A stretch of 64,000 bases of DNA. Source: an uncultured Verrucomicrobiota bacterium. Its GTDB lineage: Bacteria; Verrucomicrobiota; Verrucomicrobiia; Opitutales; Opitutaceae. The position numbers and the translations under genes are program-made. The stretch spans positions 1 through 64,000 of the forward strand of contig CAJXQX010000003.1 in assembly GCA_913058185.1 (NCBI GenBank), given 5' to 3'. Each line of letters opens with the position of its first letter. Position 1 is the stretch's first letter. Positions 1-64,000 of this stretch are shown in pieces. The notes under the pieces are model-generated. The model had not been told where the DNA came from. It worked only from the letters and a program-made list of their open reading frames with translations, and did no database searches.

Positions 1-262
1 CAGACTACGTGTCGTTGCGGGTAGGATCTTTCCCGGTAAGGAAAGGATAAAGGGCACTCGAGCGGATTCATCGTAGAAAACGGTTTTCTGGGCGAAGCCA
101 TGAGCACCGGTACAGTCTCCGTGATCGGCCGTGAATATGATCTAGGTGTCTCGTTCATGCCCCGTAGTCTTCAGGGCGGTCAGCACTTTCCCTATTTCCT
201 GATCGGAGCGTTCAATAAGCTGATAATAACCCCGTCGGTCTGCCGCCTAATCCATCATTGCG
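1..262 (-). pseudogene. Sulfatase gene remnant, no N-terminal half, internal stop
   Basis: Reading the minus strand from about 262 to the left edge gives a recognisable middle-to-late section of an alkaline-phosphatase-fold sulfatase: RGYYQLIERSDQEIGKVL, then an in-frame TAG at 142-144, then IIFTADHGDCTGAHGF and a continuation with YDESARVPFILSLPG to the window edge. The motif FTADHGD is the conserved metal-ligand segment of the family, and the TAG falls where homologues have Leu/Tyr in 'DTLIIFT'. The fragment begins only about 20 bp beyond the stop codon of the next gene, so the first half of the sulfatase, including the formylglycine Cys motif, is missing. It continues out of the window to the left. 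I read it as a decayed gene; sequencing error could explain the stop but not the missing front half. Confidence 0.7.
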
Positions 263-281
263 GCTCCACGCGGACTTCAAC

Positions 282-1835
282 TCAGATGATTTGGACGGCG
301 GGCGCGTCGGTCAGCGGGGCAACTACGAAGGTATTGTGGCCGCTCACGACCGCTTGGGGCGGGCAGGCGAATTGCAGGGCGCGGACGCACGCGGGGAACA
401 TATCGGGCGCGGGGTGATCGGCGAGGCGCTGGCAAGGCACCCCGTTGATTTTCACGACGAGGTCGACATCGACTGTGGCGGTGTCATCGAGGCCGAGGAT
501 GAAGGTGTTCGTGTCGTTTTCCAACACGGTGCCAAGGTTGAGCGAGAGGGTTAAGCCGACGCTGAGCGCGGCGGGTAGCACAATGCCGGCATCGCTCCCC
601 AGCGGCACGGTGTCGCGGTAGGTTTGCGGATGGCGACGGGGCTGGCGGGCGAGCTCCGTAGGCCCGAGGCCGTCTTCGAGCAAGCGGCGGTAGTCCGCAA
701 CGCTCACGGGGAGCGTCTGCGAGCCCATATAGTTAAAGAGATAGAGTTGATCCGCCCCCTGTTCCCACGCCATGGCGGCCCAACCGCGAATGGTTTCGAG
801 GGTATTGGGCACGTTCTGCCCCTTGGGCCACGCGCGCATGTTGTATTCGATGCCAGGCGCGAGCACGACATGATCGGCCGCCGCCCCGAGACGGGCCCGC
901 CAGAGTTGCACCGGGATATCAAAATCGGTAGTGGTCCAGAACGGCGTGGGCACCAGCCAATCAATGAGCCCTTCACGGGCCCAAGCCGCTCCCGGCATAC
1001 CCAAGCCATCCGCCGCGTCGGGATTTGCCGGCACCCGCACCCCCAGCTGAATGGGGTGGCCCCAACGGATGCTATACTCATCCACGAGCTCCCGCACTTC
1101 GCGCATAAAGTGAGTCAACGTTTCGCCGCCTTGGCTTTCCTCCCCGGGCTTAAAGTGCCAGCCAAACCTCATCCAATCGAGTTCTAGGCCATCGGCGTAG
1201 TAGCGCTCCAGCAGTTCCCTCACCAAAGCCATCGCATATTCACGCAAGGCGGGCTGATTGTAGTCCAGGCCGCGATCGACCCAGTTAGTGATCTCATCCC
1301 CCGGGATGCGCCAATACTCCGGATGTTCGATCCAATATGGACTGTGCATGTGGTTGGTGGTGTCGGACGCTTCGTGCACGTCATTCATCCGCATGCTTAT
1401 CCAGGGAGAGATGCCTTTCTCCCGACTCCGATTGATCCAGATGGTATAGGGATCCAGCCCGCGCTCGTGTAGGAGTTTAGCGTTTTCCGGCCACCTCAAG
1501 GCTTTCCCGATCGGCTTTTTTTGATGCTCCGTCAATTCCCAGATCACGCCGCGAACCTCACTGGCATAACTGGTTTTCATCGCACTGGGGTTGAGAAAAA
1601 GGTGGCTGACTTCGGTGTCTGCATACTGGTCCACCCAGGCCTGCAAGCCTTCGATCGTCATGTCGTCGGCATCACGAGTGCCAAAAAAGTGGCTATTGTC
1701 TTCATTGATGATGAGGCCGAGCCGCGGGGCCGGATCGGTCGCCTGCAGGGTGAGTGGGAGGGTGAGCGGGAGGGTGAGCGGGAGGAAAGCGCAGAGCGCG
1801 AGGAAGAGGGGACGTCGGGTAGGCATGGGGCGCAA
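282..1835 (-). CDS. Secreted GHL10-like TIM-barrel glycosidase
   Basis: This 517-residue protein has an N-terminal signal peptide (about residues 1-32) followed by a TIM-barrel-like domain resembling the glycosyl-hydrolase-like 10 group. The signature DGLELDW at 215-221 is the strand-end acidic motif typical of that group. Other family-like segments are LGLIINEDNSHFFGTRD near 39-55 and NDVHEASDT near 151-159. The hydrophobic core of the signal peptide is a threefold PLTL repeat encoded by a 12-bp tandem repeat at 1748-1783. The last 120 residues look like a small beta-sandwich. Substrate unknown; members of this kind in planctomycetes and verrucomicrobia are usually annotated only as hypothetical. 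It is divergent from the sulfatase at 2108 and both may serve extracellular glycan breakdown. The catalytic role is inferred from fold and motif only. Confidence 0.7.
   Translation of the reverse strand: MRPMPTRRPLFLALCAFLPLTLPLTLPLTLQATDPAPRLGLIINEDNSHFFGTRDADDMTIEGLQAWVDQYADTEVSHLFLNPSAMKTSYASEVRGVIWELTEHQKKPIGKALRWPENAKLLHERGLDPYTIWINRSREKGISPWISMRMNDVHEASDTTNHMHSPYWIEHPEYWRIPGDEITNWVDRGLDYNQPALREYAMALVRELLERYYADGLELDWMRFGWHFKPGEESQGGETLTHFMREVRELVDEYSIRWGHPIQLGVRVPANPDAADGLGMPGAAWAREGLIDWLVPTPFWTTTDFDIPVQLWRARLGAAADHVVLAPGIEYNMRAWPKGQNVPNTLETIRGWAAMAWEQGADQLYLFNYMGSQTLPVSVADYRRLLEDGLGPTELARQPRRHPQTYRDTVPLGSDAGIVLPAALSVGLTLSLNLGTVLENDTNTFILGLDDTATVDVDLVVKINGVPCQRLADHPAPDMFPACVRALQFACPPQAVVSGHNTFVVAPLTDAPAVQII
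1748..1783 (+). repeat. 12-bp tandem repeat inside a signal-peptide coding region
   Basis: Three consecutive units of GGGTGAGYGGGA lie on the plus strand. On the coding (minus) strand they encode three Leu-Pro-Leu-Thr units in the signal peptide of the glycosidase-like gene. The number of units would change the h-region length in steps of four residues without a frameshift. Confidence 0.75.
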
Positions 1836-1870
1836 TGGGAAGGGCGAGCGCGACCAGGAGGGGCAATGCC

Positions 1871-1892
1871 AATGTTTACTATGTTAACAAAG
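1871..1892. promoter_or_regulatory. Possible operator with repeated GTTWAC half sites
   Basis: The divergent spacer between 1835 and 2108 contains the AT-rich stretch AATGTTTACTATGTTAACAA with two GTTWAC direct repeats nine bases apart. It sits about 35 bp upstream of the minus-strand glycosidase start, where a regulator or promoter would be expected. No regulator can be assigned. The rest of the 272-bp spacer shows nothing else I can name. Confidence 0.25.
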
Positions 1893-2107
1893 CAGCTTGT
1901 GGAGGGAAATCAAAAGGGACCCTACCGGCGTGCCCCTCGTGTCGGGCATGAATCAGGGACATCGGTCAGCCGGCCAAATCTTCATCTTTTGCGTTCAATC
2001 CCTTTCCTCGGAATCTTCGACCCCTTTCCGCGGAATTTTGCCGTCACTGGAAACTGGTAGCGCTTCTTTGTCTGGAGTGTCCAGGATAGGGCTTCACTCT
2101 GCCCCTT

Positions 2108-3532
2108 ATGAAATCGCTGCTCATTGTTCTTTCCCTCGGACTTGCTCTGATTCTTTCCCCCTCAAAGTCCGCTGAGGCGGCTGACCAGCCTAATATCGTC
2201 TGGATCATGGCCGATGATCTTGGCTACGCGGAGCTCGGTTCTTTCGGGCAAAAGACCATCCTCACGCCTCATTTGGATCGCATGGCAAAAGAGGGCATGC
2301 GCTTCACTCATTTTTACGCGGGTGCCACCGTTTGTGCGCCGTCGCGCAGCGTCCTCATGACGGGATTGCATCACGGGCATACGCGGGTGCGAGGGAACGC
2401 CAATCCAGAAGCCGCGGGTCCTCAGCGTTTGCAGGAAGCTGACATCACCGTGGCGGAGGTGTTGAAGGAAGCGGGTTATCACACGGCTTTGTTCGGGAAG
2501 TGGGGCCTGGGAATGCCGGGAGACGAAGGCGTGCCCAACAAGCAGGGCTTCGATGAGTTTTTCGGCTACCTGAGCCAGCATCACGCCCACAATCATTTTC
2601 CCGATTACCTCTGGCGGAATGAGGAACGGATTCCTCTACCCAACAAGGTGATCCCGGTCGGAGAACACGGCGGAGGCTACGCGGAAGATGCTATCCTGTT
2701 CTCGGACGACCTCTTTGCGGATGAAGCGCTGAAGTATGCTGCGCAGAATCAGGAGCAGCCCTTCTTTCTCTATTGGAGCATGATCATTCCCCACGCCAAC
2801 AACGAGCGCTCGCGGGTGCTGGGAGACGGTGCACACATGCCCGATTACGGTCCCTATGCGACCAAGGATTGGCCGGACCAGGACAAGGGGCAGGCGGCGA
2901 TGATCACTCGCCTCGACAGCTACGTGGGTCGTTTCCTCGATCGACTGGAATCACTCGGTCTGGCCGAGAACACCTTGGTTATCTTCACGAGCGACAACGG
3001 TCCCCACAACGAAAGCAAACATGACCTGACGCGCTTCGAACCTGCGGGCCCCTACACGGGGATTAAGCGGAGTCTCACGGATGGCGGAATTCGAGTGCCC
3101 ATGATCGCTTGGTGGCCTGGCAAGATTGCCGCCGGCACCGCTTCGGATCACCCGGCCTACTTTGGCGATCTCATGGCTACGGCGGCCGAACTCGCCGGTG
3201 CCGATATGCCCGAAGGGCTCGACAGTGTGAGTTTCGCACCCACGTTGCGCGGTAAGCCTAGGGAGCAGGAGTCGCACGAGTTTCTCTATTGGGAGTTCCA
3301 CGAACGGACGTTCCGCCAAGCGGCGCTCTACGACGGACGCTGGAAGGGGATGCGGGTTGGATTGCAGGATGCACCGGTTGCCCTCTACGATCTGGACAAC
3401 GATGTCGCCGAGCAAAAGGACGTCGCCGCTCTGCACCCGGAAATTGCCGAGAAGATCAGCAACTACCTGAAAACGGCGCGCACTGAGAATCCCAACTGGG
3501 TTCCCAAATGGAGCCCCGTGAGGTCAGACTAA
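2108..3532 (+). CDS. Arylsulfatase-type sulfatase, exported
   Basis: A 474-residue type I sulfatase. It has a signal peptide (residues 1-24), the metal-binding MADD at 34-37, and the maturation motif CAPSR at 76-80, in which Cys76 would be oxidised to formylglycine by a sulfatase-maturating enzyme that is not in this window. GKW (130-132) and SDNG (295-298) supply further active-site residues. Length and motif order are normal for the S1 family of carbohydrate sulfatases, so it is probably a periplasmic or surface enzyme removing sulfate from glycans. The start is the first Met before the signal peptide; no clear Shine-Dalgarno is visible, which is usual for this window. It stands alone on the plus strand, divergent from the glycosidase-like gene. 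The exact subfamily and sulfate ester cannot be read from sequence. Confidence 0.93.
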   Translation: MKSLLIVLSLGLALILSPSKSAEAADQPNIVWIMADDLGYAELGSFGQKTILTPHLDRMAKEGMRFTHFYAGATVCAPSRSVLMTGLHHGHTRVRGNANPEAAGPQRLQEADITVAEVLKEAGYHTALFGKWGLGMPGDEGVPNKQGFDEFFGYLSQHHAHNHFPDYLWRNEERIPLPNKVIPVGEHGGGYAEDAILFSDDLFADEALKYAAQNQEQPFFLYWSMIIPHANNERSRVLGDGAHMPDYGPYATKDWPDQDKGQAAMITRLDSYVGRFLDRLESLGLAENTLVIFTSDNGPHNESKHDLTRFEPAGPYTGIKRSLTDGGIRVPMIAWWPGKIAAGTASDHPAYFGDLMATAAELAGADMPEGLDSVSFAPTLRGKPREQESHEFLYWEFHERTFRQAALYDGRWKGMRVGLQDAPVALYDLDNDVAEQKDVAALHPEIAEKISNYLKTARTENPNWVPKWSPVRSD

Positions 3533-3672
3533 AAAAGCTACCTCAATCTGACTCTTCACGCGCTCCCTGGATATTTATATTAAGCGTTTGACACCCTTTT
3601 CGGCTCTTCCTTTTCGGCTCTCTTTTCCGGGCACTTTTTCCGGGCCGTTTTGCGTCTTCTACTTGGTTGGGC

Positions 3673-3706
3673 TTGAATACGGTCATCAATTGGCTATTCT
3701 CTTAAT
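3673..3706 (+). promoter_or_regulatory. Candidate sigma-70 promoter placing the start near the ATG
   Basis: TTGAAT at 3673-3678 and TATTCT at 3695-3700 are separated by 16 bp, and the ATG of the membrane protein is at 3707. If this promoter is real, transcription would begin at or next to the start codon and give a leaderless mRNA. This is a pattern match only. Confidence 0.3.
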
Positions 3707-4165
3707 ATGGTCTCGTTTTTCCTCCTTTCCAGCCTGTTCGCTGGTGTCGTCGGGAGCTACATCATGGGCGGAACGATCCAGCTTCTTGGCCGTCTAGGCG
3801 GTGGCAAAGATATCGACATGGTGAAGGCCATCGGATCGCTATTCACCGGGAACAAGGAAACGGCCACTTTAACCGGAATCCTCATCCACTTGGCCGCCGG
3901 CGCAGGATTTGGCCTTATTTATGGCCTGGTTTTTACCAGCATCGGCATAACCCAATTCCCCGGCATCTTGTTGATCGGCCTCGGATGCGGACTCCTTCAT
4001 GGCATCGGCATGTCGTACGTTTTGATGCTCTTCATCGCCGACAAACACCCGATAGAGGAATACCGATCGGTGACCTTGATGATCGGCGCAGCTCATTTAG
4101 TTGGACACGTCGTGTTCGGGGGAGTGGTCGGGCTGATTGGAGGCCTAGTATCCTCGATGGCTTAG
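3707..4165 (+). CDS. Small inner-membrane protein of unknown function
   Basis: A 152-residue protein dominated by Gly-rich hydrophobic segments, with probable membrane helices at about residues 3-25, 55-78, 85-110 and 120-148 and a short charged loop at 112-120 (DKHPIEEYR). Several His residues lie inside or at the edge of helices (61, 98, 130, 134). I do not recognise a named family. Similar small four-helix proteins are common hypotheticals in aquatic bacteria. It has no operon partner: the nearest downstream gene is a convergent transposase. Function unknown. Confidence 0.75.
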   Translation: MVSFFLLSSLFAGVVGSYIMGGTIQLLGRLGGGKDIDMVKAIGSLFTGNKETATLTGILIHLAAGAGFGLIYGLVFTSIGITQFPGILLIGLGCGLLHGIGMSYVLMLFIADKHPIEEYRSVTLMIGAAHLVGHVVFGGVVGLIGGLVSSMA

Positions 4166-4192
4166 GCCGTCGGTTTGAAACGCCTTCCCCAG

Positions 4193-5246
4193 AAAAAGGG
4201 GTCAGGCTTTGTAGTTTGTGGTAATTTTAAGCTTCCGTTCGAATTTAACGTCCGGGTTTCTAATCCAAGTATTCACCCTTCGACTCACTTCGTGCAGTCC
4301 ACCCATATGAAGCCGTTCGGCCAGCCATCGATTGGTCACGGTGGTCCTGGACTTCATGGCGACCGCCAGAACGGTTTTCCAAGGAGCCGATTTTGCGCAA
4401 TTCGTTGGATCCTCAGATTCGAGCCCCGACTCAAGCAATAGTTCGGATAAGGTCTCCTCCCAGATTAAGGTATGGCCTGCTTGCAGTGATGCTTCTGGAC
4501 GACGGACATTCTCCTTAGTTTCCGCCTGCTCTTTCAAAATGTCCTTTTTGAATTTGGCTGAACCGAGCACCCACCCTTTGCACATTTGTTCGAACAATAA
4601 TTCCCGTTTGGCCTGATTGTCAGCGGACAGCCACTTCAGATAATCACCGTAAAGTCGGTGCCCCTCAGCGGAGTCCGCTAATCCTCCGGCATGCTCCAAT
4701 GCCTCTGCCGGTGAATGCCAACTGGGTCTTTGCCTGCGATTGTGCAGCCAGTAGAGACGAGAGTTTGGCCAATTCTTCAGATCATCGACCTGGCACATTC
4801 GCGCCCTAATCGGGTTGAGATGAATGTAGTGACAGAGCGCCCCAAGAGGGGAATCGGAGTCGACCAGTAAGCTCTTGTAGCGCCCTTGGAAAATGTGGCC
4901 GTTCTCCTTGCGGAGTCGATTGAACCGTGTCGCGAAAGTTCCCTGCCACAGTCTCATCCCCTCGACCAAGTTCCCCTGAGGAGTTTCGAGAGCGACATGA
5001 AAGTGGTTCGTCATGATCACCCACGCATGGATTTTCCAATTCAGTTTTTCGGCCGTTTCCCCGAGTGCCTTGAGGAGGGCCTTTTTGGCGCCTTCGCTTT
5101 TGAAAACGTTAGAGCGATAGTTGCCGCGATTGATCACGTGATAACACGCACCCTCAAATTCGATCCGTGGTTGGCGAGGGATGGGAGGAGGGAAGAAGAG
5201 AAATCAGGTTCCCATAACCACAAACTACAAAGCCTGACCCCTTTTT
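4193..5246. mobile_element. RAYT transposase unit bounded by 30-bp inverted repeats
   Basis: The transposase gene lies between two perfect 30-bp inverted copies at 4193-4222 and 5217-5246. The core of each is GGGGTCAGGCTTTGTAG. Such a pair around a single-copy tyrosine transposase is the usual arrangement of REP/RAYT units, whose single-stranded ends are recognised by the HUH enzyme. The left repeat overlaps the last codons of the transposase. No target-site duplication could be identified. Confidence 0.75.
4202..5137 (-). CDS. REP-associated tyrosine transposase (IS200-like HUH)
   Basis: A Y1-type transposase of the RAYT group. From the GTG at 5137 the protein has 311 residues: RGNYRSNVF at 4-12, the HUH metal motif in MTNHFHVAL (His45 and His47), and the catalytic Tyr104 in CHYIHLNP. 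The reading frame continues upstream of the GTG with PRQPRIEFEGACYHV, which is the conserved beginning of this family, but no ATG, GTG or TTG precedes it. The codon where homologues start (Met before PRQPRIEF) is ATC at 5180-5182. The gene therefore has either lost its start codon by one base change, uses a rare start, or begins at the GTG and lacks about 15 residues. Flanking inverted repeats indicate a complete element. Related to chromosomal REP maintenance rather than free transposition. Confidence 0.88.
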   Translation of the reverse strand: MINRGNYRSNVFKSEGAKKALLKALGETAEKLNWKIHAWVIMTNHFHVALETPQGNLVEGMRLWQGTFATRFNRLRKENGHIFQGRYKSLLVDSDSPLGALCHYIHLNPIRARMCQVDDLKNWPNSRLYWLHNRRQRPSWHSPAEALEHAGGLADSAEGHRLYGDYLKWLSADNQAKRELLFEQMCKGWVLGSAKFKKDILKEQAETKENVRRPEASLQAGHTLIWEETLSELLLESGLESEDPTNCAKSAPWKTVLAVAMKSRTTVTNRWLAERLHMGGLHEVSRRVNTWIRNPDVKFERKLKITTNYKA

Positions 5247-5297
5247 TCGGCCTCTTTTTTCGGCTTTTGAGGTGTCGTCGCACCGCTCCTCGGTAGG

Positions 5298-5378
5298 GCA
5301 GTCGGTATGAACCGGGGACATGGGTAACCAATGTCCCTAGACACTCTGTTACCCATGTCCCCGGCTCAACCTGACTGC
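5298..5378. repeat. Family F hairpin repeat
   Basis: Perfect 17-bp arms CCGGGGACATGGGTAAC (5312-5328) and its complement (5348-5364) enclose a 19-base loop, and a weaker outer pairing GCAGTC/GACTGC extends it to 5298-5378. It lies just beyond the RAYT element and before the beta-barrel-like gene. A 20-bp half copy occurs at 7328-7347. This looks like a REP/BIME-type element; it could also terminate transcription from either side. Confidence 0.75.
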
Positions 5379-5459
5379 CGCCGAGCGGAAACAGGCCATT
5401 GCCTCAAACGTGCCTCCGGTTGACAGACTTGCCTTTCAGAGCTTGTTGCCGCTCCGAAA

Positions 5460-6371
5460 ATGAAAAACAAATTCCTCTCTGTCTTTAGCCTGCTCGTCAT
5501 GATGGTCGCGTCTGCGGCCGCCCAGATGGGCCCGCCCATGCCGGCCGGGAAAACCTTTTACTCAGCCGAAGCACTCGTCGTCAGTCGGGGTGATGCAGAT
5601 CTCGATTCGGGGGGCTCGATGTCGGCAAATCGTCTCGGTTTCGAGTTTGGCGTCATTCATGGCTTGAGCGCCCAGAGTTCACTCGGAGCCACTATCGGCT
5701 ACGAGAATGTCAGCTACTCGTGGGACGATGTTCCGGCCTTCGGCGGCTTCAGCCCGTGGGACGACATCGACCGGTGGCAAGTCTCGCTGCAATACCGCTA
5801 CGCCATCGATCGCGAGTCCTCCCTGTTCGTCATGCCGAGCGTAACCACGACCGGAGAGTCCGGCGTTTCGCTCAGCGACAGCATCGAGTTCGGCGCGATC
5901 GTCGGCTACACCAAACAGTTCAGTGAAACCCTCACCCTCGGCATTGGCGGAGGCGGCTTTTTCGGCCTCGAAGACACCAGCGGGTTTCCGGTGATTTTCG
6001 TTTTATGGGACTTCGCCGACAACTGGCGCCTCTTGAATCCGTTTCGTCCCGGTCCCAGTGGTCCGGCCGGCCTCGAAGTCGTTTATACTGGCCTCGACAA
6101 TTGGGAGATTGGCTTCGGTGGCGGCTATCGGGTGAACCGCTACGCGCTCGATGACGTTGGCCCCGAGCCGGACGGATTCGGGCAAGACGAGGGCGCGGCG
6201 GTCTTCATCCGGGCGACCCGTAACTTCAAGACGGGCGGAACGCTCGACCTCTCGGTCGGGAGCATTGTCGGGGGCGAACTGGAGTTGGAAAACAGCGATG
6301 GGCGGCTCATTGGCGGCACCGACTACGATCCTTCACTTCTTTTCGCCATCGCCTTCTCCCAACGCTGGTGA
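5460..6371 (+). CDS. Exported beta-barrel-like protein of unknown function
   Basis: A 303-residue protein with a clear signal peptide (residues 1-21, cleaved after AAA) followed by alternating hydrophobic/polar strands and many Gly/aromatic turns (GATIGYENVSYSW, LQYRYAID, GIGGGGFFG, WEIGFGGGYRVNRYAL). The chain ends in FAIAFSQRW, and an aromatic last residue is the usual insertion signal of outer-membrane barrels. I infer an outer-membrane barrel of roughly 12 strands, or a related DUF of unknown role. It starts at the first ATG, about 80 bp after the family F hairpin. The SDR gene follows 28 bp downstream on the same strand, so the two may be co-transcribed, although no functional link is apparent. 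Confidence 0.7.
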   Translation: MKNKFLSVFSLLVMMVASAAAQMGPPMPAGKTFYSAEALVVSRGDADLDSGGSMSANRLGFEFGVIHGLSAQSSLGATIGYENVSYSWDDVPAFGGFSPWDDIDRWQVSLQYRYAIDRESSLFVMPSVTTTGESGVSLSDSIEFGAIVGYTKQFSETLTLGIGGGGFFGLEDTSGFPVIFVLWDFADNWRLLNPFRPGPSGPAGLEVVYTGLDNWEIGFGGGYRVNRYALDDVGPEPDGFGQDEGAAVFIRATRNFKTGGTLDLSVGSIVGGELELENSDGRLIGGTDYDPSLLFAIAFSQRW

Positions 6372-6399
6372 GCCCAAGGCTTACCTTAAAAATATCAAT

Positions 6400-7143
6400 A
6401 TGACTACAACCCGAACTATTCTCGTCACCGGTGCGAGTGGAGGCATTGGCTCCGCACTCTGCTCCCAATTGAGCGCTGCCGGCCACACCGTCATCGCCGC
6501 AAGTCGCGAACTCGATCGCCTCACTGAAACCGATGCTACGCACAAGATCGCCGGCGATTGCACCTCCGAGGCGGGCGCCGTCGCCTTGCTCGAAGCCGCA
6601 AGCGAAGCGGCAGGAGGAACGCCCTTCGGACTGGCGCACTGTCTTGGCAACACGCTGCTCACCCCGCTCCACCGCACCCGCGCCAACGCTTGGACGGAGA
6701 CGATGCGAGTCAATTTGGACAGTTCGTTTTATCTGCTGCACGCATGGATCAACCGGCGACTGAGTGAGAAGTCTGGCGGCAGCGCCGTCTTCGCGAGCTC
6801 AGTGGTCGCTCGAATCGGAGTGGCCAACCACGAAGCCATCGCCGCCGCCAAAGGTGGGCTCGAAGCCCTCGTGCGCAGCGCGGCCGCCACCTACGCAGCA
6901 CAGAGCCTGCGCTTCAACTTGGTTGCTCCCGGCCTGACTGATACGCCGCTCACCGCACCGCTGTTGAAATCCGACGCCTTCCGAGCCGCCGCTACCAAAC
7001 AGTATCCACTCCCCGGGCTGCAATCCGCCGATGACGTAGCCTCCGCGATGGCCTGGTTATTGAGCGATCAGTCCAGCCGTATTACCGGACAAGTCATTCC
7101 GGTCGATGGCGGTTTCACCTCCGTCCGCCCCCTCGTGAAATGA
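6400..7143 (+). CDS. Atypical SDR oxidoreductase without catalytic Tyr
   Basis: A 247-residue short-chain dehydrogenase/reductase starting at the ATG at 6400, five residues before the first beta strand. The NAD(P)-binding GASGGIG is at 11-17, an Asn85 motif follows, and Ser133/134 and Lys151 sit in their usual places. The active-site Tyr expected four residues before Lys151 is Ile147, in the segment NHEAIAAAKGG. The same NHE..AAAK pattern is typical of a small SDR subgroup rather than a random mutation, so the protein may use a different acid or have another function. The C-terminal PGLTDTPL and GQVIPVDGG segments are normal for the classical SDR fold. It follows the barrel-like protein by 28 bp. 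Confidence 0.88.
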   Translation: MTTTRTILVTGASGGIGSALCSQLSAAGHTVIAASRELDRLTETDATHKIAGDCTSEAGAVALLEAASEAAGGTPFGLAHCLGNTLLTPLHRTRANAWTETMRVNLDSSFYLLHAWINRRLSEKSGGSAVFASSVVARIGVANHEAIAAAKGGLEALVRSAAATYAAQSLRFNLVAPGLTDTPLTAPLLKSDAFRAAATKQYPLPGLQSADDVASAMAWLLSDQSSRITGQVIPVDGGFTSVRPLVK

Positions 7144-7327
7144 ACGTTCCTTTCCACGGTTTGAGGCAGTTTGAAGACGTGACGTCATTTTGCTGCATAA
7201 CTGGGTGACGGAGAAGCGGTCGGTGTCCGCTAAGCTGACAAACGGCATTTTCTGGTCCATTAGGGTATCATCTTTCCATGGCATATGCCCTTTTAAGTGT
7301 AACCTATGCCACTCGACACCCTGTAAA

Positions 7328-7347
7328 CCATGTCCCCGGTTCATACC
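7328..7347. repeat. Family F half repeat
   Basis: This 20-bp stretch is the exact inverse complement of 5304-5323, one arm of the family F hairpin next to the RAYT. No second arm is present nearby. The rest of the 7144-7349 spacer shows no gene. Confidence 0.65.
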
Positions 7348-7349
7348 TC

Positions 7350-7381
7350 AAAGACATCTTGGCCTACGCCAAGATGTCTTT
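7350..7381 (-). terminator. Perfect hairpin centred on the DUF1501 stop codon
   Basis: AAAGACATCTTGGC (7350-7363) and its exact complement (7368-7381) form a 14-bp stem with a four-base loop. The stop codon of the minus-strand DUF1501 gene (7364-7366) lies in the loop, so the last coding bases pair with the start of the 3' untranslated region. The stem is followed on the minus strand by TTTGAGG rather than a long T run, so it is either a weak intrinsic terminator or a 3'-end stabiliser. Confidence 0.6.
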
Positions 7382-8791
7382 GACGACGTGGCCGTGGACG
7401 TCGGTGAGGCGAAAGTCTCGGCCTTGGAATCGGTAGGTGAGGCGTTCGTGGTCGAAGCCTAGGGTGTGGAGGATCGTGGCGTTGAGGTCGTGCACATGGA
7501 CCGGGTTTTCGACCACGTCGAAACCGAAGTCGTCGGTTTTGCCGTAGGTGATTCCTGGCTTAATGCCGCCGCCGGCCAACCACATCGTAAACGCGCGGTT
7601 GTGGTGGTCGCGGCCGTTACGTTCGTCACCTTGAGCCATCGGCGTGCGGCCGAATTCTCCGCCCCAGATTACGAGCGTGTCCTTGAGCATGTCGCGGTCC
7701 TTCAGGTCTTGCAGGAGGGCGGCGACTGGTTGGTCGGTGTCGCGACAATTTTTGGTCAGCCCCTTATCGAGGCCGCCGTGTTGGTCCCAGGCTTCGTGGA
7801 AGAGCTGCACGAAGCGCACGCCGCGTTCGAGCATGCGGCGTCCGAGGAGACAATTGCGGGCAAAGTTGGACTTGCTGGGGTTTTTGATCGCGTAGGCGTC
7901 GAGCGTCGCGGCGGACTCTTGTTTGAGGTCCATCAACTCGGGCGCGCTGGCTTGGAGTTGGTAAGCGGTTTCGTAGGCTTGGATGCGTGCGGCGGTTTCC
8001 GGATCGGCCAGTTGGTTGAGCGTCTGGTGATTTAGTTTCTTGAGCGTGTCCAGCGCCGCGCGTTGCGCAGGGCGATCGTAACCTCCGGGATTTGAAAGAT
8101 AGAGGATGGGGTCGCCGGTGCCGCGGAAGGGCACCCCGTTGTAGGAGGTGGGCAGGAAGCCGCAGCCGTAGTTGCTGGCGCCACCGCTGGTGCCTTTGGC
8201 ACTGGTGAGCACGACGTAGCCGGGGAGCTGTTCGCTTTCGCTGCCGAGTCCGTAGACGGTCCAGGCGCCGAGGCTGGGGCGACCGAATTGGGCGTGGCCG
8301 GTGCTGAGGAATATCTGCGCGGGAGCGTGATTCACCGCATCGGTCTGCATCGATTTGATGAAGCAGATGTCATCGGAGTGTTCCGCGATGTGCGGAAGCA
8401 GGGTGCTGATCGTGGCTCCACTTTCGCCGTGGCGATTGAAGTCATACTTCGTGCCCATCAACGCTGAGTTGGGATTGATGAACGCGGCGCGGTAATCCTT
8501 CAACAGATCGGCCGGAGGTAACTCACCGTCGCGTTTTACGAGCTCCGGTTTGTGGTCGAAGAGATCGAGGTGACTGGGTGCGCCGGCTTGGAAAATATAA
8601 ATGACCCGCTTCGCGGTGGGCGCAAAATGGGGAATCCGCACATCGAGCGGGTTGCCGGTGCCGGTGGTCGGAATCCCTTGTTGCGCGAAGAGATTATTGA
8701 GGGCGAGGCCAGCCATGCCGACACCGCAGTTGCGCAGGAACCAACGGCGAGATTGGAGGGTGGCGATTTCTTGGCGTATTTCGTGATCCAT
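7364..8791 (-). CDS. Tat-exported DUF1501 family protein
   Basis: A 475-residue DUF1501 protein, a family with an alkaline-phosphatase/sulfatase-like fold that is greatly expanded in Planctomycetes and Verrucomicrobiota and lacks a proven activity. The twin-arginine signal SRRWFLRN (14-21) indicates Tat export, often used for proteins that fold or bind cofactors in the cytoplasm. Family segments include APSHLDLFDHKP, HAPAQIFLSTGHAQFGRPSLGAW, and near the C-terminus WGGEFGRTP with GRDHHNRAFTMWLAGGG. It starts 13 bp after the stop of the PSD1 gene, so the two form an operon; this pairing is the standard arrangement of the two families. The 3' end sits in a 14-bp hairpin. Confidence 0.93.
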   Translation of the reverse strand: MDHEIRQEIATLQSRRWFLRNCGVGMAGLALNNLFAQQGIPTTGTGNPLDVRIPHFAPTAKRVIYIFQAGAPSHLDLFDHKPELVKRDGELPPADLLKDYRAAFINPNSALMGTKYDFNRHGESGATISTLLPHIAEHSDDICFIKSMQTDAVNHAPAQIFLSTGHAQFGRPSLGAWTVYGLGSESEQLPGYVVLTSAKGTSGGASNYGCGFLPTSYNGVPFRGTGDPILYLSNPGGYDRPAQRAALDTLKKLNHQTLNQLADPETAARIQAYETAYQLQASAPELMDLKQESAATLDAYAIKNPSKSNFARNCLLGRRMLERGVRFVQLFHEAWDQHGGLDKGLTKNCRDTDQPVAALLQDLKDRDMLKDTLVIWGGEFGRTPMAQGDERNGRDHHNRAFTMWLAGGGIKPGITYGKTDDFGFDVVENPVHVHDLNATILHTLGFDHERLTYRFQGRDFRLTDVHGHVVKDILA

Positions 8792-8804
8792 TTTTTAAAA
8801 AACC

Positions 8805-11800
8805 TCAGTTCTTACTTATGGTTTCGTCGAGATTGAGGAGGACCCGGGAGGCCATGGCCCACTTGGCGACTTCGCGCGGGGTGACCCCATCCGGGAGTTC
8901 CGGAATCACATTGGGATCGGGGAAGGCGATTTGGCGGATGTCCAACCAGCCTTCGGCGAGACGGGCATCCTGCGAATTCAGCAGTTCGGAGATGGCGGCG
9001 ATTTCGGCGGCTTGGGCCGGGCGACCAGTGGTGAGCTGGTAGCCGTAGTCGGTGCGGTCGGCGGTGTCGGTGCCGCCTTCGTGGAGGATGCGCAGGGCGA
9101 GGGCTTGGGCTGCTTCGACGAAGATTGGTTCGTTGAGCGAGGTTAGCGCGGAGAGCGGGGTGTTGGACCGTTCGCGGCGAGCGCAGGAGGCGTCGCCATT
9201 GGGCGCGTCGAAGGACGACAGCGAGGGATCGGGCATGGACCGCTTACGGAACATATAAAGGGAACGACGGTAGCGCTCGGGTCCCGTGGCGGGATCCCAG
9301 TAGTCGGGCTTCACGTAGTTGTATTCGAGCACCGAGGCGGGGACGGGTGGGTAGATGCTGGGGCCGCCGAGTCTTTGGGTGAGCAGACCAGACGCGGTCA
9401 GCGCGATGTCACGAATGACTTCCGCTTCGGCGCGGAAACGTGGGCCGCGAGCCAACAGGCGATTGCGGGGGTCGCGTTCCCAGAGGGCGGGAGTGACCTC
9501 GGAGCTGCGTTGGTAGGCGTCGCTGGTGAGGATGGTTTTGAGGAGTTGCTTCGAGCTCCAATCACCTTCGCGGAAGTCCACCGCGAGCCAATCGAGCAAC
9601 TCGAGGTATTCAGGCATCGGCGCGCGGGTGCCGAAGTCATCGGCCGTGATAACGAGGCCGGAGCCGAAGAGGGTCTGCCAGACGCGATTGACCTGCACGC
9701 GAGCGGTGAGGGGAGCGTCGGGGGCGGTCGCCCAGTTCGCGAGGTCGAGGCGAGTAGGGTTCTCGACGGTGAGCGGGTTAAGCACGGCGGGCACGGCGCG
9801 CGGGACCTCGTGTTTGGGCTGATCCCAGGAGCCGCGATCGAGGAGGCGGGTGGTGCGGGCGAGTTCGGGCCACGTGTCGGTGCTGTGGAGCACACTGGTG
9901 CGCGCTTCGGGGAATTCCTGGGCGACCTTGGCGGCGGTCGCATTGATGTCGGCCAAGGCGTCCTGAGACTTACGCCAGGCGGCAAAGATGGATTGTTGCT
10001 CGGCGTCGGTGCGCTGGTAGGCGGGCTTCTGGAGCGCGAGCAGGGCGGCGTGGTCGTAGCGGGTTGCGCGTGGCTTGGCGGCGTCGGTCAGCGCAAAGCG
10101 ATATCGGCCGAGTTGTTGGTTCTCGCGGTCGTTGCCATCGCCCCCGTGGTTTTGCACGAGCTGGACCTTTAGGCGGCTACCGGCGGGAAGTTGGAGGGGC
10201 TCCTCGAATACGACAACGGCGGCGGATTCGGTGTGGCGCAGAATCGGTCCGCGATCGGGAGCCCAGCCGGTCGTCTTATCGCCATCGACCAAAAACTTGG
10301 CCGGACCGACGCGGCGTTTGTCCATCGGGTCTATGAGCTTGTGTTCGAAGTATTTCTTCAGATCACCGGTTTTGGTGGCGAAGTCGGCGGTGGCGGAAGC
10401 GAGTTTGATTTCCGTCCATTCCTCGGATCCGGGCACTTGGCTGAAGACCTCCACTTCACTGATCGCGAAGGTGCCCCAGTAGCTGCGGCCGGGACCACTG
10501 AACGGTTGATCGCCGTGCGTGAGTGCTTCGAGCCGGAGGCCGGTGACTTCAGTCAAGGTGACGTCGCCTTCCGTGATCGAGAAACCGGTGACGGTGGGAT
10601 GGCCGAGGGTGAGGATACTGTGATCTTCGAGTTCCTCGGGATGGTTGAGGCCGCCTTTCCAAGTCTGACTGTCGGTGTCCCAAATGGTCCAGATGCCGTA
10701 TTCAGCGCGTTGGGTGTCTTCCCAGGCGGCGAGGTCGGCTTCCCAGGTGGGGACGGTTGCGCGGGCCTGTTGGTTCAGGTCATCGAGCTCGGTGATGAGA
10801 TTGGCGATATCGTCGCGTTGCTTATCGCTGTAGATCCAGGACTTCGCCTCGTGGGTTTCATTGAAGAAGGCGAAGAGACTGAAGTATTCGTCGTGCGTGA
10901 TGGGATCGAACTTGTGGGTGTGGCACTGGGCGCATTGCACGGTGAGTCCGAGGGTGGATTTGCCAAAGGTGTCCATGCGATCGACGATGCCCTCGATGCG
11001 GAATTGTTCGGGGATAACGGCACCTTCTTCGTTGACCATACCGTTGCGCATGAAGCCGCTGGCGATGAGGTTGTCCTGAGTGGCACCGGGCAGGAGATCA
11101 CCGGCGAGTTGCTCGGTGAGGAATTGATCGTAGGGCAGGTCGCGGTTGAGTGCGTCGACTACCCAATCGCGGTAGATCCATTGGTCGCGGGGTTTGTCTT
11201 TCTCGAAACCGTTGGTGTCGGAGTAGCGGGCGATATCCAGCCAGTGCCGGCCCCATTTTTCGCCGTAGGCGGGACGGGCGAGTAAGTCGTCGATCACCGC
11301 ACTGGTGGCAGAAGTGGGATCCGTCGCGTAGGCCGCGAGGAACGTATCGATCTCAGCGGGGGACGGAGGCAGTCCGATGACATCAAGAAAGATTCGGCGC
11401 ACCAGTGTGCGGGGAGCGGCAGCAGGAGTCGGGGAGAGGTCGTTCTCCTGCAGCTCTGCGTTGATCCAGGCATCGATGGGGTGTTGATCGGGGAAAGGGA
11501 GGGTGGCCTTTTGCGGCACCTGCCAGGCCCAGTGTTCATCGTAGGCGGCGCCCTGTTTGATCCATTTGGAGAGGATAGCGGCGTCCGCTTTGGTGAAGTC
11601 CTTCTTGGAATCGATGGGCGGCATACGCTCTTCGCTATCCCGGGTGGTGATGCGGTAGATCACTTCGCTCTCGTCGAGATTACCGGGGACAATGGGGGCG
11701 CGGCCGAAGATCTCGGTGTAGGCGCCCTCGGGGGTGTCGAGACGCAGGTCGGCCTCGCGGGTTTCCTCGTCGGGACCATGGCATTCGAGGCAGTTATCCG

Positions 11801-11903
11801 AGAGAATCGGCATCACATCGCGGCTAAAATCGATCTCGGCCTCCGCAGCGGCGAACGGGGCGATAACGAGAAGGCAGGTGGCAGTAGGGAAAAGACGACG
11901 CAT
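8805..11903 (-). CDS. PSD1-type cytochrome protein (PSCyt1-DUF1549-DUF1553)
   Basis: A large exported protein (1032 residues from the ATG at 11903; a TTG nine bases upstream is less likely). A signal peptide (1-21) is followed by the planctomycete cytochrome c domain with CLECH at 38-42, DUF1549 (about 140-350) with a second CxxCH, CAQCH, at 324-328, a central beta domain (about 420-600) and DUF1553 (about 700-960) with QVNRVWQTLFG and SDAYQRSSE. Two CxxCH motifs suggest covalent haem in the periplasm. The biochemical function of this family is not established; a role in redox steps of glycan degradation has been suggested from context. It is followed 13 bp later by its DUF1501 partner. Confidence 0.93.
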   Translation of the reverse strand: MRRLFPTATCLLVIAPFAAAEAEIDFSRDVMPILSDNCLECHGPDEETREADLRLDTPEGAYTEIFGRAPIVPGNLDESEVIYRITTRDSEERMPPIDSKKDFTKADAAILSKWIKQGAAYDEHWAWQVPQKATLPFPDQHPIDAWINAELQENDLSPTPAAAPRTLVRRIFLDVIGLPPSPAEIDTFLAAYATDPTSATSAVIDDLLARPAYGEKWGRHWLDIARYSDTNGFEKDKPRDQWIYRDWVVDALNRDLPYDQFLTEQLAGDLLPGATQDNLIASGFMRNGMVNEEGAVIPEQFRIEGIVDRMDTFGKSTLGLTVQCAQCHTHKFDPITHDEYFSLFAFFNETHEAKSWIYSDKQRDDIANLITELDDLNQQARATVPTWEADLAAWEDTQRAEYGIWTIWDTDSQTWKGGLNHPEELEDHSILTLGHPTVTGFSITEGDVTLTEVTGLRLEALTHGDQPFSGPGRSYWGTFAISEVEVFSQVPGSEEWTEIKLASATADFATKTGDLKKYFEHKLIDPMDKRRVGPAKFLVDGDKTTGWAPDRGPILRHTESAAVVVFEEPLQLPAGSRLKVQLVQNHGGDGNDRENQQLGRYRFALTDAAKPRATRYDHAALLALQKPAYQRTDAEQQSIFAAWRKSQDALADINATAAKVAQEFPEARTSVLHSTDTWPELARTTRLLDRGSWDQPKHEVPRAVPAVLNPLTVENPTRLDLANWATAPDAPLTARVQVNRVWQTLFGSGLVITADDFGTRAPMPEYLELLDWLAVDFREGDWSSKQLLKTILTSDAYQRSSEVTPALWERDPRNRLLARGPRFRAEAEVIRDIALTASGLLTQRLGGPSIYPPVPASVLEYNYVKPDYWDPATGPERYRRSLYMFRKRSMPDPSLSSFDAPNGDASCARRERSNTPLSALTSLNEPIFVEAAQALALRILHEGGTDTADRTDYGYQLTTGRPAQAAEIAAISELLNSQDARLAEGWLDIRQIAFPDPNVIPELPDGVTPREVAKWAMASRVLLNLDETISKN

Positions 11904-11990
11904 GCTGGGCAAGGGGGTAGCTCTAACAGGTGGAGCGAATCGACGATCGATGCCAAACTATTGTGCAAAATTTAGTGTGCTGTGAGGCAT

Positions 11991-12024
11991 CCTCCGTCGT
12001 CCCGCGGGGCGGGACTATGGCGGA
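11991..12024. repeat. Family B palindrome, copy 1
   Basis: The sequence CCGTCGTCCCGC followed by a short loop and GCGGGACTATGGCGG is a roughly 34-bp REP-like hairpin. Related copies lie at 12221, 35028, 41387 and, inverted, at 42439. It stands upstream of the PSD1 gene, in the 370-bp spacer that also holds a family A element and copy 2 and has no gene. Confidence 0.75.
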
Positions 12025-12038
12025 CTAGGGGGAAGGAT

Positions 12039-12131
12039 TGCCACAAGAGGCTCAGAAAGCACAAAACCAGCAGGGCCCGATTAGGCTAAATCTCCGGAGC
12101 AATCATGTGCTTTTTGTGCCTTCTGTGGCAA
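12039..12131. repeat. Family A palindromic element, copy 1
   Basis: The left end GCCACAAGAGGCTCAGAAAG and the right end CTTTTTGTGCCTTCTGTGGC are imperfect inverse complements around a unique middle of about 45 bp. Copies of the same design occur at 13890, 15454, 20466 and 34810. This is a MITE- or BIME-like dispersed repeat with no coding capacity. Confidence 0.75.
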
Positions 12132-12220
12132 AAATTAGCGGTGTGCTGGATCCGTGTTCATCGGTGGTTAAAAACCCCTTTTCGAACCGAATCGAGAACG
12201 CGAAAGAGTATGAGAACGAT

Positions 12221-12254
12221 CCACCGTCGTCCCGCGTGGCGGGACTAAGGTGGA
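12221..12254. repeat. Family B palindrome, copy 2
   Basis: CCACCGTCGTCCCGC, a short loop, and GCGGGACTAAGGTGG form a hairpin. It lies about 20 bp after the 3' end of the second DUF1501 gene, so it may also act as a transcript end. Confidence 0.75.
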
Positions 12255-12273
12255 CATGGTGCGCTGGTGCGCG

Positions 12274-13713
12274 TTACGCGATGAGCTCGGGGATGACTTG
12301 GCCGCCGAATTGGCTGAGTTGTTTAAAGCGGCCGGCGTGGTAGTAGGTGAGTCTGTTGTCGTCCAAGCCGAGCAACTTAAGGATCGTGCAATGCACGTCG
12401 CGGACGTGATGCACTTTGTCCACGGCCAACATGCCCATCTCGTCGGTCGCACCGATGGTGTGACCGGCTTTAACGCCGCCACCGGCGAACCACATGGTCA
12501 TGGCGTTGGGGTTGTGGTCGCGGCCATAAGCCACGCCACCGCGCACACCGTTGTCGGGGGTGCGGCCGAATTCTCCACACCAGACCACGAGCGTGCTTTC
12601 GAGTAGGCCGCGTTGTTTGAGATCGGCGATCAGGGCCGCAATGGGTTGGTCGACCCCACGGACGAGATTGCCGTGCGCGCGCTCGATGTAGTCGTGACTG
12701 TCCCAGGTGCCGTTGTAGACCTGCACAAAACGGGTGCCTTTTTCGACGAGTTTTCGGGCGAGCAAACACTTGCGGCCGAAGCTGTCGGTCTCGGCTTGGC
12801 CGACTCCGTATTGCTCCTTGGTTTTGTCACTCTCGGCGGAGATATCCATCGTCTCGGGCACCTGCATCTGCATGCGGAACGCGAGTTCATAGTTGTCCAT
12901 GCGCGCGGCGAGTTCGTCGAAGCCTTCATGGTGCGCGGCGTGTCGGGCGTTGAGCTCGGCGATGAGATCGAGGTTCTTGCGTTGCCGCGCCATGCTCACG
13001 CCGGGGGGCGGGGTAAGATCGAGAATGGGCGAACCTTTGGCGCGCAGGGGAGTGCCTTGGAAACTGGCCGGGAGGTAGCCGTTGCTCCAGTTGGCGGCGC
13101 CACCTTGCGGGTAGGAAATTTCGGGCAAGACTATAAAGCCGGGCAGGTCTTGATTGAGCGTGCCGAGGCCGTAGTTGACCCAGGCGCCGATGCCGGGATC
13201 ACCGCCGAAGCGGTTGCCGCAGTTCATCTGATACATCGCGGTCGGGTGATTGACACTGTCGACCTGACAACCGCGAAAGAAACAGAGGTCGTCGGCGACC
13301 TTGGCAAGGTGCTCCCAGTTGGTGGCCATGTCGGCGCCGCTTTGGCCAACTTTGTGAAAATCGAACGGGCTGCGCACGTAGTAGCGTTTGCCGCTTTCCA
13401 TGGCCGACTTCTGTTCGCCCTCGCGGGTAAACTCCGACAGATGCATGCGATCGAGCATGGGTTTGGGATCGAACGTATCGATGTGCGAAGGGCCGCCCTC
13501 CATCATGAGGAAAATGCAGTTCTTGGCCTTGGCGGGAAAGTGTCCGGGTTTGGGTGCGAGGGGGTTGACCTTATCCGCGGCGGATGCGCCTTGGGGCATC
13601 ATCGCGGAGAACGCGACGCTACCGATGCTGGCGCCGAGGCTGTAGAGGAAATCGCGCCGAGTCGGAGCGTGCAGGGCGCGGCCTCCCGCGCAGGGAAAAA
13701 ATGGTGTGCTCAT
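12274..13713 (-). CDS. Tat-exported DUF1501 family protein, second copy
   Basis: A 479-residue DUF1501 protein with the Tat motif TRRDFL (18-23) and a following hydrophobic stretch ending in ASA. Family segments include EGGPSHIDTFDPKP, VNHPTAMYQMNCGNRFGGDPGIGAW, WCGEFGRTPDNG and GRDHNPNAMTMWFAGGG. The ATG at 13713 is preceded by no obvious ribosome site. It belongs to the same minus-strand series as the sulfatase, the second PSD1 gene and the esterase further upstream (14.0-20.3 kb), although repeat-filled gaps of about 300 bp separate some members. It is clearly paralogous to the copy at 7364 but diverged, with different spacing around the WCGEFGRTP motif. The biochemical role is unproven. 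Confidence 0.93.
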   Translation of the reverse strand: MSTPFFPCAGGRALHAPTRRDFLYSLGASIGSVAFSAMMPQGASAADKVNPLAPKPGHFPAKAKNCIFLMMEGGPSHIDTFDPKPMLDRMHLSEFTREGEQKSAMESGKRYYVRSPFDFHKVGQSGADMATNWEHLAKVADDLCFFRGCQVDSVNHPTAMYQMNCGNRFGGDPGIGAWVNYGLGTLNQDLPGFIVLPEISYPQGGAANWSNGYLPASFQGTPLRAKGSPILDLTPPPGVSMARQRKNLDLIAELNARHAAHHEGFDELAARMDNYELAFRMQMQVPETMDISAESDKTKEQYGVGQAETDSFGRKCLLARKLVEKGTRFVQVYNGTWDSHDYIERAHGNLVRGVDQPIAALIADLKQRGLLESTLVVWCGEFGRTPDNGVRGGVAYGRDHNPNAMTMWFAGGGVKAGHTIGATDEMGMLAVDKVHHVRDVHCTILKLLGLDDNRLTYYHAGRFKQLSQFGGQVIPELIA

Positions 13714-13740
13714 TGGGGGGCTAAGAGGCAGGGATTATTC

Positions 13741-13850
13741 TACACGAAGCGCGGGAGCGCGTAGATGGTGCGCCGGCAGGGCGTGCCCCGAAGTGGTGAT
13801 GAAATGGGTGCACTGAGGGGCAATTGAAGAGCAAAAGGGAACAGAGGTAA
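13741..13850. repeat. Family H dispersed repeat, copy 1
   Basis: An element of about 105 bp containing GCGCGGGAGCGCGTAGATGG, then GTGGTGATGAAATGGGTGCA and GGGCAATTGAAGAGCAAAAG. A direct copy lies at 20482-20572 and a closer, inverted copy at 20684-20793. There is no reading frame of note. Together with the family A element it fills the 320-bp gap between the DUF1501 and sulfatase genes. Confidence 0.7.
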
Positions 13851-13889
13851 GGGAGCTGGGTGGATGGAACTGTGGGGTATCTGAGAATG

Positions 13890-13982
13890 GCCACAAGAGG
13901 CACAAAAGACACAAAACCAGCACGACGTGGTGAGTCTTTTAGGTTTAAATTAGAATCATGTGCTTTCTGTGCCTTTTGTGGC
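13890..13982. repeat. Family A palindromic element, copy 2
   Basis: The left end GCCACAAGAGGCACAAAAGA and the right end TGTGCTTTCTGTGCCTTTTG are imperfect inverted repeats, matching copy 1 at 12039. It directly precedes the 3' end of the sulfatase gene. Confidence 0.75.
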
Positions 13983-14033
13983 AAAAATTTTCGACGGATT
14001 TGTTAGGTTGAGGACTGAGATTCTTGTTACTTG

Positions 14034-15356
14034 TTACTTCTGCGGAGTAGCCGGGGATTTGGGGAAGGGGCGGTCAGCTTGCGTCGATTGACGAAGGGCC
14101 ACGGCTTGGGCTGACAGGCGAGCGATGACCTTGGGATGTTCTGAGGCTAGGTTGGTGGCCTCACCGAGGTCGGTGGTGAGGTTGTAGAGTTGGGGTTCGG
14201 CGTAGAGGTGAAGTTTCCAGGGGCCGTCACGCATGGATTCTTTGGCGTTTTTACCTCTGCCGTAGCGGGAGTAGAGCGCGGGAACGGGAGACTCCGGTTC
14301 CGCGCCGAGGAGGAGCGCACTGCGATCGATCCCGTCGAGTCCCGCCGGGAGTTCAGTCACCCCCGTGAGGGCGGCAAACGTGGGCAATAGATCGAGCGCG
14401 GAAACGAAGTCGGAGCTGACTTGGTCGGCGGGCACATGGCCTGGCCACCACGCGAGGAAGGGCACGCGGAGTCCGCCTTCGAATACGGTGTGTTTGGTGC
14501 CTTGCAGCGGAGCGGCGGTGCCGGGCGTGCGGCGTTCGGGTCCGTTGTCACTGGTGAAAATGACGAGGGTATTCGCGGCGAGATCGAGTTCTTGGATTTT
14601 TGCCAGAATCTGCCCGGTGCTGTCGTCGAGTTCTTCGATGCAGTCGCCATAGAGACCACGAGCAGATTTACCTTTGAAGCGCGGTGACGCATCGAAGGGG
14701 ATGTGTGGCATGGCGTGACCGAGGTAGAGGAAGAAAGGATCCGCTTGGTTTTGTTCGATTAAGGCGAGTGCTTCGGCGGTGTAGAGACCGGTGATCTCGG
14801 CGGGCACGGCAGGGCGTTGGACCACCTCGTCACCGCGCAGGATAGGCATGCCGCCTTCGTCCTTGAAATAGATGGTTTCCGGATCGTCGAGATTGTGGAG
14901 CACGCCGTAGTAGTGATCGAAACCTTGGTCGAGGGGACGCATGCCGGGCTGGAAACCCAAGTGCCATTTGCCGACGCAAGCGGTGGTGTAGCCGCGCGAT
15001 TTAAAAACCTCGGCGAGGGTGATCTCTTCGCCGGCGAGTCCACGGATGGCACTGGGTCGGAGCACACCGGTGGCAAGTCCGACGCGTCCGGGATATTTCC
15101 CGGTCATGAGCGAAGCGCGCGATGGGGTGCAGAGTGGCGCAGTGACGGAAAAGTCGGTGAGCCGCAGCCCTTCGCGGGCCATGCGATCGAGGTGAGGGGT
15201 GCGGATATCGGTGGCGCCGTAAGGAGCAATGTCCCCGTAACCGAGATCGTCACAATTGATCAGAATGATATTGGGCCGCGTCGGCGTGGCCGCTCCCAAC
15301 CCGCAGACGAGAGCGACTAGTAGACTCAACCAACTACTGTAGCGGCTAGTAAACAT
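14034..15356 (-). CDS. Arylsulfatase-type sulfatase, exported
   Basis: A 440-residue type I sulfatase with a signal peptide (1-23), metal-binding INCDDLGYGD (33-42), the formylglycine motif CTPSR at 76-80 with Cys76, GKWHLG at 129-134 and FTSDNGP at 267-273. Length and motif order are normal, close to N-acetylgalactosamine-6-sulfatase/arylsulfatase A-type S1 enzymes. It would act in the periplasm or outside the cell on sulfated sugars. It lies between the second PSD1 gene (upstream) and the second DUF1501 gene (downstream) on the same strand, with repeat-filled spacers on both sides, which suggests a functional set rather than one tight operon. Shared identity with the sulfatase at 2108 is limited to the core motifs, so the substrates probably differ. 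Confidence 0.93.
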   Translation of the reverse strand: MFTSRYSSWLSLLVALVCGLGAATPTRPNIILINCDDLGYGDIAPYGATDIRTPHLDRMAREGLRLTDFSVTAPLCTPSRASLMTGKYPGRVGLATGVLRPSAIRGLAGEEITLAEVFKSRGYTTACVGKWHLGFQPGMRPLDQGFDHYYGVLHNLDDPETIYFKDEGGMPILRGDEVVQRPAVPAEITGLYTAEALALIEQNQADPFFLYLGHAMPHIPFDASPRFKGKSARGLYGDCIEELDDSTGQILAKIQELDLAANTLVIFTSDNGPERRTPGTAAPLQGTKHTVFEGGLRVPFLAWWPGHVPADQVSSDFVSALDLLPTFAALTGVTELPAGLDGIDRSALLLGAEPESPVPALYSRYGRGKNAKESMRDGPWKLHLYAEPQLYNLTTDLGEATNLASEHPKVIARLSAQAVALRQSTQADRPFPKSPATPQK

Positions 15357-15391
15357 AGGATGATTCGGTGGGGTTACACTCTCGTGGAGTG

Positions 15392-15425
15392 CTCGTTCTC
15401 TTACTCTTTCTCGTTCTCATTCTCG
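15392..15425. repeat. GA/CT-rich low-complexity tract 1
   Basis: A run of pyrimidine hexamers (CTCGTT, CTCTTA, CTTTCT) that on the minus strand reads as GAGAAC/GAGAAA/GAGTAA units. The same type of tract recurs at 24877, 31396 and 58372. It lies just upstream of the sulfatase ATG. Confidence 0.65.
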
Positions 15426-15453
15426 ATGGGATTGGTAGGGGAGCTGGGTGGAA

Positions 15454-15554
15454 TTGCCGCAAAGAGGCGCAAAAAGTGTCTTATTGAATCGGGTGGTTTG
15501 AAGTGAGCCTATAGGCTCATCGCGGCAGATTGGTTTTGCGCATTTTTGCGGCAA
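15454..15554. repeat. Family A variant with 14-bp central palindrome
   Basis: The ends TTGCCGCAAAGAGGCGCAAA and TTTTGCGCATTTTTGCGGCA pair, and the middle holds GTGAGCCTATAGGCTCATCG, which contains the perfect palindrome GAGCCTATAGGCTC. The same middle is found in the copy at 34810. It lies in the 277-bp spacer between the PSD1 and sulfatase genes. Confidence 0.72.
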
Positions 15555-15633
15555 AAACTTCGGCGGATTTGATGGGTTGAGGACTGAGTTTCTTGATACT
15601 TGTTACCTGATACTTGGCACTTCTGCGGAGCAG

Positions 15634-18489
15634 TTAATAAACATACGAGAATTCGGCGGCGTTGAAGAGGGCTAGGCAGACGTCGGCTAGAGCACGGGTG
15701 CGGAGGGGGACGTCGGCGGGTTGGAGGTCGGGCACGTAGTCGGCGTAGGCGTGGAGCACCTCTTCGAAGGTGAAAGATTCGCCGGTGTTTTCTTCGACGG
15801 CCTCGCGGGTCACCTGCAGGGGAGGTGACCATTTCTCCGGGGTATCGTGCGCGATCATGGTGGCAATGTCGTCCCAGTGGCCGACGCAGGTCGTTAGTTC
15901 GTCGGTCGATGGCGCGCGGTTGAGTGCGAGTTCGAAAACGCGCTCGATGATGGCGTCACTGTCAGTGGCGGAGTTCTCTTGCACGGCGCGGTTGGCCAGG
16001 GCGAGGGCGCGACCATGACTGGCCGAACTATTGAAAAGATTGAAGACCTGCGGGGTGACGACGGAGGCGTCGCGTTGTTCGCAGGAGAAGTCGGGGGCCG
16101 GTTGGTTGAAGACCTCCATGGCGGGATCGGGTAGGCCGCGGAGTTTGGTGGCGTAGAGGCTGCGACGATGGCGGTCGGTGGGTAGGGGGTTGGGCACCCA
16201 GGCGGGAGCGAATGCACCCATGACCTGACGCGGTTGCAAGGCGGCTTCGAGATTGATGTCGGGACGATTGGGGATGCCACCGATCTGCGGGTTGAGTTCG
16301 CCGGTCGCGCGAAGCATGGCGTCGCGCAGTTCTTCGGCGGTCAGGCGGCGCGGCAGGAACGCGGCGTAGGATTCGCCGACAGGATCGAGGGCGGCGAGTT
16401 GGGCGCGATCGGGATGACGGGTGCTGCGCCGGTAGGCGTCACTGGTCATGATCGTGCGATGCAGGGCTTTGATCGACCAATCGCCTTCGACCAATTCGGT
16501 GGCGAGCCAATCGAGGAGTTCGGGATGCGTGGGCGGTTTGCCGGTGCTACCAAAGTTGTTGGGATTGCCCGCGATGGGTTGACCAAAGTGCCAGAGCCAA
16601 ACCCGGTTGACGATAGCCCGAGTGGTGAGGGCGTTGTCGGGACGAGCGACCCATTCGGCAAAGGCGCGACGGCGGCCCTCGATGTCCGTGGTCAGCGGTT
16701 CGGGCGGATCAATCCCGAGGGCGGAGAGCACGCCGGGCGGCACGGACTCGGTGCCGCCGAACGGATCGCCGTAGGGGAGAATCTGGGTGTCCTCGAGTTC
16801 GCCCTTGGTCATGCGGTTGTCCGGCATGCGCAGAGGATTGGAGATGTTGGTGAGGCTTGGCGTGCGGCCACCGTAGACGGCGAGCGCGAAGGGTTCGTAG
16901 CGTTCGATTTCCCAGTTCAGGCGACCGTAGCCTTTTTTGGCCATGCGTTCGTTGCCGTGGTCCTGCGGGGTGAAGCTGACCGCCTTGGGTGGAAATTCAT
17001 CTTCGGGGGTTTCCGCCTTCAGTAAGATGCGGCGAATATTGTCGAAAACTTGATTAAACCCGCGGGAGTTTTTACCCGGGCCCGCGGCACGAACTTCGGC
17101 GAGGGCTTCGTGCCAGCGCGTGGGATCGCGCTTTTCATCGACGAACCACTGCTCGGCGTTGGCGAGGAGTAATTCGTCGTAGTAATTGAGCGTCGTGATG
17201 TATTCGTTGCGGCGTAGATCGAGGATGGATTTCTCCTGGAACCCATCGGTGTTTTCCTCGGGTAAAAAGGGAGCGCTCCGCTCGGAGAGTTGGGTGGTCG
17301 CGAAGACAGACTGGATGGCGTAGTAGTCGCGGGTGGGGATGGGGTCGAACTTATGGTCGTGGCAACGGGCGCATTGCAGGGACTGGGCGAGGAAGGTTTC
17401 GCCGACGCTGTTGGTGACATCATCGAGGAAGCGTTGCCGTGCGATCTTGGGCACCTCCATGGCGGTGAGTTCCCAAGGACCCATACGGAGGAATCCGGTG
17501 GCGACGATGAACTCGGGATTGTCAGGGTCGATCTCATCGCCGGCGATCTGCTCGCGGATGAATTCGTCGTAAGGTTTGTCGTCGTTGAAGGCGCGTACCA
17601 CGTAATCGCGATAGCGCCAGGTATTACCGCGTTCGTAGTCGTTGGCGAAGCCACTGCTGTCGGCGTAGCGGGTGACATCGAGCCAGTGCTGGGCCATGCG
17701 TTCGCCGTAGTGGGGACTGGCGAGGAGGCGATCGATTAGATTGGGGATTGCTGAATTGGGATTTTGGATTGAATCGGATTGGAAGGCGGCGACTTCCTCG
17801 GGGGTTGGGGGGAGACCGAGGAGATCGAAGGTGGCGCGGCGAATGAAGGTGCGCGGGGCAACCGCTGGAGCGAGGGCGAGGCCTGCGGGAATACGGGCGT
17901 CGATGAAGGCGTCGATCGGGTGAGCACTGCCGACGGTGGGCACGTCGGGATGGGAGACGGGCTGGTAAGCCCAGATGCCTTTTGGGTCGTAGCGACGGTA
18001 GGTCCAGGAGTCGGCGAGTCCGCCACTGGTTGTGACCATGGTGCCGTCTTCGGCGTCCCATTGCTCGGCGTAGGCGGCGGCGATAGCGGTCTGGCGGGTT
18101 TGCTCGGGCCAGGGGGCTCCGCCGTTGATCCAATCGGCGAGCCAGGCCGTTTCTTCGGTGTCGAGTTGTTCGGCTTCCTTGGGCGGCATGGGCTCCCAGT
18201 CTTCGTGATCACGAAGCACGGCGAGGTAGAGGGGGCTGGTATTGAGCTGGCCAGGATCGACGGCGGGTTGATTGCTGTCGCCGCCGAAGATCATCTCACC
18301 CTCGGTGCGCAAATCGAGGCCGCCTTCGAACTCTTCATCCTGTCCGTGGCACGATACGCATTTTTCCTGGAGGAGGGGTTGCACGCGGTGCACGAACAGC
18401 ACTTCGGCATCGTCGTAGACGACCTGCGCACTCAGACTGAGGGGTAACGTGCCGAGTAGGGCGACGAGATGTCGGGAGGTGACAGACAT
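15634..18489 (-). CDS. PSD1-type cytochrome protein (PSCyt1-DUF1549-DUF1553), second copy
   Basis: A 951-residue exported protein from the ATG at 18489, which opens a signal peptide (MSVTSRHLVALLGTLPLSLS). The first haem motif CVSCH is at 44-48, DUF1549 runs from about 185 to 390 with CARCH at 373-377 and the family segment HWLDVTRYADSSGFANDYE, and DUF1553 fills about 600-900 with NRVWLWHFGQ and SDAYRRST. Residues about 238-251 (DSIQNPNSAIPN) come from a low-GC stretch at 17739-17781 that looks inserted. The esterase/SMP-30 gene ends 5 bp upstream, so the two are co-transcribed; sulfatase and DUF1501 genes follow downstream. Function unproven, as for the copy at 8805. Confidence 0.92.
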   Translation of the reverse strand: MSVTSRHLVALLGTLPLSLSAQVVYDDAEVLFVHRVQPLLQEKCVSCHGQDEEFEGGLDLRTEGEMIFGGDSNQPAVDPGQLNTSPLYLAVLRDHEDWEPMPPKEAEQLDTEETAWLADWINGGAPWPEQTRQTAIAAAYAEQWDAEDGTMVTTSGGLADSWTYRRYDPKGIWAYQPVSHPDVPTVGSAHPIDAFIDARIPAGLALAPAVAPRTFIRRATFDLLGLPPTPEEVAAFQSDSIQNPNSAIPNLIDRLLASPHYGERMAQHWLDVTRYADSSGFANDYERGNTWRYRDYVVRAFNDDKPYDEFIREQIAGDEIDPDNPEFIVATGFLRMGPWELTAMEVPKIARQRFLDDVTNSVGETFLAQSLQCARCHDHKFDPIPTRDYYAIQSVFATTQLSERSAPFLPEENTDGFQEKSILDLRRNEYITTLNYYDELLLANAEQWFVDEKRDPTRWHEALAEVRAAGPGKNSRGFNQVFDNIRRILLKAETPEDEFPPKAVSFTPQDHGNERMAKKGYGRLNWEIERYEPFALAVYGGRTPSLTNISNPLRMPDNRMTKGELEDTQILPYGDPFGGTESVPPGVLSALGIDPPEPLTTDIEGRRRAFAEWVARPDNALTTRAIVNRVWLWHFGQPIAGNPNNFGSTGKPPTHPELLDWLATELVEGDWSIKALHRTIMTSDAYRRSTRHPDRAQLAALDPVGESYAAFLPRRLTAEELRDAMLRATGELNPQIGGIPNRPDINLEAALQPRQVMGAFAPAWVPNPLPTDRHRRSLYATKLRGLPDPAMEVFNQPAPDFSCEQRDASVVTPQVFNLFNSSASHGRALALANRAVQENSATDSDAIIERVFELALNRAPSTDELTTCVGHWDDIATMIAHDTPEKWSPPLQVTREAVEENTGESFTFEEVLHAYADYVPDLQPADVPLRTRALADVCLALFNAAEFSYVY
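17739..17781. repeat. Low-GC insertion-like stretch inside the PSD1 gene
   Basis: A stretch of roughly 43 bases rich in GGATTG/TTGGGATT words, with much lower GC than the gene around it. It encodes about 14 residues (DSIQNPNSAIPN) in a loop of DUF1549 just before IDRLLASPHYGERMA. It resembles the AT-rich intergenic filler of the region more than coding sequence. I infer an in-frame insertion from the composition only. Confidence 0.35.
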
Positions 18490-18494
18490 ACGGA

Positions 18495-20285
18495 TTAACG
18501 GGGGGCTAACGTGGCCACAAAAGCGGCATCGCGGGTGTTGACGCACACGAGCTGGGAGGGTGAACCGGCAAAGGAGATGGAGGTGGGTTTGGACGGAAGT
18601 TTGATGGTGCCGAGGTCGCGACCGGTGGCATCAAATACGTGGACCCCATCGAGCGCGGCGCACCACAGGCGACCGGCCGGATCGAAGGCGAGACCGTCGA
18701 GGCCGCGAGTTTTGAGGGAGGCAAAAACTTCGCGTGGTCCCAGCGAGCCGTCGGCGTGGAGGGCAAAACGTAAGATGTCCCGAGCACTGGCATCGGTGAG
18801 GTAGATATACGACTCGTCGGGCGCGAAGACGATCCCATTGGGTTTGGCTAAGCCGCGGACAACCGCAGTGAGCTGGCCGGTGGTGGGATCGTAGCGGTAG
18901 ACGTTTTGCTCGCTGAGCTCTTTCACTTCGTCGGGGCGTTTGGCGAAAAGGAAGTCGGGATCGGTGAACCAGATGGAACCATCGGAATGGACCGCGGCAT
19001 CGTTGGGTCGATTGAGGCGTTTACCTTCGAAGCGATCCGCGAGCACGGCCGTCATTTGACCAGCCGCATTCCAGCGGCTGAGACGACGCGTAGTTTGCTC
19101 GACGACGTAGAAACCACCACGACCATCGGGCCGGAAGGAGGTGGCTTCGGGAGCATCGTCCCGCCAGATCGAGAGACCCTCGCCGGTCGTCCACTTGAAT
19201 ACGAAGCGATCGTGATGGGCGGCGTAGTAGAGCGTATCACCGATCCACTGGGTGCCTTCGCTGCCGGCGTAACCACCGCCGATCATGGTCCAGGAGGAAT
19301 CAGGCGCGAACGGCGAGACGGCGAGGGTGTGATCGGTGGGAGGCTGACTATTTTGCTTCAGGTGCAGGTCGAAGAATGCAGTCGTGGCCGCAACGCCGGG
19401 TGTGAAGTTCTGCTGCTGATTGAGAAAGGCGTGGGGCGCTTTTTTGATGAGGGTGAGGCCGGTGGGAATGCCGAGGCGCAACATGTCACGGCGCAAGTCG
19501 TCGGCGTGGGTGCTGGGGTCGTCAAGTTCACCGGCCATGAACAGGAGCGGCGGGTCGCTCGGGTCGATGTGATGACGAGGCGAGGCGAGGGCGTAGATGG
19601 CGGGGGCGGCGCTCTGGGTGTCGCCCAAGAAAGGTCGGTAGTGAGGGTTCGCTGGCTGCTGGGAAAGTTTGAGAATTCGATCGGTTTCGAGATCGCTTTG
19701 AGCGCCCATGGCGACGGCGGTCTGCACGGCACTGCTGTGTTCGGCGTGACCTCCATCGCCCTCGAGTTCGGGGATGCCGCCACTGGTGGCGAGCAAAGCG
19801 GCGATGTGGCCGCCCGCGGAGAGACCGGTGACCCCGATTGAGTCCGGATCGATGCCGTAGATGACCGCATTGGCGCGCAGCCAACGCACGGCGGCCTTGG
19901 CATCGTGAAGCGCGGCGGGAAACTTTGCTTCGCCGGAGAGGCTATAACTGATGGTGACGGTGACGTAGCCCTCCGTCGCGAGAGTCTGCGCGAGCGGGGT
20001 CATCTGGGTGCGGTCACCCTTGAACCAGCCGCCCCCATGAATGCAAACGATGGCGGGGAGCGTGGTGCCCATTCCCGCCGGACGGTAAAGATCGAGCTTC
20101 AGCTCCCGATCACCGTAGCGCGCATAGGTCAGATCGTGATGCGTTTCGAGACCCTCTTGAATCGCCGCGGGCACGGTGGTTCGAACCACTTTGGCGGGGG
20201 CAGCGGACTGGGCCGAGGACGAGGCAGCGAATGATGAGCCGATTAGAACGACGAAAACGAGTGAGCGGGGAAATTTGGCGAACAT
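18495..20285 (-). CDS. Exported esterase fused to an SMP-30/gluconolactonase-like domain
   Basis: A 596-residue two-domain protein from the ATG at 20285 (an ATG eight codons upstream is possible but gives a worse signal peptide). After the signal (1-25), residues about 45-320 are an alpha/beta hydrolase of the BD-FAE/acetyl-esterase type: oxyanion HGGGW at 83-87, nucleophile GLSAGG with Ser156, and late Asp (GELDDPSTH) and His (KAPHAFLN). Residues about 325-596 are a six-bladed SMP-30-like propeller with NRPNDAAVHSDGSIWFTDP and RGLDGLAFDPAGRLWCAA. It probably removes ester groups from glycans and opens lactones or binds sugars outside the cytoplasm. The PSD1 gene follows 5 bp downstream. Fusions of these two domains are uncommon. 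Confidence 0.88.
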   Translation of the reverse strand: MFAKFPRSLVFVVLIGSSFAASSSAQSAAPAKVVRTTVPAAIQEGLETHHDLTYARYGDRELKLDLYRPAGMGTTLPAIVCIHGGGWFKGDRTQMTPLAQTLATEGYVTVTISYSLSGEAKFPAALHDAKAAVRWLRANAVIYGIDPDSIGVTGLSAGGHIAALLATSGGIPELEGDGGHAEHSSAVQTAVAMGAQSDLETDRILKLSQQPANPHYRPFLGDTQSAAPAIYALASPRHHIDPSDPPLLFMAGELDDPSTHADDLRRDMLRLGIPTGLTLIKKAPHAFLNQQQNFTPGVAATTAFFDLHLKQNSQPPTDHTLAVSPFAPDSSWTMIGGGYAGSEGTQWIGDTLYYAAHHDRFVFKWTTGEGLSIWRDDAPEATSFRPDGRGGFYVVEQTTRRLSRWNAAGQMTAVLADRFEGKRLNRPNDAAVHSDGSIWFTDPDFLFAKRPDEVKELSEQNVYRYDPTTGQLTAVVRGLAKPNGIVFAPDESYIYLTDASARDILRFALHADGSLGPREVFASLKTRGLDGLAFDPAGRLWCAALDGVHVFDATGRDLGTIKLPSKPTSISFAGSPSQLVCVNTRDAAFVATLAPR

Positions 20286-20465
20286 GGGGTAATGGACGAA
20301 GGGGAGCATTTACTGAGGCATATTTTTCCGCTGAGGAATAGGAAAACCGAACTCAGCGGGGAGATTCTTTCGTGCCACCTAGTGGCACACCGATTTCCCG
20401 GGGAATCTTACGGTCATGATCGCGGAGGGATGAGTGGGGGGGCGGCGGACATGCAGAGAAGGATA

Positions 20466-20657
20466 GCCACAAGAGGCACAATGAAGCGTGTGAGCGCGGA
20501 GATGGCACGCCGAGTTGACGTGCCCCAAAGCGGTGATGAAAACGGGTGCCCATTTGGGCAGTTGAAGAACAAATGCACAAAACCTGCATGGCGCGATGAG
20601 CTGATTGGTCACATTAAACCCTCTCGGAAATTATGTGCTTTTTGTGCCTTCTGTGGC
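20466..20657. repeat. Family A element, copy 4, interrupted by a family H repeat
   Basis: The left end GCCACAAGAGGCACAA (20466-20481) and the right end TGTGCTTTTTGTGCCTTCTG (from 20634) are those of family A, but about 90 bp of family H sequence separate the left end from the family A middle, which resumes near 20573 with CAAATGCACAAAACCTGCAT. The arrangement reads as insertion of H into A. It lies in the 546-bp gene-free spacer between the DUF1552 and esterase genes. Confidence 0.65.
20482..20572. repeat. Family H dispersed repeat, copy 2
   Basis: It matches the 13741 copy in order: GAGCGCGGAGATGG, GTGCCCCAAAGCGGTGATGA, ACGGGTGCCC and CAGTTGAAGAAC. It is more diverged than the inverted copy at 20684. 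Confidence 0.6.
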
Positions 20658-20683
20658 AAAATCAGCGGTGTGTTGGCTCTGCA

Positions 20684-20793
20684 TATCTCTGCTCCCTTTT
20701 GCTCATCAATTGCCCTTCAGGGCACCCATTTAATCACCACTACGGGGCACACCCTGCGGGCGCACTATCTACGCGCTCCCGCGCTACGTGTGA
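20684..20793. repeat. Family H dispersed repeat, copy 3, inverted
   Basis: This is the reverse complement of the 13741 element: CTCCCTTTTGCTCATCAATT, GGGCACCCATTTAATCACCA and ATCTACGCGCTCCCGCGCTA are easily aligned. It lies directly beyond the 3' end of the DUF1552 gene. Confidence 0.7.
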
Positions 20794-20831
20794 AAAACAG
20801 CGGTGGGGACGTTGGAGCAGGGATCGAGAAA

Positions 20832-22118
20832 CTAGACGAAGAGTTCGTCGAGTCCGCCGGTGCTGTCACCGTGGGAGTCGATATCCACGCCGGAACCATT
20901 CAGGAGACTCAGCCACAGGTTACAGAGCGGCGTCTTGGGATCGCTCATCACGAGGTGGCGACCGTGCTTCACGCCGGCGCCTCCGCCGGTGAGCAGCGTG
21001 GGGCAATTCGTGAGGTAGTGGATGGAGTTGATGTTACTCCCGAAGGTGACAGCGGTATTGTCGTAGAGGGACGAGCCATCGATCTCTTTGGACGCTTTCA
21101 ACTTGCCGATGAAATAGGCCAGCAATTTGGCGTGAGTTTGATCGCGGTTTTCGGAGACATCCTGCCGATCTCCTTGCACGTAGTGACTCATGTTGTGCGA
21201 GGTGATGGTCGCGCCTAAACTCTGGATCAACGAATCGGTCGGCATGCGGTAGGAGAAGACGCGAGTAGCGTCGACCTGCATGGCTGCGATCATGAGATCA
21301 TACATCATCTTGATCTCTTCATATCCCTTGAGACTCGCCTCGGGTTCGTTGACCGGATCTTGGGGGAAACGTTTAGGGACTTCGAGCCACTCTTCTTCTT
21401 TGGAGAGACGAATTTCGATTTCGCGGATAGATTGAAAATATTCGTCGAGCTTATCGACATCCGTGGCGGTGAGACCCTTCTGCACGGATCGAGCGTCAGC
21501 GATCACGCCGTCGAGCACACTGCGGCGCTTTTTGAGCTGAGCTTGGCGATGCTCAAGAGGGGTATTGTCGTCGGAGAAGAGACGATGGTAGGCAGCGACG
21601 GGAGTGTCGAGTCCGGCCATCGGTTTGCCCTGGCGATTCCAGGCGAGGGAGGCGCCCGGGCCGTGGCCATCGGCTTTGCGGCCGGTGAGTTGGAGCGAGG
21701 TGAAACGCGTGTCGCGACCAAACTGCTCTGCCGCGACTTGGTCGGCAGAAATGGTGTTGTTGAAGCTCTTGCCGGGAACCCCGTAGCGGTTGGCGCCGGT
21801 CAGCCAAAAGGTGGAGCCCCAGTGCGCTTCGGTGGAGAACTGATTCTGGAGGTTTTGGATGATAGTGATGTCATCCTTATACGGGGCCAGCGGGCTGAGG
21901 TTTTGCGGTAGCTCGTAGTTGGTGCCGACTTGCTGGCGATCGGGGAACCACGTTTCTTTGGTCACGCCCCAGCCCATGGAGAGGAAGACCATGCGTTTGG
22001 GCGCTTTGACGATCTCGGCTGCTTTTGCGAGTCGGGCGAAGCCAATCGACTCCAAGGTGGGGAGAGCGATAAGGGCAGTCGCGCTGCCCAGAAATGATCT
22101 GCGGGTTAGGGGGTTCAT
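20832..22118 (-). CDS. Tat-exported DUF1552 family protein
   Basis: A 428-residue DUF1552 protein from the ATG at 22118, which begins MNPLTRRSFLGSATALIALP, a clear Tat signal with RRSFL at 6-10. The open frame extends further upstream but into the preceding gene. Family segments are FLSMGWGVTKETWFPD, SADQVAAEQFGRDTRF, HNMSHYVQGDRQ and GSNINSIHYLTNCPTLLTGGG. The family is related to DUF1501 and has no established activity. It starts 10 bp after the DUF1592 gene ends, which is the classical planctomycete pair DUF1592-DUF1552. The gene-free region downstream holds family H and A repeats. Confidence 0.93.
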   Translation of the reverse strand: MNPLTRRSFLGSATALIALPTLESIGFARLAKAAEIVKAPKRMVFLSMGWGVTKETWFPDRQQVGTNYELPQNLSPLAPYKDDITIIQNLQNQFSTEAHWGSTFWLTGANRYGVPGKSFNNTISADQVAAEQFGRDTRFTSLQLTGRKADGHGPGASLAWNRQGKPMAGLDTPVAAYHRLFSDDNTPLEHRQAQLKKRRSVLDGVIADARSVQKGLTATDVDKLDEYFQSIREIEIRLSKEEEWLEVPKRFPQDPVNEPEASLKGYEEIKMMYDLMIAAMQVDATRVFSYRMPTDSLIQSLGATITSHNMSHYVQGDRQDVSENRDQTHAKLLAYFIGKLKASKEIDGSSLYDNTAVTFGSNINSIHYLTNCPTLLTGGGAGVKHGRHLVMSDPKTPLCNLWLSLLNGSGVDIDSHGDSTGGLDELFV

Positions 22119-22128
22119 GCCGGATTCT

Positions 22129-24714
22129 CTATTTAAGTTTAAATCGTTTTGAGAGCACGACGCCGAGGATAAACTGATCCATGGCGTAGTCCTGGGCCTG
22201 GGCGCGCGCCATAATGTCATCGGCCATGTTGTAATCGATAAACCCAAACGGTCGGCCGAGGGCATATTCGATTAATCCCTCGGTGAAACCCCGCGCGAAG
22301 GCAGACTCTTGTTCGGCCATGCGATCTCGGAACTCGAACCAGTCATGGAAGGGTGTGCCATCGGGGAGCGTGCCGGAAGGATCGATCGGAATGCTCACGG
22401 GTGTTTTCAGTTTGCGGGACTTGCCGGTGGTTAAGTCATCGATGATCTGCTCAAACACCTCGGCTTCGCGCCAATGACCGACGGCATTGAAGTTTTCCAA
22501 ACCGAAGCCCAACGGATCGATGGTGCGGTGGCACTGGGCACACTGCGGTTCTTCCTGATGGAGCTTTTGTAGATCACGCGCGCTGAGCACGTGGTCGGCC
22601 AGGCGACTGAGTTGAGGCACATTGGCTGGGGCCGGGGGAGGCGCATCGTTGAGAAGGGTGCGTAGGATCCAAGCGCCGCGTTCGACGGGCGACGATCTTT
22701 CACCGTCGGAGCCCATCGCCATGACGGCGGCGGTGCCCAGCAGACCGCCACGCGGGTGATGAGACGGAACGGGGACGCGACGGAAGTGCTCTCCGTCCAC
22801 TCCGGAGATGCCGTAGTAACCGGCGAGCAGATTATTGACCACAATGTGGTCGGATTTCAGTAACTCGCCGATCGGGCGACTGGCCAAGATCGTGTCCTTG
22901 ACGGTTTCGTAAATTTCGCGACGAGCAGATTCTTTAACACTGTCATCAAAGCGCGGATATTTTTCGTAGCTGAATTGGAAAAAATCCAACCGCTCCATGT
23001 GGAGCCACTGGTGGGTGAAGCCGCTGATAAATGCGTCGGCCCGAGGATCGTTTAAGAGTCGGTGGGTTTGGCGAGCAAGTGTGCTGGCATCATGCAGTTT
23101 CCCCTTGGCGGCGATGCGTTCGAGGGTTTCGTCAGGCGGAGCACTCCAGAGAAAATAGGAGAGGCGAACCGCGAGTTCCTGGTCCGTGAGTTCACGATGC
23201 TCATCGCCGAAGGTGGGCTCGTTGAGGTAGAGGAATCCCGGGGAGGCCAGCACGACGGAGAGCTGCTCTTTCAGGGCCTCGTTGGGGGAGACGCCGTCTG
23301 CCACATCATCCTCGTAAAGCGCCATCAGACGGTCGATGAACCCGGCGGAAGGCGCTTTGGTGCGGAAGGCCCTCTTTGCAAAGTTTTCGAGAATAGCGCG
23401 ATGGTGTTGGGTTTTGGATTGTCCGGCGGCTTTGGGGACGAACAGATTCGGATTTGATTGGACGGGGGGAGCGGTGGCGAATGGCCCCTCCCATTCAACC
23501 CAATCGACCCAGAGCGTAGCGGGAGGACCGCGATCGGTCTTTTGCGTGTGTTCGCGGAAGAACAGTTTGGCGGCGTTGAGAGAGTTGATGTGACGCTCGC
23601 GAATTCGGACGATCGAGGCGCTGTCGTCGGAGGGCGTGAATTCGAATTCGATGATCTCCGGCTCGGCCATGGTGCCGGTGACTTTGCGGAATCCCGCCAC
23701 GTTCATTTCACCTTTTTTGATGCCGGATGGCGCAGGACCGAATTCGATGTAGCGGCGGTGCTCGGGCACATTTTCGCCTAGGAGCGCGATACGAGTGCGG
23801 AAGATGAATTTCTGTCCTTCGTTCTGGGCGGGTAGGTTGAAGTTAGGCAGACCGAATTCGTAGAAATAGTTGAACAGTGGTGCGCCGGTGTGGGAGTCGG
23901 GGTGAAGAAAGAAAGCGGGATGGTTGAGCCAGCGGTAGTTCTCCGCTTTGAGGCCGTACCCAATTTCCTGATAATCAATCTCCAGACCATCGGGCGCTAC
24001 AAAACGGTCGCGGAGGGCGGAAGGATTGAATGCTTTGGGCAGCCGGGCGGTGAACCGGTGGAGCTCGCGGGGGACGATCTCTTCGGCTTCGAAACGAGTC
24101 TTCTTGATCGGGCGTGGCTTCCCAGTCGACATCGCCAAATCGAGCGCGCGGCGGCCGAGGGTGAGGTATTGTTCGAATTGATCGCTGGAAAAGAAGAGGG
24201 CAGAGCCGTTGGTATCGAAGCCGCCGGGATTAGCGTCGTCGGGTAGGTCGGAAGCATCGATCTTAACTCCGAGTAATGACTCGATGGTGTTTTCGTATTC
24301 GCGGCGGTTGAGCCGACGCATGGTGATTACACCGCCGGAGTCGCTGAGGGCATCGCGAGCGATGACGAGCTGGCGAGAAAGGTCGCCGAGGAATTCCGTT
24401 TTTTCAACGACCGAGAGTTGGTCTTCGTCCTTGGGTGGCATCTCGCCGGAGTTCACGGCATTGAGGACCTTCTGCCAGGATTCGGCCGCCGCGATGGAGT
24501 CCATCGTGAAAGAAATGTCTTCGAGATTCATGCCCCCTTCCTCTTCCACGCTGTCGTGGCATTTGAGGCAGTTGTTGTTCAATACCTCGAAATGGCTCTC
24601 GGGCATCACGCCGTGAATGCGTCCCTCAATTTCTGAGAGGGCAAGGGGTTGGGCGGATGCGACACAGGTCACGAGTCCCAGCGTAAGGAAAGAGGCGGGG
24701 CGTCCTTTTTTCAT
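22129..24714 (-). CDS. DUF1592-family cytochrome protein (DUF1587-1595-1592-1588-1585)
   Basis: An 861-residue exported protein from the ATG at 24714 (MKKGRPASFLTLGLVTCVAS signal peptide; the longer frame upstream has no such signal). An N-terminal cytochrome-like segment has CLKCH, followed by the ordered DUF1587 (RRLNRREYENTIESLLGV), DUF1595, DUF1592 (SYFLWSAPPDETL), DUF1588 with a second motif CAQCH in EEPQCAQCHRTIDPLGFGLE, and DUF1585 at the C-terminus (YALGRPFGFIDYNMADDIM). It is a periplasmic, probably haem-bearing protein of unproven function. The DUF1552 partner follows 10 bp downstream. The 517-bp region upstream is gene-free and full of repeats. Confidence 0.92.
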   Translation of the reverse strand: MKKGRPASFLTLGLVTCVASAQPLALSEIEGRIHGVMPESHFEVLNNNCLKCHDSVEEEGGMNLEDISFTMDSIAAAESWQKVLNAVNSGEMPPKDEDQLSVVEKTEFLGDLSRQLVIARDALSDSGGVITMRRLNRREYENTIESLLGVKIDASDLPDDANPGGFDTNGSALFFSSDQFEQYLTLGRRALDLAMSTGKPRPIKKTRFEAEEIVPRELHRFTARLPKAFNPSALRDRFVAPDGLEIDYQEIGYGLKAENYRWLNHPAFFLHPDSHTGAPLFNYFYEFGLPNFNLPAQNEGQKFIFRTRIALLGENVPEHRRYIEFGPAPSGIKKGEMNVAGFRKVTGTMAEPEIIEFEFTPSDDSASIVRIRERHINSLNAAKLFFREHTQKTDRGPPATLWVDWVEWEGPFATAPPVQSNPNLFVPKAAGQSKTQHHRAILENFAKRAFRTKAPSAGFIDRLMALYEDDVADGVSPNEALKEQLSVVLASPGFLYLNEPTFGDEHRELTDQELAVRLSYFLWSAPPDETLERIAAKGKLHDASTLARQTHRLLNDPRADAFISGFTHQWLHMERLDFFQFSYEKYPRFDDSVKESARREIYETVKDTILASRPIGELLKSDHIVVNNLLAGYYGISGVDGEHFRRVPVPSHHPRGGLLGTAAVMAMGSDGERSSPVERGAWILRTLLNDAPPPAPANVPQLSRLADHVLSARDLQKLHQEEPQCAQCHRTIDPLGFGLENFNAVGHWREAEVFEQIIDDLTTGKSRKLKTPVSIPIDPSGTLPDGTPFHDWFEFRDRMAEQESAFARGFTEGLIEYALGRPFGFIDYNMADDIMARAQAQDYAMDQFILGVVLSKRFKLK

Positions 24715-24831
24715 AGCGATGCGGTTAAGGAAGTGGATTGCGCGGTGGAACTCCATGCCAATCTGAAATTGGTTGTCGTGGCGAGTTCTCGCCCGTTGAA
24801 GAACAAAAGCACGAAAGCCGTTAGCCTGCAT

Positions 24832-24860
24832 TTTTTAACCACAGATTGGCGCAGATTGAT
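24832..24860. repeat. Family C half repeat
   Basis: TTTTTAACCACAGATTGGCG is one arm of the family C element (complete copies at 31206 and 41434). No second arm is visible in the following 150 bp. Confidence 0.55.
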
Positions 24861-24876
24861 GGATTAGATTCTCCGT

Positions 24877-24953
24877 CGAGAAAGAGAAAGAGAAAGAGAA
24901 AGAGAAAGAGAACGAGAACGAGAACGAGGAAGAGGAAGAGGAAGAGGAATGAG
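24877..24953. repeat. GA-rich hexamer tract 2
   Basis: About 77 bp made of consecutive GAGAAA, then GAGAAC/GAACGA, then GAGGAA hexamers. The change from one hexamer to another in blocks is typical of slippage growth. It lies in the spacer upstream of the DUF1592 gene. Related tracts are at 15392, 31396 and 58372. Confidence 0.75.
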
Positions 24954-24984
24954 GGCGAAGGCCGCTAAGGCGCGCGAGTGGGAA

Positions 24985-25057
24985 GGGGTCACGTCGGAAA
25001 AAGTTTATTACGTTCCGCAGGGCGGAACTGCATAAAACTTTTTAACGACATGACCCC
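24985..25057. repeat. Family D compound palindrome, copy 1
   Basis: The ends GGGGTCACGTCG (24985-24996) and CGACATGACCCC (25046-25057) pair with one mismatch, continue with AAAAAGTTT/AAACTTTTT, and enclose an inner hairpin GTTCCGC/GCGGAAC (25012-25028). A close copy is at 58165-58234. The GGGGTCA ends resemble the RAYT repeat core at 4198, so this may be a non-autonomous element. Confidence 0.75.
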
Positions 25058-25154
25058 GGCGGGCCGTATTTTCTGTCTCTTGATAATTGGAACTTGGAAC
25101 TTGCTACTTCGCCGCACAGGCGGCGATGCATGCCCCAGTGGATCGTTTTGGGGA

Positions 25155-25208
25155 AGGGGTTCAGGTCGTGACTAAATTGCTTTGCAATGCGTCTACGACC
25201 TGACCCCT
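25155..25208. repeat. Palindrome with AGGGGTTCAGGTCG ends
   Basis: The arms AGGGGTTCAGGTCGT (25155-25169) and ACGACCTGACCCCT (25195-25208) pair with one extra base, and an inner ATTGC/GCAAT stem lies between them. It resembles family D and the RAYT ends in having GGGGTCA-like outer words, but the inner sequence differs. Confidence 0.65.
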
Positions 25209-25231
25209 ACGGTCAGTAATCTTGATACCTG

Positions 25232-28200
25232 TTACTTCGTCGCCGACCTAGCGGCGAGGTCTGGATGCTGTTCGAGTAATTGTTCGGGGCTATAGAAGGT
25301 TTTTTGATCCTTCGTGGCAGCGCGGAGCTCGGCGACGTTCTCGGCGCTTGAGAGTTCGGCGATTACCTTATTGCCTCGGAAGGCGACGCGCACGTAAGTG
25401 GCGACATCGGCGACTTCTTGGTCGTTGAGCATGCCCTCAAATGGAGTCATCGGAGGGACACCCTTCTTGGGATCATACTCAACTCCGGCTACTTTGATCG
25501 TGCCCCAAATTCCTTTGAGGATAATCTTGATGAGCAAGTCGTCGTCGCCGTCGATCCATTCGGATTCGAACAACGGAGGATAGACGCCGGCGATAGCGCC
25601 TTTGCCGTCCTCGCCGTGACAGGTCGCGCAATAGGCATCGCGCTGATAAATTTCCTCACCCCGTTTGAAGGCGGCTTGAATCGGTGCCGACATATTGGTG
25701 ATCGGAATGGAGGAGGTTTCGGCGGTGGATCGGGAAGCTTCGGCGAGATCGATCTCTTCGGAGCGCACCTTGGCGATGAAGGTTTTGGTCGCGGCGTTGA
25801 GCCCGTCCTTTTTAGCCAGGGCGGTGATGTCGTCTTCGAGCGTATCCCAAACGTCTTGGCTCACGAAACCGGCCCAGTGATCGCTGGGAAGCTGCAGAGC
25901 AGTGAGGGCGACCCGGGCACCGAGTGCATTGTCCAACCAGGAGGCGGCAACGAGCGCGGAAAGACGCACCCGCTCATCCTTGTCTTTGGCGGCCTTCATG
26001 AACAAGGCGGGAGCAGAAGGAATCTGCCGATAAGCGTAGCGCAGCACGTAAACGGCGGCGGCCCGAAGTTCGGACGTCTTGGCATTGAGGCAGGCTCTGA
26101 GTAGGTCCGCATCGACTTGGTTTTGTCCCCAAGTGGTCCAGAGGGCCTCGGCGCGATGGCGATCGTAGTCCGGATCGCTTTTGTCCAGTGCAGCCACCCA
26201 TGCCGTGACCGCAGGCAGAACCACGGCGGCATCGTGCCCGCGCAGCTCACGACGCACGCGGTAGCGGGTGCGCTGTTCAGGGCTCTTGAGCAAGTCGAGC
26301 AACGTCGCGACGGACTGTCCGGCGATTTGCGCGCGTTCAACCAAAGGGCGGTCGGAATACGTGACGCGGTAGATGCGACCGTGATCGTGATCGCGATTTG
26401 GATCGCGGGCCGAGTGCTGCATGTGACCGATCAACGGATTGTGCCAATCGACAATGTAGAGCGCTCCGTCGGGACCAAATTCCATGTCAACGGGACGGAA
26501 GTTCGGGTCATCCGAGACAATCAAGTCCTGACGATGCTCGCCGGTGAAGCCGGAACCATCATCAACCATGGTGTGCTGTTTGGTGCCCAGAAATCCAATC
26601 GTATTGTTGATCAAGAAATCGCCTTGGACGTCAGCCGGAAAGTGACGAGATGAGATAAATTCTGTTCCGGAAGTCGGACGCACTCGTTGAGTAGTGAACT
26701 GAGCGACCTTGCGAATTTCCTTACCGTGGGAGATTTTAGCGGAGAGGGGAACGGACCACCAGTTGGCGCCGCCGGAAGCATCGGAAAGGAACATCTGCCC
26801 CCAGTCATCGAACGCAATACCCCAAGGGTTGGAAACGTCAGTCTGCATGAAGCGTTCGAGACGCCAGGATTTGGGATCCCAACGCCAGACTCCGCCGTCG
26901 GAGGCGCGTTCTGGGCCGTAGGGGGTCTCGACCTGCGAGTGCAAGAAACGACCTTCGTTCATGTAAATGGCTCCCGAGGGATCAGCCGAGAAGGCGGAGA
27001 TGGAATGGTGAGTATCGTGGGGGTCGAAACCGTGCACGAGGATATCGGTGCGGTCAGCTCGATCATCGCCATCTTCATCGACCAAACGCACGAGGTTCGG
27101 TTGTTGGGCGAGGTAGACGACTCCGTCGTGAGCGAGCTCGAAACCGATCGGCATGTGCAACCCATCCGCGAACGTTATCTGGCGATCGGCGCGGCCGTCT
27201 CCATCGGTGTCCTCAAAAATGAGCAACTTGTCGTTGGGTTTCTCGTCGCCCGGACGGTAGTGCGGGTAAGACGGGATGACAGCCACCCAGAGGCGACCTT
27301 TTGTGTCCCACGACATTTGCACGGGGTTACGCAGTTCCGGGAATTCACTCTCAGAAGCGAAGAGATCGATATTGTAGCCCTTGGGCAGATCGAAGGATTC
27401 GAGCGCCTTCTCCACGGCGAGAAACTCGATCGGGCGATCGAAGTTGGTCGTGACGTCGGTGAGACTACGGGTGGTGCTGTCGTCAACTTTAACGTCTTCG
27501 ATTTCACCTTGAGCGACGCGATGGATGGCGGCGTCGCGCAGTTGGGTCATCTGGCGGTTCTTTTCGATTTCCTCTGGATAGTTTTCGTTGCCGAATGGCT
27601 TGTAGCGGCGGCCGTAAACGTGAACGCCGTTCAGGATGGCGTAGTCGTTTCGCCAGAACCAATTCTTCTCGTCGACCGCTCGGTAGACGGCGTCGTATTC
27701 GGCGACAGGTTTGCCAAGCATACCATGTTCACGGTAGACCCGCTGGGCCAAACGTTGGCCGAACCACTGGTAGGTCTCCGAGGTGAGCGCGAATCCATTG
27801 ATCGTCTGTGCGCCGGGTGTTTCATCAAAGTGCTGCTTACTCTCGTTAAACATGTCGATGAAGTTGACTTCATGGAGGCGAGCGATGCGTCGCATCGCCT
27901 CGGTGTAACGTGCCAAGTTTTCGTTTTCCTTTATTCCACTGGGGAGATCCTGTTCGGCGGAAAGGTCCTCGAAGGTCGTGGGCGATACGAGGTAGAGTTC
28001 GGGGGGCTGGCGTCCGTTATAGGACTGGGCGAGGGTGTGCTGCACGAAGGCATCCAATTCGGCTTCGAAGAGAGCGAGACCGTCCTCACCGTTGAACGAT
28101 TCGTTGTAGCCGAAAAACGCGATCAGCTTGTCGGGCTGGAGGCGGTTCAACCACTCGTCGGGCGATTCGTAGTGTCCAATGCCGTAGTGAGTCTGCAGGT

Positions 28201-29548
28201 CGGGGTGGAATTGATCTGCGCCGGGGAAGGCCCATTGATCAGGCCGACCCGAGCGGGGACGGAAACCAGGCGTATCGCCGGGGAAACCGAGATTGCGCAC
28301 GATGACTTCCGCATTGGGGAATCGGTGCTGCACGGCGGTTTCGAAGTGCGGGAAATAAACCATGCGCTCGGCTAGGCCGTTGCCGACCAAGACAATACTT
28401 TCGCCCTTGGTGGGCTGTCCGATTTTGGGCACGAAGGCTGATCCGATGGTGAGTCCCTTTTTCGGCCAGTAGTCCGGTTCGTCGGCCTGTTTATGGAAGC
28501 CGAACATGTTGGGTCGATAGGAGCCAATGAGCCCGGCATCGACACCTGCTTCGGGGATCTCGATGCCCAGTAGCCAGAAGGCTCCCTGCACGATAAGACG
28601 ACGGGTGGAGGCGTTGCTCAGATCAACCGATGCACCCAACGTGCTGGCGAATACGTTGCCCTTCTTGCCACCGGGAATTTGGTAGGACTTCGTCCAGGCG
28701 ATGGGTTGCAAAGGATCGTTCTTGTTGAAGTCCGGGTCGTTCTTGGCGAAACCCGGAGTGTAGTCGTAAGGACCCGGACCGATAGGTTCGTCGTCCGGGT
28801 TCATGCCCGTGAGGACTCCTCCGTAAACCAACGGCACCGCATCCGCGCCCAGCGGATCGCGCACGGTGTAGACATCGGCCGCGCTCCAGATCGAACCTGA
28901 CTCAATCCCGCGGGTGACGGCGTGGGCATCTTGAATGATGCCACGGGTGCTTTCCTTTTTATGCCAACCGTGGTGGGCGATCCAGGAGGTGCCCAAGATC
29001 GATTGGCCGAACCCGCCCTGCCAGGCGGTCTTGTCGCCTTTGTAATTGAAACTGTAATGCGCCCATTTGGAATCGGAGGGGAAGTTAAAGGCGTGGGTGG
29101 CAGTGCGCAGGCCGATGACGGGGCGACCGGATTTAAGGTAGTTGTCCACCTCTTTCATCTGGTCATCGGATAAGTCGCGGAAACGCGTCGCGATGATCAT
29201 CAAGTCCGCCTCCCGCAGTGCTTCGAGTCCCGGGATATTGGAGGTGTAGTTGGGGTTTATCATCCCCGCTCTCTCCGGGTCCTGAGCGAAGAGCACGACG
29301 GTATCGAAGCCGTGGCGTTTGGTCAGAATCTTCGCCAGCTGTGGTAGCGCCTCTTCGGAGCGATATTCCTCATCGCCACTGACGAGGACGATGCGTTTAC
29401 CTGCACCCGCTCCGTCCTCCGATCCTTCCTGCAAAAGCCACTTGGGTCCGTAGTCATTGTCGAATGTGAGCATGCCTTCTTCCCAAGGCGAGGCAGCCGC
29501 GAATGTGATCAGCGTAGGAAAAAGTAGGGCGAGAATGAAGCGTTTCAT
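25232..29548 (-). CDS. Giant ThuA-SGNH-propeller-HEAT-cytochrome c protein
   Basis: A 1438-residue exported protein from the ATG at 29548 (signal peptide MKRFILALLFPTLITFAAAS). The ATG overlaps the TGA of the upstream isomerase gene in an ATGA, so translation is coupled. In order: a ThuA-like GATase fold (about 35-270; LVSGDEEYRSEEALPQLAKI), an SGNH-hydrolase-like domain (about 345-600; the nucleophile block reads VGNGLAERM instead of GDS), a PVC-type beta-propeller of the membrane-bound-dehydrogenase group (about 680-1050; FEDTDGDGRADRQITFADGL), HEAT-like helices, and a C-terminal cytochrome c with CATCHGEDGKG. Such proteins are typical of PVC bacteria and are thought to be periplasmic sugar or polyol oxidoreductases, but none is biochemically settled. 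The missing SGNH Ser suggests a binding role for that domain. Confidence 0.9.
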   Translation of the reverse strand: MKRFILALLFPTLITFAAASPWEEGMLTFDNDYGPKWLLQEGSEDGAGAGKRIVLVSGDEEYRSEEALPQLAKILTKRHGFDTVVLFAQDPERAGMINPNYTSNIPGLEALREADLMIIATRFRDLSDDQMKEVDNYLKSGRPVIGLRTATHAFNFPSDSKWAHYSFNYKGDKTAWQGGFGQSILGTSWIAHHGWHKKESTRGIIQDAHAVTRGIESGSIWSAADVYTVRDPLGADAVPLVYGGVLTGMNPDDEPIGPGPYDYTPGFAKNDPDFNKNDPLQPIAWTKSYQIPGGKKGNVFASTLGASVDLSNASTRRLIVQGAFWLLGIEIPEAGVDAGLIGSYRPNMFGFHKQADEPDYWPKKGLTIGSAFVPKIGQPTKGESIVLVGNGLAERMVYFPHFETAVQHRFPNAEVIVRNLGFPGDTPGFRPRSGRPDQWAFPGADQFHPDLQTHYGIGHYESPDEWLNRLQPDKLIAFFGYNESFNGEDGLALFEAELDAFVQHTLAQSYNGRQPPELYLVSPTTFEDLSAEQDLPSGIKENENLARYTEAMRRIARLHEVNFIDMFNESKQHFDETPGAQTINGFALTSETYQWFGQRLAQRVYREHGMLGKPVAEYDAVYRAVDEKNWFWRNDYAILNGVHVYGRRYKPFGNENYPEEIEKNRQMTQLRDAAIHRVAQGEIEDVKVDDSTTRSLTDVTTNFDRPIEFLAVEKALESFDLPKGYNIDLFASESEFPELRNPVQMSWDTKGRLWVAVIPSYPHYRPGDEKPNDKLLIFEDTDGDGRADRQITFADGLHMPIGFELAHDGVVYLAQQPNLVRLVDEDGDDRADRTDILVHGFDPHDTHHSISAFSADPSGAIYMNEGRFLHSQVETPYGPERASDGGVWRWDPKSWRLERFMQTDVSNPWGIAFDDWGQMFLSDASGGANWWSVPLSAKISHGKEIRKVAQFTTQRVRPTSGTEFISSRHFPADVQGDFLINNTIGFLGTKQHTMVDDGSGFTGEHRQDLIVSDDPNFRPVDMEFGPDGALYIVDWHNPLIGHMQHSARDPNRDHDHGRIYRVTYSDRPLVERAQIAGQSVATLLDLLKSPEQRTRYRVRRELRGHDAAVVLPAVTAWVAALDKSDPDYDRHRAEALWTTWGQNQVDADLLRACLNAKTSELRAAAVYVLRYAYRQIPSAPALFMKAAKDKDERVRLSALVAASWLDNALGARVALTALQLPSDHWAGFVSQDVWDTLEDDITALAKKDGLNAATKTFIAKVRSEEIDLAEASRSTAETSSIPITNMSAPIQAAFKRGEEIYQRDAYCATCHGEDGKGAIAGVYPPLFESEWIDGDDDLLIKIILKGIWGTIKVAGVEYDPKKGVPPMTPFEGMLNDQEVADVATYVRVAFRGNKVIAELSSAENVAELRAATKDQKTFYSPEQLLEQHPDLAARSATK

Positions 29549-30366
29549 AAAGTAGAAGTGACGAGGGGGAGTAGGACTGAGTTGCAGTAGGCGCCGTCGC
29601 CTTCGGTGACGGTGTCGGGGTCGCCGATAGCGGCGTGACATTCGTCTTCGACGACGATCCAGCCGTCATAATTATTGGCCGCGAGGTGTTTGGTGATGCC
29701 AACGTGGTCGAGGATGCCTCCACCCATGGGCTCCCATTCGCCGGCGGCGTTCATGTCCTTGAAGTGGACGTGCACGACTTGAGAGAAATACTTTTTGACG
29801 ATCTCAAACGGGTCCATGCCCCCCGCGGCGATGTGGCCGGAGTCAGGGATGTAACCGAGCACACTTTGGTCGAGACCGTTGAGCAGAATCTCGTAATCCT
29901 CCGCGGTGCGGAAAACGGAACCAGGAGGCGAGTTCGGGTGATAACCCGAACGGATACCGAGGTCCGCCGCGCGCTTGGCGATGGCGTTGGCGTTGAGCAG
30001 ACAATTCTTTTGGCGCTCCACGAGGTTCTCGCGGTCGCTGCCTGGCATCTGGCAGATGTTGAGCATCGTATCGGGAAAGTGGGTGAGGATCTGGAGACAT
30101 TCGTCGGCGCGAGCGCGCTCTTCGTCGGTCTCTTCGGGCAAGAGCCAATCCTCCACCAGGGTGAGCGCCGGCATGGCCACCTTGGCCGCGCTCAGGTGCT
30201 CGCCGAGTAATTTGGGATCGGCCAGTTTTCCGAGAAAACGGGTCTCAGATTCGACGCCGGCGTAACCGGCTTCGGCGGTGATTTTAATGATGTGATCGAG
30301 TCGACCGTCATAGACGCCGCCGCTCATTTGCCAGGTGTAGGTTTGGCAACCGATTTGGATAGACAT
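29545..30366 (-). CDS. Sugar phosphate isomerase/epimerase-like TIM barrel
   Basis: A 273-residue protein of the xylose-isomerase-like/AP-endonuclease-2 TIM-barrel family, starting at the ATG at 30366 (MSIQIGCQTYTWQMS). Typical metal-site segments are GVESETRFLG, RSGYHPNSP, LGYIPDSGHIAAGG and VVHVHFKDM, and the end reads GWIVVEDECHA. There is no signal peptide, so it is cytoplasmic. The ATG lies 5 bp after the alpha/beta hydrolase gene and the stop overlaps the giant cytochrome gene by ATGA, so the three genes are one operon. The family includes inosose dehydratases, hydroxypyruvate isomerases and 3-keto-sugar isomerases. The neighbouring ThuA/propeller protein would fit oxidised (keto) sugar metabolism, but the substrate is unknown. 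Confidence 0.88.
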   Translation of the reverse strand: MSIQIGCQTYTWQMSGGVYDGRLDHIIKITAEAGYAGVESETRFLGKLADPKLLGEHLSAAKVAMPALTLVEDWLLPEETDEERARADECLQILTHFPDTMLNICQMPGSDRENLVERQKNCLLNANAIAKRAADLGIRSGYHPNSPPGSVFRTAEDYEILLNGLDQSVLGYIPDSGHIAAGGMDPFEIVKKYFSQVVHVHFKDMNAAGEWEPMGGGILDHVGITKHLAANNYDGWIVVEDECHAAIGDPDTVTEGDGAYCNSVLLPLVTSTL

Positions 30367-30371
30367 AGGAT

Positions 30372-31151
30372 TTATTCTCCGAGGAGGAAGTTGGTGGTAG
30401 CGGTGTTGAAGGCTTCGAGTTCTTCCCAGTGATGCACGTGGCCGCTCTTGGTGAAGAGCTGCAATTGCGAACCCGGAATGTGGGCGTGGAGGAATTCGGA
30501 GCAGGCGAGAGGAGTGAAGATGTCGAGCGTGCCGACGGTGATGAGGGTCGGTTGCGTGATCTGGCTGAGGCGCTCGACGGCGTCGTGGTTGATGCACGCA
30601 TCGCACTGGCCGTTGAAGCCAGCCTGGGGTTGCGGGTTCTCGTTGGCGGCGGCATCGAGGCAGGCTTGGGCCATATCGTCGTCATGGGCCTCCATCCAAT
30701 CAGGCGTCCAGATCCAGAGGAGTAGGAGTTGCATGAACTCATCGAGGCCGACTTTGGCGCGCATGTCTTTGAAGTGGCCGAAGACGCGCTTCATGTAGTT
30801 GTCGCACTTGGCCCAGGTGCTCACGAGCACGAGGCGGTCGACCTTGGCGGGGTGGCGGAGGGCGAGTTCCTGAGCAATGGCACCGCCCATGGAAAGTCCG
30901 GCTACGTGGGCCTGGGCGATTCCCTCGGCATACATCAATGCGGCGACATCATCAGCCATTATGGCCGTGGTGTAGGGGCCGGCGGTGATGGGGGACTCGC
31001 CGATGCCGCGATTGTCGATGAGGTAGCACGTGAAATGCTTCTCATAGGTTTTAACGTGTTCTTCCCAGACGGAACCATCGGCGCCGAGGCCCATGATCAA
31101 CATCAAGGGGGCGCCTTGACCACGTTTCGTGAAATGCAGGATATCGCTCAT
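30372..31151 (-). CDS. Alpha/beta hydrolase (cytoplasmic)
   Basis: A 259-residue hydrolase of the 3-oxoadipate enol-lactonase/haloperoxidase-like group. The oxyanion region is IMGLGADGSVWEEH (19-32), DNRGIGES follows at 46-53, and the nucleophile is Ser87 in AGLSMGGAIAQE. A late acid is in VGTLDIFTP and the His in SGHVHHWEE. There is no signal peptide. It is the first gene of a three-gene minus-strand operon (hydrolase, TIM barrel, giant ThuA/cytochrome protein), with a gap of only 5 bp to the next gene. A lactonase or ester-hydrolase role in the same catabolic route is plausible but not shown. Confidence 0.9.
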   Translation of the reverse strand: MSDILHFTKRGQGAPLMLIMGLGADGSVWEEHVKTYEKHFTCYLIDNRGIGESPITAGPYTTAIMADDVAALMYAEGIAQAHVAGLSMGGAIAQELALRHPAKVDRLVLVSTWAKCDNYMKRVFGHFKDMRAKVGLDEFMQLLLLWIWTPDWMEAHDDDMAQACLDAAANENPQPQAGFNGQCDACINHDAVERLSQITQPTLITVGTLDIFTPLACSEFLHAHIPGSQLQLFTKSGHVHHWEELEAFNTATTNFLLGE

Positions 31152-31205
31152 ATTAAATTATGCGTATTTTGTGGGGGTGTTGGAGGGGAGCTTAGAGGCA
31201 GGGTG

Positions 31206-31295
31206 TTTTAACCACAGATTTCACGGATTAGCACAGATTTATAAATAGAAACGCATCCGATATAATCTGAGTAGATCTGTGAAATTTGTGGTTAA
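31206..31295. repeat. Family C palindromic element
   Basis: TTTTAACCACAGATTTCAC (31206-31224) and GTGAAATTTGTGGTTAA (31279-31295) are near-perfect inverse ends around about 55 AT-rich bp. It lies in the 327-bp gene-free spacer between the AraC and hydrolase genes, close to the promoter of the hydrolase operon. A second full copy is at 41434. Confidence 0.75.
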
Positions 31296-31395
31296 TTTTG
31301 CAGGGTAAAGAGAAAGGGTTTAGGAAGTATTCGTCGTCGGTCCGTGGAATAGAACTTCCGCCGACAGTTTAGCTTGGGTGGGCGTGGTGGACGCG

Positions 31396-31476
31396 GAGGA
31401 GAAAGAGAAAGAGAACGATTACGAGAGGGAGATTGTTCGGATCGAGAAAGAGAAAGAGTAAAGAGAAAGAGAAAGA
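31396..31476. repeat. GA-rich hexamer tract 3
   Basis: Blocks of GAGAAA with the word GAGAACGATTACGAG in the middle, a short break at GATTGTTCGGATC, then more GAGAAA/GAGTAAA. It ends at the 3' end of the AraC gene. The same GAGAACGATTACGAG word occurs in tract 4 at 58372. Confidence 0.7.
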
Positions 31477-31478
31477 TT

Positions 31479-32234
31479 TTAAGCGGGGTGGGAGTCCCGG
31501 TAGGCTTGAGGGGTGATGCGCATGAAACGGGCGAATTCCTTGGTCATGTAGCTTTGATCACAGAAGCCGCTTTCTGCGGCGATTTGGACCAGGGGTAGAT
31601 TGGTTTGAGTGAGCATGCGGCACGCGCCTTTGAGCCGCACCCGTTTGAGGTAGGCAAAGGGGCTCATGTTGAAACGTTTTTGAAAAAGCCGTTCGAGCGT
31701 GCGCACCGTTGATCCGGCTCTTTCCGCCAGATCAGCAACGGTGATGCGGGAGGCGAAGTTTTGCTCCACGAAGTCGATCACGTTGGACAATTCCGGATAG
31801 GGACCCGCAGCCGCCCGCGCTGCTTTGAACTCACGGGTGAAACCTTCCAGTCCTACAATGGTGCCGGAAGCGTCATACAGCGGGAGTTTGGTGGTGGTAT
31901 ACCACTCCACCGACAAATCATTGTGGGTGACCAACTCGACTTTGTTCATGATCGGCTCCCCTGTGCACATGACATCTTCGTCATCCTTTTGGTAGGAGTC
32001 GGCGAGATAAGGGGCGATCAATTCGTAGTCAGTCTTGCCCAAAACTTCGTCTTGGTCGCGCCGACCGATCAGGTGGACGAGCGCATCATTGGCTGCGGTG
32101 AACCGATGGGCGCGGTCTTTGGTGAAATAGCAGATGTCTCGCAGATACGCGAAGAGTCCCAGCCGATGGGCGGAACTCTGGTCCACGTCGTTATTCGAGT
32201 TTTCCCCGACAATGATGGTGCTTTTTTGGACCAT
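31479..32234 (-). CDS. PAS-domain AraC-family regulator
   Basis: A 251-residue regulator from the ATG at 32234 (a TTG one codon upstream is less likely). Residues about 25-140 form a PAS domain (FTAANDALVHLIGRRDQDEVLGKTDYELIAP with the later ELVTHNDLSVEWYTTTKLPLYD), and residues about 155-250 form the AraC/XylS double helix-turn-helix (ITVADLAERAGSTVRTLERLFQK and LVQIAAESGFCDQSYMTKEF, ending in MRITPQAYR). A PAS sensor on an AraC output is seen repeatedly in Verrucomicrobia. It may control the operon to its right (hydrolase/TIM/ThuA) or the LacI-linked genes; the sequence does not decide. The 289-bp spacer to the LacI gene holds nothing I recognise. Confidence 0.92.
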   Translation of the reverse strand: MVQKSTIIVGENSNNDVDQSSAHRLGLFAYLRDICYFTKDRAHRFTAANDALVHLIGRRDQDEVLGKTDYELIAPYLADSYQKDDEDVMCTGEPIMNKVELVTHNDLSVEWYTTTKLPLYDASGTIVGLEGFTREFKAARAAAGPYPELSNVIDFVEQNFASRITVADLAERAGSTVRTLERLFQKRFNMSPFAYLKRVRLKGACRMLTQTNLPLVQIAAESGFCDQSYMTKEFARFMRITPQAYRDSHPA

Positions 32235-32526
32235 CAAACGGAACTGAGCGTCCTACGCGGGGGGGCGAGAAATGCGCAGGTTTTACAGTGGAAGGGGTTC
32301 ACAAATAGGAATTTACTCCATTTGATAATCTCGACCAAGCGAAGCGGAAAGTATTTTTCGCAATCAGATCGATTATCATAAGGTGGAAATTAGAGACTGA
32401 GGTAGTGGTGAATGGGCCGATATTTTAAGCTCTTTCCGCGCGAGGTGATAGATATTCAACGTACCGGGTATTGTTTAAAAACGACACGATTCGTGGCGAA
32501 GCCCCAGTCCTAAGCCGCTGAATCAG

Positions 32527-33636
32527 TTAAACGCCTGGGCGTTTTTTGCGCGCAGGGCGGCGAGGTTTCTTGGCGGCACCCGGGGCGGTTTTACTGAGAG
32601 TGGAGCCTTCGTGCCACGTTCCGTCGACTTGAGTGCCGATGGCGGAGGGTTGGAGGCCCCGTTGATTGCGTTGGAGCAAACTGTTGAGCACGTCGATCGC
32701 GGTTGCGCCCATAACGTCGCGATGCTGATCGATCCCGGCAGCGCCCGGGACGTCATCAATGATATTCAGGCTCACAAACCCGATGTCTTCCGGTATGCGC
32801 AGACCCTCAGCTTCGGCCGCTTCAATGAAGTTTTCACAACGTCCGATGACGACTTGAGGACGATAGGTGCGGATCCAATGACGGATTTCATCCACCTGAC
32901 TTTCAGGACTCAACTCGAGGGTCGGAACCGGCTCGAGGGGTATATCGGAATGAGATTGGGCGTAGTCATGGGCCGCCTCCCATTGATGACTGCATCGGAT
33001 AGCGAGATCGCGCCGCACCGCCAGTCCTACTCGATTAAATCCGCGCTTACGCAGGTGTTCCCAGCACAGTAGTAGATCCTCGTAGTGATTCGGCACGAGG
33101 TGATGGAATTGTGAGTAGGGGTTGGCCCGTTCGACGGTTACGACGGAAAATGATTTCCAATCCAGCGGGAAGGGTTTGTCAGGATCTTCGAAGGGAGCAA
33201 GGATCAGGCCTCGAATGCCGCGGGCGTTGAGGATACGACTAAATCGACCGGGAGATGCGCCATCTTTTTGCGCCCAGAGATGTTGCAAACTGTAACCCAA
33301 TTCTCGAGCCCGTGCGGTGGCGCCGGCCAAAAATTGTTGCGCACTGGGTCGATTGATCCAGGCCTCATGGGTCGTCCAATTTGAGACCAGACTGATAACT
33401 GAAAAATCCCGAAAAACGCGCACGCGACTGCGGTGGGCGGCGAGGGCGGAAAGAGCGGGATCGGGAGCGTAGCCCAGTTTTGCGGCGATACGTTTGACGC
33501 GTTTACGCGTCTTCTCGGGCAGTCGCGGATGGTCGCGCAGCGCGAGAGACACGGAAGCGATGCTCAGTTTTGCTTTTGCAGCTACGTCCTTGAGCGTGAC
33601 GCGTCGGGAAAAGTGGTCGGCAGAGGGCTCAGCCAT
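32527..33636 (-). CDS. LacI-family transcriptional regulator
   Basis: A 369-residue regulator. The N-terminal helix-turn-helix is VTLKDVAAKAKLSIASVSLALRDHPR (13-38) with the hinge GYAPDPALSALA. A periplasmic-binding-protein-like ligand domain follows (about 75-340), with RGLILAPFED and LNIIDDVPGAAGIDQHRDVMGATA, which are typical of LacI proteins that bind sugars. The last 30 residues are a basic tail rich in Lys, Arg and Pro. It lies directly downstream of the SMP-30 gene on the same strand, 182 bp away, and is a good candidate to regulate the lactonase and the catabolic cluster at 33.8-43.9 kb. Effector unknown. Confidence 0.93.
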   Translation of the reverse strand: MAEPSADHFSRRVTLKDVAAKAKLSIASVSLALRDHPRLPEKTRKRVKRIAAKLGYAPDPALSALAAHRSRVRVFRDFSVISLVSNWTTHEAWINRPSAQQFLAGATARARELGYSLQHLWAQKDGASPGRFSRILNARGIRGLILAPFEDPDKPFPLDWKSFSVVTVERANPYSQFHHLVPNHYEDLLLCWEHLRKRGFNRVGLAVRRDLAIRCSHQWEAAHDYAQSHSDIPLEPVPTLELSPESQVDEIRHWIRTYRPQVVIGRCENFIEAAEAEGLRIPEDIGFVSLNIIDDVPGAAGIDQHRDVMGATAIDVLNSLLQRNQRGLQPSAIGTQVDGTWHEGSTLSKTAPGAAKKPRRPARKKRPGV

Positions 33637-33683
33637 GGGGTTAGCGCGAAGGCGATCTAATCTTGGGGTGGTCGGTGGGTAAC

Positions 33684-33698
33684 GTGAGGTAGGCTCAC
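33684..33698. promoter_or_regulatory. Possible operator GTGAG-N5-CTCAC upstream of the LacI gene
   Basis: An inverted repeat of five bases around a five-base centre lies 48 bp upstream of the LacI start. A second inverted repeat, ATCAC/GTGAT, lies at 33781-33801 between the LacI promoter region and the SMP-30 stop codon. Either could be an autoregulatory site; the match is short and unproven. Confidence 0.25.
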
Positions 33699-33818
33699 TT
33701 CCCCAGACTCTGAAAATTGCCCTTTGAGCGCAAGATGAGTTAAAATATTAAGCGCCTTGGGGGAGGAGAGAGGTTTTCGCATCACTCCGATCTGCGGTGA
33801 TCGTCCGGGGTGATTCCC

Positions 33819-34706
33819 TCATTCTTGCGGCGGAGGAAGAGAACAGGGCACGAGCGGTAGCCCGGTGGTGTCAGTGCGCACTTGGAATATGCTTCCCGCG
33901 TGGGGTTGGGCGGCGAGTTGTTCGTCGCTCAACCCGCCTCGGGCGGAGGTGATGAAGAGGGTGCGATCGTCCTCGCCGCCAAAGGTGCAGGACGTCACTT
34001 GGGTGACGGGGAGCTCGACGCGATCGAGGATGTCGCCGGTTTCCCCATCGAGGTGCAGCACGACGGAACCGCCCCAGACTGCCAGCCAGATGTGGCCGTT
34101 GGCATCCACCTTGAGACCGTCGGGTACCGTGCCATCATCGGGAAATTCGCGCAGAATGCGGCGATTGCTGATTTGATGTGAGTTTGGGTCATATTCGAAC
34201 ACCGACAGGTTGTGGGCGAGTGAATCGACGTAGTAGAACTTGGTGTGATCGGGCGACCAGCCCAGGCCGTTGGAGAGCGTGATATGGGTTAGCGCGATAT
34301 GGAGGGGGCCGGTGGAATCCGCTCGATAGAGGGAGGCGGTTTCGCGCGAATCATCGAGGGCGGCACTGCCCACCCAAGGGTGTCCGTCCGGGCCACAAAA
34401 TCCGTCGTTGAAGCGATGGGCGGGTGGCAGGTTGGGAATGGGGGCATCGATTGGAACCACTTTACCGGTGGGTTCATGCAGCCAAGCGCAGTCGCGTTCA
34501 CGAGCGGTCCACCACCAGCCGTTGCTGGCGGGTAGAGCGACGCCCAGAGCTGCGGAGTTCATGTCGAAGTGCGTAATATTTCCGCTGGCCGTGTCATGGC
34601 GATACAAGCGCCCTTCGGTGATATTGACCCAGTAGAGTGTGTTGTCGTGCCAGACGGGACCTTCGGCGAGAGCGTGTTGAACATCGAGGTAGAGAGAAGC
34701 TTGCAT
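33819..34706 (-). CDS. SMP-30/gluconolactonase-family lactonase
   Basis: A 295-residue six-bladed propeller from the ATG at 34706 (MQASLYLDVQHALAEGPVW). The metal ligands of the family are in place: Glu15 in AEGPVW, Asn in FNDGFCGPDGHPWVGSA, Asn in LSNGLGWSPDH and Asp in VPDGLKVDANGHIW. It would hydrolyse sugar lactones such as glucono-, xylono- or arabinolactone in the cytoplasm; there is no signal peptide. The reading frame continues upstream into repeat sequence, so the shorter start is preferred. It lies upstream of the LacI gene and downstream of the D-threonine-aldolase-like operon, separated by a repeat-rich 371-bp spacer. Confidence 0.9.
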   Translation of the reverse strand: MQASLYLDVQHALAEGPVWHDNTLYWVNITEGRLYRHDTASGNITHFDMNSAALGVALPASNGWWWTARERDCAWLHEPTGKVVPIDAPIPNLPPAHRFNDGFCGPDGHPWVGSAALDDSRETASLYRADSTGPLHIALTHITLSNGLGWSPDHTKFYYVDSLAHNLSVFEYDPNSHQISNRRILREFPDDGTVPDGLKVDANGHIWLAVWGGSVVLHLDGETGDILDRVELPVTQVTSCTFGGEDDRTLFITSARGGLSDEQLAAQPHAGSIFQVRTDTTGLPLVPCSLPPPQE

Positions 34707-34723
34707 GGTGGTGAGACTGGAAA

Positions 34724-35013
34724 TTTTACAGAAGGTAACGAAGAGAACTAAGCCGGGTGGATGGAATTGAATTTGAAAGTGGTAGGGCGCTGAGGGGCAG
34801 GGAGGGGAATTGCCCCAAAAAGGCACAAAAAACTCTTTGTTGAGGACGTTCGTTTGGTGTGAGCCTATAGGCTCATCGCGGCGGTTCGGTTTTGTGCCTT
34901 TTTGTGGCAAAAATCTTCGGTGGAGTTGCGGCTGCCTGAGGTGAATTGGCTCTGCTTCCTCCTGTGAAAACTAGCGGCGGCGTGGCTTTGTTTTCTTCGT
35001 TACCTTCTGTAAA
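34724..35013. repeat. Family G inverted pair enclosing a family A variant
   Basis: TTTTACAGAAGGTAACGAAG (from 34724) and CTTCGTTACCTTCTGTAAA (ending at 35013) are inverse copies separated by about 240 bp. A family A variant (34810-34910), with the same GAGCCTATAGGCTC centre as the copy at 15454, lies between them. A compact family G pair with only 28 bp between the arms is at 49797-49878, so here the pair looks opened by insertion. No gene is present in this 371-bp spacer. Confidence 0.65.
34810..34910. repeat. Family A variant, copy 5
   Basis: The ends TTGCCCCAAAAAGGCACAAA and TTTTGTGCCTTTTTGTGGCA pair, and the centre GTGAGCCTATAGGCTCATCG is identical to that of the 15454 copy. Confidence 0.72.
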
Positions 35014-35027
35014 TGTCAGCGTTGGAT

Positions 35028-35061
35028 CCACCGTCGTCTCGTAAAGCGGGACTATGGCGGA
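35028..35061. repeat. Family B palindrome, copy 3
   Basis: CCACCGTCGTCTCG, a short loop, and AGCGGGACTATGGCGG. It lies 17 bp beyond the stop codon of the D-threonine-aldolase-like gene, where a transcript end is expected. Confidence 0.7.
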
Positions 35062-35077
35062 CATTGTGGTTCCGTGG

Positions 35078-36160
35078 TCATTGGTTTTTGCCGCGGGCGT
35101 CGATGGGCCAGGTGGTGCGGATGGTTTGGTCGGTGGTGATAACTTTAACCTCGTCGGCTAGATTCACGACGGTGCAGACGTGAGCGGGGACAAAGAGAAT
35201 TCGTTCGCCGACTTGGAGCTGGGCCACGTCTTCGCCGCGAACGTAACCGTGTTCCTCATTGACCGCGACGACGGCGATATCGCGGCCGTCGGCGGCGAGG
35301 GCGCTGATACCCTCGCGGGCGCGGTCGGATGAAAATGTTTTGGAACCGGCATCGATTAACGCGAGATCAGAGGTGGGCTTGTCGACCACGGTCGCGAGGA
35401 CTTGCAGCGCCACGTGATCCCACGGCATCACATCGGCATTTTGGGTGAGAGAGAGATCTCCGAAAACGTAGGCCCCGGGGCGAACCGCTTGCACCCGCCC
35501 GTTGGACTGTTGGGTGATGGCGGTGGCACTGACACTGCAGCCGGGCCAAACCGGTAGGGCGGGATTGATGGCGTCCCGCACGGTGCAGATATGGGTGAGC
35601 AAGGCTTCCACGTCGGTGGTCCGGTTGGAGTGGTCCTTGCCGTAAAACTGTCCCTCGTGGGTGTAGAATCCGGCCAACTCGAGCAGAGGTTCAGCGTCGA
35701 TCTTACTCGCCATGCGTTGAGCAGATTCGAGGGCACGCACGCCCTCGCGGTTGAGGCCGGTATCAATGGCCAACATCACCGGCAGATTGAGACCGACCTG
35801 GTGGATCAATGGAATCAATGCTTCGAGATGTGCTTCACTGGTGGTGGCGAGACGAAGTTCATCGAGCTGTTCGGCCAAAGCCGCGATACGTGGTGCCTGA
35901 CGTTGATCAACGAGCGAGTGCGCTACGAAGATCTCGCGGACTCCGCTGGGGAGCATGGCTTCCGCTTCGCCGAGTTTGGCGCACGTGAGTCCCTTGGCAC
36001 CGAGCTCGATTTGGCGCCGGGCGACGGGCACGAGTTTGTGGGTCTTGATGTGCGGGCGCAGATCGATGCCGGCCTCGTCACAGGTCGACTGCATGCGTTG
36101 CAGATTGGTCTCTAGTCGATCCTCGAAGACGAGGAGACTGGGGGTAAATAGTTCGTCCAT
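35078..36160 (-). CDS. D-threonine aldolase/D-serine dehydratase-like PLP enzyme
   Basis: A 360-residue alanine-racemase-fold PLP enzyme of the DSD1/D-threonine aldolase family, from the ATG at 36160 (the longer frame overlaps the SDR). The PLP Lys is Lys39 in RPHIKTHK. The metal site of the family is complete, with VNEEHGYV and the His-x-Cys pair in VPAHVCTVVNLADEV near the C-terminus. It would cleave or dehydrate a D-3-hydroxyamino acid (D-threonine, D-serine or 3-hydroxy-D-aspartate type). It is the third gene of an amidohydrolase-SDR-aldolase operon; the SDR stop is 5 bp upstream. The substrate is not readable from sequence. Confidence 0.9.
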   Translation of the reverse strand: MDELFTPSLLVFEDRLETNLQRMQSTCDEAGIDLRPHIKTHKLVPVARRQIELGAKGLTCAKLGEAEAMLPSGVREIFVAHSLVDQRQAPRIAALAEQLDELRLATTSEAHLEALIPLIHQVGLNLPVMLAIDTGLNREGVRALESAQRMASKIDAEPLLELAGFYTHEGQFYGKDHSNRTTDVEALLTHICTVRDAINPALPVWPGCSVSATAITQQSNGRVQAVRPGAYVFGDLSLTQNADVMPWDHVALQVLATVVDKPTSDLALIDAGSKTFSSDRAREGISALAADGRDIAVVAVNEEHGYVRGEDVAQLQVGERILFVPAHVCTVVNLADEVKVITTDQTIRTTWPIDARGKNQ

Positions 36161-36165
36161 GGAAG

Positions 36166-36927
36166 TCACGGTTCGATACGACCGAGTTGGCTGATACCCA
36201 TGCCGCCGTCGATCGCGATGACTTGGCCGGTAATGTAACTCGCGGCGGGCGAGAGGAGGAAGGAGACGGCTCCAGCACAATCTTTCGGCGTGCCGAGGCG
36301 GTTGAGTAGCGTGCGTTTGGCGTAGAGCTCGGCTCCGGCCGGATCGGTGTTGAGCCACCGTTCGGTGAGCGGCGTGCGCATCATGCCGGGGGCGATACCA
36401 TTGACCCGAATGTCGTGCGGGGCGAGGGCTTGAGCGAGGGTGCGAGTCATCATGACGAGCGCTCCTTTGGACGTGTCGTAGGCGCTGGAATCGATCTCCG
36501 CTTGCGAGCCGTTGATCGACGAGGTGATCACGACTGCACCGGGTCGCTTCCGGGCCGTCAGTTCACGGGCGAATGCCTGAACCGTAAAATAGGTCGCGCG
36601 AACGTTGAGGTTCTGGGTGCGGTCCCAGCGCTCGAGATCCATTTCGAGAAATGGGATGTCGAAGATGCTGCCTGCGTTGCAGACCAGCAGGTTGAGATCG
36701 ACCTGAGCGTCGAATGCCGCGGCAATAAGTTTTGCCGGAGTGTCGGTGTCGGTCAGGTCGCCGGTGACATAATGCTCGGTCTCGGCGATTTCGGGTGGAC
36801 GAGCGGTGTGGCCATGGAAGACGACGGAAGCACCGGATTCCTGCAGTCCGCGGGCGATCCCGAGACCCAGTCCTTGGGATGAACCCGTGACGAGGGCGGC
36901 GTTACCCGAGAGCGAGAGGGTTTTCAT
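36166..36927 (-). CDS. SDR-family oxidoreductase
   Basis: A 253-residue classical SDR with the cofactor motif GSSQGLGLG (15-23), NAG at 84-86, Ser136/137, and Tyr150-Lys154 in SAYDTSK; all catalytic residues are present. The C-terminal PGMMRTPLTERW and GQVIAIDGGMG segments are those of sugar and 3-oxoacyl-type dehydrogenases. Its first 26 bp overlap the end of the amidohydrolase gene, and the PLP enzyme gene follows 5 bp after it, so the three genes are translated together. It probably oxidises a sugar or hydroxy acid, or reduces a keto intermediate, in the same pathway. Confidence 0.93.
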   Translation of the reverse strand: MKTLSLSGNAALVTGSSQGLGLGIARGLQESGASVVFHGHTARPPEIAETEHYVTGDLTDTDTPAKLIAAAFDAQVDLNLLVCNAGSIFDIPFLEMDLERWDRTQNLNVRATYFTVQAFARELTARKRPGAVVITSSINGSQAEIDSSAYDTSKGALVMMTRTLAQALAPHDIRVNGIAPGMMRTPLTERWLNTDPAGAELYAKRTLLNRLGTPKDCAGAVSFLLSPAASYITGQVIAIDGGMGISQLGRIEP

Positions 36928-37864
36928 CTTTAAGTTGAAGAAGGTTGAGCAGATTATCGCAAGTCACGGCGCGGTGAAGTTCGGGTGGCAGCACCTTCAG
37001 GCAGTCGGTCTCTTCAGCGTAGGTGCTGCGCAACGACATCTGGTTGTCGACGTAGCTTTGAAACGGGGTGTCGGAGCCCCACATGAGTTTGGTGGGGTAA
37101 GCCTCCGCGAGTGCCAGGAGCACCGCGGCGGGATTGGTGTAATCGGCGGCGAATCGGCGTTCGGAGGGAGCGATGTTGGGGAATCCCTTGGTGGCGCATT
37201 CGCAGTGAATGCGGTGGGCGGAACAATCAAACCACGTGTTGGGCAGTTCGGCGACACGGTCGAGACATGCTCGGTCGAAGCGGCAGGAATGGGCGAGGCA
37301 GAATCGCACGGCGGGGGTGGCTTCAGCGATTTTGAGAATGCTGCTGGCCTGAGCCCAGGTGTCGGCTGGATCCACGCTGGAATGAATGATGAAGGGCAGG
37401 TCAAAATCGGCGGCGAATTCGAGGAAACCCCGACCGACGGTGAGCAGCGCTTCGACGTCTGCCTTAATCATGGTGGGCTGAATTTTCAGGCCATAGAAGG
37501 GATACTTCGCGTGGAGCTCGCGTAGTTTGACGAGTTGGGCCTCCGGTTCGCGCATCGGATCGAGAATGGCGAACGGGATCGTGTGGGCGCCGAGGTCGGG
37601 GTAGAGCTCGTAGATCTCGTGCAGCATACGCTCATTCTCAAAGGCGTAGGGGACCGTCTCGAGTCCACCGACCACGATTTCCTTCCGCCGCATGGCCTCC
37701 AAGTCGAAGCAAAGGTTGTTCACCATCGGAAAGACCACCCAACGATCTACACCGCAATGGCGGCCCTCGGTGACCAGGGCGGGCAGGTCTTGAGCGTAGG
37801 GGTGGTAGCTGTTGAGGTAGAAATAAGGATCTACCCCGAGGTGGTTGTGGCAATCGATGATCAC
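36902..37864 (-). CDS. Amidohydrolase-2 family metal hydrolase
   Basis: A TIM-barrel amidohydrolase of about 320 residues. I use the GTG at 37864, which gives VIIDCHNHLG as the start; an ATG at 37948 would add 28 residues without family resemblance. Metal and active-site segments are DCHNH at the first strand, IHSSVDP, LAHSC and MWGSDTPF with the Asp. Members open lactones (fuconolactonase-like), decarboxylate aromatic acids or hydrolyse amides. With the SDR and PLP enzyme in the same operon, a lactonase or amidase step fits. The gene is the promoter-proximal member, divergent from the aminomutase-like gene, and its upstream spacer holds a family E hairpin. Confidence 0.87.
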   Translation of the reverse strand: MIIDCHNHLGVDPYFYLNSYHPYAQDLPALVTEGRHCGVDRWVVFPMVNNLCFDLEAMRRKEIVVGGLETVPYAFENERMLHEIYELYPDLGAHTIPFAILDPMREPEAQLVKLRELHAKYPFYGLKIQPTMIKADVEALLTVGRGFLEFAADFDLPFIIHSSVDPADTWAQASSILKIAEATPAVRFCLAHSCRFDRACLDRVAELPNTWFDCSAHRIHCECATKGFPNIAPSERRFAADYTNPAAVLLALAEAYPTKLMWGSDTPFQSYVDNQMSLRSTYAEETDCLKVLPPELHRAVTCDNLLNLLQLKDENPLALG

Positions 37865-37951
37865 AGGATTGGGAGAGTTGCGAGTGAATTTGACGTGGTT
37901 TGGAGAAACATCAATCCGATGCGGCCGACAGCGGGAAAAAGTTTTCAAAAA

Positions 37952-38018
37952 TCGGGCGTAAAGCCCGACCCACGCCGAATTGTTTCATGAAGTATGGTGG
38001 GTCGGGCTTTATGCCCGA
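37952..38018. repeat. Family E hairpin, copy 1
   Basis: TCGGGCGTAAAGCCCGACCC at 37952 and its inverse ending at 38018 pair over 22 bases with one mismatch. A second copy is at 63674-63741. It occupies the divergent spacer between the amidohydrolase and the aminomutase-like gene, so it may contribute to the promoter or mRNA leader of either. Confidence 0.75.
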
Positions 38019-38113
38019 CAGCGCCCAACAAGGGTTGCGCCGTCACCCGGATTTTGCTGCAGTGGAGATCTACGTTCGTGGCTGAAATTTCATTACTCCC
38101 CACCGTCCAACTC

Positions 38114-39454
38114 ATGCCCTACACCTTTCCTAAATCCCAAGAGTTCTTCGCCCGCGCCAAGCACAGTATCGCTGGCGGCGTTAATAGCGGAATCCGTCTG
38201 CTCGAGCAGCCGGTGCCGTTGTATTTCGAAAGGGGAGAGGGGGCCCGAGTATGGGATGTGGATGGAAACGAGTATATCGATTTTCAACTCGGACAGGGCG
38301 CTCTGCTTTATGGTCACGCTCCGGCGGGGCTGGCCGATGCGATCGCGGCTCAAGCCAAACTGGGTCTTCATTGGGCGGCGCAATGCGAGCTCGAATTGGA
38401 TGTCGCGGAACGCCTGCAGAAGATGGTGCCTTCCGCCGAGCTCGTTCGATTCAGTAATTCGGCGACGGAGGCCGTGATGGCGGCGTTTCGGTTGGCGCGA
38501 ACGCAAACCGGCCGGAAATTGATCCTGAAATTCGAAGGCCACTATCACGGCTGGAGTGACGAAGGGTTGGTGGGTTTCGCTAATCCTCCCAGCACGTGGA
38601 ATGATCCGGAGTCACCGGGGCACGCGCATCCCAGTAAGGGTATCATTGAGGAAGTTAAGGACCAGTTCGTGGTCGCGCGCTGGAATGATATCGAACATCT
38701 GCGGCGGCGGGTCGAGCAATTCAAGGGTCAGATCGCCGCGATCGTGTGCGAACCAGCCATGTGTAATACCTGCTGTATCGAGCCGGAGGAGGGCATGTTG
38801 GCCACGATCCGGGAACTCTGTGATCAGGAGGGCATGTTGATGATAGCTGACGAAACGATCACGGGATTCCGGTTCGGTGCGGCGGGCGCTCAAGGTTATT
38901 ACAATGTGCGCCCGGATCTGACGGTGTTGGGCAAAGCCATCGGGGGAGGAACGCCGTTCGCGGCCCTCACCGGAACCCGGGAGGCCATGGCCAAGATCAT
39001 CTCCGGCGAGTCGATGCATGCCGGCACCTTGAATGCGAATCCGTTGTGTCTGGCGGCGAGTCGCTGGTGTTTAGATGAAGTCCTGGCACAAGGTCCGGAG
39101 CTCCCGGCGAAGTTGAATCAACTGGGTCAAAAACTCATGGTGGGTTTACGCAAGCTGGCCGATGACCATGGCGTTCCCTTGCGGCCGCAAGGGCCGGGAT
39201 TGGCGTTTCATTCGTTGATGTTGAAACCCGGTAAAGAAGAGCGGCCGGTGCGGAATTATCGGGATTACGCGGAACTGCAGGATGTCGCTCGCTGGACGCA
39301 TTTACGGCGTTGTTTGCTGGAGGAAGGCGTGCGGGCGATCGAGCGCGGGTTGTGGTCGATCAGTCTGGCTCATACCGAGCAGGATATTGCTGACGCGCTG
39401 AAGCTGGCCGAGGTCGCATTTAAACGGCATGCGGAGAGTTGGACGGACGCCTGA
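38114..39454 (+). CDS. Class III aminotransferase, glutamate-1-semialdehyde aminomutase-like
   Basis: A 446-residue PLP enzyme of the GSA-aminomutase branch, from the ATG at 38114 (MPYTFPKSQEFFARAKHSIAGGVNSG); the frame further upstream contains the family E repeat. The fold is complete: SNSATEAVMAAFRLAR (114-129), EGHYHGWSDE (141-150), the PLP-binding Asp246 in IADETITGFRF and the Schiff-base Lys274 in VLGKAIGGGTPFAALTG. Its position in a catabolic cluster argues against tetrapyrrole synthesis; more likely it transaminates or mutates an amino acid or amino sugar acid intermediate. The M81 and RidA genes follow on the same strand 28 bp later. Confidence 0.9.
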   Translation: MPYTFPKSQEFFARAKHSIAGGVNSGIRLLEQPVPLYFERGEGARVWDVDGNEYIDFQLGQGALLYGHAPAGLADAIAAQAKLGLHWAAQCELELDVAERLQKMVPSAELVRFSNSATEAVMAAFRLARTQTGRKLILKFEGHYHGWSDEGLVGFANPPSTWNDPESPGHAHPSKGIIEEVKDQFVVARWNDIEHLRRRVEQFKGQIAAIVCEPAMCNTCCIEPEEGMLATIRELCDQEGMLMIADETITGFRFGAAGAQGYYNVRPDLTVLGKAIGGGTPFAALTGTREAMAKIISGESMHAGTLNANPLCLAASRWCLDEVLAQGPELPAKLNQLGQKLMVGLRKLADDHGVPLRPQGPGLAFHSLMLKPGKEERPVRNYRDYAELQDVARWTHLRRCLLEEGVRAIERGLWSISLAHTEQDIADALKLAEVAFKRHAESWTDA

Positions 39455-39482
39455 AACGGGAATCTCGAATCGCCGACTGATC

Positions 39483-40991
39483 ATGTGTGCCCGGATCCTC
39501 TTTGGTAGTTTCTTTCACGAGACGCATACGTTTCTCGGAGAGATGACGACATGGGCGGATTTTAACGTCACGCGGGATACGGACATCCTGGCCAAGATCG
39601 GCGACGGTTCGCCGACAGATGGATTTTTGACGACGGCCCAGGAGCTGGGTTTGACGGTGGTGCCCACGGTGGATGCGCGGGTATTCCCCAGTGGTATGGT
39701 GGCGGATGGAGCGCTGGAAATATTTTGGGCCGAGTTTGAGGAACGCGCGCGTCCGGCCTTAGTGGGCGGAATCGATGCGATCTATTTGGTCCTGCACGGG
39801 GCGATGGTCACGGAGACGATGACCGATCCAGAGGGCGAATTACTGGAGCGGCTCCGTGCACTGCCTAGAGCGGAAGAGTTACCGATTTTTGGCGTGTTCG
39901 ATTTGCACGCGAACCTGTCCGAACGCCAGTGCCGGCTCGTCAACGGAATGGTGGCTTATCGGGAAAACCCCCACGCGGACGCTCGGGCTTCAGCTGTGCG
40001 AGCGACTGAGTTAATGGGCCGGGCGTTACGCGAAAATCAGACCACCAGAATGACCCTTTGCCGTCTGCCCCTGGTGTGGGCTCCGCCGGGCACGGGCACG
40101 GCGACGGATCCCATGCGCACTTTGGAGGAAGCCATGCGGGAACTCGAAACGAGCAATCCCGCCGTGTGGGCGGGCAATGTTGTGTCCGGATTTTCCTTCG
40201 CGGACACTCCGGACACCGGCGTTTCACTCAGTCTCGTTCATACGGGTGACCTCGAAACGGTGCGCGACGACCTCGAGCGGTTGGCGCGTATGGCTTGGGA
40301 TCTCCGCGAGAAGGGCCGCGTGGATTACCCCTCGGTGGATGAGGTGCTGCAGCATTTTTCCGTATCGGTGGACGGGCCGATTATTCTGGTGGAGCCGGCG
40401 GACAACATCGGCGGTGGTGCGCCCGGTGATGGCACCGGCGTGCTGCGCGGTCTATTGCAGCGCGGCACGGCAAATGCGTTGGTGGCGATCAATGATCCCG
40501 CCGCGGTGCAGAAGCTGTCAGCCTGTGCGATCGGGGACGCGGCTGAGCTTTCGGTCGGAGGTAAAGGGTCGCCGTTGGATCGTGGCCCCGTGGACCTCGT
40601 TGTATCCTTGATTTCGCGGAGCGACGGAAACTTTGAACTCGAGGATCCGAACAGTCATCTGGCTTCGATGAACGGAACGTCGATTACGATGGGTCCGTGC
40701 GCGGTGGTGCGAACCGGAGGCATAACGATCCTGCTCACGAGTCGTAAAACCCCGCCGTTTGATCTGGGCCAGTATCGGAGTCAGGGCATTGAACCGACCG
40801 ATTTCGCCGTGATCGGCGTGAAGGCCGCGGTAGCGCATCGGCGAGCTTATGATCCGATTATGGGAGGCACGTTTTTTGTCGATACCCCCGGCCCGTGCCG
40901 CAGTGATTTGACGACGTTTCCTTGGCAGCATCTGCATCGTCCGGTGTGGCCGCTCGACGATATCACCGACCCTCAATTCAAAATTTCATGA
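39483..40991 (+). CDS. M81-family hydrolase (MlrC-like)
   Basis: A 502-residue protein of the MlrC/M81 family (DUF1485 plus MlrC C-terminal domain), from the ATG at 39483. The metal-site motifs are visible in order: GSFFHETHTF (8-17), VFDLHANLSE and YRENPHADARA. The C-terminal half has EPADNIGGGAPGDGTGVLRGLL, a typical family segment. MlrC hydrolyses linearised microcystin, but most members sit in amino acid or amide catabolic operons and act on small C-N substrates. Its stop codon overlaps the RidA start (ATGA), and the aminomutase-like gene precedes it by 28 bp. Substrate unknown. Confidence 0.9.
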   Translation: MCARILFGSFFHETHTFLGEMTTWADFNVTRDTDILAKIGDGSPTDGFLTTAQELGLTVVPTVDARVFPSGMVADGALEIFWAEFEERARPALVGGIDAIYLVLHGAMVTETMTDPEGELLERLRALPRAEELPIFGVFDLHANLSERQCRLVNGMVAYRENPHADARASAVRATELMGRALRENQTTRMTLCRLPLVWAPPGTGTATDPMRTLEEAMRELETSNPAVWAGNVVSGFSFADTPDTGVSLSLVHTGDLETVRDDLERLARMAWDLREKGRVDYPSVDEVLQHFSVSVDGPIILVEPADNIGGGAPGDGTGVLRGLLQRGTANALVAINDPAAVQKLSACAIGDAAELSVGGKGSPLDRGPVDLVVSLISRSDGNFELEDPNSHLASMNGTSITMGPCAVVRTGGITILLTSRKTPPFDLGQYRSQGIEPTDFAVIGVKAAVAHRRAYDPIMGGTFFVDTPGPCRSDLTTFPWQHLHRPVWPLDDITDPQFKIS

Positions 40992-41380
40992 ACCATCCCG
41001 CCGTATCCTATCCGCGCGAAGCCGGCACCCCGGTATCGCATCTTCCCTTCAGTCCCGCCGTGCAAGTTGGCGATCTGATTTTTGTTTCTGGTCAAGCTTC
41101 GGTTGATCTCACCGGTAAAATCGTTACCGATACTTTTGAGGGTGAATTCCGCCGTTCGATCGAAAACCTGCGGGCGGTTTTGGAGACATCCGGCAGTGAC
41201 TTGGCCCACGTGGTGAAGACGCATAATTTCGTGCGTGAACCCGAAGACGTAGCGAAGTTCAACGAGCTCTACCGCGAGTATTTCACCGCGCCGTATCCGG
41301 CGCGCACGACGATCTGCAAATGCCTAGGGTCGAACCTGAAATTCGAAATGGACTGCATAGCCGTGCCAAAGACGAGCTGA
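40988..41380 (+). CDS. RidA-family enamine/imine deaminase
   Basis: A 130-residue RidA-family protein starting at the ATG at 40988, overlapping the M81 stop by four bases. The family active-site Arg106 in PARTTI and the following Glu120 in LKFEMDCIAV are present, together with the conserved GDLIFVSGQ near 28-36. RidA proteins hydrolyse reactive enamines or imines made by PLP dehydratases, which fits a neighbourhood with a D-threonine-aldolase/dehydratase-like enzyme and an aminomutase-like enzyme. It is the last gene of the plus-strand operon; a family B hairpin follows seven bases after the stop and may end the transcript. Confidence 0.93.
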   Translation: MNHPAVSYPREAGTPVSHLPFSPAVQVGDLIFVSGQASVDLTGKIVTDTFEGEFRRSIENLRAVLETSGSDLAHVVKTHNFVREPEDVAKFNELYREYFTAPYPARTTICKCLGSNLKFEMDCIAVPKTS

Positions 41381-41386
41381 GAGGCA

Positions 41387-41420
41387 TCCGCCGTCGTCCC
41401 GCTTCGCGGGACTATGGCGA
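41387..41420. repeat. Family B palindrome, copy 4
   Basis: CCGCCGTCGTCCCGC, a TTC loop, and GCGGGACTATGGCGA form a strong hairpin directly after the RidA stop codon. Confidence 0.75.
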
Positions 41421-41433
41421 GACAGGGGAATGG

Positions 41434-41533
41434 TTTTAACCACAGATTGCGCAGATTACTCGGATTTTAGACTAAAGACTGAAACTCAACGGTGGAGTAG
41501 ATCTGTGAAAATCTGAGCAATCTGTGGTTAAAA
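41434..41533. repeat. Family C palindromic element
   Basis: TTTTAACCACAGATTGCGCA (from 41434) and its inverse TGAGCAATCTGTGGTTAAAA (ending at 41533) enclose about 52 AT-rich bases. It lies between the convergent RidA and TIM-barrel genes. Confidence 0.75.
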
Positions 41534-41560
41534 AAACAGCGGTGGAGTGGAACTGCCAGG

Positions 41561-42397
41561 TTAGTGGTTTTGCCTAGTGGATTTCCAAGTTTTGCGGAGG
41601 TCTTTGTTTAAGGCTTGGGCGTCTAGCCAGGTGTCGCCGAAACAGCTGAGGCCGTAGACGGGGGCGGCGTTGCCTAGCTCGGGGACGGCCAGAACGGGAG
41701 CCGTGGTCTTTTGCGTGTGGAGGTGCGTGAAGAGCCCGTTGAGGTAAGTGAGCCAATCCCGGTATTCCGGGGTGCGACGACCGGTGGATGTTAGCACGGG
41801 AATTTGGCAGTGATGGCCGTTGAAGGGGCGGAGGTGAAACTGGGTAGCCGCGTTGAGGTGCTCGACGGGTTTACGCAGCCGCTCCCAATAGGTGCCGGGG
41901 GCGTGATGCCGAACGACCGCGAAATGAGAGTGATCGAGGCAGAGCGGCAGGGTCGTCTTGCGTTGGCGTTTAAATCCTCGGGTCAGGGCGAGGGTCTTCT
42001 CGGGAGTTTCGGTAAAGGTGTCGCGATGCGTTTCGATGGCGTAAGGTAGATCAAAATCACGGGCGACCGCATCGATGTGAATCGCTAGTTTAACCATGTC
42101 GGCCAGCGAAGAATCCGTGTCACCGAGTTGAATGCCAAGAGCAACAGCGCCAAGTTTTTTGGCAGCACGAAACTGAGCTTTGACGGGACTGGGTTTACTG
42201 AAACTTGCGACGGCGAGATATTGCAGTGATCCCCGCTCAGCTAGTTCGGGAATCGGGGCGGAGAACAGTCCATCGCAACCGGCGTCAGCAACGGCCTCGA
42301 ACTTCTTCGCCCACGACCACTCGCGCGACTTGGTGGGATATTGGCGCAGCGACCAAAGGGTGCCGAAAATGTGGAGCGGACGGGAAGGGAAGCTCAT
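41561..42397 (-). CDS. Sugar phosphate isomerase/epimerase-like TIM barrel
   Basis: A 278-residue TIM barrel of the xylose-isomerase-like family. Recognisable strand ends are FEAVADAGCDGLFSAP, LPYAIETHRDTF, LCLDHSHFAVVRHH and the closing ELGNAAPVYGLSCFGDTW. The family-typical Glu in the YAIETHRDT segment and the His-rich LDHSHF block suggest a metal site. It begins 2 bp after the stop of the symporter gene, so transporter and enzyme are co-transcribed, and the enzyme may act on the imported compound. It is distinct in sequence from the TIM barrel at 29545. Substrate unknown. Confidence 0.85.
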   Translation of the reverse strand: MSFPSRPLHIFGTLWSLRQYPTKSREWSWAKKFEAVADAGCDGLFSAPIPELAERGSLQYLAVASFSKPSPVKAQFRAAKKLGAVALGIQLGDTDSSLADMVKLAIHIDAVARDFDLPYAIETHRDTFTETPEKTLALTRGFKRQRKTTLPLCLDHSHFAVVRHHAPGTYWERLRKPVEHLNAATQFHLRPFNGHHCQIPVLTSTGRRTPEYRDWLTYLNGLFTHLHTQKTTAPVLAVPELGNAAPVYGLSCFGDTWLDAQALNKDLRKTWKSTRQNH

Positions 42398-42399
42398 GA

Positions 42400-43890
42400 C
42401 TAATCAGATGCGGCGTCGGACGGTTTACGGCGGACATGCCCGTCAAAGTCCCGCTCTGCGGGACGACGGCGGAAGCAGAACGATACGCCTAGCGTTACGA
42501 TGAGTGAACCGGTGGCGACCCAGAGGTTGGAGACCGGGGAGAATGCGATCGACCAACCAGCGACGGTGCCGAGGCCCATGCCCAACAAAACGCCCATGGG
42601 GCGAATTTGCCATTTGTTCACCACAATCATCATGCAACCCACCATCGGACCGAAGAACGCTCCCATGATGGCTTGGGTGCTTTGAAACAACGAGCCCATG
42701 AGCGTAGCAAATCCAGCGGCGGCCATAGCGAGCACGCCGACTCCCACGGTGGCGTAGCGGCCGAAGCGCATGAGTTCGGCGGGGGTGCGGGGTCGTCCGA
42801 ACCGTTGTAGCCAGTCATTGGTCAACGTGCCGGCCAATGCGATGATTCCGCTGGTCATGCTACTCATGGTCGCGGCAAGGATGGTGGCGATCAATAGGCC
42901 GGCGATACCGGGCGGCAGTTCGGTGGTGATAAAGTAGGCGAGGGCCTGATCGGCGTTCTCTGGCAAGTTGGGGTCGGGGTGATTTTGAAACCAGACCCAC
43001 AACAATAGACCCGCCGAGACGAGCAGAACGCAGACGATGATTACGCCCCATGTATTGACCGCAAACGCCTTGGCTGCGGCCTGCGGTGACTCGGCGGCGT
43101 GGTAGCGTTGGAGCATCATCAGGTCGGCGGTGTAGCTGCCTAAGTTGCCGATCATAAGACCAATTACCACGGTCCAAAATGTGAGGTCGACGGTGAGGTC
43201 GAACGAGAAGTTAAAGAGGTTCAGCCGTTCGCCGACATCGAGCTGAGCGTAGATTTCGCCGATAGGGAGATCCAGTTTGTGGAGGATGAACCCAATGATG
43301 AATGCCATGCCTAGGGCCATGATGCAGAACTGGATGGCATCGGTAACGATAACACTGCGAATGCCGCCGATTGCGGTATAGGCCGTGCAGGTAACACCGA
43401 TACTGATTACGATGGGCCAGAACCAGGAATCATCCAGACCGGTCGCACCGATGAGGACTAACGTAGGCGCGACCAGAATGGCAGCCATCCAACCAATTCG
43501 TAGGAGAATAAACATGGCCGACAGACAAAGTCGAACCGGTGTCCCGAGACGTTCTTCGATGATGTCGTAAGGATGATTGCCGCCTCCGGCGAGGTAGCGG
43601 GGCAGGAACCAAAATCGCAGCAGCGCCCACGTGAGCGGGAACCCCAGCATCCCCATCACAATGCCTGCGCCCGACGAGAACCCCACGCTCGTATAGATCA
43701 CATAGCTGACCCCGCTAAACAGAGTCGCGGCCATACTGAAGCCGACCATGATCATACCGAGTCGGCCGGTAAAAGCACCCTTTGAAGTAAAGAACTCTTC
43801 GCTGTCTCCCTTCTTACCGCGACTGGCGAGACCCGCCCAGACGACACCGATGAGGTAGAGAATAATTACAGCAATATCGAGTGGTCGCAT
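42400..43890 (-). CDS. Sodium:solute symporter (SSS family)
   Basis: A 496-residue inner-membrane transporter of the SSS family with about 13 hydrophobic helices. The N-terminus (MRPLDIAVIILYLIGVVWAG) and segments FSMAATLFSGVSYVIYTS, YTAIGGIRSVIVTDAIQF and ILAATMSSMTSGIIALAGTLTNDW are characteristic. It imports a small organic solute such as a sugar, sugar acid or amino acid with Na+. The cytoplasmic tail (about residues 473-495, RRRPAERDFDG...) is encoded by an inverted family B repeat at 42439-42473, so the original stop has been replaced. The TIM-barrel gene follows 2 bp downstream. It is the only transporter in the window, which makes it the likely entry point for the catabolic cluster. 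Confidence 0.92.
   Translation of the reverse strand: MRPLDIAVIILYLIGVVWAGLASRGKKGDSEEFFTSKGAFTGRLGMIMVGFSMAATLFSGVSYVIYTSVGFSSGAGIVMGMLGFPLTWALLRFWFLPRYLAGGGNHPYDIIEERLGTPVRLCLSAMFILLRIGWMAAILVAPTLVLIGATGLDDSWFWPIVISIGVTCTAYTAIGGIRSVIVTDAIQFCIMALGMAFIIGFILHKLDLPIGEIYAQLDVGERLNLFNFSFDLTVDLTFWTVVIGLMIGNLGSYTADLMMLQRYHAAESPQAAAKAFAVNTWGVIIVCVLLVSAGLLLWVWFQNHPDPNLPENADQALAYFITTELPPGIAGLLIATILAATMSSMTSGIIALAGTLTNDWLQRFGRPRTPAELMRFGRYATVGVGVLAMAAAGFATLMGSLFQSTQAIMGAFFGPMVGCMMIVVNKWQIRPMGVLLGMGLGTVAGWSIAFSPVSNLWVATGSLIVTLGVSFCFRRRPAERDFDGHVRRKPSDAASD
42439..42473. repeat. Family B palindrome, inverted, forming the 3' end of the symporter gene
   Basis: CCCGTCAAAGTCCCGC, a short loop, and GCGGGACGACGGCGGA is the reverse complement of the intergenic family B consensus. 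It lies wholly inside the coding region and encodes the RRRPAERDFDG section of the tail. Confidence 0.75.
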
Positions 43891-43966
43891 TAAGTAGGGG
43901 TAGGGTGGGGTTTCGAGTAAGTGAGGAGGGGGGGCAGCAACGGTAAAAGCGCGGTGCTAACCGTTA

Positions 43967-44227
43967 TTAACGGTAAATGTCTTTTCGGTGCGCAATGCGG
44001 ACCACCAATACGATCAGAACGTCGTCTTCAATTTCATAGATGACTCGGTAGTCGCCAATCCTGATTCGATAAATTCGGTCTGCTCCAACCAGTTTCCTCA
44101 CTCCGTGAGGGCGGGGATCCTGCTGAAGGCGTTCAATCGCACGGTAAATTGTGCCCGTTTGTGATCGGTCGATTCTCTTCAGATCCTTCTCGGCTGAGCG
44201 GGTGAGTTCAACTCGGTAGAAGTCCAT
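43967..44227 (-). CDS. RelE/ParE-type toxin of a toxin-antitoxin pair
   Basis: An 86-residue RelE-superfamily protein with the typical opening YRVELTRSAEKDLKRIDRS, the Arg-rich central motif VRKLVGADRIYRIRIGDYRVIYEI and the C-terminal VVRIAHRKDIYR. The conserved Arg residues in RIRIGDYR and the His-Arg near the end match RelE-type ribosome-dependent mRNA interferases. Its start overlaps the antitoxin gene by 20 bp, the common type II arrangement. It lies between the symporter and the aldolase/SDR operon without functional relation to them. Confidence 0.9.
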   Translation of the reverse strand: MDFYRVELTRSAEKDLKRIDRSQTGTIYRAIERLQQDPRPHGVRKLVGADRIYRIRIGDYRVIYEIEDDVLIVLVVRIAHRKDIYR

Positions 44228-44396
44228 CGGCGATCAATCGCTTTTTCACATCTGCTAGACTGACGCGTTTCTCTTCTCGTCGCTCTGCCACGGCCGCGAG
44301 ATCGGATACGTCCTGTAACAGTTCCTCGTATTCGGCGACGGGCAAAACGACCGACACACGCTGACCATCTTCGTCAGTGATAAACTGGGTGCTCAT
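44208..44396 (-). CDS. Antitoxin of the RelE-type pair
   Basis: A 62-residue protein, MSTQFITDEDGQRVSVVLP..., with the short N-terminal beta segment and the motif VAEYEELLQDVSDLAAVAERR seen in Phd/YefM- or RelB-like antitoxins, followed by a charged helix. It precedes and overlaps the toxin gene, as expected if the antitoxin must be made first. The DNA-binding mode cannot be assigned with certainty. The region upstream (44397-44437) probably holds the promoter that the pair represses. Confidence 0.82.
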   Translation of the reverse strand: MSTQFITDEDGQRVSVVLPVAEYEELLQDVSDLAAVAERREEKRVSLADVKKRLIADGLLPS

Positions 44397-44437
44397 GGTT
44401 AAGTCACCTCAGGTTCGGTGAGGATACGCAACTCCCT

Positions 44438-45217
44438 TCACCAGCTGGTCCAGCCGCCGTCGATAACGAGACTGTGGCCTGTGACGTAGGATGCACTATC
44501 GGAAAGTAAAAATAATGTGGGTCCCACGATCTCTTCATTTACCCCGAGGCGATTAAGGGCGGTCTTGGCCAGTAGGTCTTCCGTGAATTTGGGGTTAGCC
44601 TCCTGCACCGCGGCGGGTGGAAAGGGTCCTGGAGTGATGGCGTTGAAGCGTAAGTTGGATGGGCCGTAGTGGACGGCTAAATATCGAGTCATCTGCAAGA
44701 GGGCCGCTTTGCTCGCGCCGTAGTCGATGGGATTGGGCGTCATCGGGTCGATATAGATCCGAGGGTCGGGTGCGACTACGCCATACATGCTGGAGAAAAT
44801 CACAATGTTACCGGTGCCGCGTCCTTTCATCTTCTCGGCGAGAGCACGGCAAAACACAAACGTGGGCGTGAGTGTGCGATCAAACGTATTCTGAAATACC
44901 TCGGCCGGAAGATCCTCCAGTCGATGTCCACTGGAAGACGAGAAGGCGAGGTGGGCGACTCCATCGGGCAGGCCGTGTTCGGCCACCAGCTGGTCGATGG
45001 CAGCGGGCAGAGTGGACGGATCATTCACATCGAGCGTGACCGGAATGGTTCGCTTCAAACTGTGTTTTTGCACAAGGGCCTCGGCCCGGCCGGGCAAATC
45101 AATACAAACGACCTGAGCCGCTTCGGCATCGAGCGCCCGGGTGATCGCTGAGCCGAGGTAACCGGCACCGCCGGTGATCCAAATTGATTTACCAGTAAGG
45201 TTGCGGGCGTAACTCAT
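44438..45217 (-). CDS. SDR-family oxidoreductase
   Basis: A 259-residue classical SDR: cofactor motif GGAGYLGS (16-23), acidic CIDLPGR after the second strand (NAD preference likely), Ser142/143, and Tyr166-Lys170 in IDYGASK, so the catalytic triad is intact. The C-terminus GHSLVIDGGWTSW is standard. The ATG overlaps the stop of the preceding SDR gene by four bases. It is the last gene of a five-gene operon with two Gfo/Idh dehydrogenases, an HpaI-type aldolase and another SDR. It probably oxidises or reduces a sugar acid intermediate. Confidence 0.92.
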   Translation of the reverse strand: MSYARNLTGKSIWITGGAGYLGSAITRALDAEAAQVVCIDLPGRAEALVQKHSLKRTIPVTLDVNDPSTLPAAIDQLVAEHGLPDGVAHLAFSSSSGHRLEDLPAEVFQNTFDRTLTPTFVFCRALAEKMKGRGTGNIVIFSSMYGVVAPDPRIYIDPMTPNPIDYGASKAALLQMTRYLAVHYGPSNLRFNAITPGPFPPAAVQEANPKFTEDLLAKTALNRLGVNEEIVGPTLFLLSDSASYVTGHSLVIDGGWTSW

Positions 45218-45999
45218 TTGGCGGTGTAGCCTCCGTCGATGGCGAGGTTGGCGCCGGTGATGTAGGTCGATGCGTCACTGAGCAGGAACACGACACTGCC
45301 GCCGATTTCGGGGGCGTCGGCCATGCGGCCGAGCATGGTCATTTTGCCGTAGCGTTCGAGGAAGGCGTCGGCTTGGGGTTGGTCGGGGTTGTAGATTCCG
45401 CCCGGAGAAACGACGTTCACCCGCACGTTCATTTCGCCGTAGTGCGAGGCCAGGTAACGGGTTAGGTTGATCATGCCGCCCTTGTGGAAAAAGTAGTCGG
45501 GCGAGGCGGACATCGAAGTGCCTTCGTAGAGCCACGGGTTCATCCCGATGGTGCCCATTTGCGAGGCGATGTTGACGATGCTACCAGAGCCCTTATCCGC
45601 CATGGTATCGCCGAAGGTGCGCACGGTGGCGAAGAATCCGGTGGCATTGACGTCCATCGATTCGCGCCACTGATCGAGGTCGGCTGAGTAACCTTTCATG
45701 GGACGACTGACGGCGTTGAAGACGATACCATCGACGCGACCGTGTTCGGCCAGCACGCGATCGCGTAAGGCCTGCAATGATTCCTCGGAACCGATATCCA
45801 CCTCGTCCACGTGCACGGTTCGCCCGCGGGCTTGTTCGGAGGCGGCAAGAGTCTCGAGGGCTTCACGATTACGGGAGGCAACGATCAACGTCGCGCCCGC
45901 CGCGCCCAAAGCGTCGACCAAGGCGCGGCCGAGCAGCCCAGTGCCGCCGAATTGGATGATGACTTTTCCGGCGAGAGAGAATGACAACGGATCAGGCAT
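45214..45999 (-). CDS. SDR-family oxidoreductase
   Basis: A 261-residue SDR with a slightly unusual cofactor loop (QFGGTGLLGRA at 16-26), Ser146, and Tyr169-Lys173 in DYFFHKGG; catalytic residues are present. The segment VVSPGGIYNPDQPQ and the closing GANLAIDGGYTAK resemble gluconate 5-dehydrogenase-like and sialic-acid/hexuronate-type SDRs. It starts 5 bp after the aldolase gene and its stop overlaps the next SDR start, so translation of the two SDRs is coupled. The two SDRs share only the fold-level motifs, which suggests successive steps rather than a recent duplication. Confidence 0.92.
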   Translation of the reverse strand: MPDPLSFSLAGKVIIQFGGTGLLGRALVDALGAAGATLIVASRNREALETLAASEQARGRTVHVDEVDIGSEESLQALRDRVLAEHGRVDGIVFNAVSRPMKGYSADLDQWRESMDVNATGFFATVRTFGDTMADKGSGSIVNIASQMGTIGMNPWLYEGTSMSASPDYFFHKGGMINLTRYLASHYGEMNVRVNVVSPGGIYNPDQPQADAFLERYGKMTMLGRMADAPEIGGSVVFLLSDASTYITGANLAIDGGYTAK

Positions 46000-46004
46000 G
46001 CGGA

Positions 46005-46811
46005 TTACAATGAGGGACGAATGTTTTCGGGTAATTCTGCGAGATCGCCTTGGAGGGTTTTGAGCCCGGCCTGCACGTAGGAACTGATGCCGACCACGTC
46101 GGCGCCGATATTGATAACGCGAACTCCTTCGGAGACCAAGTCGTCGAGCGGTGCGTAGCGGCCGGAAGCGATCAGAAACTTACCATTCGCGCGGGCGGCG
46201 GCGGCAACACGTTGGCGGGCTGCGATCACCTCGGGATCGGCGAGCTGGCCCACCTTGCCAATGCGATGGCTGAAGTCACCCGGACCAAACAGGAAGGCGT
46301 TGAAGCCGGGCACGGCCGCGATGGCTTCGACCTGTTCCAGTGCTTCGGGCGATTCGATCTGGAGAATGATGATACGTTCCTCGTTGGAGTTCCGCAGGTA
46401 GTCCTCGACAGGTTCGATGCAGAAATGACCGTCGATGTTACCACCATCCAAAGCCCGTTTCCCGAGAGGAAGGAATCGAGTCCATTCGACGATCTGGCAG
46501 GCTTCCTCAGCAGATTCGACGTGAGGCACGATGATACCGGCAGCCCCGGCTTCCAGCGGGCGCACATAGTCGCTGTATCCACCCTTGGATATGCGCACCA
46601 AGGCATCGATATTCTGGGTGCGGGCGGCTCGGACTTGATTCTCGATCGTGGCCCAATCGTTGGGCACATGTTCTTGGCAGAGCCAAACCCCATCGACGCC
46701 GCAGAGACCGGCCAATTCGATCGCCCGAGGATCGGCCAGATTGATTTTTAGAGTGGTAGCGATCTGGTTGTCGCGGATTTTTTGGAGGATGCGACTGGTG
46801 CGAAGTTTCAT
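46005..46811 (-). CDS. HpcH/HpaI-family class II aldolase
   Basis: A 268-residue aldolase of the 4-hydroxy-2-oxoheptanedioate/2-keto-3-deoxy-L-rhamnonate type. Catalytic His48 in CQEHVPND, Arg73 in LVRIS, metal ligand Glu153 in LQIESPE and Asp179 in FGPGDFSHRIG are all present. It would cleave a 2-keto-3-deoxy acid to pyruvate and an aldehyde, the last carbon-chain step of a non-phosphorylative sugar-acid route. It is the third gene of the five-gene operon, 27 bp after a Gfo/Idh gene and 5 bp before an SDR. There is no signal peptide. Exact substrate unknown. Confidence 0.92.
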   Translation of the reverse strand: MKLRTSRILQKIRDNQIATTLKINLADPRAIELAGLCGVDGVWLCQEHVPNDWATIENQVRAARTQNIDALVRISKGGYSDYVRPLEAGAAGIIVPHVESAEEACQIVEWTRFLPLGKRALDGGNIDGHFCIEPVEDYLRNSNEERIIILQIESPEALEQVEAIAAVPGFNAFLFGPGDFSHRIGKVGQLADPEVIAARQRVAAAARANGKFLIASGRYAPLDDLVSEGVRVINIGADVVGISSYVQAGLKTLQGDLAELPENIRPSL

Positions 46812-46838
46812 GATAGTTTGAAGTGAGTGATGGTAGGA

Positions 46839-47807
46839 TTAGTTGAAAGTGATTTCAGAAAGGGAAACGCGACGACCGTCTTGTTCGCGGCTGAGTTTAC
46901 CGGCGATGACGAGCTGCATCAGCTCGGCGGTTTCAGAAAAAGGGAAGGGGTGTTTGCCGGTGCGTAGGTATTCGGTGAACGCGACGAGCTGGGCTTTGAA
47001 AGCGAAGAAACTATCGGCCGAGGCGGTCTGGACCCGACCGGCGGTGCCGCAGAGCTGAAGGCAACCGAAGCCGCCGACCATATCCTGATTGGCAATCACC
47101 ACGATATCGACGCCGCGGCGATGGGTGAGGTGCACGACGTTGCGCTCGAGCGTGCCGGTGTTTTGGGCGGTAAGAAATCCGGGACCAAGAATGGGATAAA
47201 TTGCCTCGAGAGCGTGGATGCCGTAGGTCTCCCAGGACTTGGCGGTGGTGATGCTGACAAAACGAAGGTCACCAAGGTTTCGGGTCGAATGGCGGTAAGG
47301 CATGAATTCCTTGGTGTAGCGCATGCTGCTGGAGGACATGATGGCGCGACCGTCGGCGACCCACTGGTTGAAGGTGCGCAGATCGGGCGTGTTGTCGGCG
47401 AGTGGTTTGTCAATGAAGACCGGCACACCTGCTTCGACAAAAGGCCGGGCGCGTTCGACGTGTTCGCCCCCTATATCGGTGGCGATGATGACGGCATCCA
47501 CCTCACCGATCACCGCCTCGGGTGAGTCCACCACGTGAGGAATGAGTGAACACTTCGCGACGTGTTCGGCGGTGAATCCGCCTTCACCAGCACAATGGAT
47601 GTGGGTGACCTGCGCGCCCGGAATGGTGAGGCCCTCGGTGGGCTCTATGTTGAGGTAGGCCGGAATACCAGGGAAGGGGCACTCGGCAGTCATCGCTTCG
47701 CGGTCATAGCCGTTGAACATGGCACTCCACGAATAGGGGTGACCGTTGCCCGGCGTGGAACCGAGTATGGCGAGACGAATATTGGAGGGGTCGGGAACGA
47801 GACTCAT
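46839..47807 (-). CDS. Gfo/Idh/MocA-family oxidoreductase, diverged nucleotide site
   Basis: A 322-residue protein of the Gfo/Idh/MocA fold. The first strand RLAILGSTPGNGHPYSW lacks the usual GxGxxG and carries an inserted segment up to residue 60, seen in a PVC-rich subgroup. The active-site Lys is in VFIDKPLADN (DKP at 133-135 in place of EKP). The C-terminal beta sheet includes GGFGCLQLCGTAGRVQ. It may be an NAD-dependent sugar dehydrogenase or a member that has lost cofactor binding. It lies second in the five-gene operon, 51 bp after another Gfo/Idh gene; such pairs often form heteromers or act on consecutive steps. Confidence 0.87.
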   Translation of the reverse strand: MSLVPDPSNIRLAILGSTPGNGHPYSWSAMFNGYDREAMTAECPFPGIPAYLNIEPTEGLTIPGAQVTHIHCAGEGGFTAEHVAKCSLIPHVVDSPEAVIGEVDAVIIATDIGGEHVERARPFVEAGVPVFIDKPLADNTPDLRTFNQWVADGRAIMSSSSMRYTKEFMPYRHSTRNLGDLRFVSITTAKSWETYGIHALEAIYPILGPGFLTAQNTGTLERNVVHLTHRRGVDIVVIANQDMVGGFGCLQLCGTAGRVQTASADSFFAFKAQLVAFTEYLRTGKHPFPFSETAELMQLVIAGKLSREQDGRRVSLSEITFN

Positions 47808-47858
47808 AAGACGCTTACTCGATGGTGAAAGGGGGATTTTGGCCGGAGCGACGAGAGT

Positions 47859-48881
47859 CTAAGCAGGGGAATTGGAAAACAGATCGTGGCAGGAAATGCG
47901 GCGACCGGAGTCGGCCGAGGTGATGGCGGCGAGATTGAAACGCAGCGTTTGCGCAGCGGCCGAAAGCGAACAGAGCCGCGCGGGCTGGCTCTCAATTTGA
48001 TCGAGGAAGGCGTGAGCTTGCGCTTCGAAATGGGAGTCGCGCTCGGGCACGGCGCCTTCGTGCCAGGTCCATTCGGTTTCCCCGAGTTGAAGGATGCCCC
48101 AGCGTTGTTGGTGGTATTCGATTTTTACCGAACCCAGGGCCGTGTGAAATTGCAGGGTGTTTTCGGACGGAGCCTGAAACTGATTCAGCGCGTAGTTGAC
48201 CAGAATATCGCCGTGTCGGGCTGAGATGTTGACCGTGTCTTCGATGGTGACCTCAGGCAGCACCTGATGGGCACAGTCACAGTAGAGCGTGTCAGTCGGG
48301 CCGATGACGCTCTCGACGAAGTTCGCCGTGTGCGTGATCGCATCTTGGATGACGCCGCCGCCCGTGTGTCGGTGGGCGTAGTAGGTTTTACTGTAGTGGA
48401 CGGTGTGAGCCGGACGCCCGCTGGGGAAATGACCGCCGCCGGTGAAGGTCACGTGTTTGATCGGACCCAATGAGCCCTTCTTTACAAAGGAACGAGCCGC
48501 TTGCAGGAATGGATAGACATGCTGCACGTAGGCGACCGAGACCTCTCGGTCCGATTCCTGATGCGCTCGGAGTAAATCAGCGACGCCGGTGAAATCGGCG
48601 GCGAGCGGTTTTTCAATCAGCACGTGTTTGCCGGCCGCGAGTGCGGCGAGGGCCATGGGCACGTGCAATTGCGGAGGTGTGCAGATCACGACCGCATCGA
48701 TTTCCGGAGTCAGTGCTGTTTCGAAGTCCGCGCTTGTCTCCACATCGTAGGTTTGAGCGATGGTGTCGCGAAGCGTTTCGCTGGGGTCACAGCCACTCAC
48801 CGACGCGCGGCCCGTTTGGAGAAAGCACCGCAAATGGCGTTCGCCGATACTGCCGCAGCCTACAACTAGAACTGAATGCAT
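47859..48881 (-). CDS. Gfo/Idh/MocA-family oxidoreductase
   Basis: A 340-residue NAD(P)-dependent dehydrogenase with the standard nucleotide motif VVGCGSIGERH (6-16) and catalytic EKP at 90-92 (HVLIEKPLAADF). The C-terminal sheet domain follows, with GGGVIQDAITHTANFVESV, the usual acid/base region. It is the first gene of a minus-strand operon of five (two Gfo/Idh, HpaI aldolase, two SDRs) and is divergent from the GntR regulator at 49001, which very likely controls it. It probably oxidises a sugar or sugar acid. Confidence 0.92.
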   Translation of the reverse strand: MHSVLVVGCGSIGERHLRCFLQTGRASVSGCDPSETLRDTIAQTYDVETSADFETALTPEIDAVVICTPPQLHVPMALAALAAGKHVLIEKPLAADFTGVADLLRAHQESDREVSVAYVQHVYPFLQAARSFVKKGSLGPIKHVTFTGGGHFPSGRPAHTVHYSKTYYAHRHTGGGVIQDAITHTANFVESVIGPTDTLYCDCAHQVLPEVTIEDTVNISARHGDILVNYALNQFQAPSENTLQFHTALGSVKIEYHQQRWGILQLGETEWTWHEGAVPERDSHFEAQAHAFLDQIESQPARLCSLSAAAQTLRFNLAAITSADSGRRISCHDLFSNSPA

Positions 48882-48955
48882 AAAAAAGAGGGGAGGAGAA
48901 GAGGCCGATGAGCGGTGAGTAACCCGGCGCGAGATTGAGCGTGTGAAAGCATGGG

Positions 48956-48984
48956 TTGCATCGAAGTCTCTAATTTGTATACAC
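48956..48984 (+). promoter_or_regulatory. Promoter with overlapping GntR/FadR-type operator
   Basis: TTGCAT (48956-48961) and TATACA (48978-48983) with a 16-bp spacer form a good sigma-70 promoter for the GntR gene, whose ATG is at 49001. The -10 box is part of TTTGTATACAC, centred on the perfect palindrome TGTATACA, which matches the GT-N-AC core recognised by FadR-type GntR proteins. The site is about 95 bp upstream of the divergent Gfo/Idh operon, so binding there could control both directions. Confidence 0.5.
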
Positions 48985-49000
48985 GCGTATCCGCAAGCAA

Positions 49001-49750
49001 ATGAAAAGTGTTAACTCAGACGTCGCATACGACCACATCCGCTCGCAGATCCTAGGAGGAAGCTATGCGCCCGGTCATGCGCTCATGACGGAATCCTTGG
49101 CCGAGGAGATTGGCGTCAGTCGCACGCCGGTGCGGGATGCTTTACGGAAACTGGAGGCGGATGGCCTCGTGGTGATTCAACCGCGATTGGGCGCGCGCGT
49201 GAGAAAATTTGAAGCCAACGAGTTTCGGGAGATGTGCGAATTGCGGCTGGCGTTGGAGGCCCAGACGGCGGGCCTTGCGGCCAAGAATCGCACGGCGGTC
49301 GATCTGCATGAGATCGAAGCGCCGCTGATCGCCATGCGGCAACTTACGGCGGAATTGGAGACCGTCCGGTCGCGAGTCCCCAAGATCAATAAATTGATGC
49401 TGGAGGACGTGCGGTTTCATATTGCCATCATTTCCGCCGCCAAGAACGAACTGATGAAGAAGGAAATTCTAAGGCTGCATCTGATCCACCGCGTGACGCA
49501 GACGTCGGTGGGGCAGAATATTCTAGGATCAGATACACGGGAAGCGCAGGTCGCTAATGGTAGCCGTGTGTTGGCCGAGCATGAGGCAATTTATGCGGCG
49601 ATCGCGAAGGGTGACGCCAAGGCCGCCAAATTCGCGATGGAGCAACACATTGAAAACCTCATTGAAATATCGCTTCGCCGGATAGCTCAACAAGAGCGGG
49701 AACGTTTTGCCCGCAGCCTGACCGCAGATGAACTCGTTTATACCGCCTAA
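49001..49750 (+). CDS. GntR-family regulator, FadR/FCD type
   Basis: A 249-residue regulator with an N-terminal winged helix (AYDHIRSQILGGSYAPGHALMTESLAEEIGVSRTPVRDALRKLEADGLV) and a C-terminal all-helical FCD ligand domain (about 80-230). The FCD metal-binding His pattern is suggested by VRFHIAIISAAKNE and VLAEHEAIYAAI. FCD regulators usually respond to small organic acids such as sugar acids. It is divergent from the Gfo/Idh-aldolase-SDR operon, with a plausible operator overlapping its own promoter, so it most likely represses that operon and itself. The next gene downstream (49897) is separated by a family G repeat. Confidence 0.93.
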   Translation: MKSVNSDVAYDHIRSQILGGSYAPGHALMTESLAEEIGVSRTPVRDALRKLEADGLVVIQPRLGARVRKFEANEFREMCELRLALEAQTAGLAAKNRTAVDLHEIEAPLIAMRQLTAELETVRSRVPKINKLMLEDVRFHIAIISAAKNELMKKEILRLHLIHRVTQTSVGQNILGSDTREAQVANGSRVLAEHEAIYAAIAKGDAKAAKFAMEQHIENLIEISLRRIAQQERERFARSLTADELVYTA

Positions 49751-49796
49751 CGTTCAGACCGATATACCCTCTTTGGAAAAATACTTAGCGACCGAA

Positions 49797-49878
49797 TTTT
49801 CACAGAAGGAAACGAAGATAACAAAGCCCTGATATCAAACTAGCTCCTGCTTCGTTCGCTTCGTTGCCTTCTGTAAAA
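49797..49878. repeat. Family G inverted repeat, compact copy
   Basis: TTTTCACAGAAGGAAACGAA (from 49797) and TTCGTTGCCTTCTGTAAAA (ending at 49878) pair over about 20 bases around a short AT-rich centre. It ends 18 bp upstream of the ATG of the secreted operon, so it may shape the leader RNA or insulate the operon from the GntR gene. Confidence 0.72.
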
Positions 49879-49896
49879 TCAAGACACCTATTTAAA

Positions 49897-51354
49897 ATGA
49901 AATTACCCCGCTCGATTCTGATTGTGATACTCACAACGGTAGCTGCCACCGTGATGGCAGAGACGCTCGACCTGGGCTCAAAACGCGAGCTCATGGTGGA
50001 CCACTGGTTGATCGATAAGTTGAGTGATGCGGAGCTGCGACTGCAAACGCCGCGCAATGAAGGCGTGTCCTTCGCCTTTGACCGATCCCACGAAGGAGCC
50101 TTTAGCGGCTACGTGTCGATCGTGACGCTACCGGATGATGGCGGATTTCGGGCGTATTATCGGGGTTTACCGGTGGCGGTGCGGGCTGGATCAGTCGAAG
50201 AAGTCACCGCCTATGCGGAATCGTCGGATGGGATTACGTGGTCCAAACCAATCGATAATGTGGCGTTGATCGGTATGCCGGAGGTGACCCACAATCTTTC
50301 GATCTTCTATGATTCCAAACCGGGCGTGCCGATGGATGAGCAGTGGAAGGGCATCGGAGGACTCAACGATGGCGGGTTGGTGCGGGTGGTGTCGGCGGAC
50401 GGTCTCACCTGGCGGAAGTTGATGGGCAATACGCCGATGATGCCAAAAATACCAGAGTCGGAGAAGATGTATCGTTACGACTCCCAGAACTTGGCCTTCT
50501 GGTCAGAGTCGGAACAGCAGTATGTGTGTTACTTTCGCCACGTGAGGGCGGTTGAGGGAATGGGCCCGCGCGTGCGTTTGATTGGCCGAGCGACGAGTCC
50601 GGATTTCATCCATTGGACCGATCATGGGGAGATGGACTTTCATCGGGCCGATGGCTCGGCCGCGCCGGTGGAACATCTCTACACCAACCAAACGGGTCCC
50701 TACATGCGGGCGCCTCACCTCTACGTCGCGATCGCGGCCCGGTTCATGCCCGGGCGTCAGGTTTTGACCGACGCAGAAGCGGAGGAGGTGGGAGTGAATC
50801 CCGATTACTTCAATGACATCTCGGATAGCGTATTGATGACGACCCGAGGGGGCACCGTTTATGATCGCACCTTCATGGCAGGATTTGCTCGGCCCGGAAT
50901 CGGGCTCAGTAATTGGACTTCGCGCTCGAACTACCCGGCGCTGAATGTCATCCAAACGGGCCCGGCGGAAATGTCGTTTTTTGTGCAGAAAGCTTACGGT
51001 CAACCGGATCACCGCATGGAACGCTACTCCCTGCGATTGGACGGTTTTGCATCACTCAACGCCGGCTATGCTGGTGGCGAGATGACAACCAGGCCGTTCC
51101 GTTTTTTAGGCAATGAACTGGAAATCAACTACGCCACCTCGGCGGCCGGCAGCCTGCGGTTCGAGCTCCAAGATGAAGCCGGCCACGTATTCCCCGGATT
51201 CGGACTGTCGAACTCACGAGAGATTATCGGTGATCAAATATCACGGGTCGTCGCATGGACCGGCGGCACCAGTCTGAAGGCGTTGGCCGGCAAGACCGTG
51301 CGGCTGCGGGTGGTGATGAAAGATGCGGATCTGTTTTCCCTCCAGTTTCGATGA
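49897..51354 (+). CDS. Secreted glycosidase-like five-bladed propeller protein
   Basis: A 485-residue protein from the ATG at 49897 with a signal peptide (MKLPRSILIVILTTVAATVMA). The body resembles the GH32/GH43/GH-J-like propellers found in planctomycetes and verrucomicrobia: LDLGSKRELMVDHWLIDKL, YYRGLPV, AESSDGITWSKP, SPDFIHWTDHGEMDF. It ends in a small beta-sandwich closing with LRVVMKDADLFSLQFR. The paralogue at 54904 ends with almost the same pattern (LKIHFKNAKLYTFQFR). It opens a tight six-gene operon of exported proteins and overlaps the next gene by four bases. Catalytic activity is inferred from the fold; the acidic residues cannot be assigned with certainty. Confidence 0.8.
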   Translation: MKLPRSILIVILTTVAATVMAETLDLGSKRELMVDHWLIDKLSDAELRLQTPRNEGVSFAFDRSHEGAFSGYVSIVTLPDDGGFRAYYRGLPVAVRAGSVEEVTAYAESSDGITWSKPIDNVALIGMPEVTHNLSIFYDSKPGVPMDEQWKGIGGLNDGGLVRVVSADGLTWRKLMGNTPMMPKIPESEKMYRYDSQNLAFWSESEQQYVCYFRHVRAVEGMGPRVRLIGRATSPDFIHWTDHGEMDFHRADGSAAPVEHLYTNQTGPYMRAPHLYVAIAARFMPGRQVLTDAEAEEVGVNPDYFNDISDSVLMTTRGGTVYDRTFMAGFARPGIGLSNWTSRSNYPALNVIQTGPAEMSFFVQKAYGQPDHRMERYSLRLDGFASLNAGYAGGEMTTRPFRFLGNELEINYATSAAGSLRFELQDEAGHVFPGFGLSNSREIIGDQISRVVAWTGGTSLKALAGKTVRLRVVMKDADLFSLQFR

Positions 51355-52205
51355 ATTTGCTGAAATACGGAATTCTCAACCGATGGGTGGTGGGGTGGAT
51401 CTGGGCATTCTCAAGTCTGGTTTCGGCGGCTGAACGCAGCCCTGAGTTAACTCTCATGGAAACACCGTCAGGGGTGGAGTATGGCGTGTGGGGGTATGCT
51501 TCGGAGTCTCCCTCTCCGGTGTTGATCAATTTGGGTAACACGATCGAAGGCGTATTGGGTAGCGCCTATTTTCGTCAGTCCGGTAACGCCCTGGCCGAAT
51601 TGGGTTATCTCAGTGTATCCATCGATATTCCCGGACACGGGAAACGACATCGGGAAGGCGAACCGGATGATTTGTCCGTATGGCGTTATCGATTGGAACG
51701 GGGAGAGGATTTTGTGGCGGAGAACAACCGACGTTTGTCGGAAGTGGTCGACCATCTCATTACAGCTGGCCTAGCGGATTCGGATCGTATCGCAATCTGC
51801 GGAACGTCCCGGGGCGGTTTTTTGGCGCTGCATTTTGCAGCCCATGATCGCCGGGTAAAGGCGGTCGCGGCTTATGCTCCGGTGACCGACCTGATGGTGT
51901 TGCGAGAATTTAAGGGCGCTGACAATGTGCCTCTGGTGGCCAAACTCTCAGTGGTGCGCTTGGCGAACCGGTTGGCGACTCAGTCGGTTTGGATCATAAT
52001 CGGTGATCGTGATGAGCGGGTGGGCACGGATGAATCCATTGCGGTGGTCCGGGCGATTACGGCGGAGGCATTGCAGCGTGGAGAGCCGGGGGAGGTAGAG
52101 TTACATGTTTTGCCCGAGCCGAAAGGGCACACCACGCCGCAGGGTGCGGCGGATATGGCGGCAGAATGGATTGATCGACAGATCAGAATTAAAACGAAGG
52201 AATAA
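51351..52205 (+). CDS. Exported alpha/beta hydrolase
   Basis: A 284-residue hydrolase from the ATG at 51351, overlapping the preceding stop by ATGA. A signal peptide or anchor occupies residues 8-27. The nucleophile is Ser153 in CGTSRGGFLAL, the acid lies in IIGDRDERVG and the His in EPKGHTTPQG. The DIPGHGKRHREGE region is typical of serine esterases/peptidase-like hydrolases of the S9/dienelactone type. It would remove acyl or other ester groups from the substrate of the operon. The next gene follows after 2 bp. Confidence 0.87.
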   Translation: MNLLKYGILNRWVVGWIWAFSSLVSAAERSPELTLMETPSGVEYGVWGYASESPSPVLINLGNTIEGVLGSAYFRQSGNALAELGYLSVSIDIPGHGKRHREGEPDDLSVWRYRLERGEDFVAENNRRLSEVVDHLITAGLADSDRIAICGTSRGGFLALHFAAHDRRVKAVAAYAPVTDLMVLREFKGADNVPLVAKLSVVRLANRLATQSVWIIIGDRDERVGTDESIAVVRAITAEALQRGEPGEVELHVLPEPKGHTTPQGAADMAAEWIDRQIRIKTKE

Positions 52206-52207
52206 CC

Positions 52208-53692
52208 ATGGAATCTCGAAGAAAATTCATGCAGCAAATGATGGTGGGAGGCGCCGCGGCGTTGGCGCCGCCGTTGTGGGCGAAGGGTGATTTGGCATTG
52301 GGATATCAACGACCGGAAGATCATCCGATCCGGCGGCATTTTTCTGATTTCAGCCGGATGCCATCTCAGGCGAAGATTGACCAGATTGAACGGGTGACCT
52401 CGGCCTCCCGGGCCCATCCCAGCAATATCTTGGTTTGCATGCCAAAGGTGACGCCCGAAGCGATTCGGCAGGTTCGGGTGGCGGACTTCGATGGCATGGA
52501 TCAGTTCTCCGATAATTTCGGACTGAAATTTGAATCGATCACGGATTTCTTTGATAATGAAAATTCGATCACAACTTCGGGCAGCCATTTAGCGGCGCAG
52601 AGTATCCGATATGCGGCGAGTGGTGATCAGGCGGCGTTGACGGCGGCGCGGCGGGCTTTCGCTTCGCTCCGCAAGATCTTCGAATTTGGGGTCGAGCAGG
52701 GACTCCCGGGATTTATGGGGAAACCCTACCATTTCAAATATTCCACGCATACAACCGGTGACCAATACCTCCACACCCTGTGGGGATTGTGGAGTTTCCA
52801 TGCAGTCGCTTCGAAGCGGGAGCGCGGTGAAATCAAGGAGATGATCGTCGCGATTGCGGACCATCAAATCGCGGTCGACTTTACCCAGTATTATAAAGAT
52901 GGGCGGAGTTGGAACATGCGGGAAGATACGACCGACTACAACGCGATCATGGCTGCGTTGGTGGCGTCGGCTTATAAACTGACCGGCGAACAGAAATACT
53001 TGGATTCGTATGAATTTGTGATGGAAGGCAGTCGTTGGCTGACGCATCGCCGGTTGGATGGTATCATTGCCGAGATCAAGGCGGGCACATGGGAAATTCC
53101 GCCTTGGGAAGTGTTGGTGGGAGATAGTAAACGGCCCGGAGAATTCGCGCATTGGGAGCAGATTCAGCACTGCCAATTCACGGCGATCGCGGCATCGATT
53201 ATTCGCGAATGCGTGCCTGAACATTTTAGCCAACAACAGTTGAGTGATGTCGTGGGGTTTTGGTGGGAAGACAATGTGGTCGGCTTCGACCGGGAGTATT
53301 GGGGGTATCTTTATTGGTTTTTGGTTTCCGCGGAAGATCGCAGTTGGCGATCGTTTCCTCGGACGGAGAGAGTTCCGCGAGATCAGTGGTTTGGCGGTCA
53401 TCCGATGCTCTCGTTCTCCTCGCCCTGGATCTACGGGGATTGTTTGGCGCGGTTCCAATGGACGGCGATGGTGGTGGCCCGACATTGTCCCCCCAAACGA
53501 GCGGAGGCCGTGGCCTTCGCGAGGGAGACGTTGGAGCGGTTGCAACCTCATCATCTCCTTTGGATTTCCGACCCGGACGGAAAGCAAATCCCGCCGGAAT
53601 TGCGTTACTTTACCGAATTTCTTAGCAGTGAAGTCCCCGAGTGCATGATTGCATCCTACTGGGAAGGTCGGCGTCTCAACCTTTGGTCCTAA
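52208..53692 (+). CDS. Exported alpha/alpha-toroid-like protein of unknown function
   Basis: A 494-residue protein starting MESRRKFMQQMMVGGAAALAPPLWA, a Tat-like signal with SRRKFM at 3-8. The rest is rich in amphipathic helices with aromatic residues, e.g. DQYLHTLWGLWSFHAVASKRE, TTDYNAIMAALVASAYKLTGEQKYLDSYEFVMEGSRW and EYWGYLYWFLVSAEDRSW, a pattern like the six-hairpin toroids of polysaccharide lyases and GH88/GH105-type enzymes. No catalytic signature can be named. It sits 2 bp after the hydrolase gene and 11 bp before the sialidase-like gene in the six-gene operon, so a role in glycan breakdown is likely, with lyase or hydrolase activity unproven. Confidence 0.75.
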   Translation: MESRRKFMQQMMVGGAAALAPPLWAKGDLALGYQRPEDHPIRRHFSDFSRMPSQAKIDQIERVTSASRAHPSNILVCMPKVTPEAIRQVRVADFDGMDQFSDNFGLKFESITDFFDNENSITTSGSHLAAQSIRYAASGDQAALTAARRAFASLRKIFEFGVEQGLPGFMGKPYHFKYSTHTTGDQYLHTLWGLWSFHAVASKRERGEIKEMIVAIADHQIAVDFTQYYKDGRSWNMREDTTDYNAIMAALVASAYKLTGEQKYLDSYEFVMEGSRWLTHRRLDGIIAEIKAGTWEIPPWEVLVGDSKRPGEFAHWEQIQHCQFTAIAASIIRECVPEHFSQQQLSDVVGFWWEDNVVGFDREYWGYLYWFLVSAEDRSWRSFPRTERVPRDQWFGGHPMLSFSSPWIYGDCLARFQWTAMVVARHCPPKRAEAVAFARETLERLQPHHLLWISDPDGKQIPPELRYFTEFLSSEVPECMIASYWEGRRLNLWS

Positions 53693-53703
53693 AGCCATCC
53701 AAT

Positions 53704-54885
53704 ATGAAAATCCCCTCAACCCTTGTTCGAGTCACTGCCCTGCTTTTTCTGGGAGTGGCCGTCGCGGTGACCCAAGGCGCTGACGCTCCGATGGGCGTTC
53801 GAAAAGTGAAGGACATTGTCATTTATGAGGACGACGGGTTTCACGCGGCATTTCCTTCGGTGGTGAAGCGTCCGGACGGAGAAGTCTGGGTGGCGTTTCG
53901 CCGCGCGCCTAACCGATTATTGTGGGGCGAAACGCACAACAATCACGTGGATCCCAATAGCTACCTGATGATGGTGCGTTCTTCGGATGGGGTGACGTTC
54001 TCTCCTGAGCCGGAATTGATTTACGCGGACGCTTGGGGCGGTTCGCAGGATCCGTGTATGTTGCAGCTACGTGACGGCACCTTGCTCTGCATGACTTATG
54101 GGTGGACGTTCGTGCGGCCTGAAGGCATCGCGAACCTGAAGGCTCCGGTGAGGAACGTAGGTTCGGGAGCGATATTTAACGGTGGGTATTATCTGCGCTC
54201 GGAGGATGGCGGAGAGCATTGGCAGGGCCCGATGCATGCGCCGCACATCGAACCAGAGTTGCTGCGTGATCCCTTCGGCGAACCGATCACGGCCTATAAT
54301 CGGGGCGCGGCCGTGGAGGGTAAGGATGGACGACTCTTCTGGGTTGCGGCGGCGACCGATCGGATTTCGCCGCATCGCACCTCCAATCACCTGATGATCT
54401 CGGAGGATAAGGGACTGTCGTGGGAATATTCGACGTCAGTGGCGGTCGACGACGAGGTAACCTTTAACGAAGCTTCGATCTATGAAACGCCGCAGGGTGA
54501 TCTAGTGGCATTTTTGCGCACGGCTAATTTCGAAGACCAAGCCTGTATCGCCCGCTCCACCGATGGTGGCCGTAGTTTCGAACCGTGGCAGGGCATGGGT
54601 TGGCAAGGTCACCCGCTGCACGCCACGCGGCTGCCCGATGATCGGGTCTTATTGGTTTATGGATACCGGCACGCTCCGATGGGTATTCGGGCCCGCGTGC
54701 TCAATGCCGAGTGCACCGATTTTGCGACGGCCCCTGAGATTGTGCTTCGCGATGATGGCACGACTTCGGATCTCGGTTATCCGTGGTCGGTGATGTTGGA
54801 TGATAAGCGCGTTTTGGTAACCTATTATATTAACGTCGACGGCGGCCTGCAGCACATCGCGGGCACGATCTTGGCACTGGATTAA
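53704..54885 (+). CDS. Exported sialidase/neuraminidase-like (BNR) protein
   Basis: A 393-residue protein from the ATG at 53704 with a signal peptide (residues 1-25). It is a six-bladed propeller with four Asp-box repeats: SSDGVTF, SEDGGEHW, SEDKGLSW and STDGGRSF. The early segment FHAAFPSVVKRPDGEVWVAFRRAP and the late VLLVYGYRHAPMGIRARVL match the exo-alpha-sialidase fold, which also includes non-sialidase glycosidases and L-rhamnose-alpha-1,4-glucuronate-type enzymes. It would act outside the cytoplasm on the operon's glycan. Gaps of 11 and 18 bp link it to its neighbours. Confidence 0.88.
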   Translation: MKIPSTLVRVTALLFLGVAVAVTQGADAPMGVRKVKDIVIYEDDGFHAAFPSVVKRPDGEVWVAFRRAPNRLLWGETHNNHVDPNSYLMMVRSSDGVTFSPEPELIYADAWGGSQDPCMLQLRDGTLLCMTYGWTFVRPEGIANLKAPVRNVGSGAIFNGGYYLRSEDGGEHWQGPMHAPHIEPELLRDPFGEPITAYNRGAAVEGKDGRLFWVAAATDRISPHRTSNHLMISEDKGLSWEYSTSVAVDDEVTFNEASIYETPQGDLVAFLRTANFEDQACIARSTDGGRSFEPWQGMGWQGHPLHATRLPDDRVLLVYGYRHAPMGIRARVLNAECTDFATAPEIVLRDDGTTSDLGYPWSVMLDDKRVLVTYYINVDGGLQHIAGTILALD

Positions 54886-54903
54886 ACTTCTTCAAAATCT
54901 CCC

Positions 54904-56424
54904 ATGAAAAGACCTCAAATTCGAGCTGTGCTGGTAGCGGTGTTGTTAGTAGCAGCTCTACGCCCTGATATCATGGCGGCCGGGCTCAACCCGATCGGCC
55001 AGCAACGTCAGTTCTTCTTCGATGATGCTATTGTCGAAACGCTAGAGAACACCCGCCGGAAGTTAAACCCGGCGTTAAAACTGGCGGACAATCCCGTGAT
55101 CAAACGGGACAAACCCTGGGAAGGGCCGGACATGCGTTTGGCGTGGGTGATTTTTGATCAGCGCATGGGTAAGTTTCGCATGCGTTATTCCTCCGGGGTA
55201 TTTCGGGCGGCGGGGCGGGACGAGAAAGGGGACGTGATCGTAAAGGGAGAATATGATGAGGAGGCAGCCAAGCGCGTGGTGTGCGAGGCCTTCTCCGATG
55301 ACGGCGTGAACTGGGTCAAACCCGAGTTGGGCTTGGTTGAGTTCGAGGGATCAACCGCGAACAACATCCTGCCCGATTCCGCGCTCTATTATTACCTCTT
55401 TGAAGATTTGCATGACCCCGACCCGGCCAAACGCTACAAGGCACAGGTGCGCACGGGCACCTTCGACGGCGATGGCATGACCTATGAGATGTATTACTCG
55501 GCTGACGCTTACACCTGGACGGCTTTCGGCGGTAATCCGATCATCGACACCGGCACGCAACATGGCCGCTGGGGGCCATCGGATTTCATGGGTTGGGATC
55601 CTATTCGGGAGACCTATGCGACGCACATGGAGAATAATTTCCACATGCATTCACCCACTCATCACCGGCGTTCGATTGGCCGGGCGGAGAGTCCGGACAT
55701 GATCAATTGGACGGAACCGGAAACAATCATCGTGGTGGACGATGAAGACTACCCCGATACGGAGTTCTATCACTTTCCCGCTATCGCGCATGAGGGCTGG
55801 TATATGGGATTCCTGTGGATCTTTTCGACGACCAATACTCAGCACGAACCACACTTTGCGTTTAGTCGGGATGGAATTAACTACGATCGCACGTATCGAG
55901 AGCCGATCATTCGTCGCGGGGACAACGGGCGGTTTGATGCCGTATCGGTTTATGCCAACCGCCCGATCATTCACGGCGATGAAGTGCTCTGTTACTACAC
56001 GGGCACAAATTGGCGTTCGCCCGAACAGTTGGTGGTGCTGGGCGATAAGGCGGAAGCTAAGATCGGCTTAGCCAAGCTACCGCTTGATGGGTTCGTATCT
56101 CTCGAAGGCGCGCGCCATGAATTCAGTCGCGTTACGACACGCACGTTTACCTTTGAAGGGGAAAAGTTGGAGCTGAACCTCCAGGCGGCATTGCAGCAAT
56201 GGGGCGCCGAACCTTGCGAAGTGAAGGTGGAAATCCTCAACGGGCGCCATGCCCCGATCGAGGGCTTCGCTTTTGATGACGCCGATACGCTCTCGACCAC
56301 CGCGGTTGATCACGTGGTGACCTGGCGTGGCGGTGATGCGGATGTCTCTGCTTTAGCCGGTCAATCGATTCGTCTAAAAATCCATTTCAAGAACGCCAAA
56401 CTCTACACGTTTCAATTCCGATGA
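54904..56424 (+). CDS. Secreted glycosidase-like five-bladed propeller protein, paralogue
   Basis: A 506-residue protein with a signal peptide (residues 1-26). It is of the same family as the first gene of the operon: RQFFFDDAIVETLENTRRKL at the start of the mature protein, SPDMINWTEPETI in the propeller, LPLDGFVSLEGA at the module border, and the closing DVSALAGQSIRLKIHFKNAKLYTFQFR. The propeller has conserved acidic and aromatic residues (WEGPDMRLAW, YPDTEFYHFPAIAHEGWYMGFLW) suggestive of GH43/GH32-like active sites. The two paralogues flank the hydrolase, toroid and sialidase genes in one operon, so they probably act on different linkages of one glycan. It overlaps the next gene by four bases. 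Confidence 0.82.
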   Translation: MKRPQIRAVLVAVLLVAALRPDIMAAGLNPIGQQRQFFFDDAIVETLENTRRKLNPALKLADNPVIKRDKPWEGPDMRLAWVIFDQRMGKFRMRYSSGVFRAAGRDEKGDVIVKGEYDEEAAKRVVCEAFSDDGVNWVKPELGLVEFEGSTANNILPDSALYYYLFEDLHDPDPAKRYKAQVRTGTFDGDGMTYEMYYSADAYTWTAFGGNPIIDTGTQHGRWGPSDFMGWDPIRETYATHMENNFHMHSPTHHRRSIGRAESPDMINWTEPETIIVVDDEDYPDTEFYHFPAIAHEGWYMGFLWIFSTTNTQHEPHFAFSRDGINYDRTYREPIIRRGDNGRFDAVSVYANRPIIHGDEVLCYYTGTNWRSPEQLVVLGDKAEAKIGLAKLPLDGFVSLEGARHEFSRVTTRTFTFEGEKLELNLQAALQQWGAEPCEVKVEILNGRHAPIEGFAFDDADTLSTTAVDHVVTWRGGDADVSALAGQSIRLKIHFKNAKLYTFQFR

Positions 56425-58121
56425 AAGGCCGTCTGATTACCGCCGCCGCGCTCGTTTGGGTCGCGGGACTTTCCGCTACGGAGCGTTTGCTCTTCGACGA
56501 CTACTACCAGCATCCGCGGGTCAACGAGCAGTATGCCCAAGGCGTGGCGCGAGGTGGTGCCGATCTGCGTGGACTCTCCAACTTCTATGCGCCCCATGCC
56601 ACGGGGATTCCGAATGGCACGTTTGTTTTCGCGGAGTTGATCGCCGAGAAATGGGCCACGGAAGTGAGCGACCAACCGATCTCGAGCGAATTGTTGGAGG
56701 GGGTGGGTGGTTACATGTTGGTGTGTCCGGTGCGCGAGGAGTTGGGCGGCCGGGCAAATTTGACCGAGCATGAGGCGGATATCCTGGAAGCATTTGTGGC
56801 CAACGGCGGCAGCCTGATGATGGTGGCCAACAGTGTTTCGGATCCGGATAAGATCGGTTTCGACTTTGCCGGCATGAATCTCATCGGGGCCCGCTTCGGT
56901 GCTCAGTTTTTACCGACCCAGACAGATACCATTTCGGTGCCGATCGCGCCGGATCATCCGGTGTTTGATGGCGTGTCGGATATCATCTTTGGCAATGGGG
57001 CGACCATCGCGATTGCGGAGAAACCATCGCTTGATGCCGTGGTGTTGATGGCCAGTCATCGCGAAGGCGCAGAAGGACCGGTCGCGGTGTTGATCACCCA
57101 TGGGAAGGGCAAGGTGCTGATGCTCGGAGATGCCGGCACCTTGGGGAATGCCCACGCGTTTCGCGGCGATACGGGTCACGCGGAGGGTTTGCGCCAAATG
57201 ATGTTTGCGCTCCTGCCGGACGGACCGATGCCGCATTACGGTTGGATAACGGGGACATCGCTGAGGGTGGAGGTGCGCGAAGAACAGGTGGTGTCCGGTT
57301 ATCCGGAATTGATGGAGGTGTTTCGGCTCCCGCATCCGGTGGGCACTCAAGTATTTTCCAGCGGCATGCGGCAGATTGATTTGGAGGCGTCGGGCGCATC
57401 AGCGACCGCGGCGTCGAGTAAGGATTTTGTATCAGTCGTGGTCGAGCGGTCGGGCGAGTTCTTATTGATGGTCGGGGCCGCCTCAGGCGGTGGTTTTGCG
57501 GCCGATTGGCAGATCAGTGATCAGGGGATGGCGACCAAATTGATGCCCAATGGTCGACTGTTAGAGGGTGAGATGCCGCGTGATCAGGATGGGGTTAGTT
57601 GGTCGCCGGTATTGATGAATGAAATCATCGGCGGTCCGTTGCGGACTTACGCGCAGCCCGGTGAAACGTGGTCCGCGCAGACGTTGGTTCGTTGGCCGCA
57701 GTTGCAACTGGGTGCGGTGGCGCGCCATGAGTCGAAGGCGGCTACATTTCACTTTGTCGGCGAAGAGGATTACGCGGGGGAGCCGTGTTATCGAATTAAG
57801 CGGATCATCGAATTGGACGGTGGCAACTGGTCGCTGGGTGATCTGGTGGATGCAGAGTATGCGGTTTATATGGAATCGTTAGGTCTTACGGTGCAGGCCG
57901 GTGGAATGCTCACGGTATCGGAGTATTGGATTAGTCGGACCACGCAGTTGCCCGTGCATACGAAGGTAAGCACGACGGCGACGGTGTGGTGGGAAGATCC
58001 CCGATTCCCCGCGAAACACGTAGGGAGTCACGATTCCAAGAATTACGAAAATTGGGAGCGGACGAATTTTGTGGTGACCTACGGCCGGGTGCTTGAGGCG
58101 GATTTTGCGGACGGGCGGTGA
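56421..58121 (+). CDS. Exported GATase-like protein of unknown function
   Basis: A 566-residue protein, start overlapping the previous stop by ATGA, with a signal peptide (residues 1-19). Residues about 20-280 look like a class I glutamine-amidotransferase-like Rossmann fold of the DUF4350/ThuA kind (LFDDYYQHPRVNEQYA, LEAFVANGGSLMMVANSV, LITHGKGKVLMLGDAGTLGN). The Cys nucleophile expected in active amidotransferases is not apparent. The C-terminal 280 residues are beta-rich (lipocalin- or jelly-roll-like: CYRIKRIIELDGGNWSLGDLVDAEY). It is the last gene of the six-gene secreted operon. I do not recognise a named family; a carbohydrate-binding or structural role is possible. Confidence 0.75.
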   Translation: MKGRLITAAALVWVAGLSATERLLFDDYYQHPRVNEQYAQGVARGGADLRGLSNFYAPHATGIPNGTFVFAELIAEKWATEVSDQPISSELLEGVGGYMLVCPVREELGGRANLTEHEADILEAFVANGGSLMMVANSVSDPDKIGFDFAGMNLIGARFGAQFLPTQTDTISVPIAPDHPVFDGVSDIIFGNGATIAIAEKPSLDAVVLMASHREGAEGPVAVLITHGKGKVLMLGDAGTLGNAHAFRGDTGHAEGLRQMMFALLPDGPMPHYGWITGTSLRVEVREEQVVSGYPELMEVFRLPHPVGTQVFSSGMRQIDLEASGASATAASSKDFVSVVVERSGEFLLMVGAASGGGFAADWQISDQGMATKLMPNGRLLEGEMPRDQDGVSWSPVLMNEIIGGPLRTYAQPGETWSAQTLVRWPQLQLGAVARHESKAATFHFVGEEDYAGEPCYRIKRIIELDGGNWSLGDLVDAEYAVYMESLGLTVQAGGMLTVSEYWISRTTQLPVHTKVSTTATVWWEDPRFPAKHVGSHDSKNYENWERTNFVVTYGRVLEADFADGR

Positions 58122-58164
58122 GGCGGAGGTGGCGGATGGGGTCTGTCGTTCGCTCGGTTCGAAA

Positions 58165-58234
58165 GGGGTCACGTCGGAAAAAGTTAACGGCTCCCGCTTC
58201 GCGGGATTCGTTAACTTTTTAACGACATGACCCC
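58165..58234. repeat. Family D compound palindrome, copy 2
   Basis: GGGGTCACGTCG (58165-58176) and CGACATGACCCC (58223-58234) with AAAAAGTTAACG/CGTTAACTTTTT inside and a central TCCCGC/GCGGGA hairpin. Outer parts are identical to the copy at 24985, while the inner hairpin differs. It lies in the 314-bp convergent spacer after the six-gene operon and may end transcription from both sides. Confidence 0.78.
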
Positions 58235-58371
58235 GTGGGCTTCGAACGTCGTGGGGTTGGCGTCGCTAAAATGTGAATGAAGTCGGCTTGTCTCGCCGAA
58301 GCTTTAGCGAAGGCGGAAGACGTAATTCATCTTTTGCGACCCGACCCCTTACCCGCACAGTCGCACAGACT

Positions 58372-58411
58372 CGAGAACGAGAAAGAGAACGAGAACGATT
58401 ACGAGGAAGAG
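58372..58411. repeat. GA-rich hexamer tract 4
   Basis: GAGAAC/GAGAAA units with the word GAGAACGATTACGAG shared with the tract at 31396. It lies close to the 3' end of the HEAT-repeat gene. Confidence 0.7.
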
Positions 58412-58435
58412 CCGGAGAGGCTGATCGGGAGGAGC

Positions 58436-59329
58436 TTACTTCTTTGCACTCGCCGCTAGGATGACCCAGGCGGCGGAGGTGCGGGCGTCTTCATCGGGGT
58501 GATCGAGGAGGGGCGCGATGGCGGGGATATCGCTCGGCTTGTAGTAGGGCATGATGCCTTGGACGCTATGGAAGATGAGCAGTGGATCATTCGTGGCGAT
58601 GGATGCTTCCAGAAATTTGCGCCACTTCGGCATGTCGGCGGGAGAGGCGTTCAGAAAGTGGGCGTTGGCGACGACGACCGTGTTCACGAGATCAACCTCT
58701 TCGGCGGTATTGGCCGCCGCGGCGAGTGCCGCTAAGATTGTCGGATCAGTGGGTTTTAGGCGGGCCAGCATGTAGGCGACGCGGAGCCGAGTATCTCCGT
58801 CGCCGGTCTTTAGCCATGTGACGATTTGCGGAGCGGCAGAAGCGGGGAGGTCGCGGGACCAATTGCACCAGAGGGCGAAGGCGGCGTCTTTATCAGGGGC
58901 GTCGGCGGCCCATGCTTCCATGTTTGACACCACGTGGGGCGGCGGTGGAGCCAACAGTTTGGCCGCGGACTCGGCGGCATGCACGCGATCGGGCAATCCG
59001 GGCATGGTGGCGATATTGAAGATTTTGTTGATCCAAATTTGGCGCGCTTGTGGGGTGCGATCGACCCGGGCGAGGGCGCGCCAGTTGGTGATACGCATGA
59101 TGGGGGTATCGTCCTGAACAAACCGGATGGGATAATAGTGCTCCCAGACCAATCGACTATGCCCAAACGGAATTAGGACTTCCGCGGCGTGGATTTGATC
59201 GACGGGGGTGCCGACTTCGAGGACTTCTGCGAGCGTGGCGATAGCACGATCCGTGAGCGGACTAGCAACGGCGGAAGTCGCTAGGGTGAGGGTTAGGAGT
59301 AGGCCAGAAATCGAAGAGCGGAGAGACAT
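58436..59329 (-). CDS. Exported HEAT-repeat protein
   Basis: A 297-residue protein with a signal peptide (residues 1-22, ending AVAS), then helix pairs typical of HEAT/PBS-lyase-like repeats: VHAAESAAKLLAPP, RVAYMLARLKPTDPTILAALAAAANTAEEVDLV, and DHPDEDARTSAAWVILAASAKK at the C-terminus. It would be a periplasmic scaffold or binding protein. It has no recognisable catalytic motif. It is 24 bp downstream of the hydroxyacid dehydrogenase gene on the same strand and is probably the last gene of that operon, an odd combination of an exported protein with cytoplasmic enzymes. Confidence 0.78.
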   Translation of the reverse strand: MSLRSSISGLLLTLTLATSAVASPLTDRAIATLAEVLEVGTPVDQIHAAEVLIPFGHSRLVWEHYYPIRFVQDDTPIMRITNWRALARVDRTPQARQIWINKIFNIATMPGLPDRVHAAESAAKLLAPPPPHVVSNMEAWAADAPDKDAAFALWCNWSRDLPASAAPQIVTWLKTGDGDTRLRVAYMLARLKPTDPTILAALAAAANTAEEVDLVNTVVVANAHFLNASPADMPKWRKFLEASIATNDPLLIFHSVQGIMPYYKPSDIPAIAPLLDHPDEDARTSAAWVILAASAKK

Positions 59330-59353
59330 GGTAGGTGACGAATGGTTTAAACT

Positions 59354-60334
59354 TTAGGAGGTCGTGGGATGTTGCCAAACGACGTTATGGTGCGGCGTGC
59401 CGTTGAGATGATGAGCGATGTTTTCGGCGATCACACCCCAGCGATAGTGCATGGTTTCGTGGGTGGGTTTATGCGGTGTCATGACCACGTTGTCCAACTC
59501 GTGGAAGGGAGCGGTGGCTGGATGGCAGGGCTGATCGTCGGTCGGGTAGGTCCACCAAACATCGAGTCCCGCGCCACCGATGCGCCGCTCGGCCAATGCG
59601 GTGTAGAGTGCGGCTTCATTGATGACAGGACCGCGACCGACATTGATGATGAAGGCCGATGCTTTCATGAGGGTGAGCTCAGTGGTGCTGATCAAATCAA
59701 TCGTGCCCGCGGCGCTGGGGATTGCGATGATCACAAAGTCCGCCGACGGCAAGTGCATCGCCAATTCAGCCAACGGGCCAAACGCCGTGAGGTTGAGATC
59801 GGCAGCGCGTTCAGGTGAAGCGGAGCGGTTAAGCACGGTGACCTTCATGTCCAAAAACTGTCCCCAACGCACCAGCTCGCGTCCAATGTGACCGAGACCT
59901 AGCACGAGTAAATTCTTGCCGCTGACCTCGGGGAGGAAGGGGCGTTCGGGAGTCCAGTTACCTTGCCGGAGATTGCGGTCGAGTTTGAGCACGCCCTGTT
60001 GCAAGTTGAGCATGTGCGCGAAAGCCCGTTCCGCGACGGCGCGTTCGTGACCGTAGACGTTACACAGGGTGCTACCGGAAGGCAGGACTGGGATGCTGAT
60101 GCCATCGACCCCAGCTCCCACACTCTGCACGAGGAGGGGGCGCTGAGTGGACGGAACGTGCCACTCGGATTTGAAGAGACCTGATACCACGGCGTCCAGA
60201 TTCGGCAGCAGAGCCCGCACCGCTTCGTCGTCGAGGTGATCGAGTTCGATCAGCTTATGGGGCACCGTGAGTCGTGCGGCGAGAGCAGGCGCAAATCTGG
60301 CGTCGATTGCGATACGAACGGGATTGGTGGACAT
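59354..60334 (-). CDS. D-2-hydroxyacid dehydrogenase-like protein
   Basis: A 326-residue protein with a Rossmann motif GLGHIGRE (146-153), the substrate/catalytic Arg234 in NVGRGPVINE and catalytic His288 in MTPHKPTHE. The third member of the usual triad, a Glu about 27 residues after the Arg, is replaced: the segment reads GLDVWWTYPTDDQP with aromatic residues there. This recalls formate-dehydrogenase-like relatives, which have Gln at that point, so the reaction may not be the standard 2-keto acid reduction. It starts 18 bp after the enolase-superfamily gene, so it probably works on the product of that enzyme. Confidence 0.88.
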   Translation of the reverse strand: MSTNPVRIAIDARFAPALAARLTVPHKLIELDHLDDEAVRALLPNLDAVVSGLFKSEWHVPSTQRPLLVQSVGAGVDGISIPVLPSGSTLCNVYGHERAVAERAFAHMLNLQQGVLKLDRNLRQGNWTPERPFLPEVSGKNLLVLGLGHIGRELVRWGQFLDMKVTVLNRSASPERAADLNLTAFGPLAELAMHLPSADFVIIAIPSAAGTIDLISTTELTLMKASAFIINVGRGPVINEAALYTALAERRIGGAGLDVWWTYPTDDQPCHPATAPFHELDNVVMTPHKPTHETMHYRWGVIAENIAHHLNGTPHHNVVWQHPTTS

Positions 60335-60352
60335 GGATATCGTGGATTGGGT

Positions 60353-61588
60353 TTATTCGAACAGGGCTTCGCCGGGAGCGAGATGGGCGCGGCAGACATC
60401 GAGGTCGAGCTCCACCCCGAGACCCGGCGCGTCGGATAGCGGAATATGGCCGTCGCGGAAGAGTGGCACATCACGTCGCACGTATTGGCCAATCCAGGGG
60501 GTTTCGATGAAGTGGTATTCAACGCCGAGAAAGCTGCGGCAGGTGGCGCCGACATTAGCCGCGGCGATGGTGGCGAGAGCTCCTCCGTTACCGTGGAAGG
60601 CGGCCGCACGGTGGTGGACTTCGGCGTATTGCGCGATTTTTTGCAATTCGTGCATGCCGCCACAAAACATCACGTCTGGATGAATGATATCGCAGGCCTG
60701 ATGATCAATGAATTGACGGGCCTGTTCTAGGCAGAGCATCTCGCCGATACAGATGGGAATGGGACTGCCAGCGCGCACCTCCGCGCAGGAATCGGGATTC
60801 ACAATCGGGGTCGGATCCTCCAGCCAAAGTAGATTGAGCGGCTCGAGGGCTTGGGCTAGCCGGATGGCGTCGGGCACGTTGTATTGCATGTGGCAATCGG
60901 CACAGAGCTCGAAGTCGGGTCCAGCGGTTTCGCGGACCACGGTGAGGCGTTCCACGATGCGGTTGATTTGAGTCAGGGTGAGGCTGCGGTTCCACACGTC
61001 GGTGTTCGCATCCGGGGCCATGAAATCGATGTCGAACTTGAGTTGGGAAAACCCTTCGGCGCAGCTGGACTCAGCCATCTCCTCCCAGGCATCGAGGTTG
61101 GTCACGTCGGCGGGCGTGCTGCGGTCGAGGTAGACTTTGACCTGATCGCGAAAACGACCACCGAGGAGATTGTAGGCCGGGGTTCCGAGTGTCTTGCCGA
61201 TAAGATCACAGAGCGCGATTTCGACTCCGCTGACCGCCCAGATCGGAGTTCCCCAAGGGGTAGCGGTCGGCGAACAAAACGGGACGGCGTTCATGCCGGG
61301 CGTCATCTCGCCGAAGCGAGACGTGGCAGCATGGGGAGCGGCGGTGCCGTAGAGCATCTCGGACACAATCGCGTTCACCGCGAATACATCTCGACCTTCG
61401 AAGTAGGCGTGCAGGTATTCGATGCCGCGGCGAATGCCCATGAAATCGTCGCATTCCCCAAGGCCGAACTGTCCGTTGTCAGCGTCGATGCGCACGATGA
61501 TTTTGGAAATTTTGGGTTCGTCTTCGCCACCGACGCCGTGCTCGCGGGGGCCACGAAGGCGCATCATGCGGATAGAGGATATTTTCAT
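60353..61588 (-). CDS. Enolase-superfamily dehydratase (mandelate racemase/MLE type)
   Basis: A 411-residue enzyme with the full MR-subgroup site: Lys184-x-Asp186 in LKFDID, metal ligands Asp231 (CADCHMQ), Glu257 (WLEDPTP) and Glu283 (CIGEMLC), Asp305 in IIHPDVMFCGG and His332 in AAFHGNGG. Members with the His-Asp dyad dehydrate sugar acids (mannonate, galactonate, fuconate and similar) to 2-keto-3-deoxy acids. The 2-hydroxyacid dehydrogenase follows 18 bp later, and a DHDPS-family aldolase gene is divergent at 61933, so the set fits sugar-acid dehydration and aldol cleavage. The acid used cannot be read from sequence. Confidence 0.93.
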   Translation of the reverse strand: MKISSIRMMRLRGPREHGVGGEDEPKISKIIVRIDADNGQFGLGECDDFMGIRRGIEYLHAYFEGRDVFAVNAIVSEMLYGTAAPHAATSRFGEMTPGMNAVPFCSPTATPWGTPIWAVSGVEIALCDLIGKTLGTPAYNLLGGRFRDQVKVYLDRSTPADVTNLDAWEEMAESSCAEGFSQLKFDIDFMAPDANTDVWNRSLTLTQINRIVERLTVVRETAGPDFELCADCHMQYNVPDAIRLAQALEPLNLLWLEDPTPIVNPDSCAEVRAGSPIPICIGEMLCLEQARQFIDHQACDIIHPDVMFCGGMHELQKIAQYAEVHHRAAAFHGNGGALATIAAANVGATCRSFLGVEYHFIETPWIGQYVRRDVPLFRDGHIPLSDAPGLGVELDLDVCRAHLAPGEALFE

Positions 61589-61891
61589 AGTGAGGTTCGA
61601 GAAATTCGGGAATTTCTCGGAAGTCGGCCAAATAGATTCAGCGGGTTCTCAAAGGGTAGAATGGTGGGGTAGGTAGGATGAATTTTCATCCCAAGGGTAT
61701 TAACGTTTTCATAGTCGAGTCCGATTCGATCACGAATGTTTCAACGTTTCCGCAATGCATCAGATCTGCAATGTTCTTGTGGCTATTTGGGCGGAAAAAC
61801 TACGGCGAAAATTGGGTGAATATTCAGGCATAAGATTTTACGGTGGGAGTCGCAGTGCTGTCCGAAAAGAAAGTGGTCGGTCGAGCAAATT

Positions 61892-61930
61892 GGTTCTAGC
61901 TCGGATCGGCGTTTGATGGTTTCTAGAACC
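61892..61930 (+). promoter_or_regulatory. 8-bp inverted repeat next to the DHDPS-family start codon
   Basis: GGTTCTAG (61892-61899) and CTAGAACC (61923-61930) are perfect inverse copies around a 23-base centre, ending two bases before the ATG at 61933. They could be an operator or an mRNA hairpin that hides the start codon. No other feature is visible in the 344-bp divergent spacer 61589-61932, which presumably also contains the promoter of the enolase operon. Confidence 0.4.
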
Positions 61931-61932
61931 CG

Positions 61933-62838
61933 ATGTCATCACCCCGTGAAATCAAACTCTGGTCAGCATTGCCGACCCCGTTGCACGCCGACCTATCGGT
62001 GGATGATGCCGCCGTCGCGCGAACGATCACCGCATCCATTGCCGGAGGCATGACCGGCGTATTTCTGGCCGGGACGTGCGGAGAAGGCCCGTGGTTGCCG
62101 GAACGCGAAAAGGAGCGACTGATCAGAACAGCCAAAGCCACGGCGGGTGATCGGTTGAAACTGGCGGCGCAGGTCTCGGATAACTCCGTGCCGCGGGTGC
62201 TGGATAATATTTCGCGAGTAGCAGCAGCGGGCGCCGACATTGCGGTGATGGCCTCGCCTGCGACCTTCATGAATGCGACCCCGGACCGGGTGGTAGCGTT
62301 GTTTACGGACGTGGTGAACGCGAGTGCGTTGCCCATGTCGATTTACGATCTTGGGGCGCACCGACCGGTGATGATTCCGGTCGAGCGACTGCGAGACGTT
62401 TATGGACTGCCAAATGTGGTGATGGTTAAGGACAGCTCGGGTGATCCCGCGCGTCGAGCTGAGGCCATGGCGGTTCGGGACACTCATCCCGGCTTGCAGC
62501 TCTTCAACGGCGACGAGTTTCGTTGCGTCGAGTATCTTGAGGCTGGCTATGACGGTTGCATGTTCGGTGGGGCCGTTGCGATGATGCCGCAGCTGCGGCA
62601 AATTGTTGATTTAGTGGCGAAAGGGGACGGGGCGGCGGCGCGACTCGCTGACGCGGAGATGCGCCGGGTGCTGTTTGGTATTTATGGCGGTAAGTCGATT
62701 GCGTGTTGGTTGACGGGATTGAAGCACTGCTTGGTGCAGCAAGGGCTGTTTGAGTCTTCGGCCTCATTTTTTGAGTATCCGCTCACGGCTGAGTGTCGGG
62801 AGTTTATCGAAACCTACGCCGCGGAAAGTGCGGCATAA
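61933..62838 (+). CDS. Dihydrodipicolinate-synthase-family lyase
   Basis: A 301-residue TIM-barrel class I aldolase of the DHDPS/NAL/KDG-aldolase family. The Schiff-base Lys166 in VVMVKDSSG, Tyr138 in MSIYDLG and the GTCGEG substrate loop (48-52, with Cys where most have Thr) are present. It would cleave or form a 2-keto-3-deoxy acid to pyruvate plus an aldehyde, consistent with the enolase-type dehydratase 344 bp away on the opposite strand. The SDR gene follows 17 bp downstream. There is no signal peptide. The start at 61933 lies right behind an inverted repeat. Confidence 0.92.
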   Translation: MSSPREIKLWSALPTPLHADLSVDDAAVARTITASIAGGMTGVFLAGTCGEGPWLPEREKERLIRTAKATAGDRLKLAAQVSDNSVPRVLDNISRVAAAGADIAVMASPATFMNATPDRVVALFTDVVNASALPMSIYDLGAHRPVMIPVERLRDVYGLPNVVMVKDSSGDPARRAEAMAVRDTHPGLQLFNGDEFRCVEYLEAGYDGCMFGGAVAMMPQLRQIVDLVAKGDGAAARLADAEMRRVLFGIYGGKSIACWLTGLKHCLVQQGLFESSASFFEYPLTAECREFIETYAAESAA

Positions 62839-62855
62839 CCCCGGGGAATCTTGCG

Positions 62856-63626
62856 ATGATTACTGGTGCTAAACAAAATTCGGAAATGTTACGGGCAATT
62901 GTCACAGGAGGAGCGACTAACATTGGTCGAGCGATCACGGAGCGTTTGTTGGCCGACGGCGCACGTGTGGTCGTGGGTCAGCCAGATATAACTGTGGCGA
63001 CCGCGTTGCGGGAGAAATATGGCGACCAGGTAGTGGCCTTGCAGGTGCACGTGGCGGACGCGGCCCAATGTCGGGCGTTTGTGGACGAAGCCGCCCGGGT
63101 GTTGGGTGGCTTGGATGGGTTGATCAATAACGCTGCGATCACGGGGGCCAAAGCTCTGACCACTTTGGGCGAACTATCGTCCGATGATTTCGACCGAATG
63201 ATGAAGGTTAATTTGGGTGGCCCAATTTTCTGTGCTCAAGCCGCCCTGCCGCATTTGCGGGAAGCAGGCGGTGGCGTGATTGTGAACGTTTCTTCGGTGA
63301 ATGCATTTAAACCGCAGGCTGGGGGGATGGTCTATGCTGCGACAAAAGCGGCGCTTGGATCGGTGACTCAATCCATGGCTCGGGAGCTGGCGTCCGATGG
63401 TATCCGGGTGGTGGCGGTAGCGCCGGGAGATATTCGCGTGGATACCTCGGAGGCGTCGGCGAAGACCATGGCCGAGCGCGGGCTCGATTCCGGAATCGCG
63501 GCTCAAACACCCTTAGGGCAAGGGGAGCCCAATGACATAGCGGAGACGGTGGCTTTTCTTTGCTCGGGCAAAGCCAAATTTGTGACTGGAACAACCTGGG
63601 TCGTTGACGGCGGCTTGCTCGCATGA
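62856..63626 (+). CDS. SDR-family oxidoreductase
   Basis: A 256-residue SDR from the ATG at 62856; a second ATG at 62886 (MLRAIVTGGATNIG) is possible and would remove ten residues without known role. The cofactor motif is TGGATNIGR (17-25), NNAA follows at 91-94, and Ser146/147 and Tyr160-Lys164 in VYAATK complete the site. The C-terminus GTTWVVDGGLLA is normal. It is co-transcribed with the DHDPS-family lyase (17-bp gap) and likely oxidises or reduces a product of the same sugar-acid route. Confidence 0.92.
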   Translation: MITGAKQNSEMLRAIVTGGATNIGRAITERLLADGARVVVGQPDITVATALREKYGDQVVALQVHVADAAQCRAFVDEAARVLGGLDGLINNAAITGAKALTTLGELSSDDFDRMMKVNLGGPIFCAQAALPHLREAGGGVIVNVSSVNAFKPQAGGMVYAATKAALGSVTQSMARELASDGIRVVAVAPGDIRVDTSEASAKTMAERGLDSGIAAQTPLGQGEPNDIAETVAFLCSGKAKFVTGTTWVVDGGLLA

Positions 63627-63673
63627 ATCGGCCGCCGATAGATGGTTGGTCCGGAGAATTTTGGGTGAAACTG

Positions 63674-63741
63674 TCGGGCGTAAAGCCCGATCCACCCGGC
63701 AGGGCGCAGACTCCGAAATGTGGGTCGGGCTTTATGCCCGA
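63674..63741. repeat. Family E hairpin, copy 2
   Basis: TCGGGCGTAAAGCCCGATCC at 63674 and GTGGGTCGGGCTTTATGCCC from 63720 pair with two mismatches over 22 bases. It lies between the convergent SDR and deacylase genes. The right arm is identical to that of the copy at 37952-38018. Confidence 0.75.
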
Positions 63742-63754
63742 AATTCCGACCTCG

Positions 63755-64000
63755 TCAAAGCGGCACGATGACAAACAGGGCGTCGCCGGACTGCACCGCA
63801 GGCTCATACCGCCGCAGCACGATCGTGCCGCCGGTCTCCGCGTAGATCGCGGTAGACGGACCTCCATCGTCAGGTTGAACACTTCCGAGTTTTGCGGTGG
63901 CTTCGACCGTGTCCCGCAGTTCGACCAGCGGTTCGAAGGTTCCCGCGTGCGGCGCCGGATGATGCGCTTGCAGATGCGTCTCTTCGGCTTCGATCGATTG
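63755..64000 (-). CDS. 3' end of an AstE/AspA-like deacylase (partial)
   Basis: The minus strand from the right edge to the TGA at 63755 is open for 81 codons and gives HLQAHHPAPHAGTFEPLVEL, then RDTVEATAKLGSV, a loop with PDDGGPSTAIYAETGGTIVLRRYEPAV, and QSGDALFVIVPL. This is the C-terminal beta-barrel of the succinylglutamate desuccinylase/aspartoacylase family (zinc carboxypeptidase fold), which includes N-acetyl-diaminobutyrate deacetylases. The catalytic zinc domain lies outside the window. It is convergent with the SDR gene. Confidence 0.75.
   Translation of the reverse strand, partial: QSIEAEETHLQAHHPAPHAGTFEPLVELRDTVEATAKLGSVQPDDGGPSTAIYAETGGTIVLRRYEPAVQSGDALFVIVPL

Follow-up and report, generated by a model that had tools for sequence, protein, structure and literature searches.

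Verrucomicrobiota are important polysaccharide degraders, and some of their machinery is still without a family name. Passages of He et al. 2017 (PMC5615132) describe TonB-dependent receptor carbohydrate utilisation (CUT) loci in freshwater Verrucomicrobia, in which exported enzymes, a sugar transporter and monosaccharide-use genes are grouped with a TonB receptor. The locus reported here lies in a window of 64,000 nucleotides, the whole stretch of DNA analysed, and is best read as a variant of these CUT-type loci that lacks the TonB receptor and feeds a non-phosphorylating sugar-acid pathway. The kind of locus is already known, but several of its proteins come from unnamed families. A limited literature search found nothing resembling the operon, and its absence from print is not claimed. 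The features, with the six genes of the predicted operon referred to as A to F, are as follows.

42400..43890, minus strand: sodium:solute symporter (Pfam SSF, 90 bits)
44438..48881, minus strand: divergent block of two SDRs, an HpcH/HpaI aldolase and two Gfo/Idh-type oxidoreductases
48975..48984, no strand assigned: operator-like site TTGTATACAC, 16 bp upstream of the GntR start
49001..49750, plus strand: GntR-FCD transcriptional regulator of the sugar-acid type (Pfam GntR 65.4 bits, FCD 67.1 bits)
49897..51354, plus strand: A, exported protein of predicted propeller-plus-sandwich build, from a family without a Pfam or NCBIfam model
51351..52205, plus strand: B, exported alpha/beta hydrolase (Pfam)
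52208..53692, plus strand: C, Tat-exported protein predicted as an (alpha/alpha)6 toroid (AlphaFold2 model), without a Pfam family
53704..54885, plus strand: D, exported BNR_2 propeller (Pfam BNR_2; homology to 5hx0)
54904..56424, plus strand: E, second A-family member (paralogue of A)
56421..58121, plus strand: F, exported protein with a DUF4350-like N-terminal half (Pfam match below cut-off)
58178..58221, no strand assigned: long hairpin 3' of the operon (direct reading)
59354..61588, minus strand: 2-hydroxyacid dehydrogenase and enolase-superfamily sugar-acid dehydratase
61933..63626, plus strand: DapA-type lyase/aldolase and SDR

Six open frames, identified by ORF reading, run along the plus strand from 49897 to 58121. 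ATGA overlaps join A to B and E to F, and the remaining intergenic gaps are 2 bp (B/C), 11 bp (C/D) and 18 bp (D/E) with the start of D set at ATG 53704. Sec-type N-termini on A, B, D, E and F and a Tat-type N-terminus on C, with the motif RRKFMQ, were judged by eye. The preliminary description had read these genes as one exported string with small gaps and two overlaps; the frames and junctions confirm this, and the signals agree as judged by eye. Promoter-like sites across the region showed no excess (7 against 5.5 ± 2.5 expected from shuffles), and 14 terminator-like sites were counted against 9.2 ± 4.0 expected. The hairpin at 58178..58221, which is absent from the plus-strand list of terminator-like sites, is possibly a bidirectional terminator.

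The product of the gene upstream of A carries both a GntR helix-turn-helix and an FCD domain, placing it in the GntR FCD subfamily, and relatives (46–54%) were found in five related loci (L031, L070, L080, L116 and L117). The site TGTATACA was conserved 16–18 bp upstream of the GntR match in all four GFO2-GntR intergenic stretches compared. In the window, the interval from GntR to A showed no operator-like site, and GntR control of the operon is putative. Parts of the divergent block adjoin GntR or a TonB receptor in relatives. The SSF symporter, matched at 96% in the colinear congener G391, is probably the inner-membrane importer, and two sulfatases are encoded farther upstream within the window. 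The glycan-use role suggested earlier is supported by the sugar-acid catabolism genes, GntR-FCD regulator and symporter around the operon and by the sulfatases upstream.

A and E are paralogous (BLASTP E 3e-19, 96 of 423 aligned columns identical), as the preliminary description had noted in pairing them as propeller-type proteins. Pfam and NCBIfam, searched up to E 0.1, returned no match for A, E or C. The A family occurs in 54 of 276 phylum genomes and relatives of E at E <= 1e-20 in 52 of 200 family genomes; A/E is a phylum-wide family of predicted propeller build lacking a Pfam or NCBIfam model. The model of A is poor (pLDDT 55.3); it gave 62 PDB matches at E <= 0.001 (VIA Z about 11), nearly all of the 50 listed being propeller glycosidases, and because of the low model confidence these matches were used for fold class only. 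On this low-confidence basis A is assigned to the GH43/32/93/130 type, and E by homology; profile links of A to GH130, GH32 and GH117 are weak. A is probably a glycosidase. That A and E are instead glycan-binding surface proteins and not enzymes is unlikely. The poor model, in which no catalytic set was recognised, and LamG-type inserts in two relatives are consistent with a binding role, but the listed fold neighbours (GH43, 32, 93, 130 and 117) and the invariance of D139, D168, D236 and D382 in small family alignments argue for enzymes.

Nine A-family proteins, chosen for their long frames, were scanned for fused domains. Four carry BNR_2 and one carries the carbohydrate esterase domain SASA, in each case N-terminal to the A-family part; two have a LamG-type domain inside the A-family part, one of them under the cut-off, and two have none of the three. 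The fused BNR_2 and esterase domains correspond in type to D and B of the window, with the likeness of D to the fused BNR_2 domains being at the Pfam level only (best E 0.014).

The AlphaFold2 model of C (pLDDT 86.6, pTM 0.88) predicts an (alpha/alpha)6 toroid, so that the toroid-like Tat protein of the preliminary description stands now that its structure has been predicted. This fold is common to GH76, GH88, GH105, sugar epimerases and many other families. Sequence profiles of C stayed at noise level against PDB sequences, whether built from 17 sequences (A1, best E 0.062, GH76) or from 20 (A3, best E 0.16). C is probably an oligosaccharide hydrolase as far as the model and conserved residues indicate. 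The alternative, an epimerase or isomerase like N-acylglucosamine 2-epimerase that converts a released sugar before uptake, is rather doubtful. It draws on Foldseek, where structures of sugar 2-epimerases/isomerases take the first 12 PDB places (E 1.8e-5 at best), and on the occurrence of C without a signal in some genomes, as would be expected of a small-molecule enzyme. Against this, hydrolases tie with the best epimerase in VIA (MmpH Z 20.6 and GH76 Z 20.1, against 19.8), a ranking in which the two classes are not separable. Epimerases of this kind catalyse with a histidine pair. The residues kept across the wide C family are E118, D185 (nearly) and Q186, and the closer set has no invariant histidine, with H181 and H449 nearly so.

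The Tat signal is missing from C in 6 of 21 genomes (regex search, 16 hits, one discounted by eye), and C may act inside the cell there. A role for C as a stand-in for GH88/105 was considered and rejected: 10 of 26 C-bearing genomes carry GH88/105, so exclusion fails and the tendency is weak at best. In a 61-genome set, GH88/105 was found in 0 of 6 C carriers and 39 of 55 others (Fisher p 0.0013, uncorrected for kinship).

B matches Pfam Peptidase_S9 (48.3 bits) and AXE1 (21.6 bits, cut-off 21) and is probably a carbohydrate esterase on sequence grounds. D matches BNR_2 at 57.8 bits and aligns over nearly its full length (residues 26–391, E 2.1e-176) with PDB 5hx0, Dfer_1899 of the Bacteroidota genus Dyadobacter. 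The entry is titled 'unknown function' and a literature search on Dfer_1899 found no paper. D has a close relative already crystallised but lacking a function. The sialidase likeness proposed for D holds only at the level of the BNR_2 class, the best sialidase match being E 0.13. F had been called GATase-like, an assignment that depends on a DUF4350 match over residues 64–248 below the Pfam cut-off (27.0 against 30.4 bits); the C-terminal half has no assigned family, the profile of F gave no PDB match up to E 1, and relatives at E <= 1e-6 occur in 8 of 200 family genomes.

The congener G391 carries A, B, D, E and F in colinear order at 63–93% identity, along with most of the sugar-acid flanks; both ATGA overlaps are preserved, and dN/dS of 0.04–0.13 against the window indicates purifying selection on all five genes. 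The gene string is therefore real and unlikely to be due to chance. C, GntR and the DapA-type gene are absent from the colinear stretch, and a second congener, G408, has A, E and F contiguous on a short contig. Since C is missing in one congener and A, E and F are adjacent in another, the operon is a mosaic with an A/E/F core and swappable B, C and D. Synteny thus extends beyond a single strain, as five of the six genes in G391 and the C loci of relatives attest, but the view of all six as one conserved unit is not sustained, with B, C and D coming and going among relatives.

Among 200 genomes from the family of the window, 21 have an orthologue of C at E <= 1e-190, and in 12 of these it is accompanied by at least one partner gene of the locus. 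The partners in relatives include enolase-type dehydratases and hydroxyacid dehydrogenases; in L073 both stand together with C and B without the rest of the locus. The other nine orthologues have no locus partner in the retrieved flank, four of them lying less than 600 bp from a contig end. A TonB-dependent receptor was found by tblastn in the locus of 5 of the 21 genomes, and the one receptor of these that was Pfam-scanned, in L031, matches PF00593 at 83.6 bits. Through this receptor the five loci qualify as CUT-type.

It is improbable that two independent modules, a sugar-acid A-B-C and a D-E-F, lie side by side by chance and share only a strand. Such an arrangement would fit the failure to find D and F in the G271 locus or the other mapped C-bearing loci, the absence of C and GntR from the G391 stretch, and the restriction of D at E <= 1e-60 to the window's own genome, 1 of 288 in the phylum. 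It is opposed by the contiguity of A-B-D-E-F in G391 with overlaps and flanks retained, by A-E-F in G408, by the paralogy of A and E, and by the fusion of A-family proteins elsewhere to BNR_2 and esterase domains. A sialic-acid locus, with D as sialidase, the DapA-type gene as NanA lyase and a Gfo/Idh protein as YjhC-like dehydrogenase, is very improbable: BNR_2 in D, SASA in one A-family fusion and a 67.7-bit match of the DapA-type gene to N-acetylneuraminate lyase point that way, but this match falls far short of the 281 and 382 bits set as NanA cut-offs, the gene scores better as dapA (88.5 bits, also below cut-off) and is missing in the colinear congener stretch, and D has no sialidase match better than that given above.

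We consider it reasonably likely that the locus is an exported operon trimming an acidic, decorated polysaccharide for sugar use in an uncultured, aquatic-type Opitutaceae. To our knowledge no activity has been assigned to A, C, D, E or F; the activities, step order, substrate and operator binding given here are those that we infer. The propeller enzymes A and E, the BNR propeller D and the esterase B would remove exo-linked sugars and ester groups from one decorated, probably acidic glycan in the periplasm or outside the cell. C, as a toroid hydrolase with the acid pair E118/D185, would cleave the resulting short oligosaccharides, and F would be an accessory protein. Sugars would enter through the SSF symporter and follow a non-phosphorylating cytoplasmic route in which Gfo/Idh and SDR enzymes carry out the oxidation, the enolase-superfamily enzyme the dehydration and an HpcH- or DapA-type aldolase the cleavage. 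The GntR-FCD regulator would sense a sugar acid, with TGTATACA as its putative operator. More tentatively, A/E and C could each found a new family of carbohydrate-active enzymes that belongs to the standard equipment of Verrucomicrobiota for digesting glycans, used as interchangeable cassettes in SusD-less loci ending in such a pathway. A/E, C and D are testable proteins linked to one sugar-acid pathway through domain fusions, synteny and the conserved site of the regulator.

Among known systems, C resembles the GH88/GH105 unsaturated uronyl hydrolases in its predicted (alpha/alpha)6 toroid, which gives VIA Z scores of about 18, and in having two conserved acids 67 residues apart, compared with a spacing of 60 for the Asp residues mutated in 3vxd (D115N) and 3ank (D175N) according to their titles. 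It differs from them in that no sequence homology was detectable by hhalign (probability 1.8% and 0.9%) with 13 usable Opitutaceae GH88/105 sequences from 20 loci, six having been left out for stop codons from the fixed-flank cut and one as an empty entry, and in that no polysaccharide lyase was recognised in the window operon by Pfam or NCBIfam. A, and E by homology, would share the fold class of the five-bladed propeller glycosidases (GH43, GH32, GH130, GH117 and GH93) according to the low-confidence model, while being unlike these in having no family model in Pfam or NCBIfam. D is a close homologue of the Dfer_1899 family. The locus shares with the SusC/SusD PULs of Bacteroidota the clustering of exported glycan enzymes with a regulator and importer; unlike them, its genome has 0 matches to PF07980, the sole SusD model searched, for which a Bacteroides control was positive. 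The earlier statement that no PUL marker is present accordingly stands for the window, whose contig also has no TonB barrel, but not for its relatives. The window also departs from CUT loci in this respect, with 12 PF00593 matches in the genome and 0 on its contig, and in that A, C, E and F fall outside the named GH families. It agrees with CUT loci in the TonB receptor present in its relatives and in the clustering of transporter, regulator and sugar-use enzymes (SSF, GntR-FCD, Gfo/Idh, SDR, dehydratase and aldolase, assigned by family only) in the window itself.

The six genes A to F make up a real, conserved and mosaic operon, probably for glycan use.

49897-51354, + strand, A: no Pfam or NCBIfam match
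51351-52205, + strand, B: alpha/beta hydrolase (Pfam/NCBIfam)
52208-53692, + strand, C: no Pfam or NCBIfam match
53704-54885, + strand, D: BNR_2
54904-56424, + strand, E: no Pfam or NCBIfam match
56421-58121, + strand, F: DUF4350, sub-threshold

Two of the junctions are ATGA overlaps; the other three are gaps of 2, 11 and 18 bp. Reading of coordinates, overlaps and gaps bore out the six-gene arrangement proposed in the preliminary description. By eye, all six N-termini resemble export signals, that of C having a Tat motif. Sequence comparison shows A and E to be paralogues, and A/E and C constitute two protein families outside Pfam and NCBIfam. Directly 3' of the operon, a long hairpin with A-/T-rich ends occupies 58178-58221 and is possibly a bidirectional terminator or the trace of a repeat.

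The genes on either side were assigned as follows.

5' of operon, - strand: SSF symporter (family match)
5' of operon, - strand: two SDRs (family match)
5' of operon, - strand: HpcH/HpaI aldolase (top score 2-dehydro-3-deoxyglucarate aldolase)
5' of operon, - strand: two Gfo/Idh-type genes (family match)
From 49001: GntR-FCD regulator (family match)
3' of operon: HEAT-repeat gene, then 2-hydroxyacid dehydrogenase
3' of operon: enolase-superfamily dehydratase of the gluconate/galactonate/mannonate sort
3' of operon: DapA-type gene, then SDR

As judged from these assignments, the operon surroundings are predicted to be those of sugar-acid catabolism. The flanking genes scanned against NCBIfam (all but the symporter, the last SDR and the hydroxyacid dehydrogenase) were not displayed above any curated cut-off, so their scores point to no particular sugar.

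Further upstream, sulfatase genes were found at 2108-3532 and 14034-15356. The region 7364-24831 is a neighbourhood of planctomycete type, with two PSCyt1/PSCyt2/PSD1 genes, both followed by a DUF1501 gene (after the second, the sulfatase at 14034-15356 intervenes), and a PSCyt3/PSD gene accompanied by a DUF1552 gene. A 1469-residue protein encoded at 25232-29641 carries DUF7133 and cytochrome c domains, with ThuA-, GDSL- and HEAT-like stretches below cut-offs. At 37994-40991, a gene for a class III aminotransferase is paired with an MlrC-type (M81) gene; since the same pair (69% and 56%) also adjoins the A-B-C locus in L061/L077, its membership of the same island is suggested.

Conservation was examined in two congeners. 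A 20-kb stretch of G391 (L111) is colinear with the window and contains a sugar-isomerase-like gene (window 41561), the symporter, the SDRs, the Gfo/Idh pair, A, B, D, E, F, the HEAT gene, the hydroxyacid dehydrogenase, the dehydratase and the last SDR; synteny is thus not limited to one strain, the check for which the preliminary description had called. No match to GntR, HpcH, DapA or C was obtained within this stretch, and the C orthologue of G391 (62%) sits on a different contig. Nei-Gojobori dN/dS values between window and G391 were 0.067 for A, 0.121 for B (both rough, with dS > 2), 0.112 for D, 0.044 for E and 0.125 for F. On a 4367-base contig of G408, A, E and F are neighbours, and B, C and D do not lie between them. 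F was present in 8 of 200 family genomes (E <= 1e-6), and D in one of 288 phylum genomes, the window's own (E <= 1e-60), a draw that evidently excluded G391 (D 82% identical).

C was detected in 26/200 family genomes (E <= 1e-10), 21 of them with near-complete copies (E <= 1e-190). At least one partner gene occurred in the retrieved flanks in 12 of these 21, window counted: an A-family gene in eight (nine if that of G382, which is more distant, is included), B in six, an adjacent C paralogue in seven, an enolase-type dehydratase in eight, parts of the SDR/HpcH/Gfo block in six, and a TonB-dependent receptor in five, its identity Pfam-confirmed for L031 only. C was partnerless in the other nine, in four of which (G391, G395, G410, G432) it lies < 600 bp from a contig end. 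The order in G271 is GntR, TonB receptor, A, A-like, B, C, C paralogue, dehydratase, hydroxyacid dehydrogenase, and L073 has a unit of its own, made up of C, dehydratase, hydroxyacid dehydrogenase and B and inserted next to unrelated genes. A regular expression located a Tat-like motif in 16/21 C proteins, or 15/21 once that of G342, upstream of the likely start, was discounted. Because some versions of C are signal-less, a small substrate is suggested.

The AlphaFold2 model of C (20 sequences, pLDDT 86.6, pTM 0.88) gives a clear predicted toroid, in agreement with the toroid-like Tat protein described earlier, the Tat motif being assigned by eye. Top Foldseek rows were sugar 2-epimerases (E 1.8e-5); in VIA, a Listeria protein (Z 20.6, rmsd 3.6 over 305 residues) and MmpH (Z 20.6, rmsd 3.4 over 293 residues) tied with GH76 mannanases and epimerases, and GH88/GH105 followed at Z about 18. 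Taken together, these fold matches fit either a hydrolase or an epimerase. In 17 wide-family sequences (window included), E118, G125, G168, Q186 and A255 do not vary and D185 is almost invariant; E118 and D185 are the likely acid pair. Sequence comparison of C with GH88/105 gave no homology. GH88/GH105 (PF07470, E <= 1e-20) occurred in 39/61 family genomes drawn and had no match in the window genome. The scarcity of GH88/105 among C carriers (10/26 vs 39/55 other family genomes drawn, uncorrected for kinship) is at best a weak tendency.

The AlphaFold model of A was weak (pLDDT 55.3); with it, matches were obtained to propeller glycosidases of GH43, 32, 93, 130 and 117 (best E 3.3e-8, Foldseek; Z about 11, VIA). 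The best of the faint profile matches, 1,2-beta-oligomannan phosphorylase (E 7.5e-7, 58 positions), agrees with this fold class. The family occurred in 54/276 phylum genomes (E <= 1e-20) and, with E as query, in 52/200 family genomes. Four strong members were found in the window genome, of which two belong to the operon, one lies at 66166 on the window's own contig (C3), beyond the window, and one is on C26; a weak fifth is on C12. Thirteen regions, chosen mostly for frames exceeding family length, were fetched, and all contained the family, in a short frame (377 residues) in L163 and in long frames in the remaining 12. Pfam analysis of nine long frames identified BNR_2 N-terminal to the A-family part in four (G254, G066, G187, G012), SASA in one (G039), a LamG-type insert in two (G061; G208 under cut-off) and no other domain in two.

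C3 66166-67740 (L036 2103-3749): A-family paralogue, 8 kb downstream of operon
L159 1242-3473: A-family with LamG-type insert near profile position 417
L160 2057-4171: the same, LamG under cut-off

Since the domains fused to the A family correspond in type to D and B, there is a hint that A-family, D- and B-type proteins may serve one substrate. D has no close similarity to the BNR_2 domains of those fusions (best E 0.014).

The motif TTGTATACAA, similar to operators of the hexuronate GntR regulators, was matched (<= two mismatches) in all four intergenic stretches between a Gfo/Idh-type gene (GFO2) and the GntR gene (window, L070, L080, L117), ending 16-18 bp before the GntR match; background was 23 such matches in 175,500 bases. 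L031 has one further match in the stretch from GntR to the TonB receptor, L080 has one, L084 an exact one beside the receptor, and L116 two. Matches were absent from the window's GntR-A stretch, from the G391 gap between the Gfo/Idh-type gene and A (which lacks GntR), from the region upstream of GntR in L031 and from the GntR-receptor stretch of L070.

TonB-receptor carbohydrate utilisation (CUT) loci have been described from freshwater Verrucomicrobia (He et al. 2017, PMC5615132). Relatives of the window locus that carry a TonB receptor match the loci described there, whereas the window locus has none. The earlier statement that no PUL marker is present therefore held for the window, as none of the 12 TonB-barrel matches in the genome is on its contig and SusD PF07980 was not found in the genome, but not for the five C-bearing relatives with a receptor. 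Elsewhere in the window genome, the best match to the G271 receptor was a partial one of 30%; as the draft genome is in 159 contigs, the locus may be served by a receptor encoded at a distance. The window locus is a receptor-less variant of the TonB-receptor CUT loci: the class of system is already known, and the novelty lies in the proteins.
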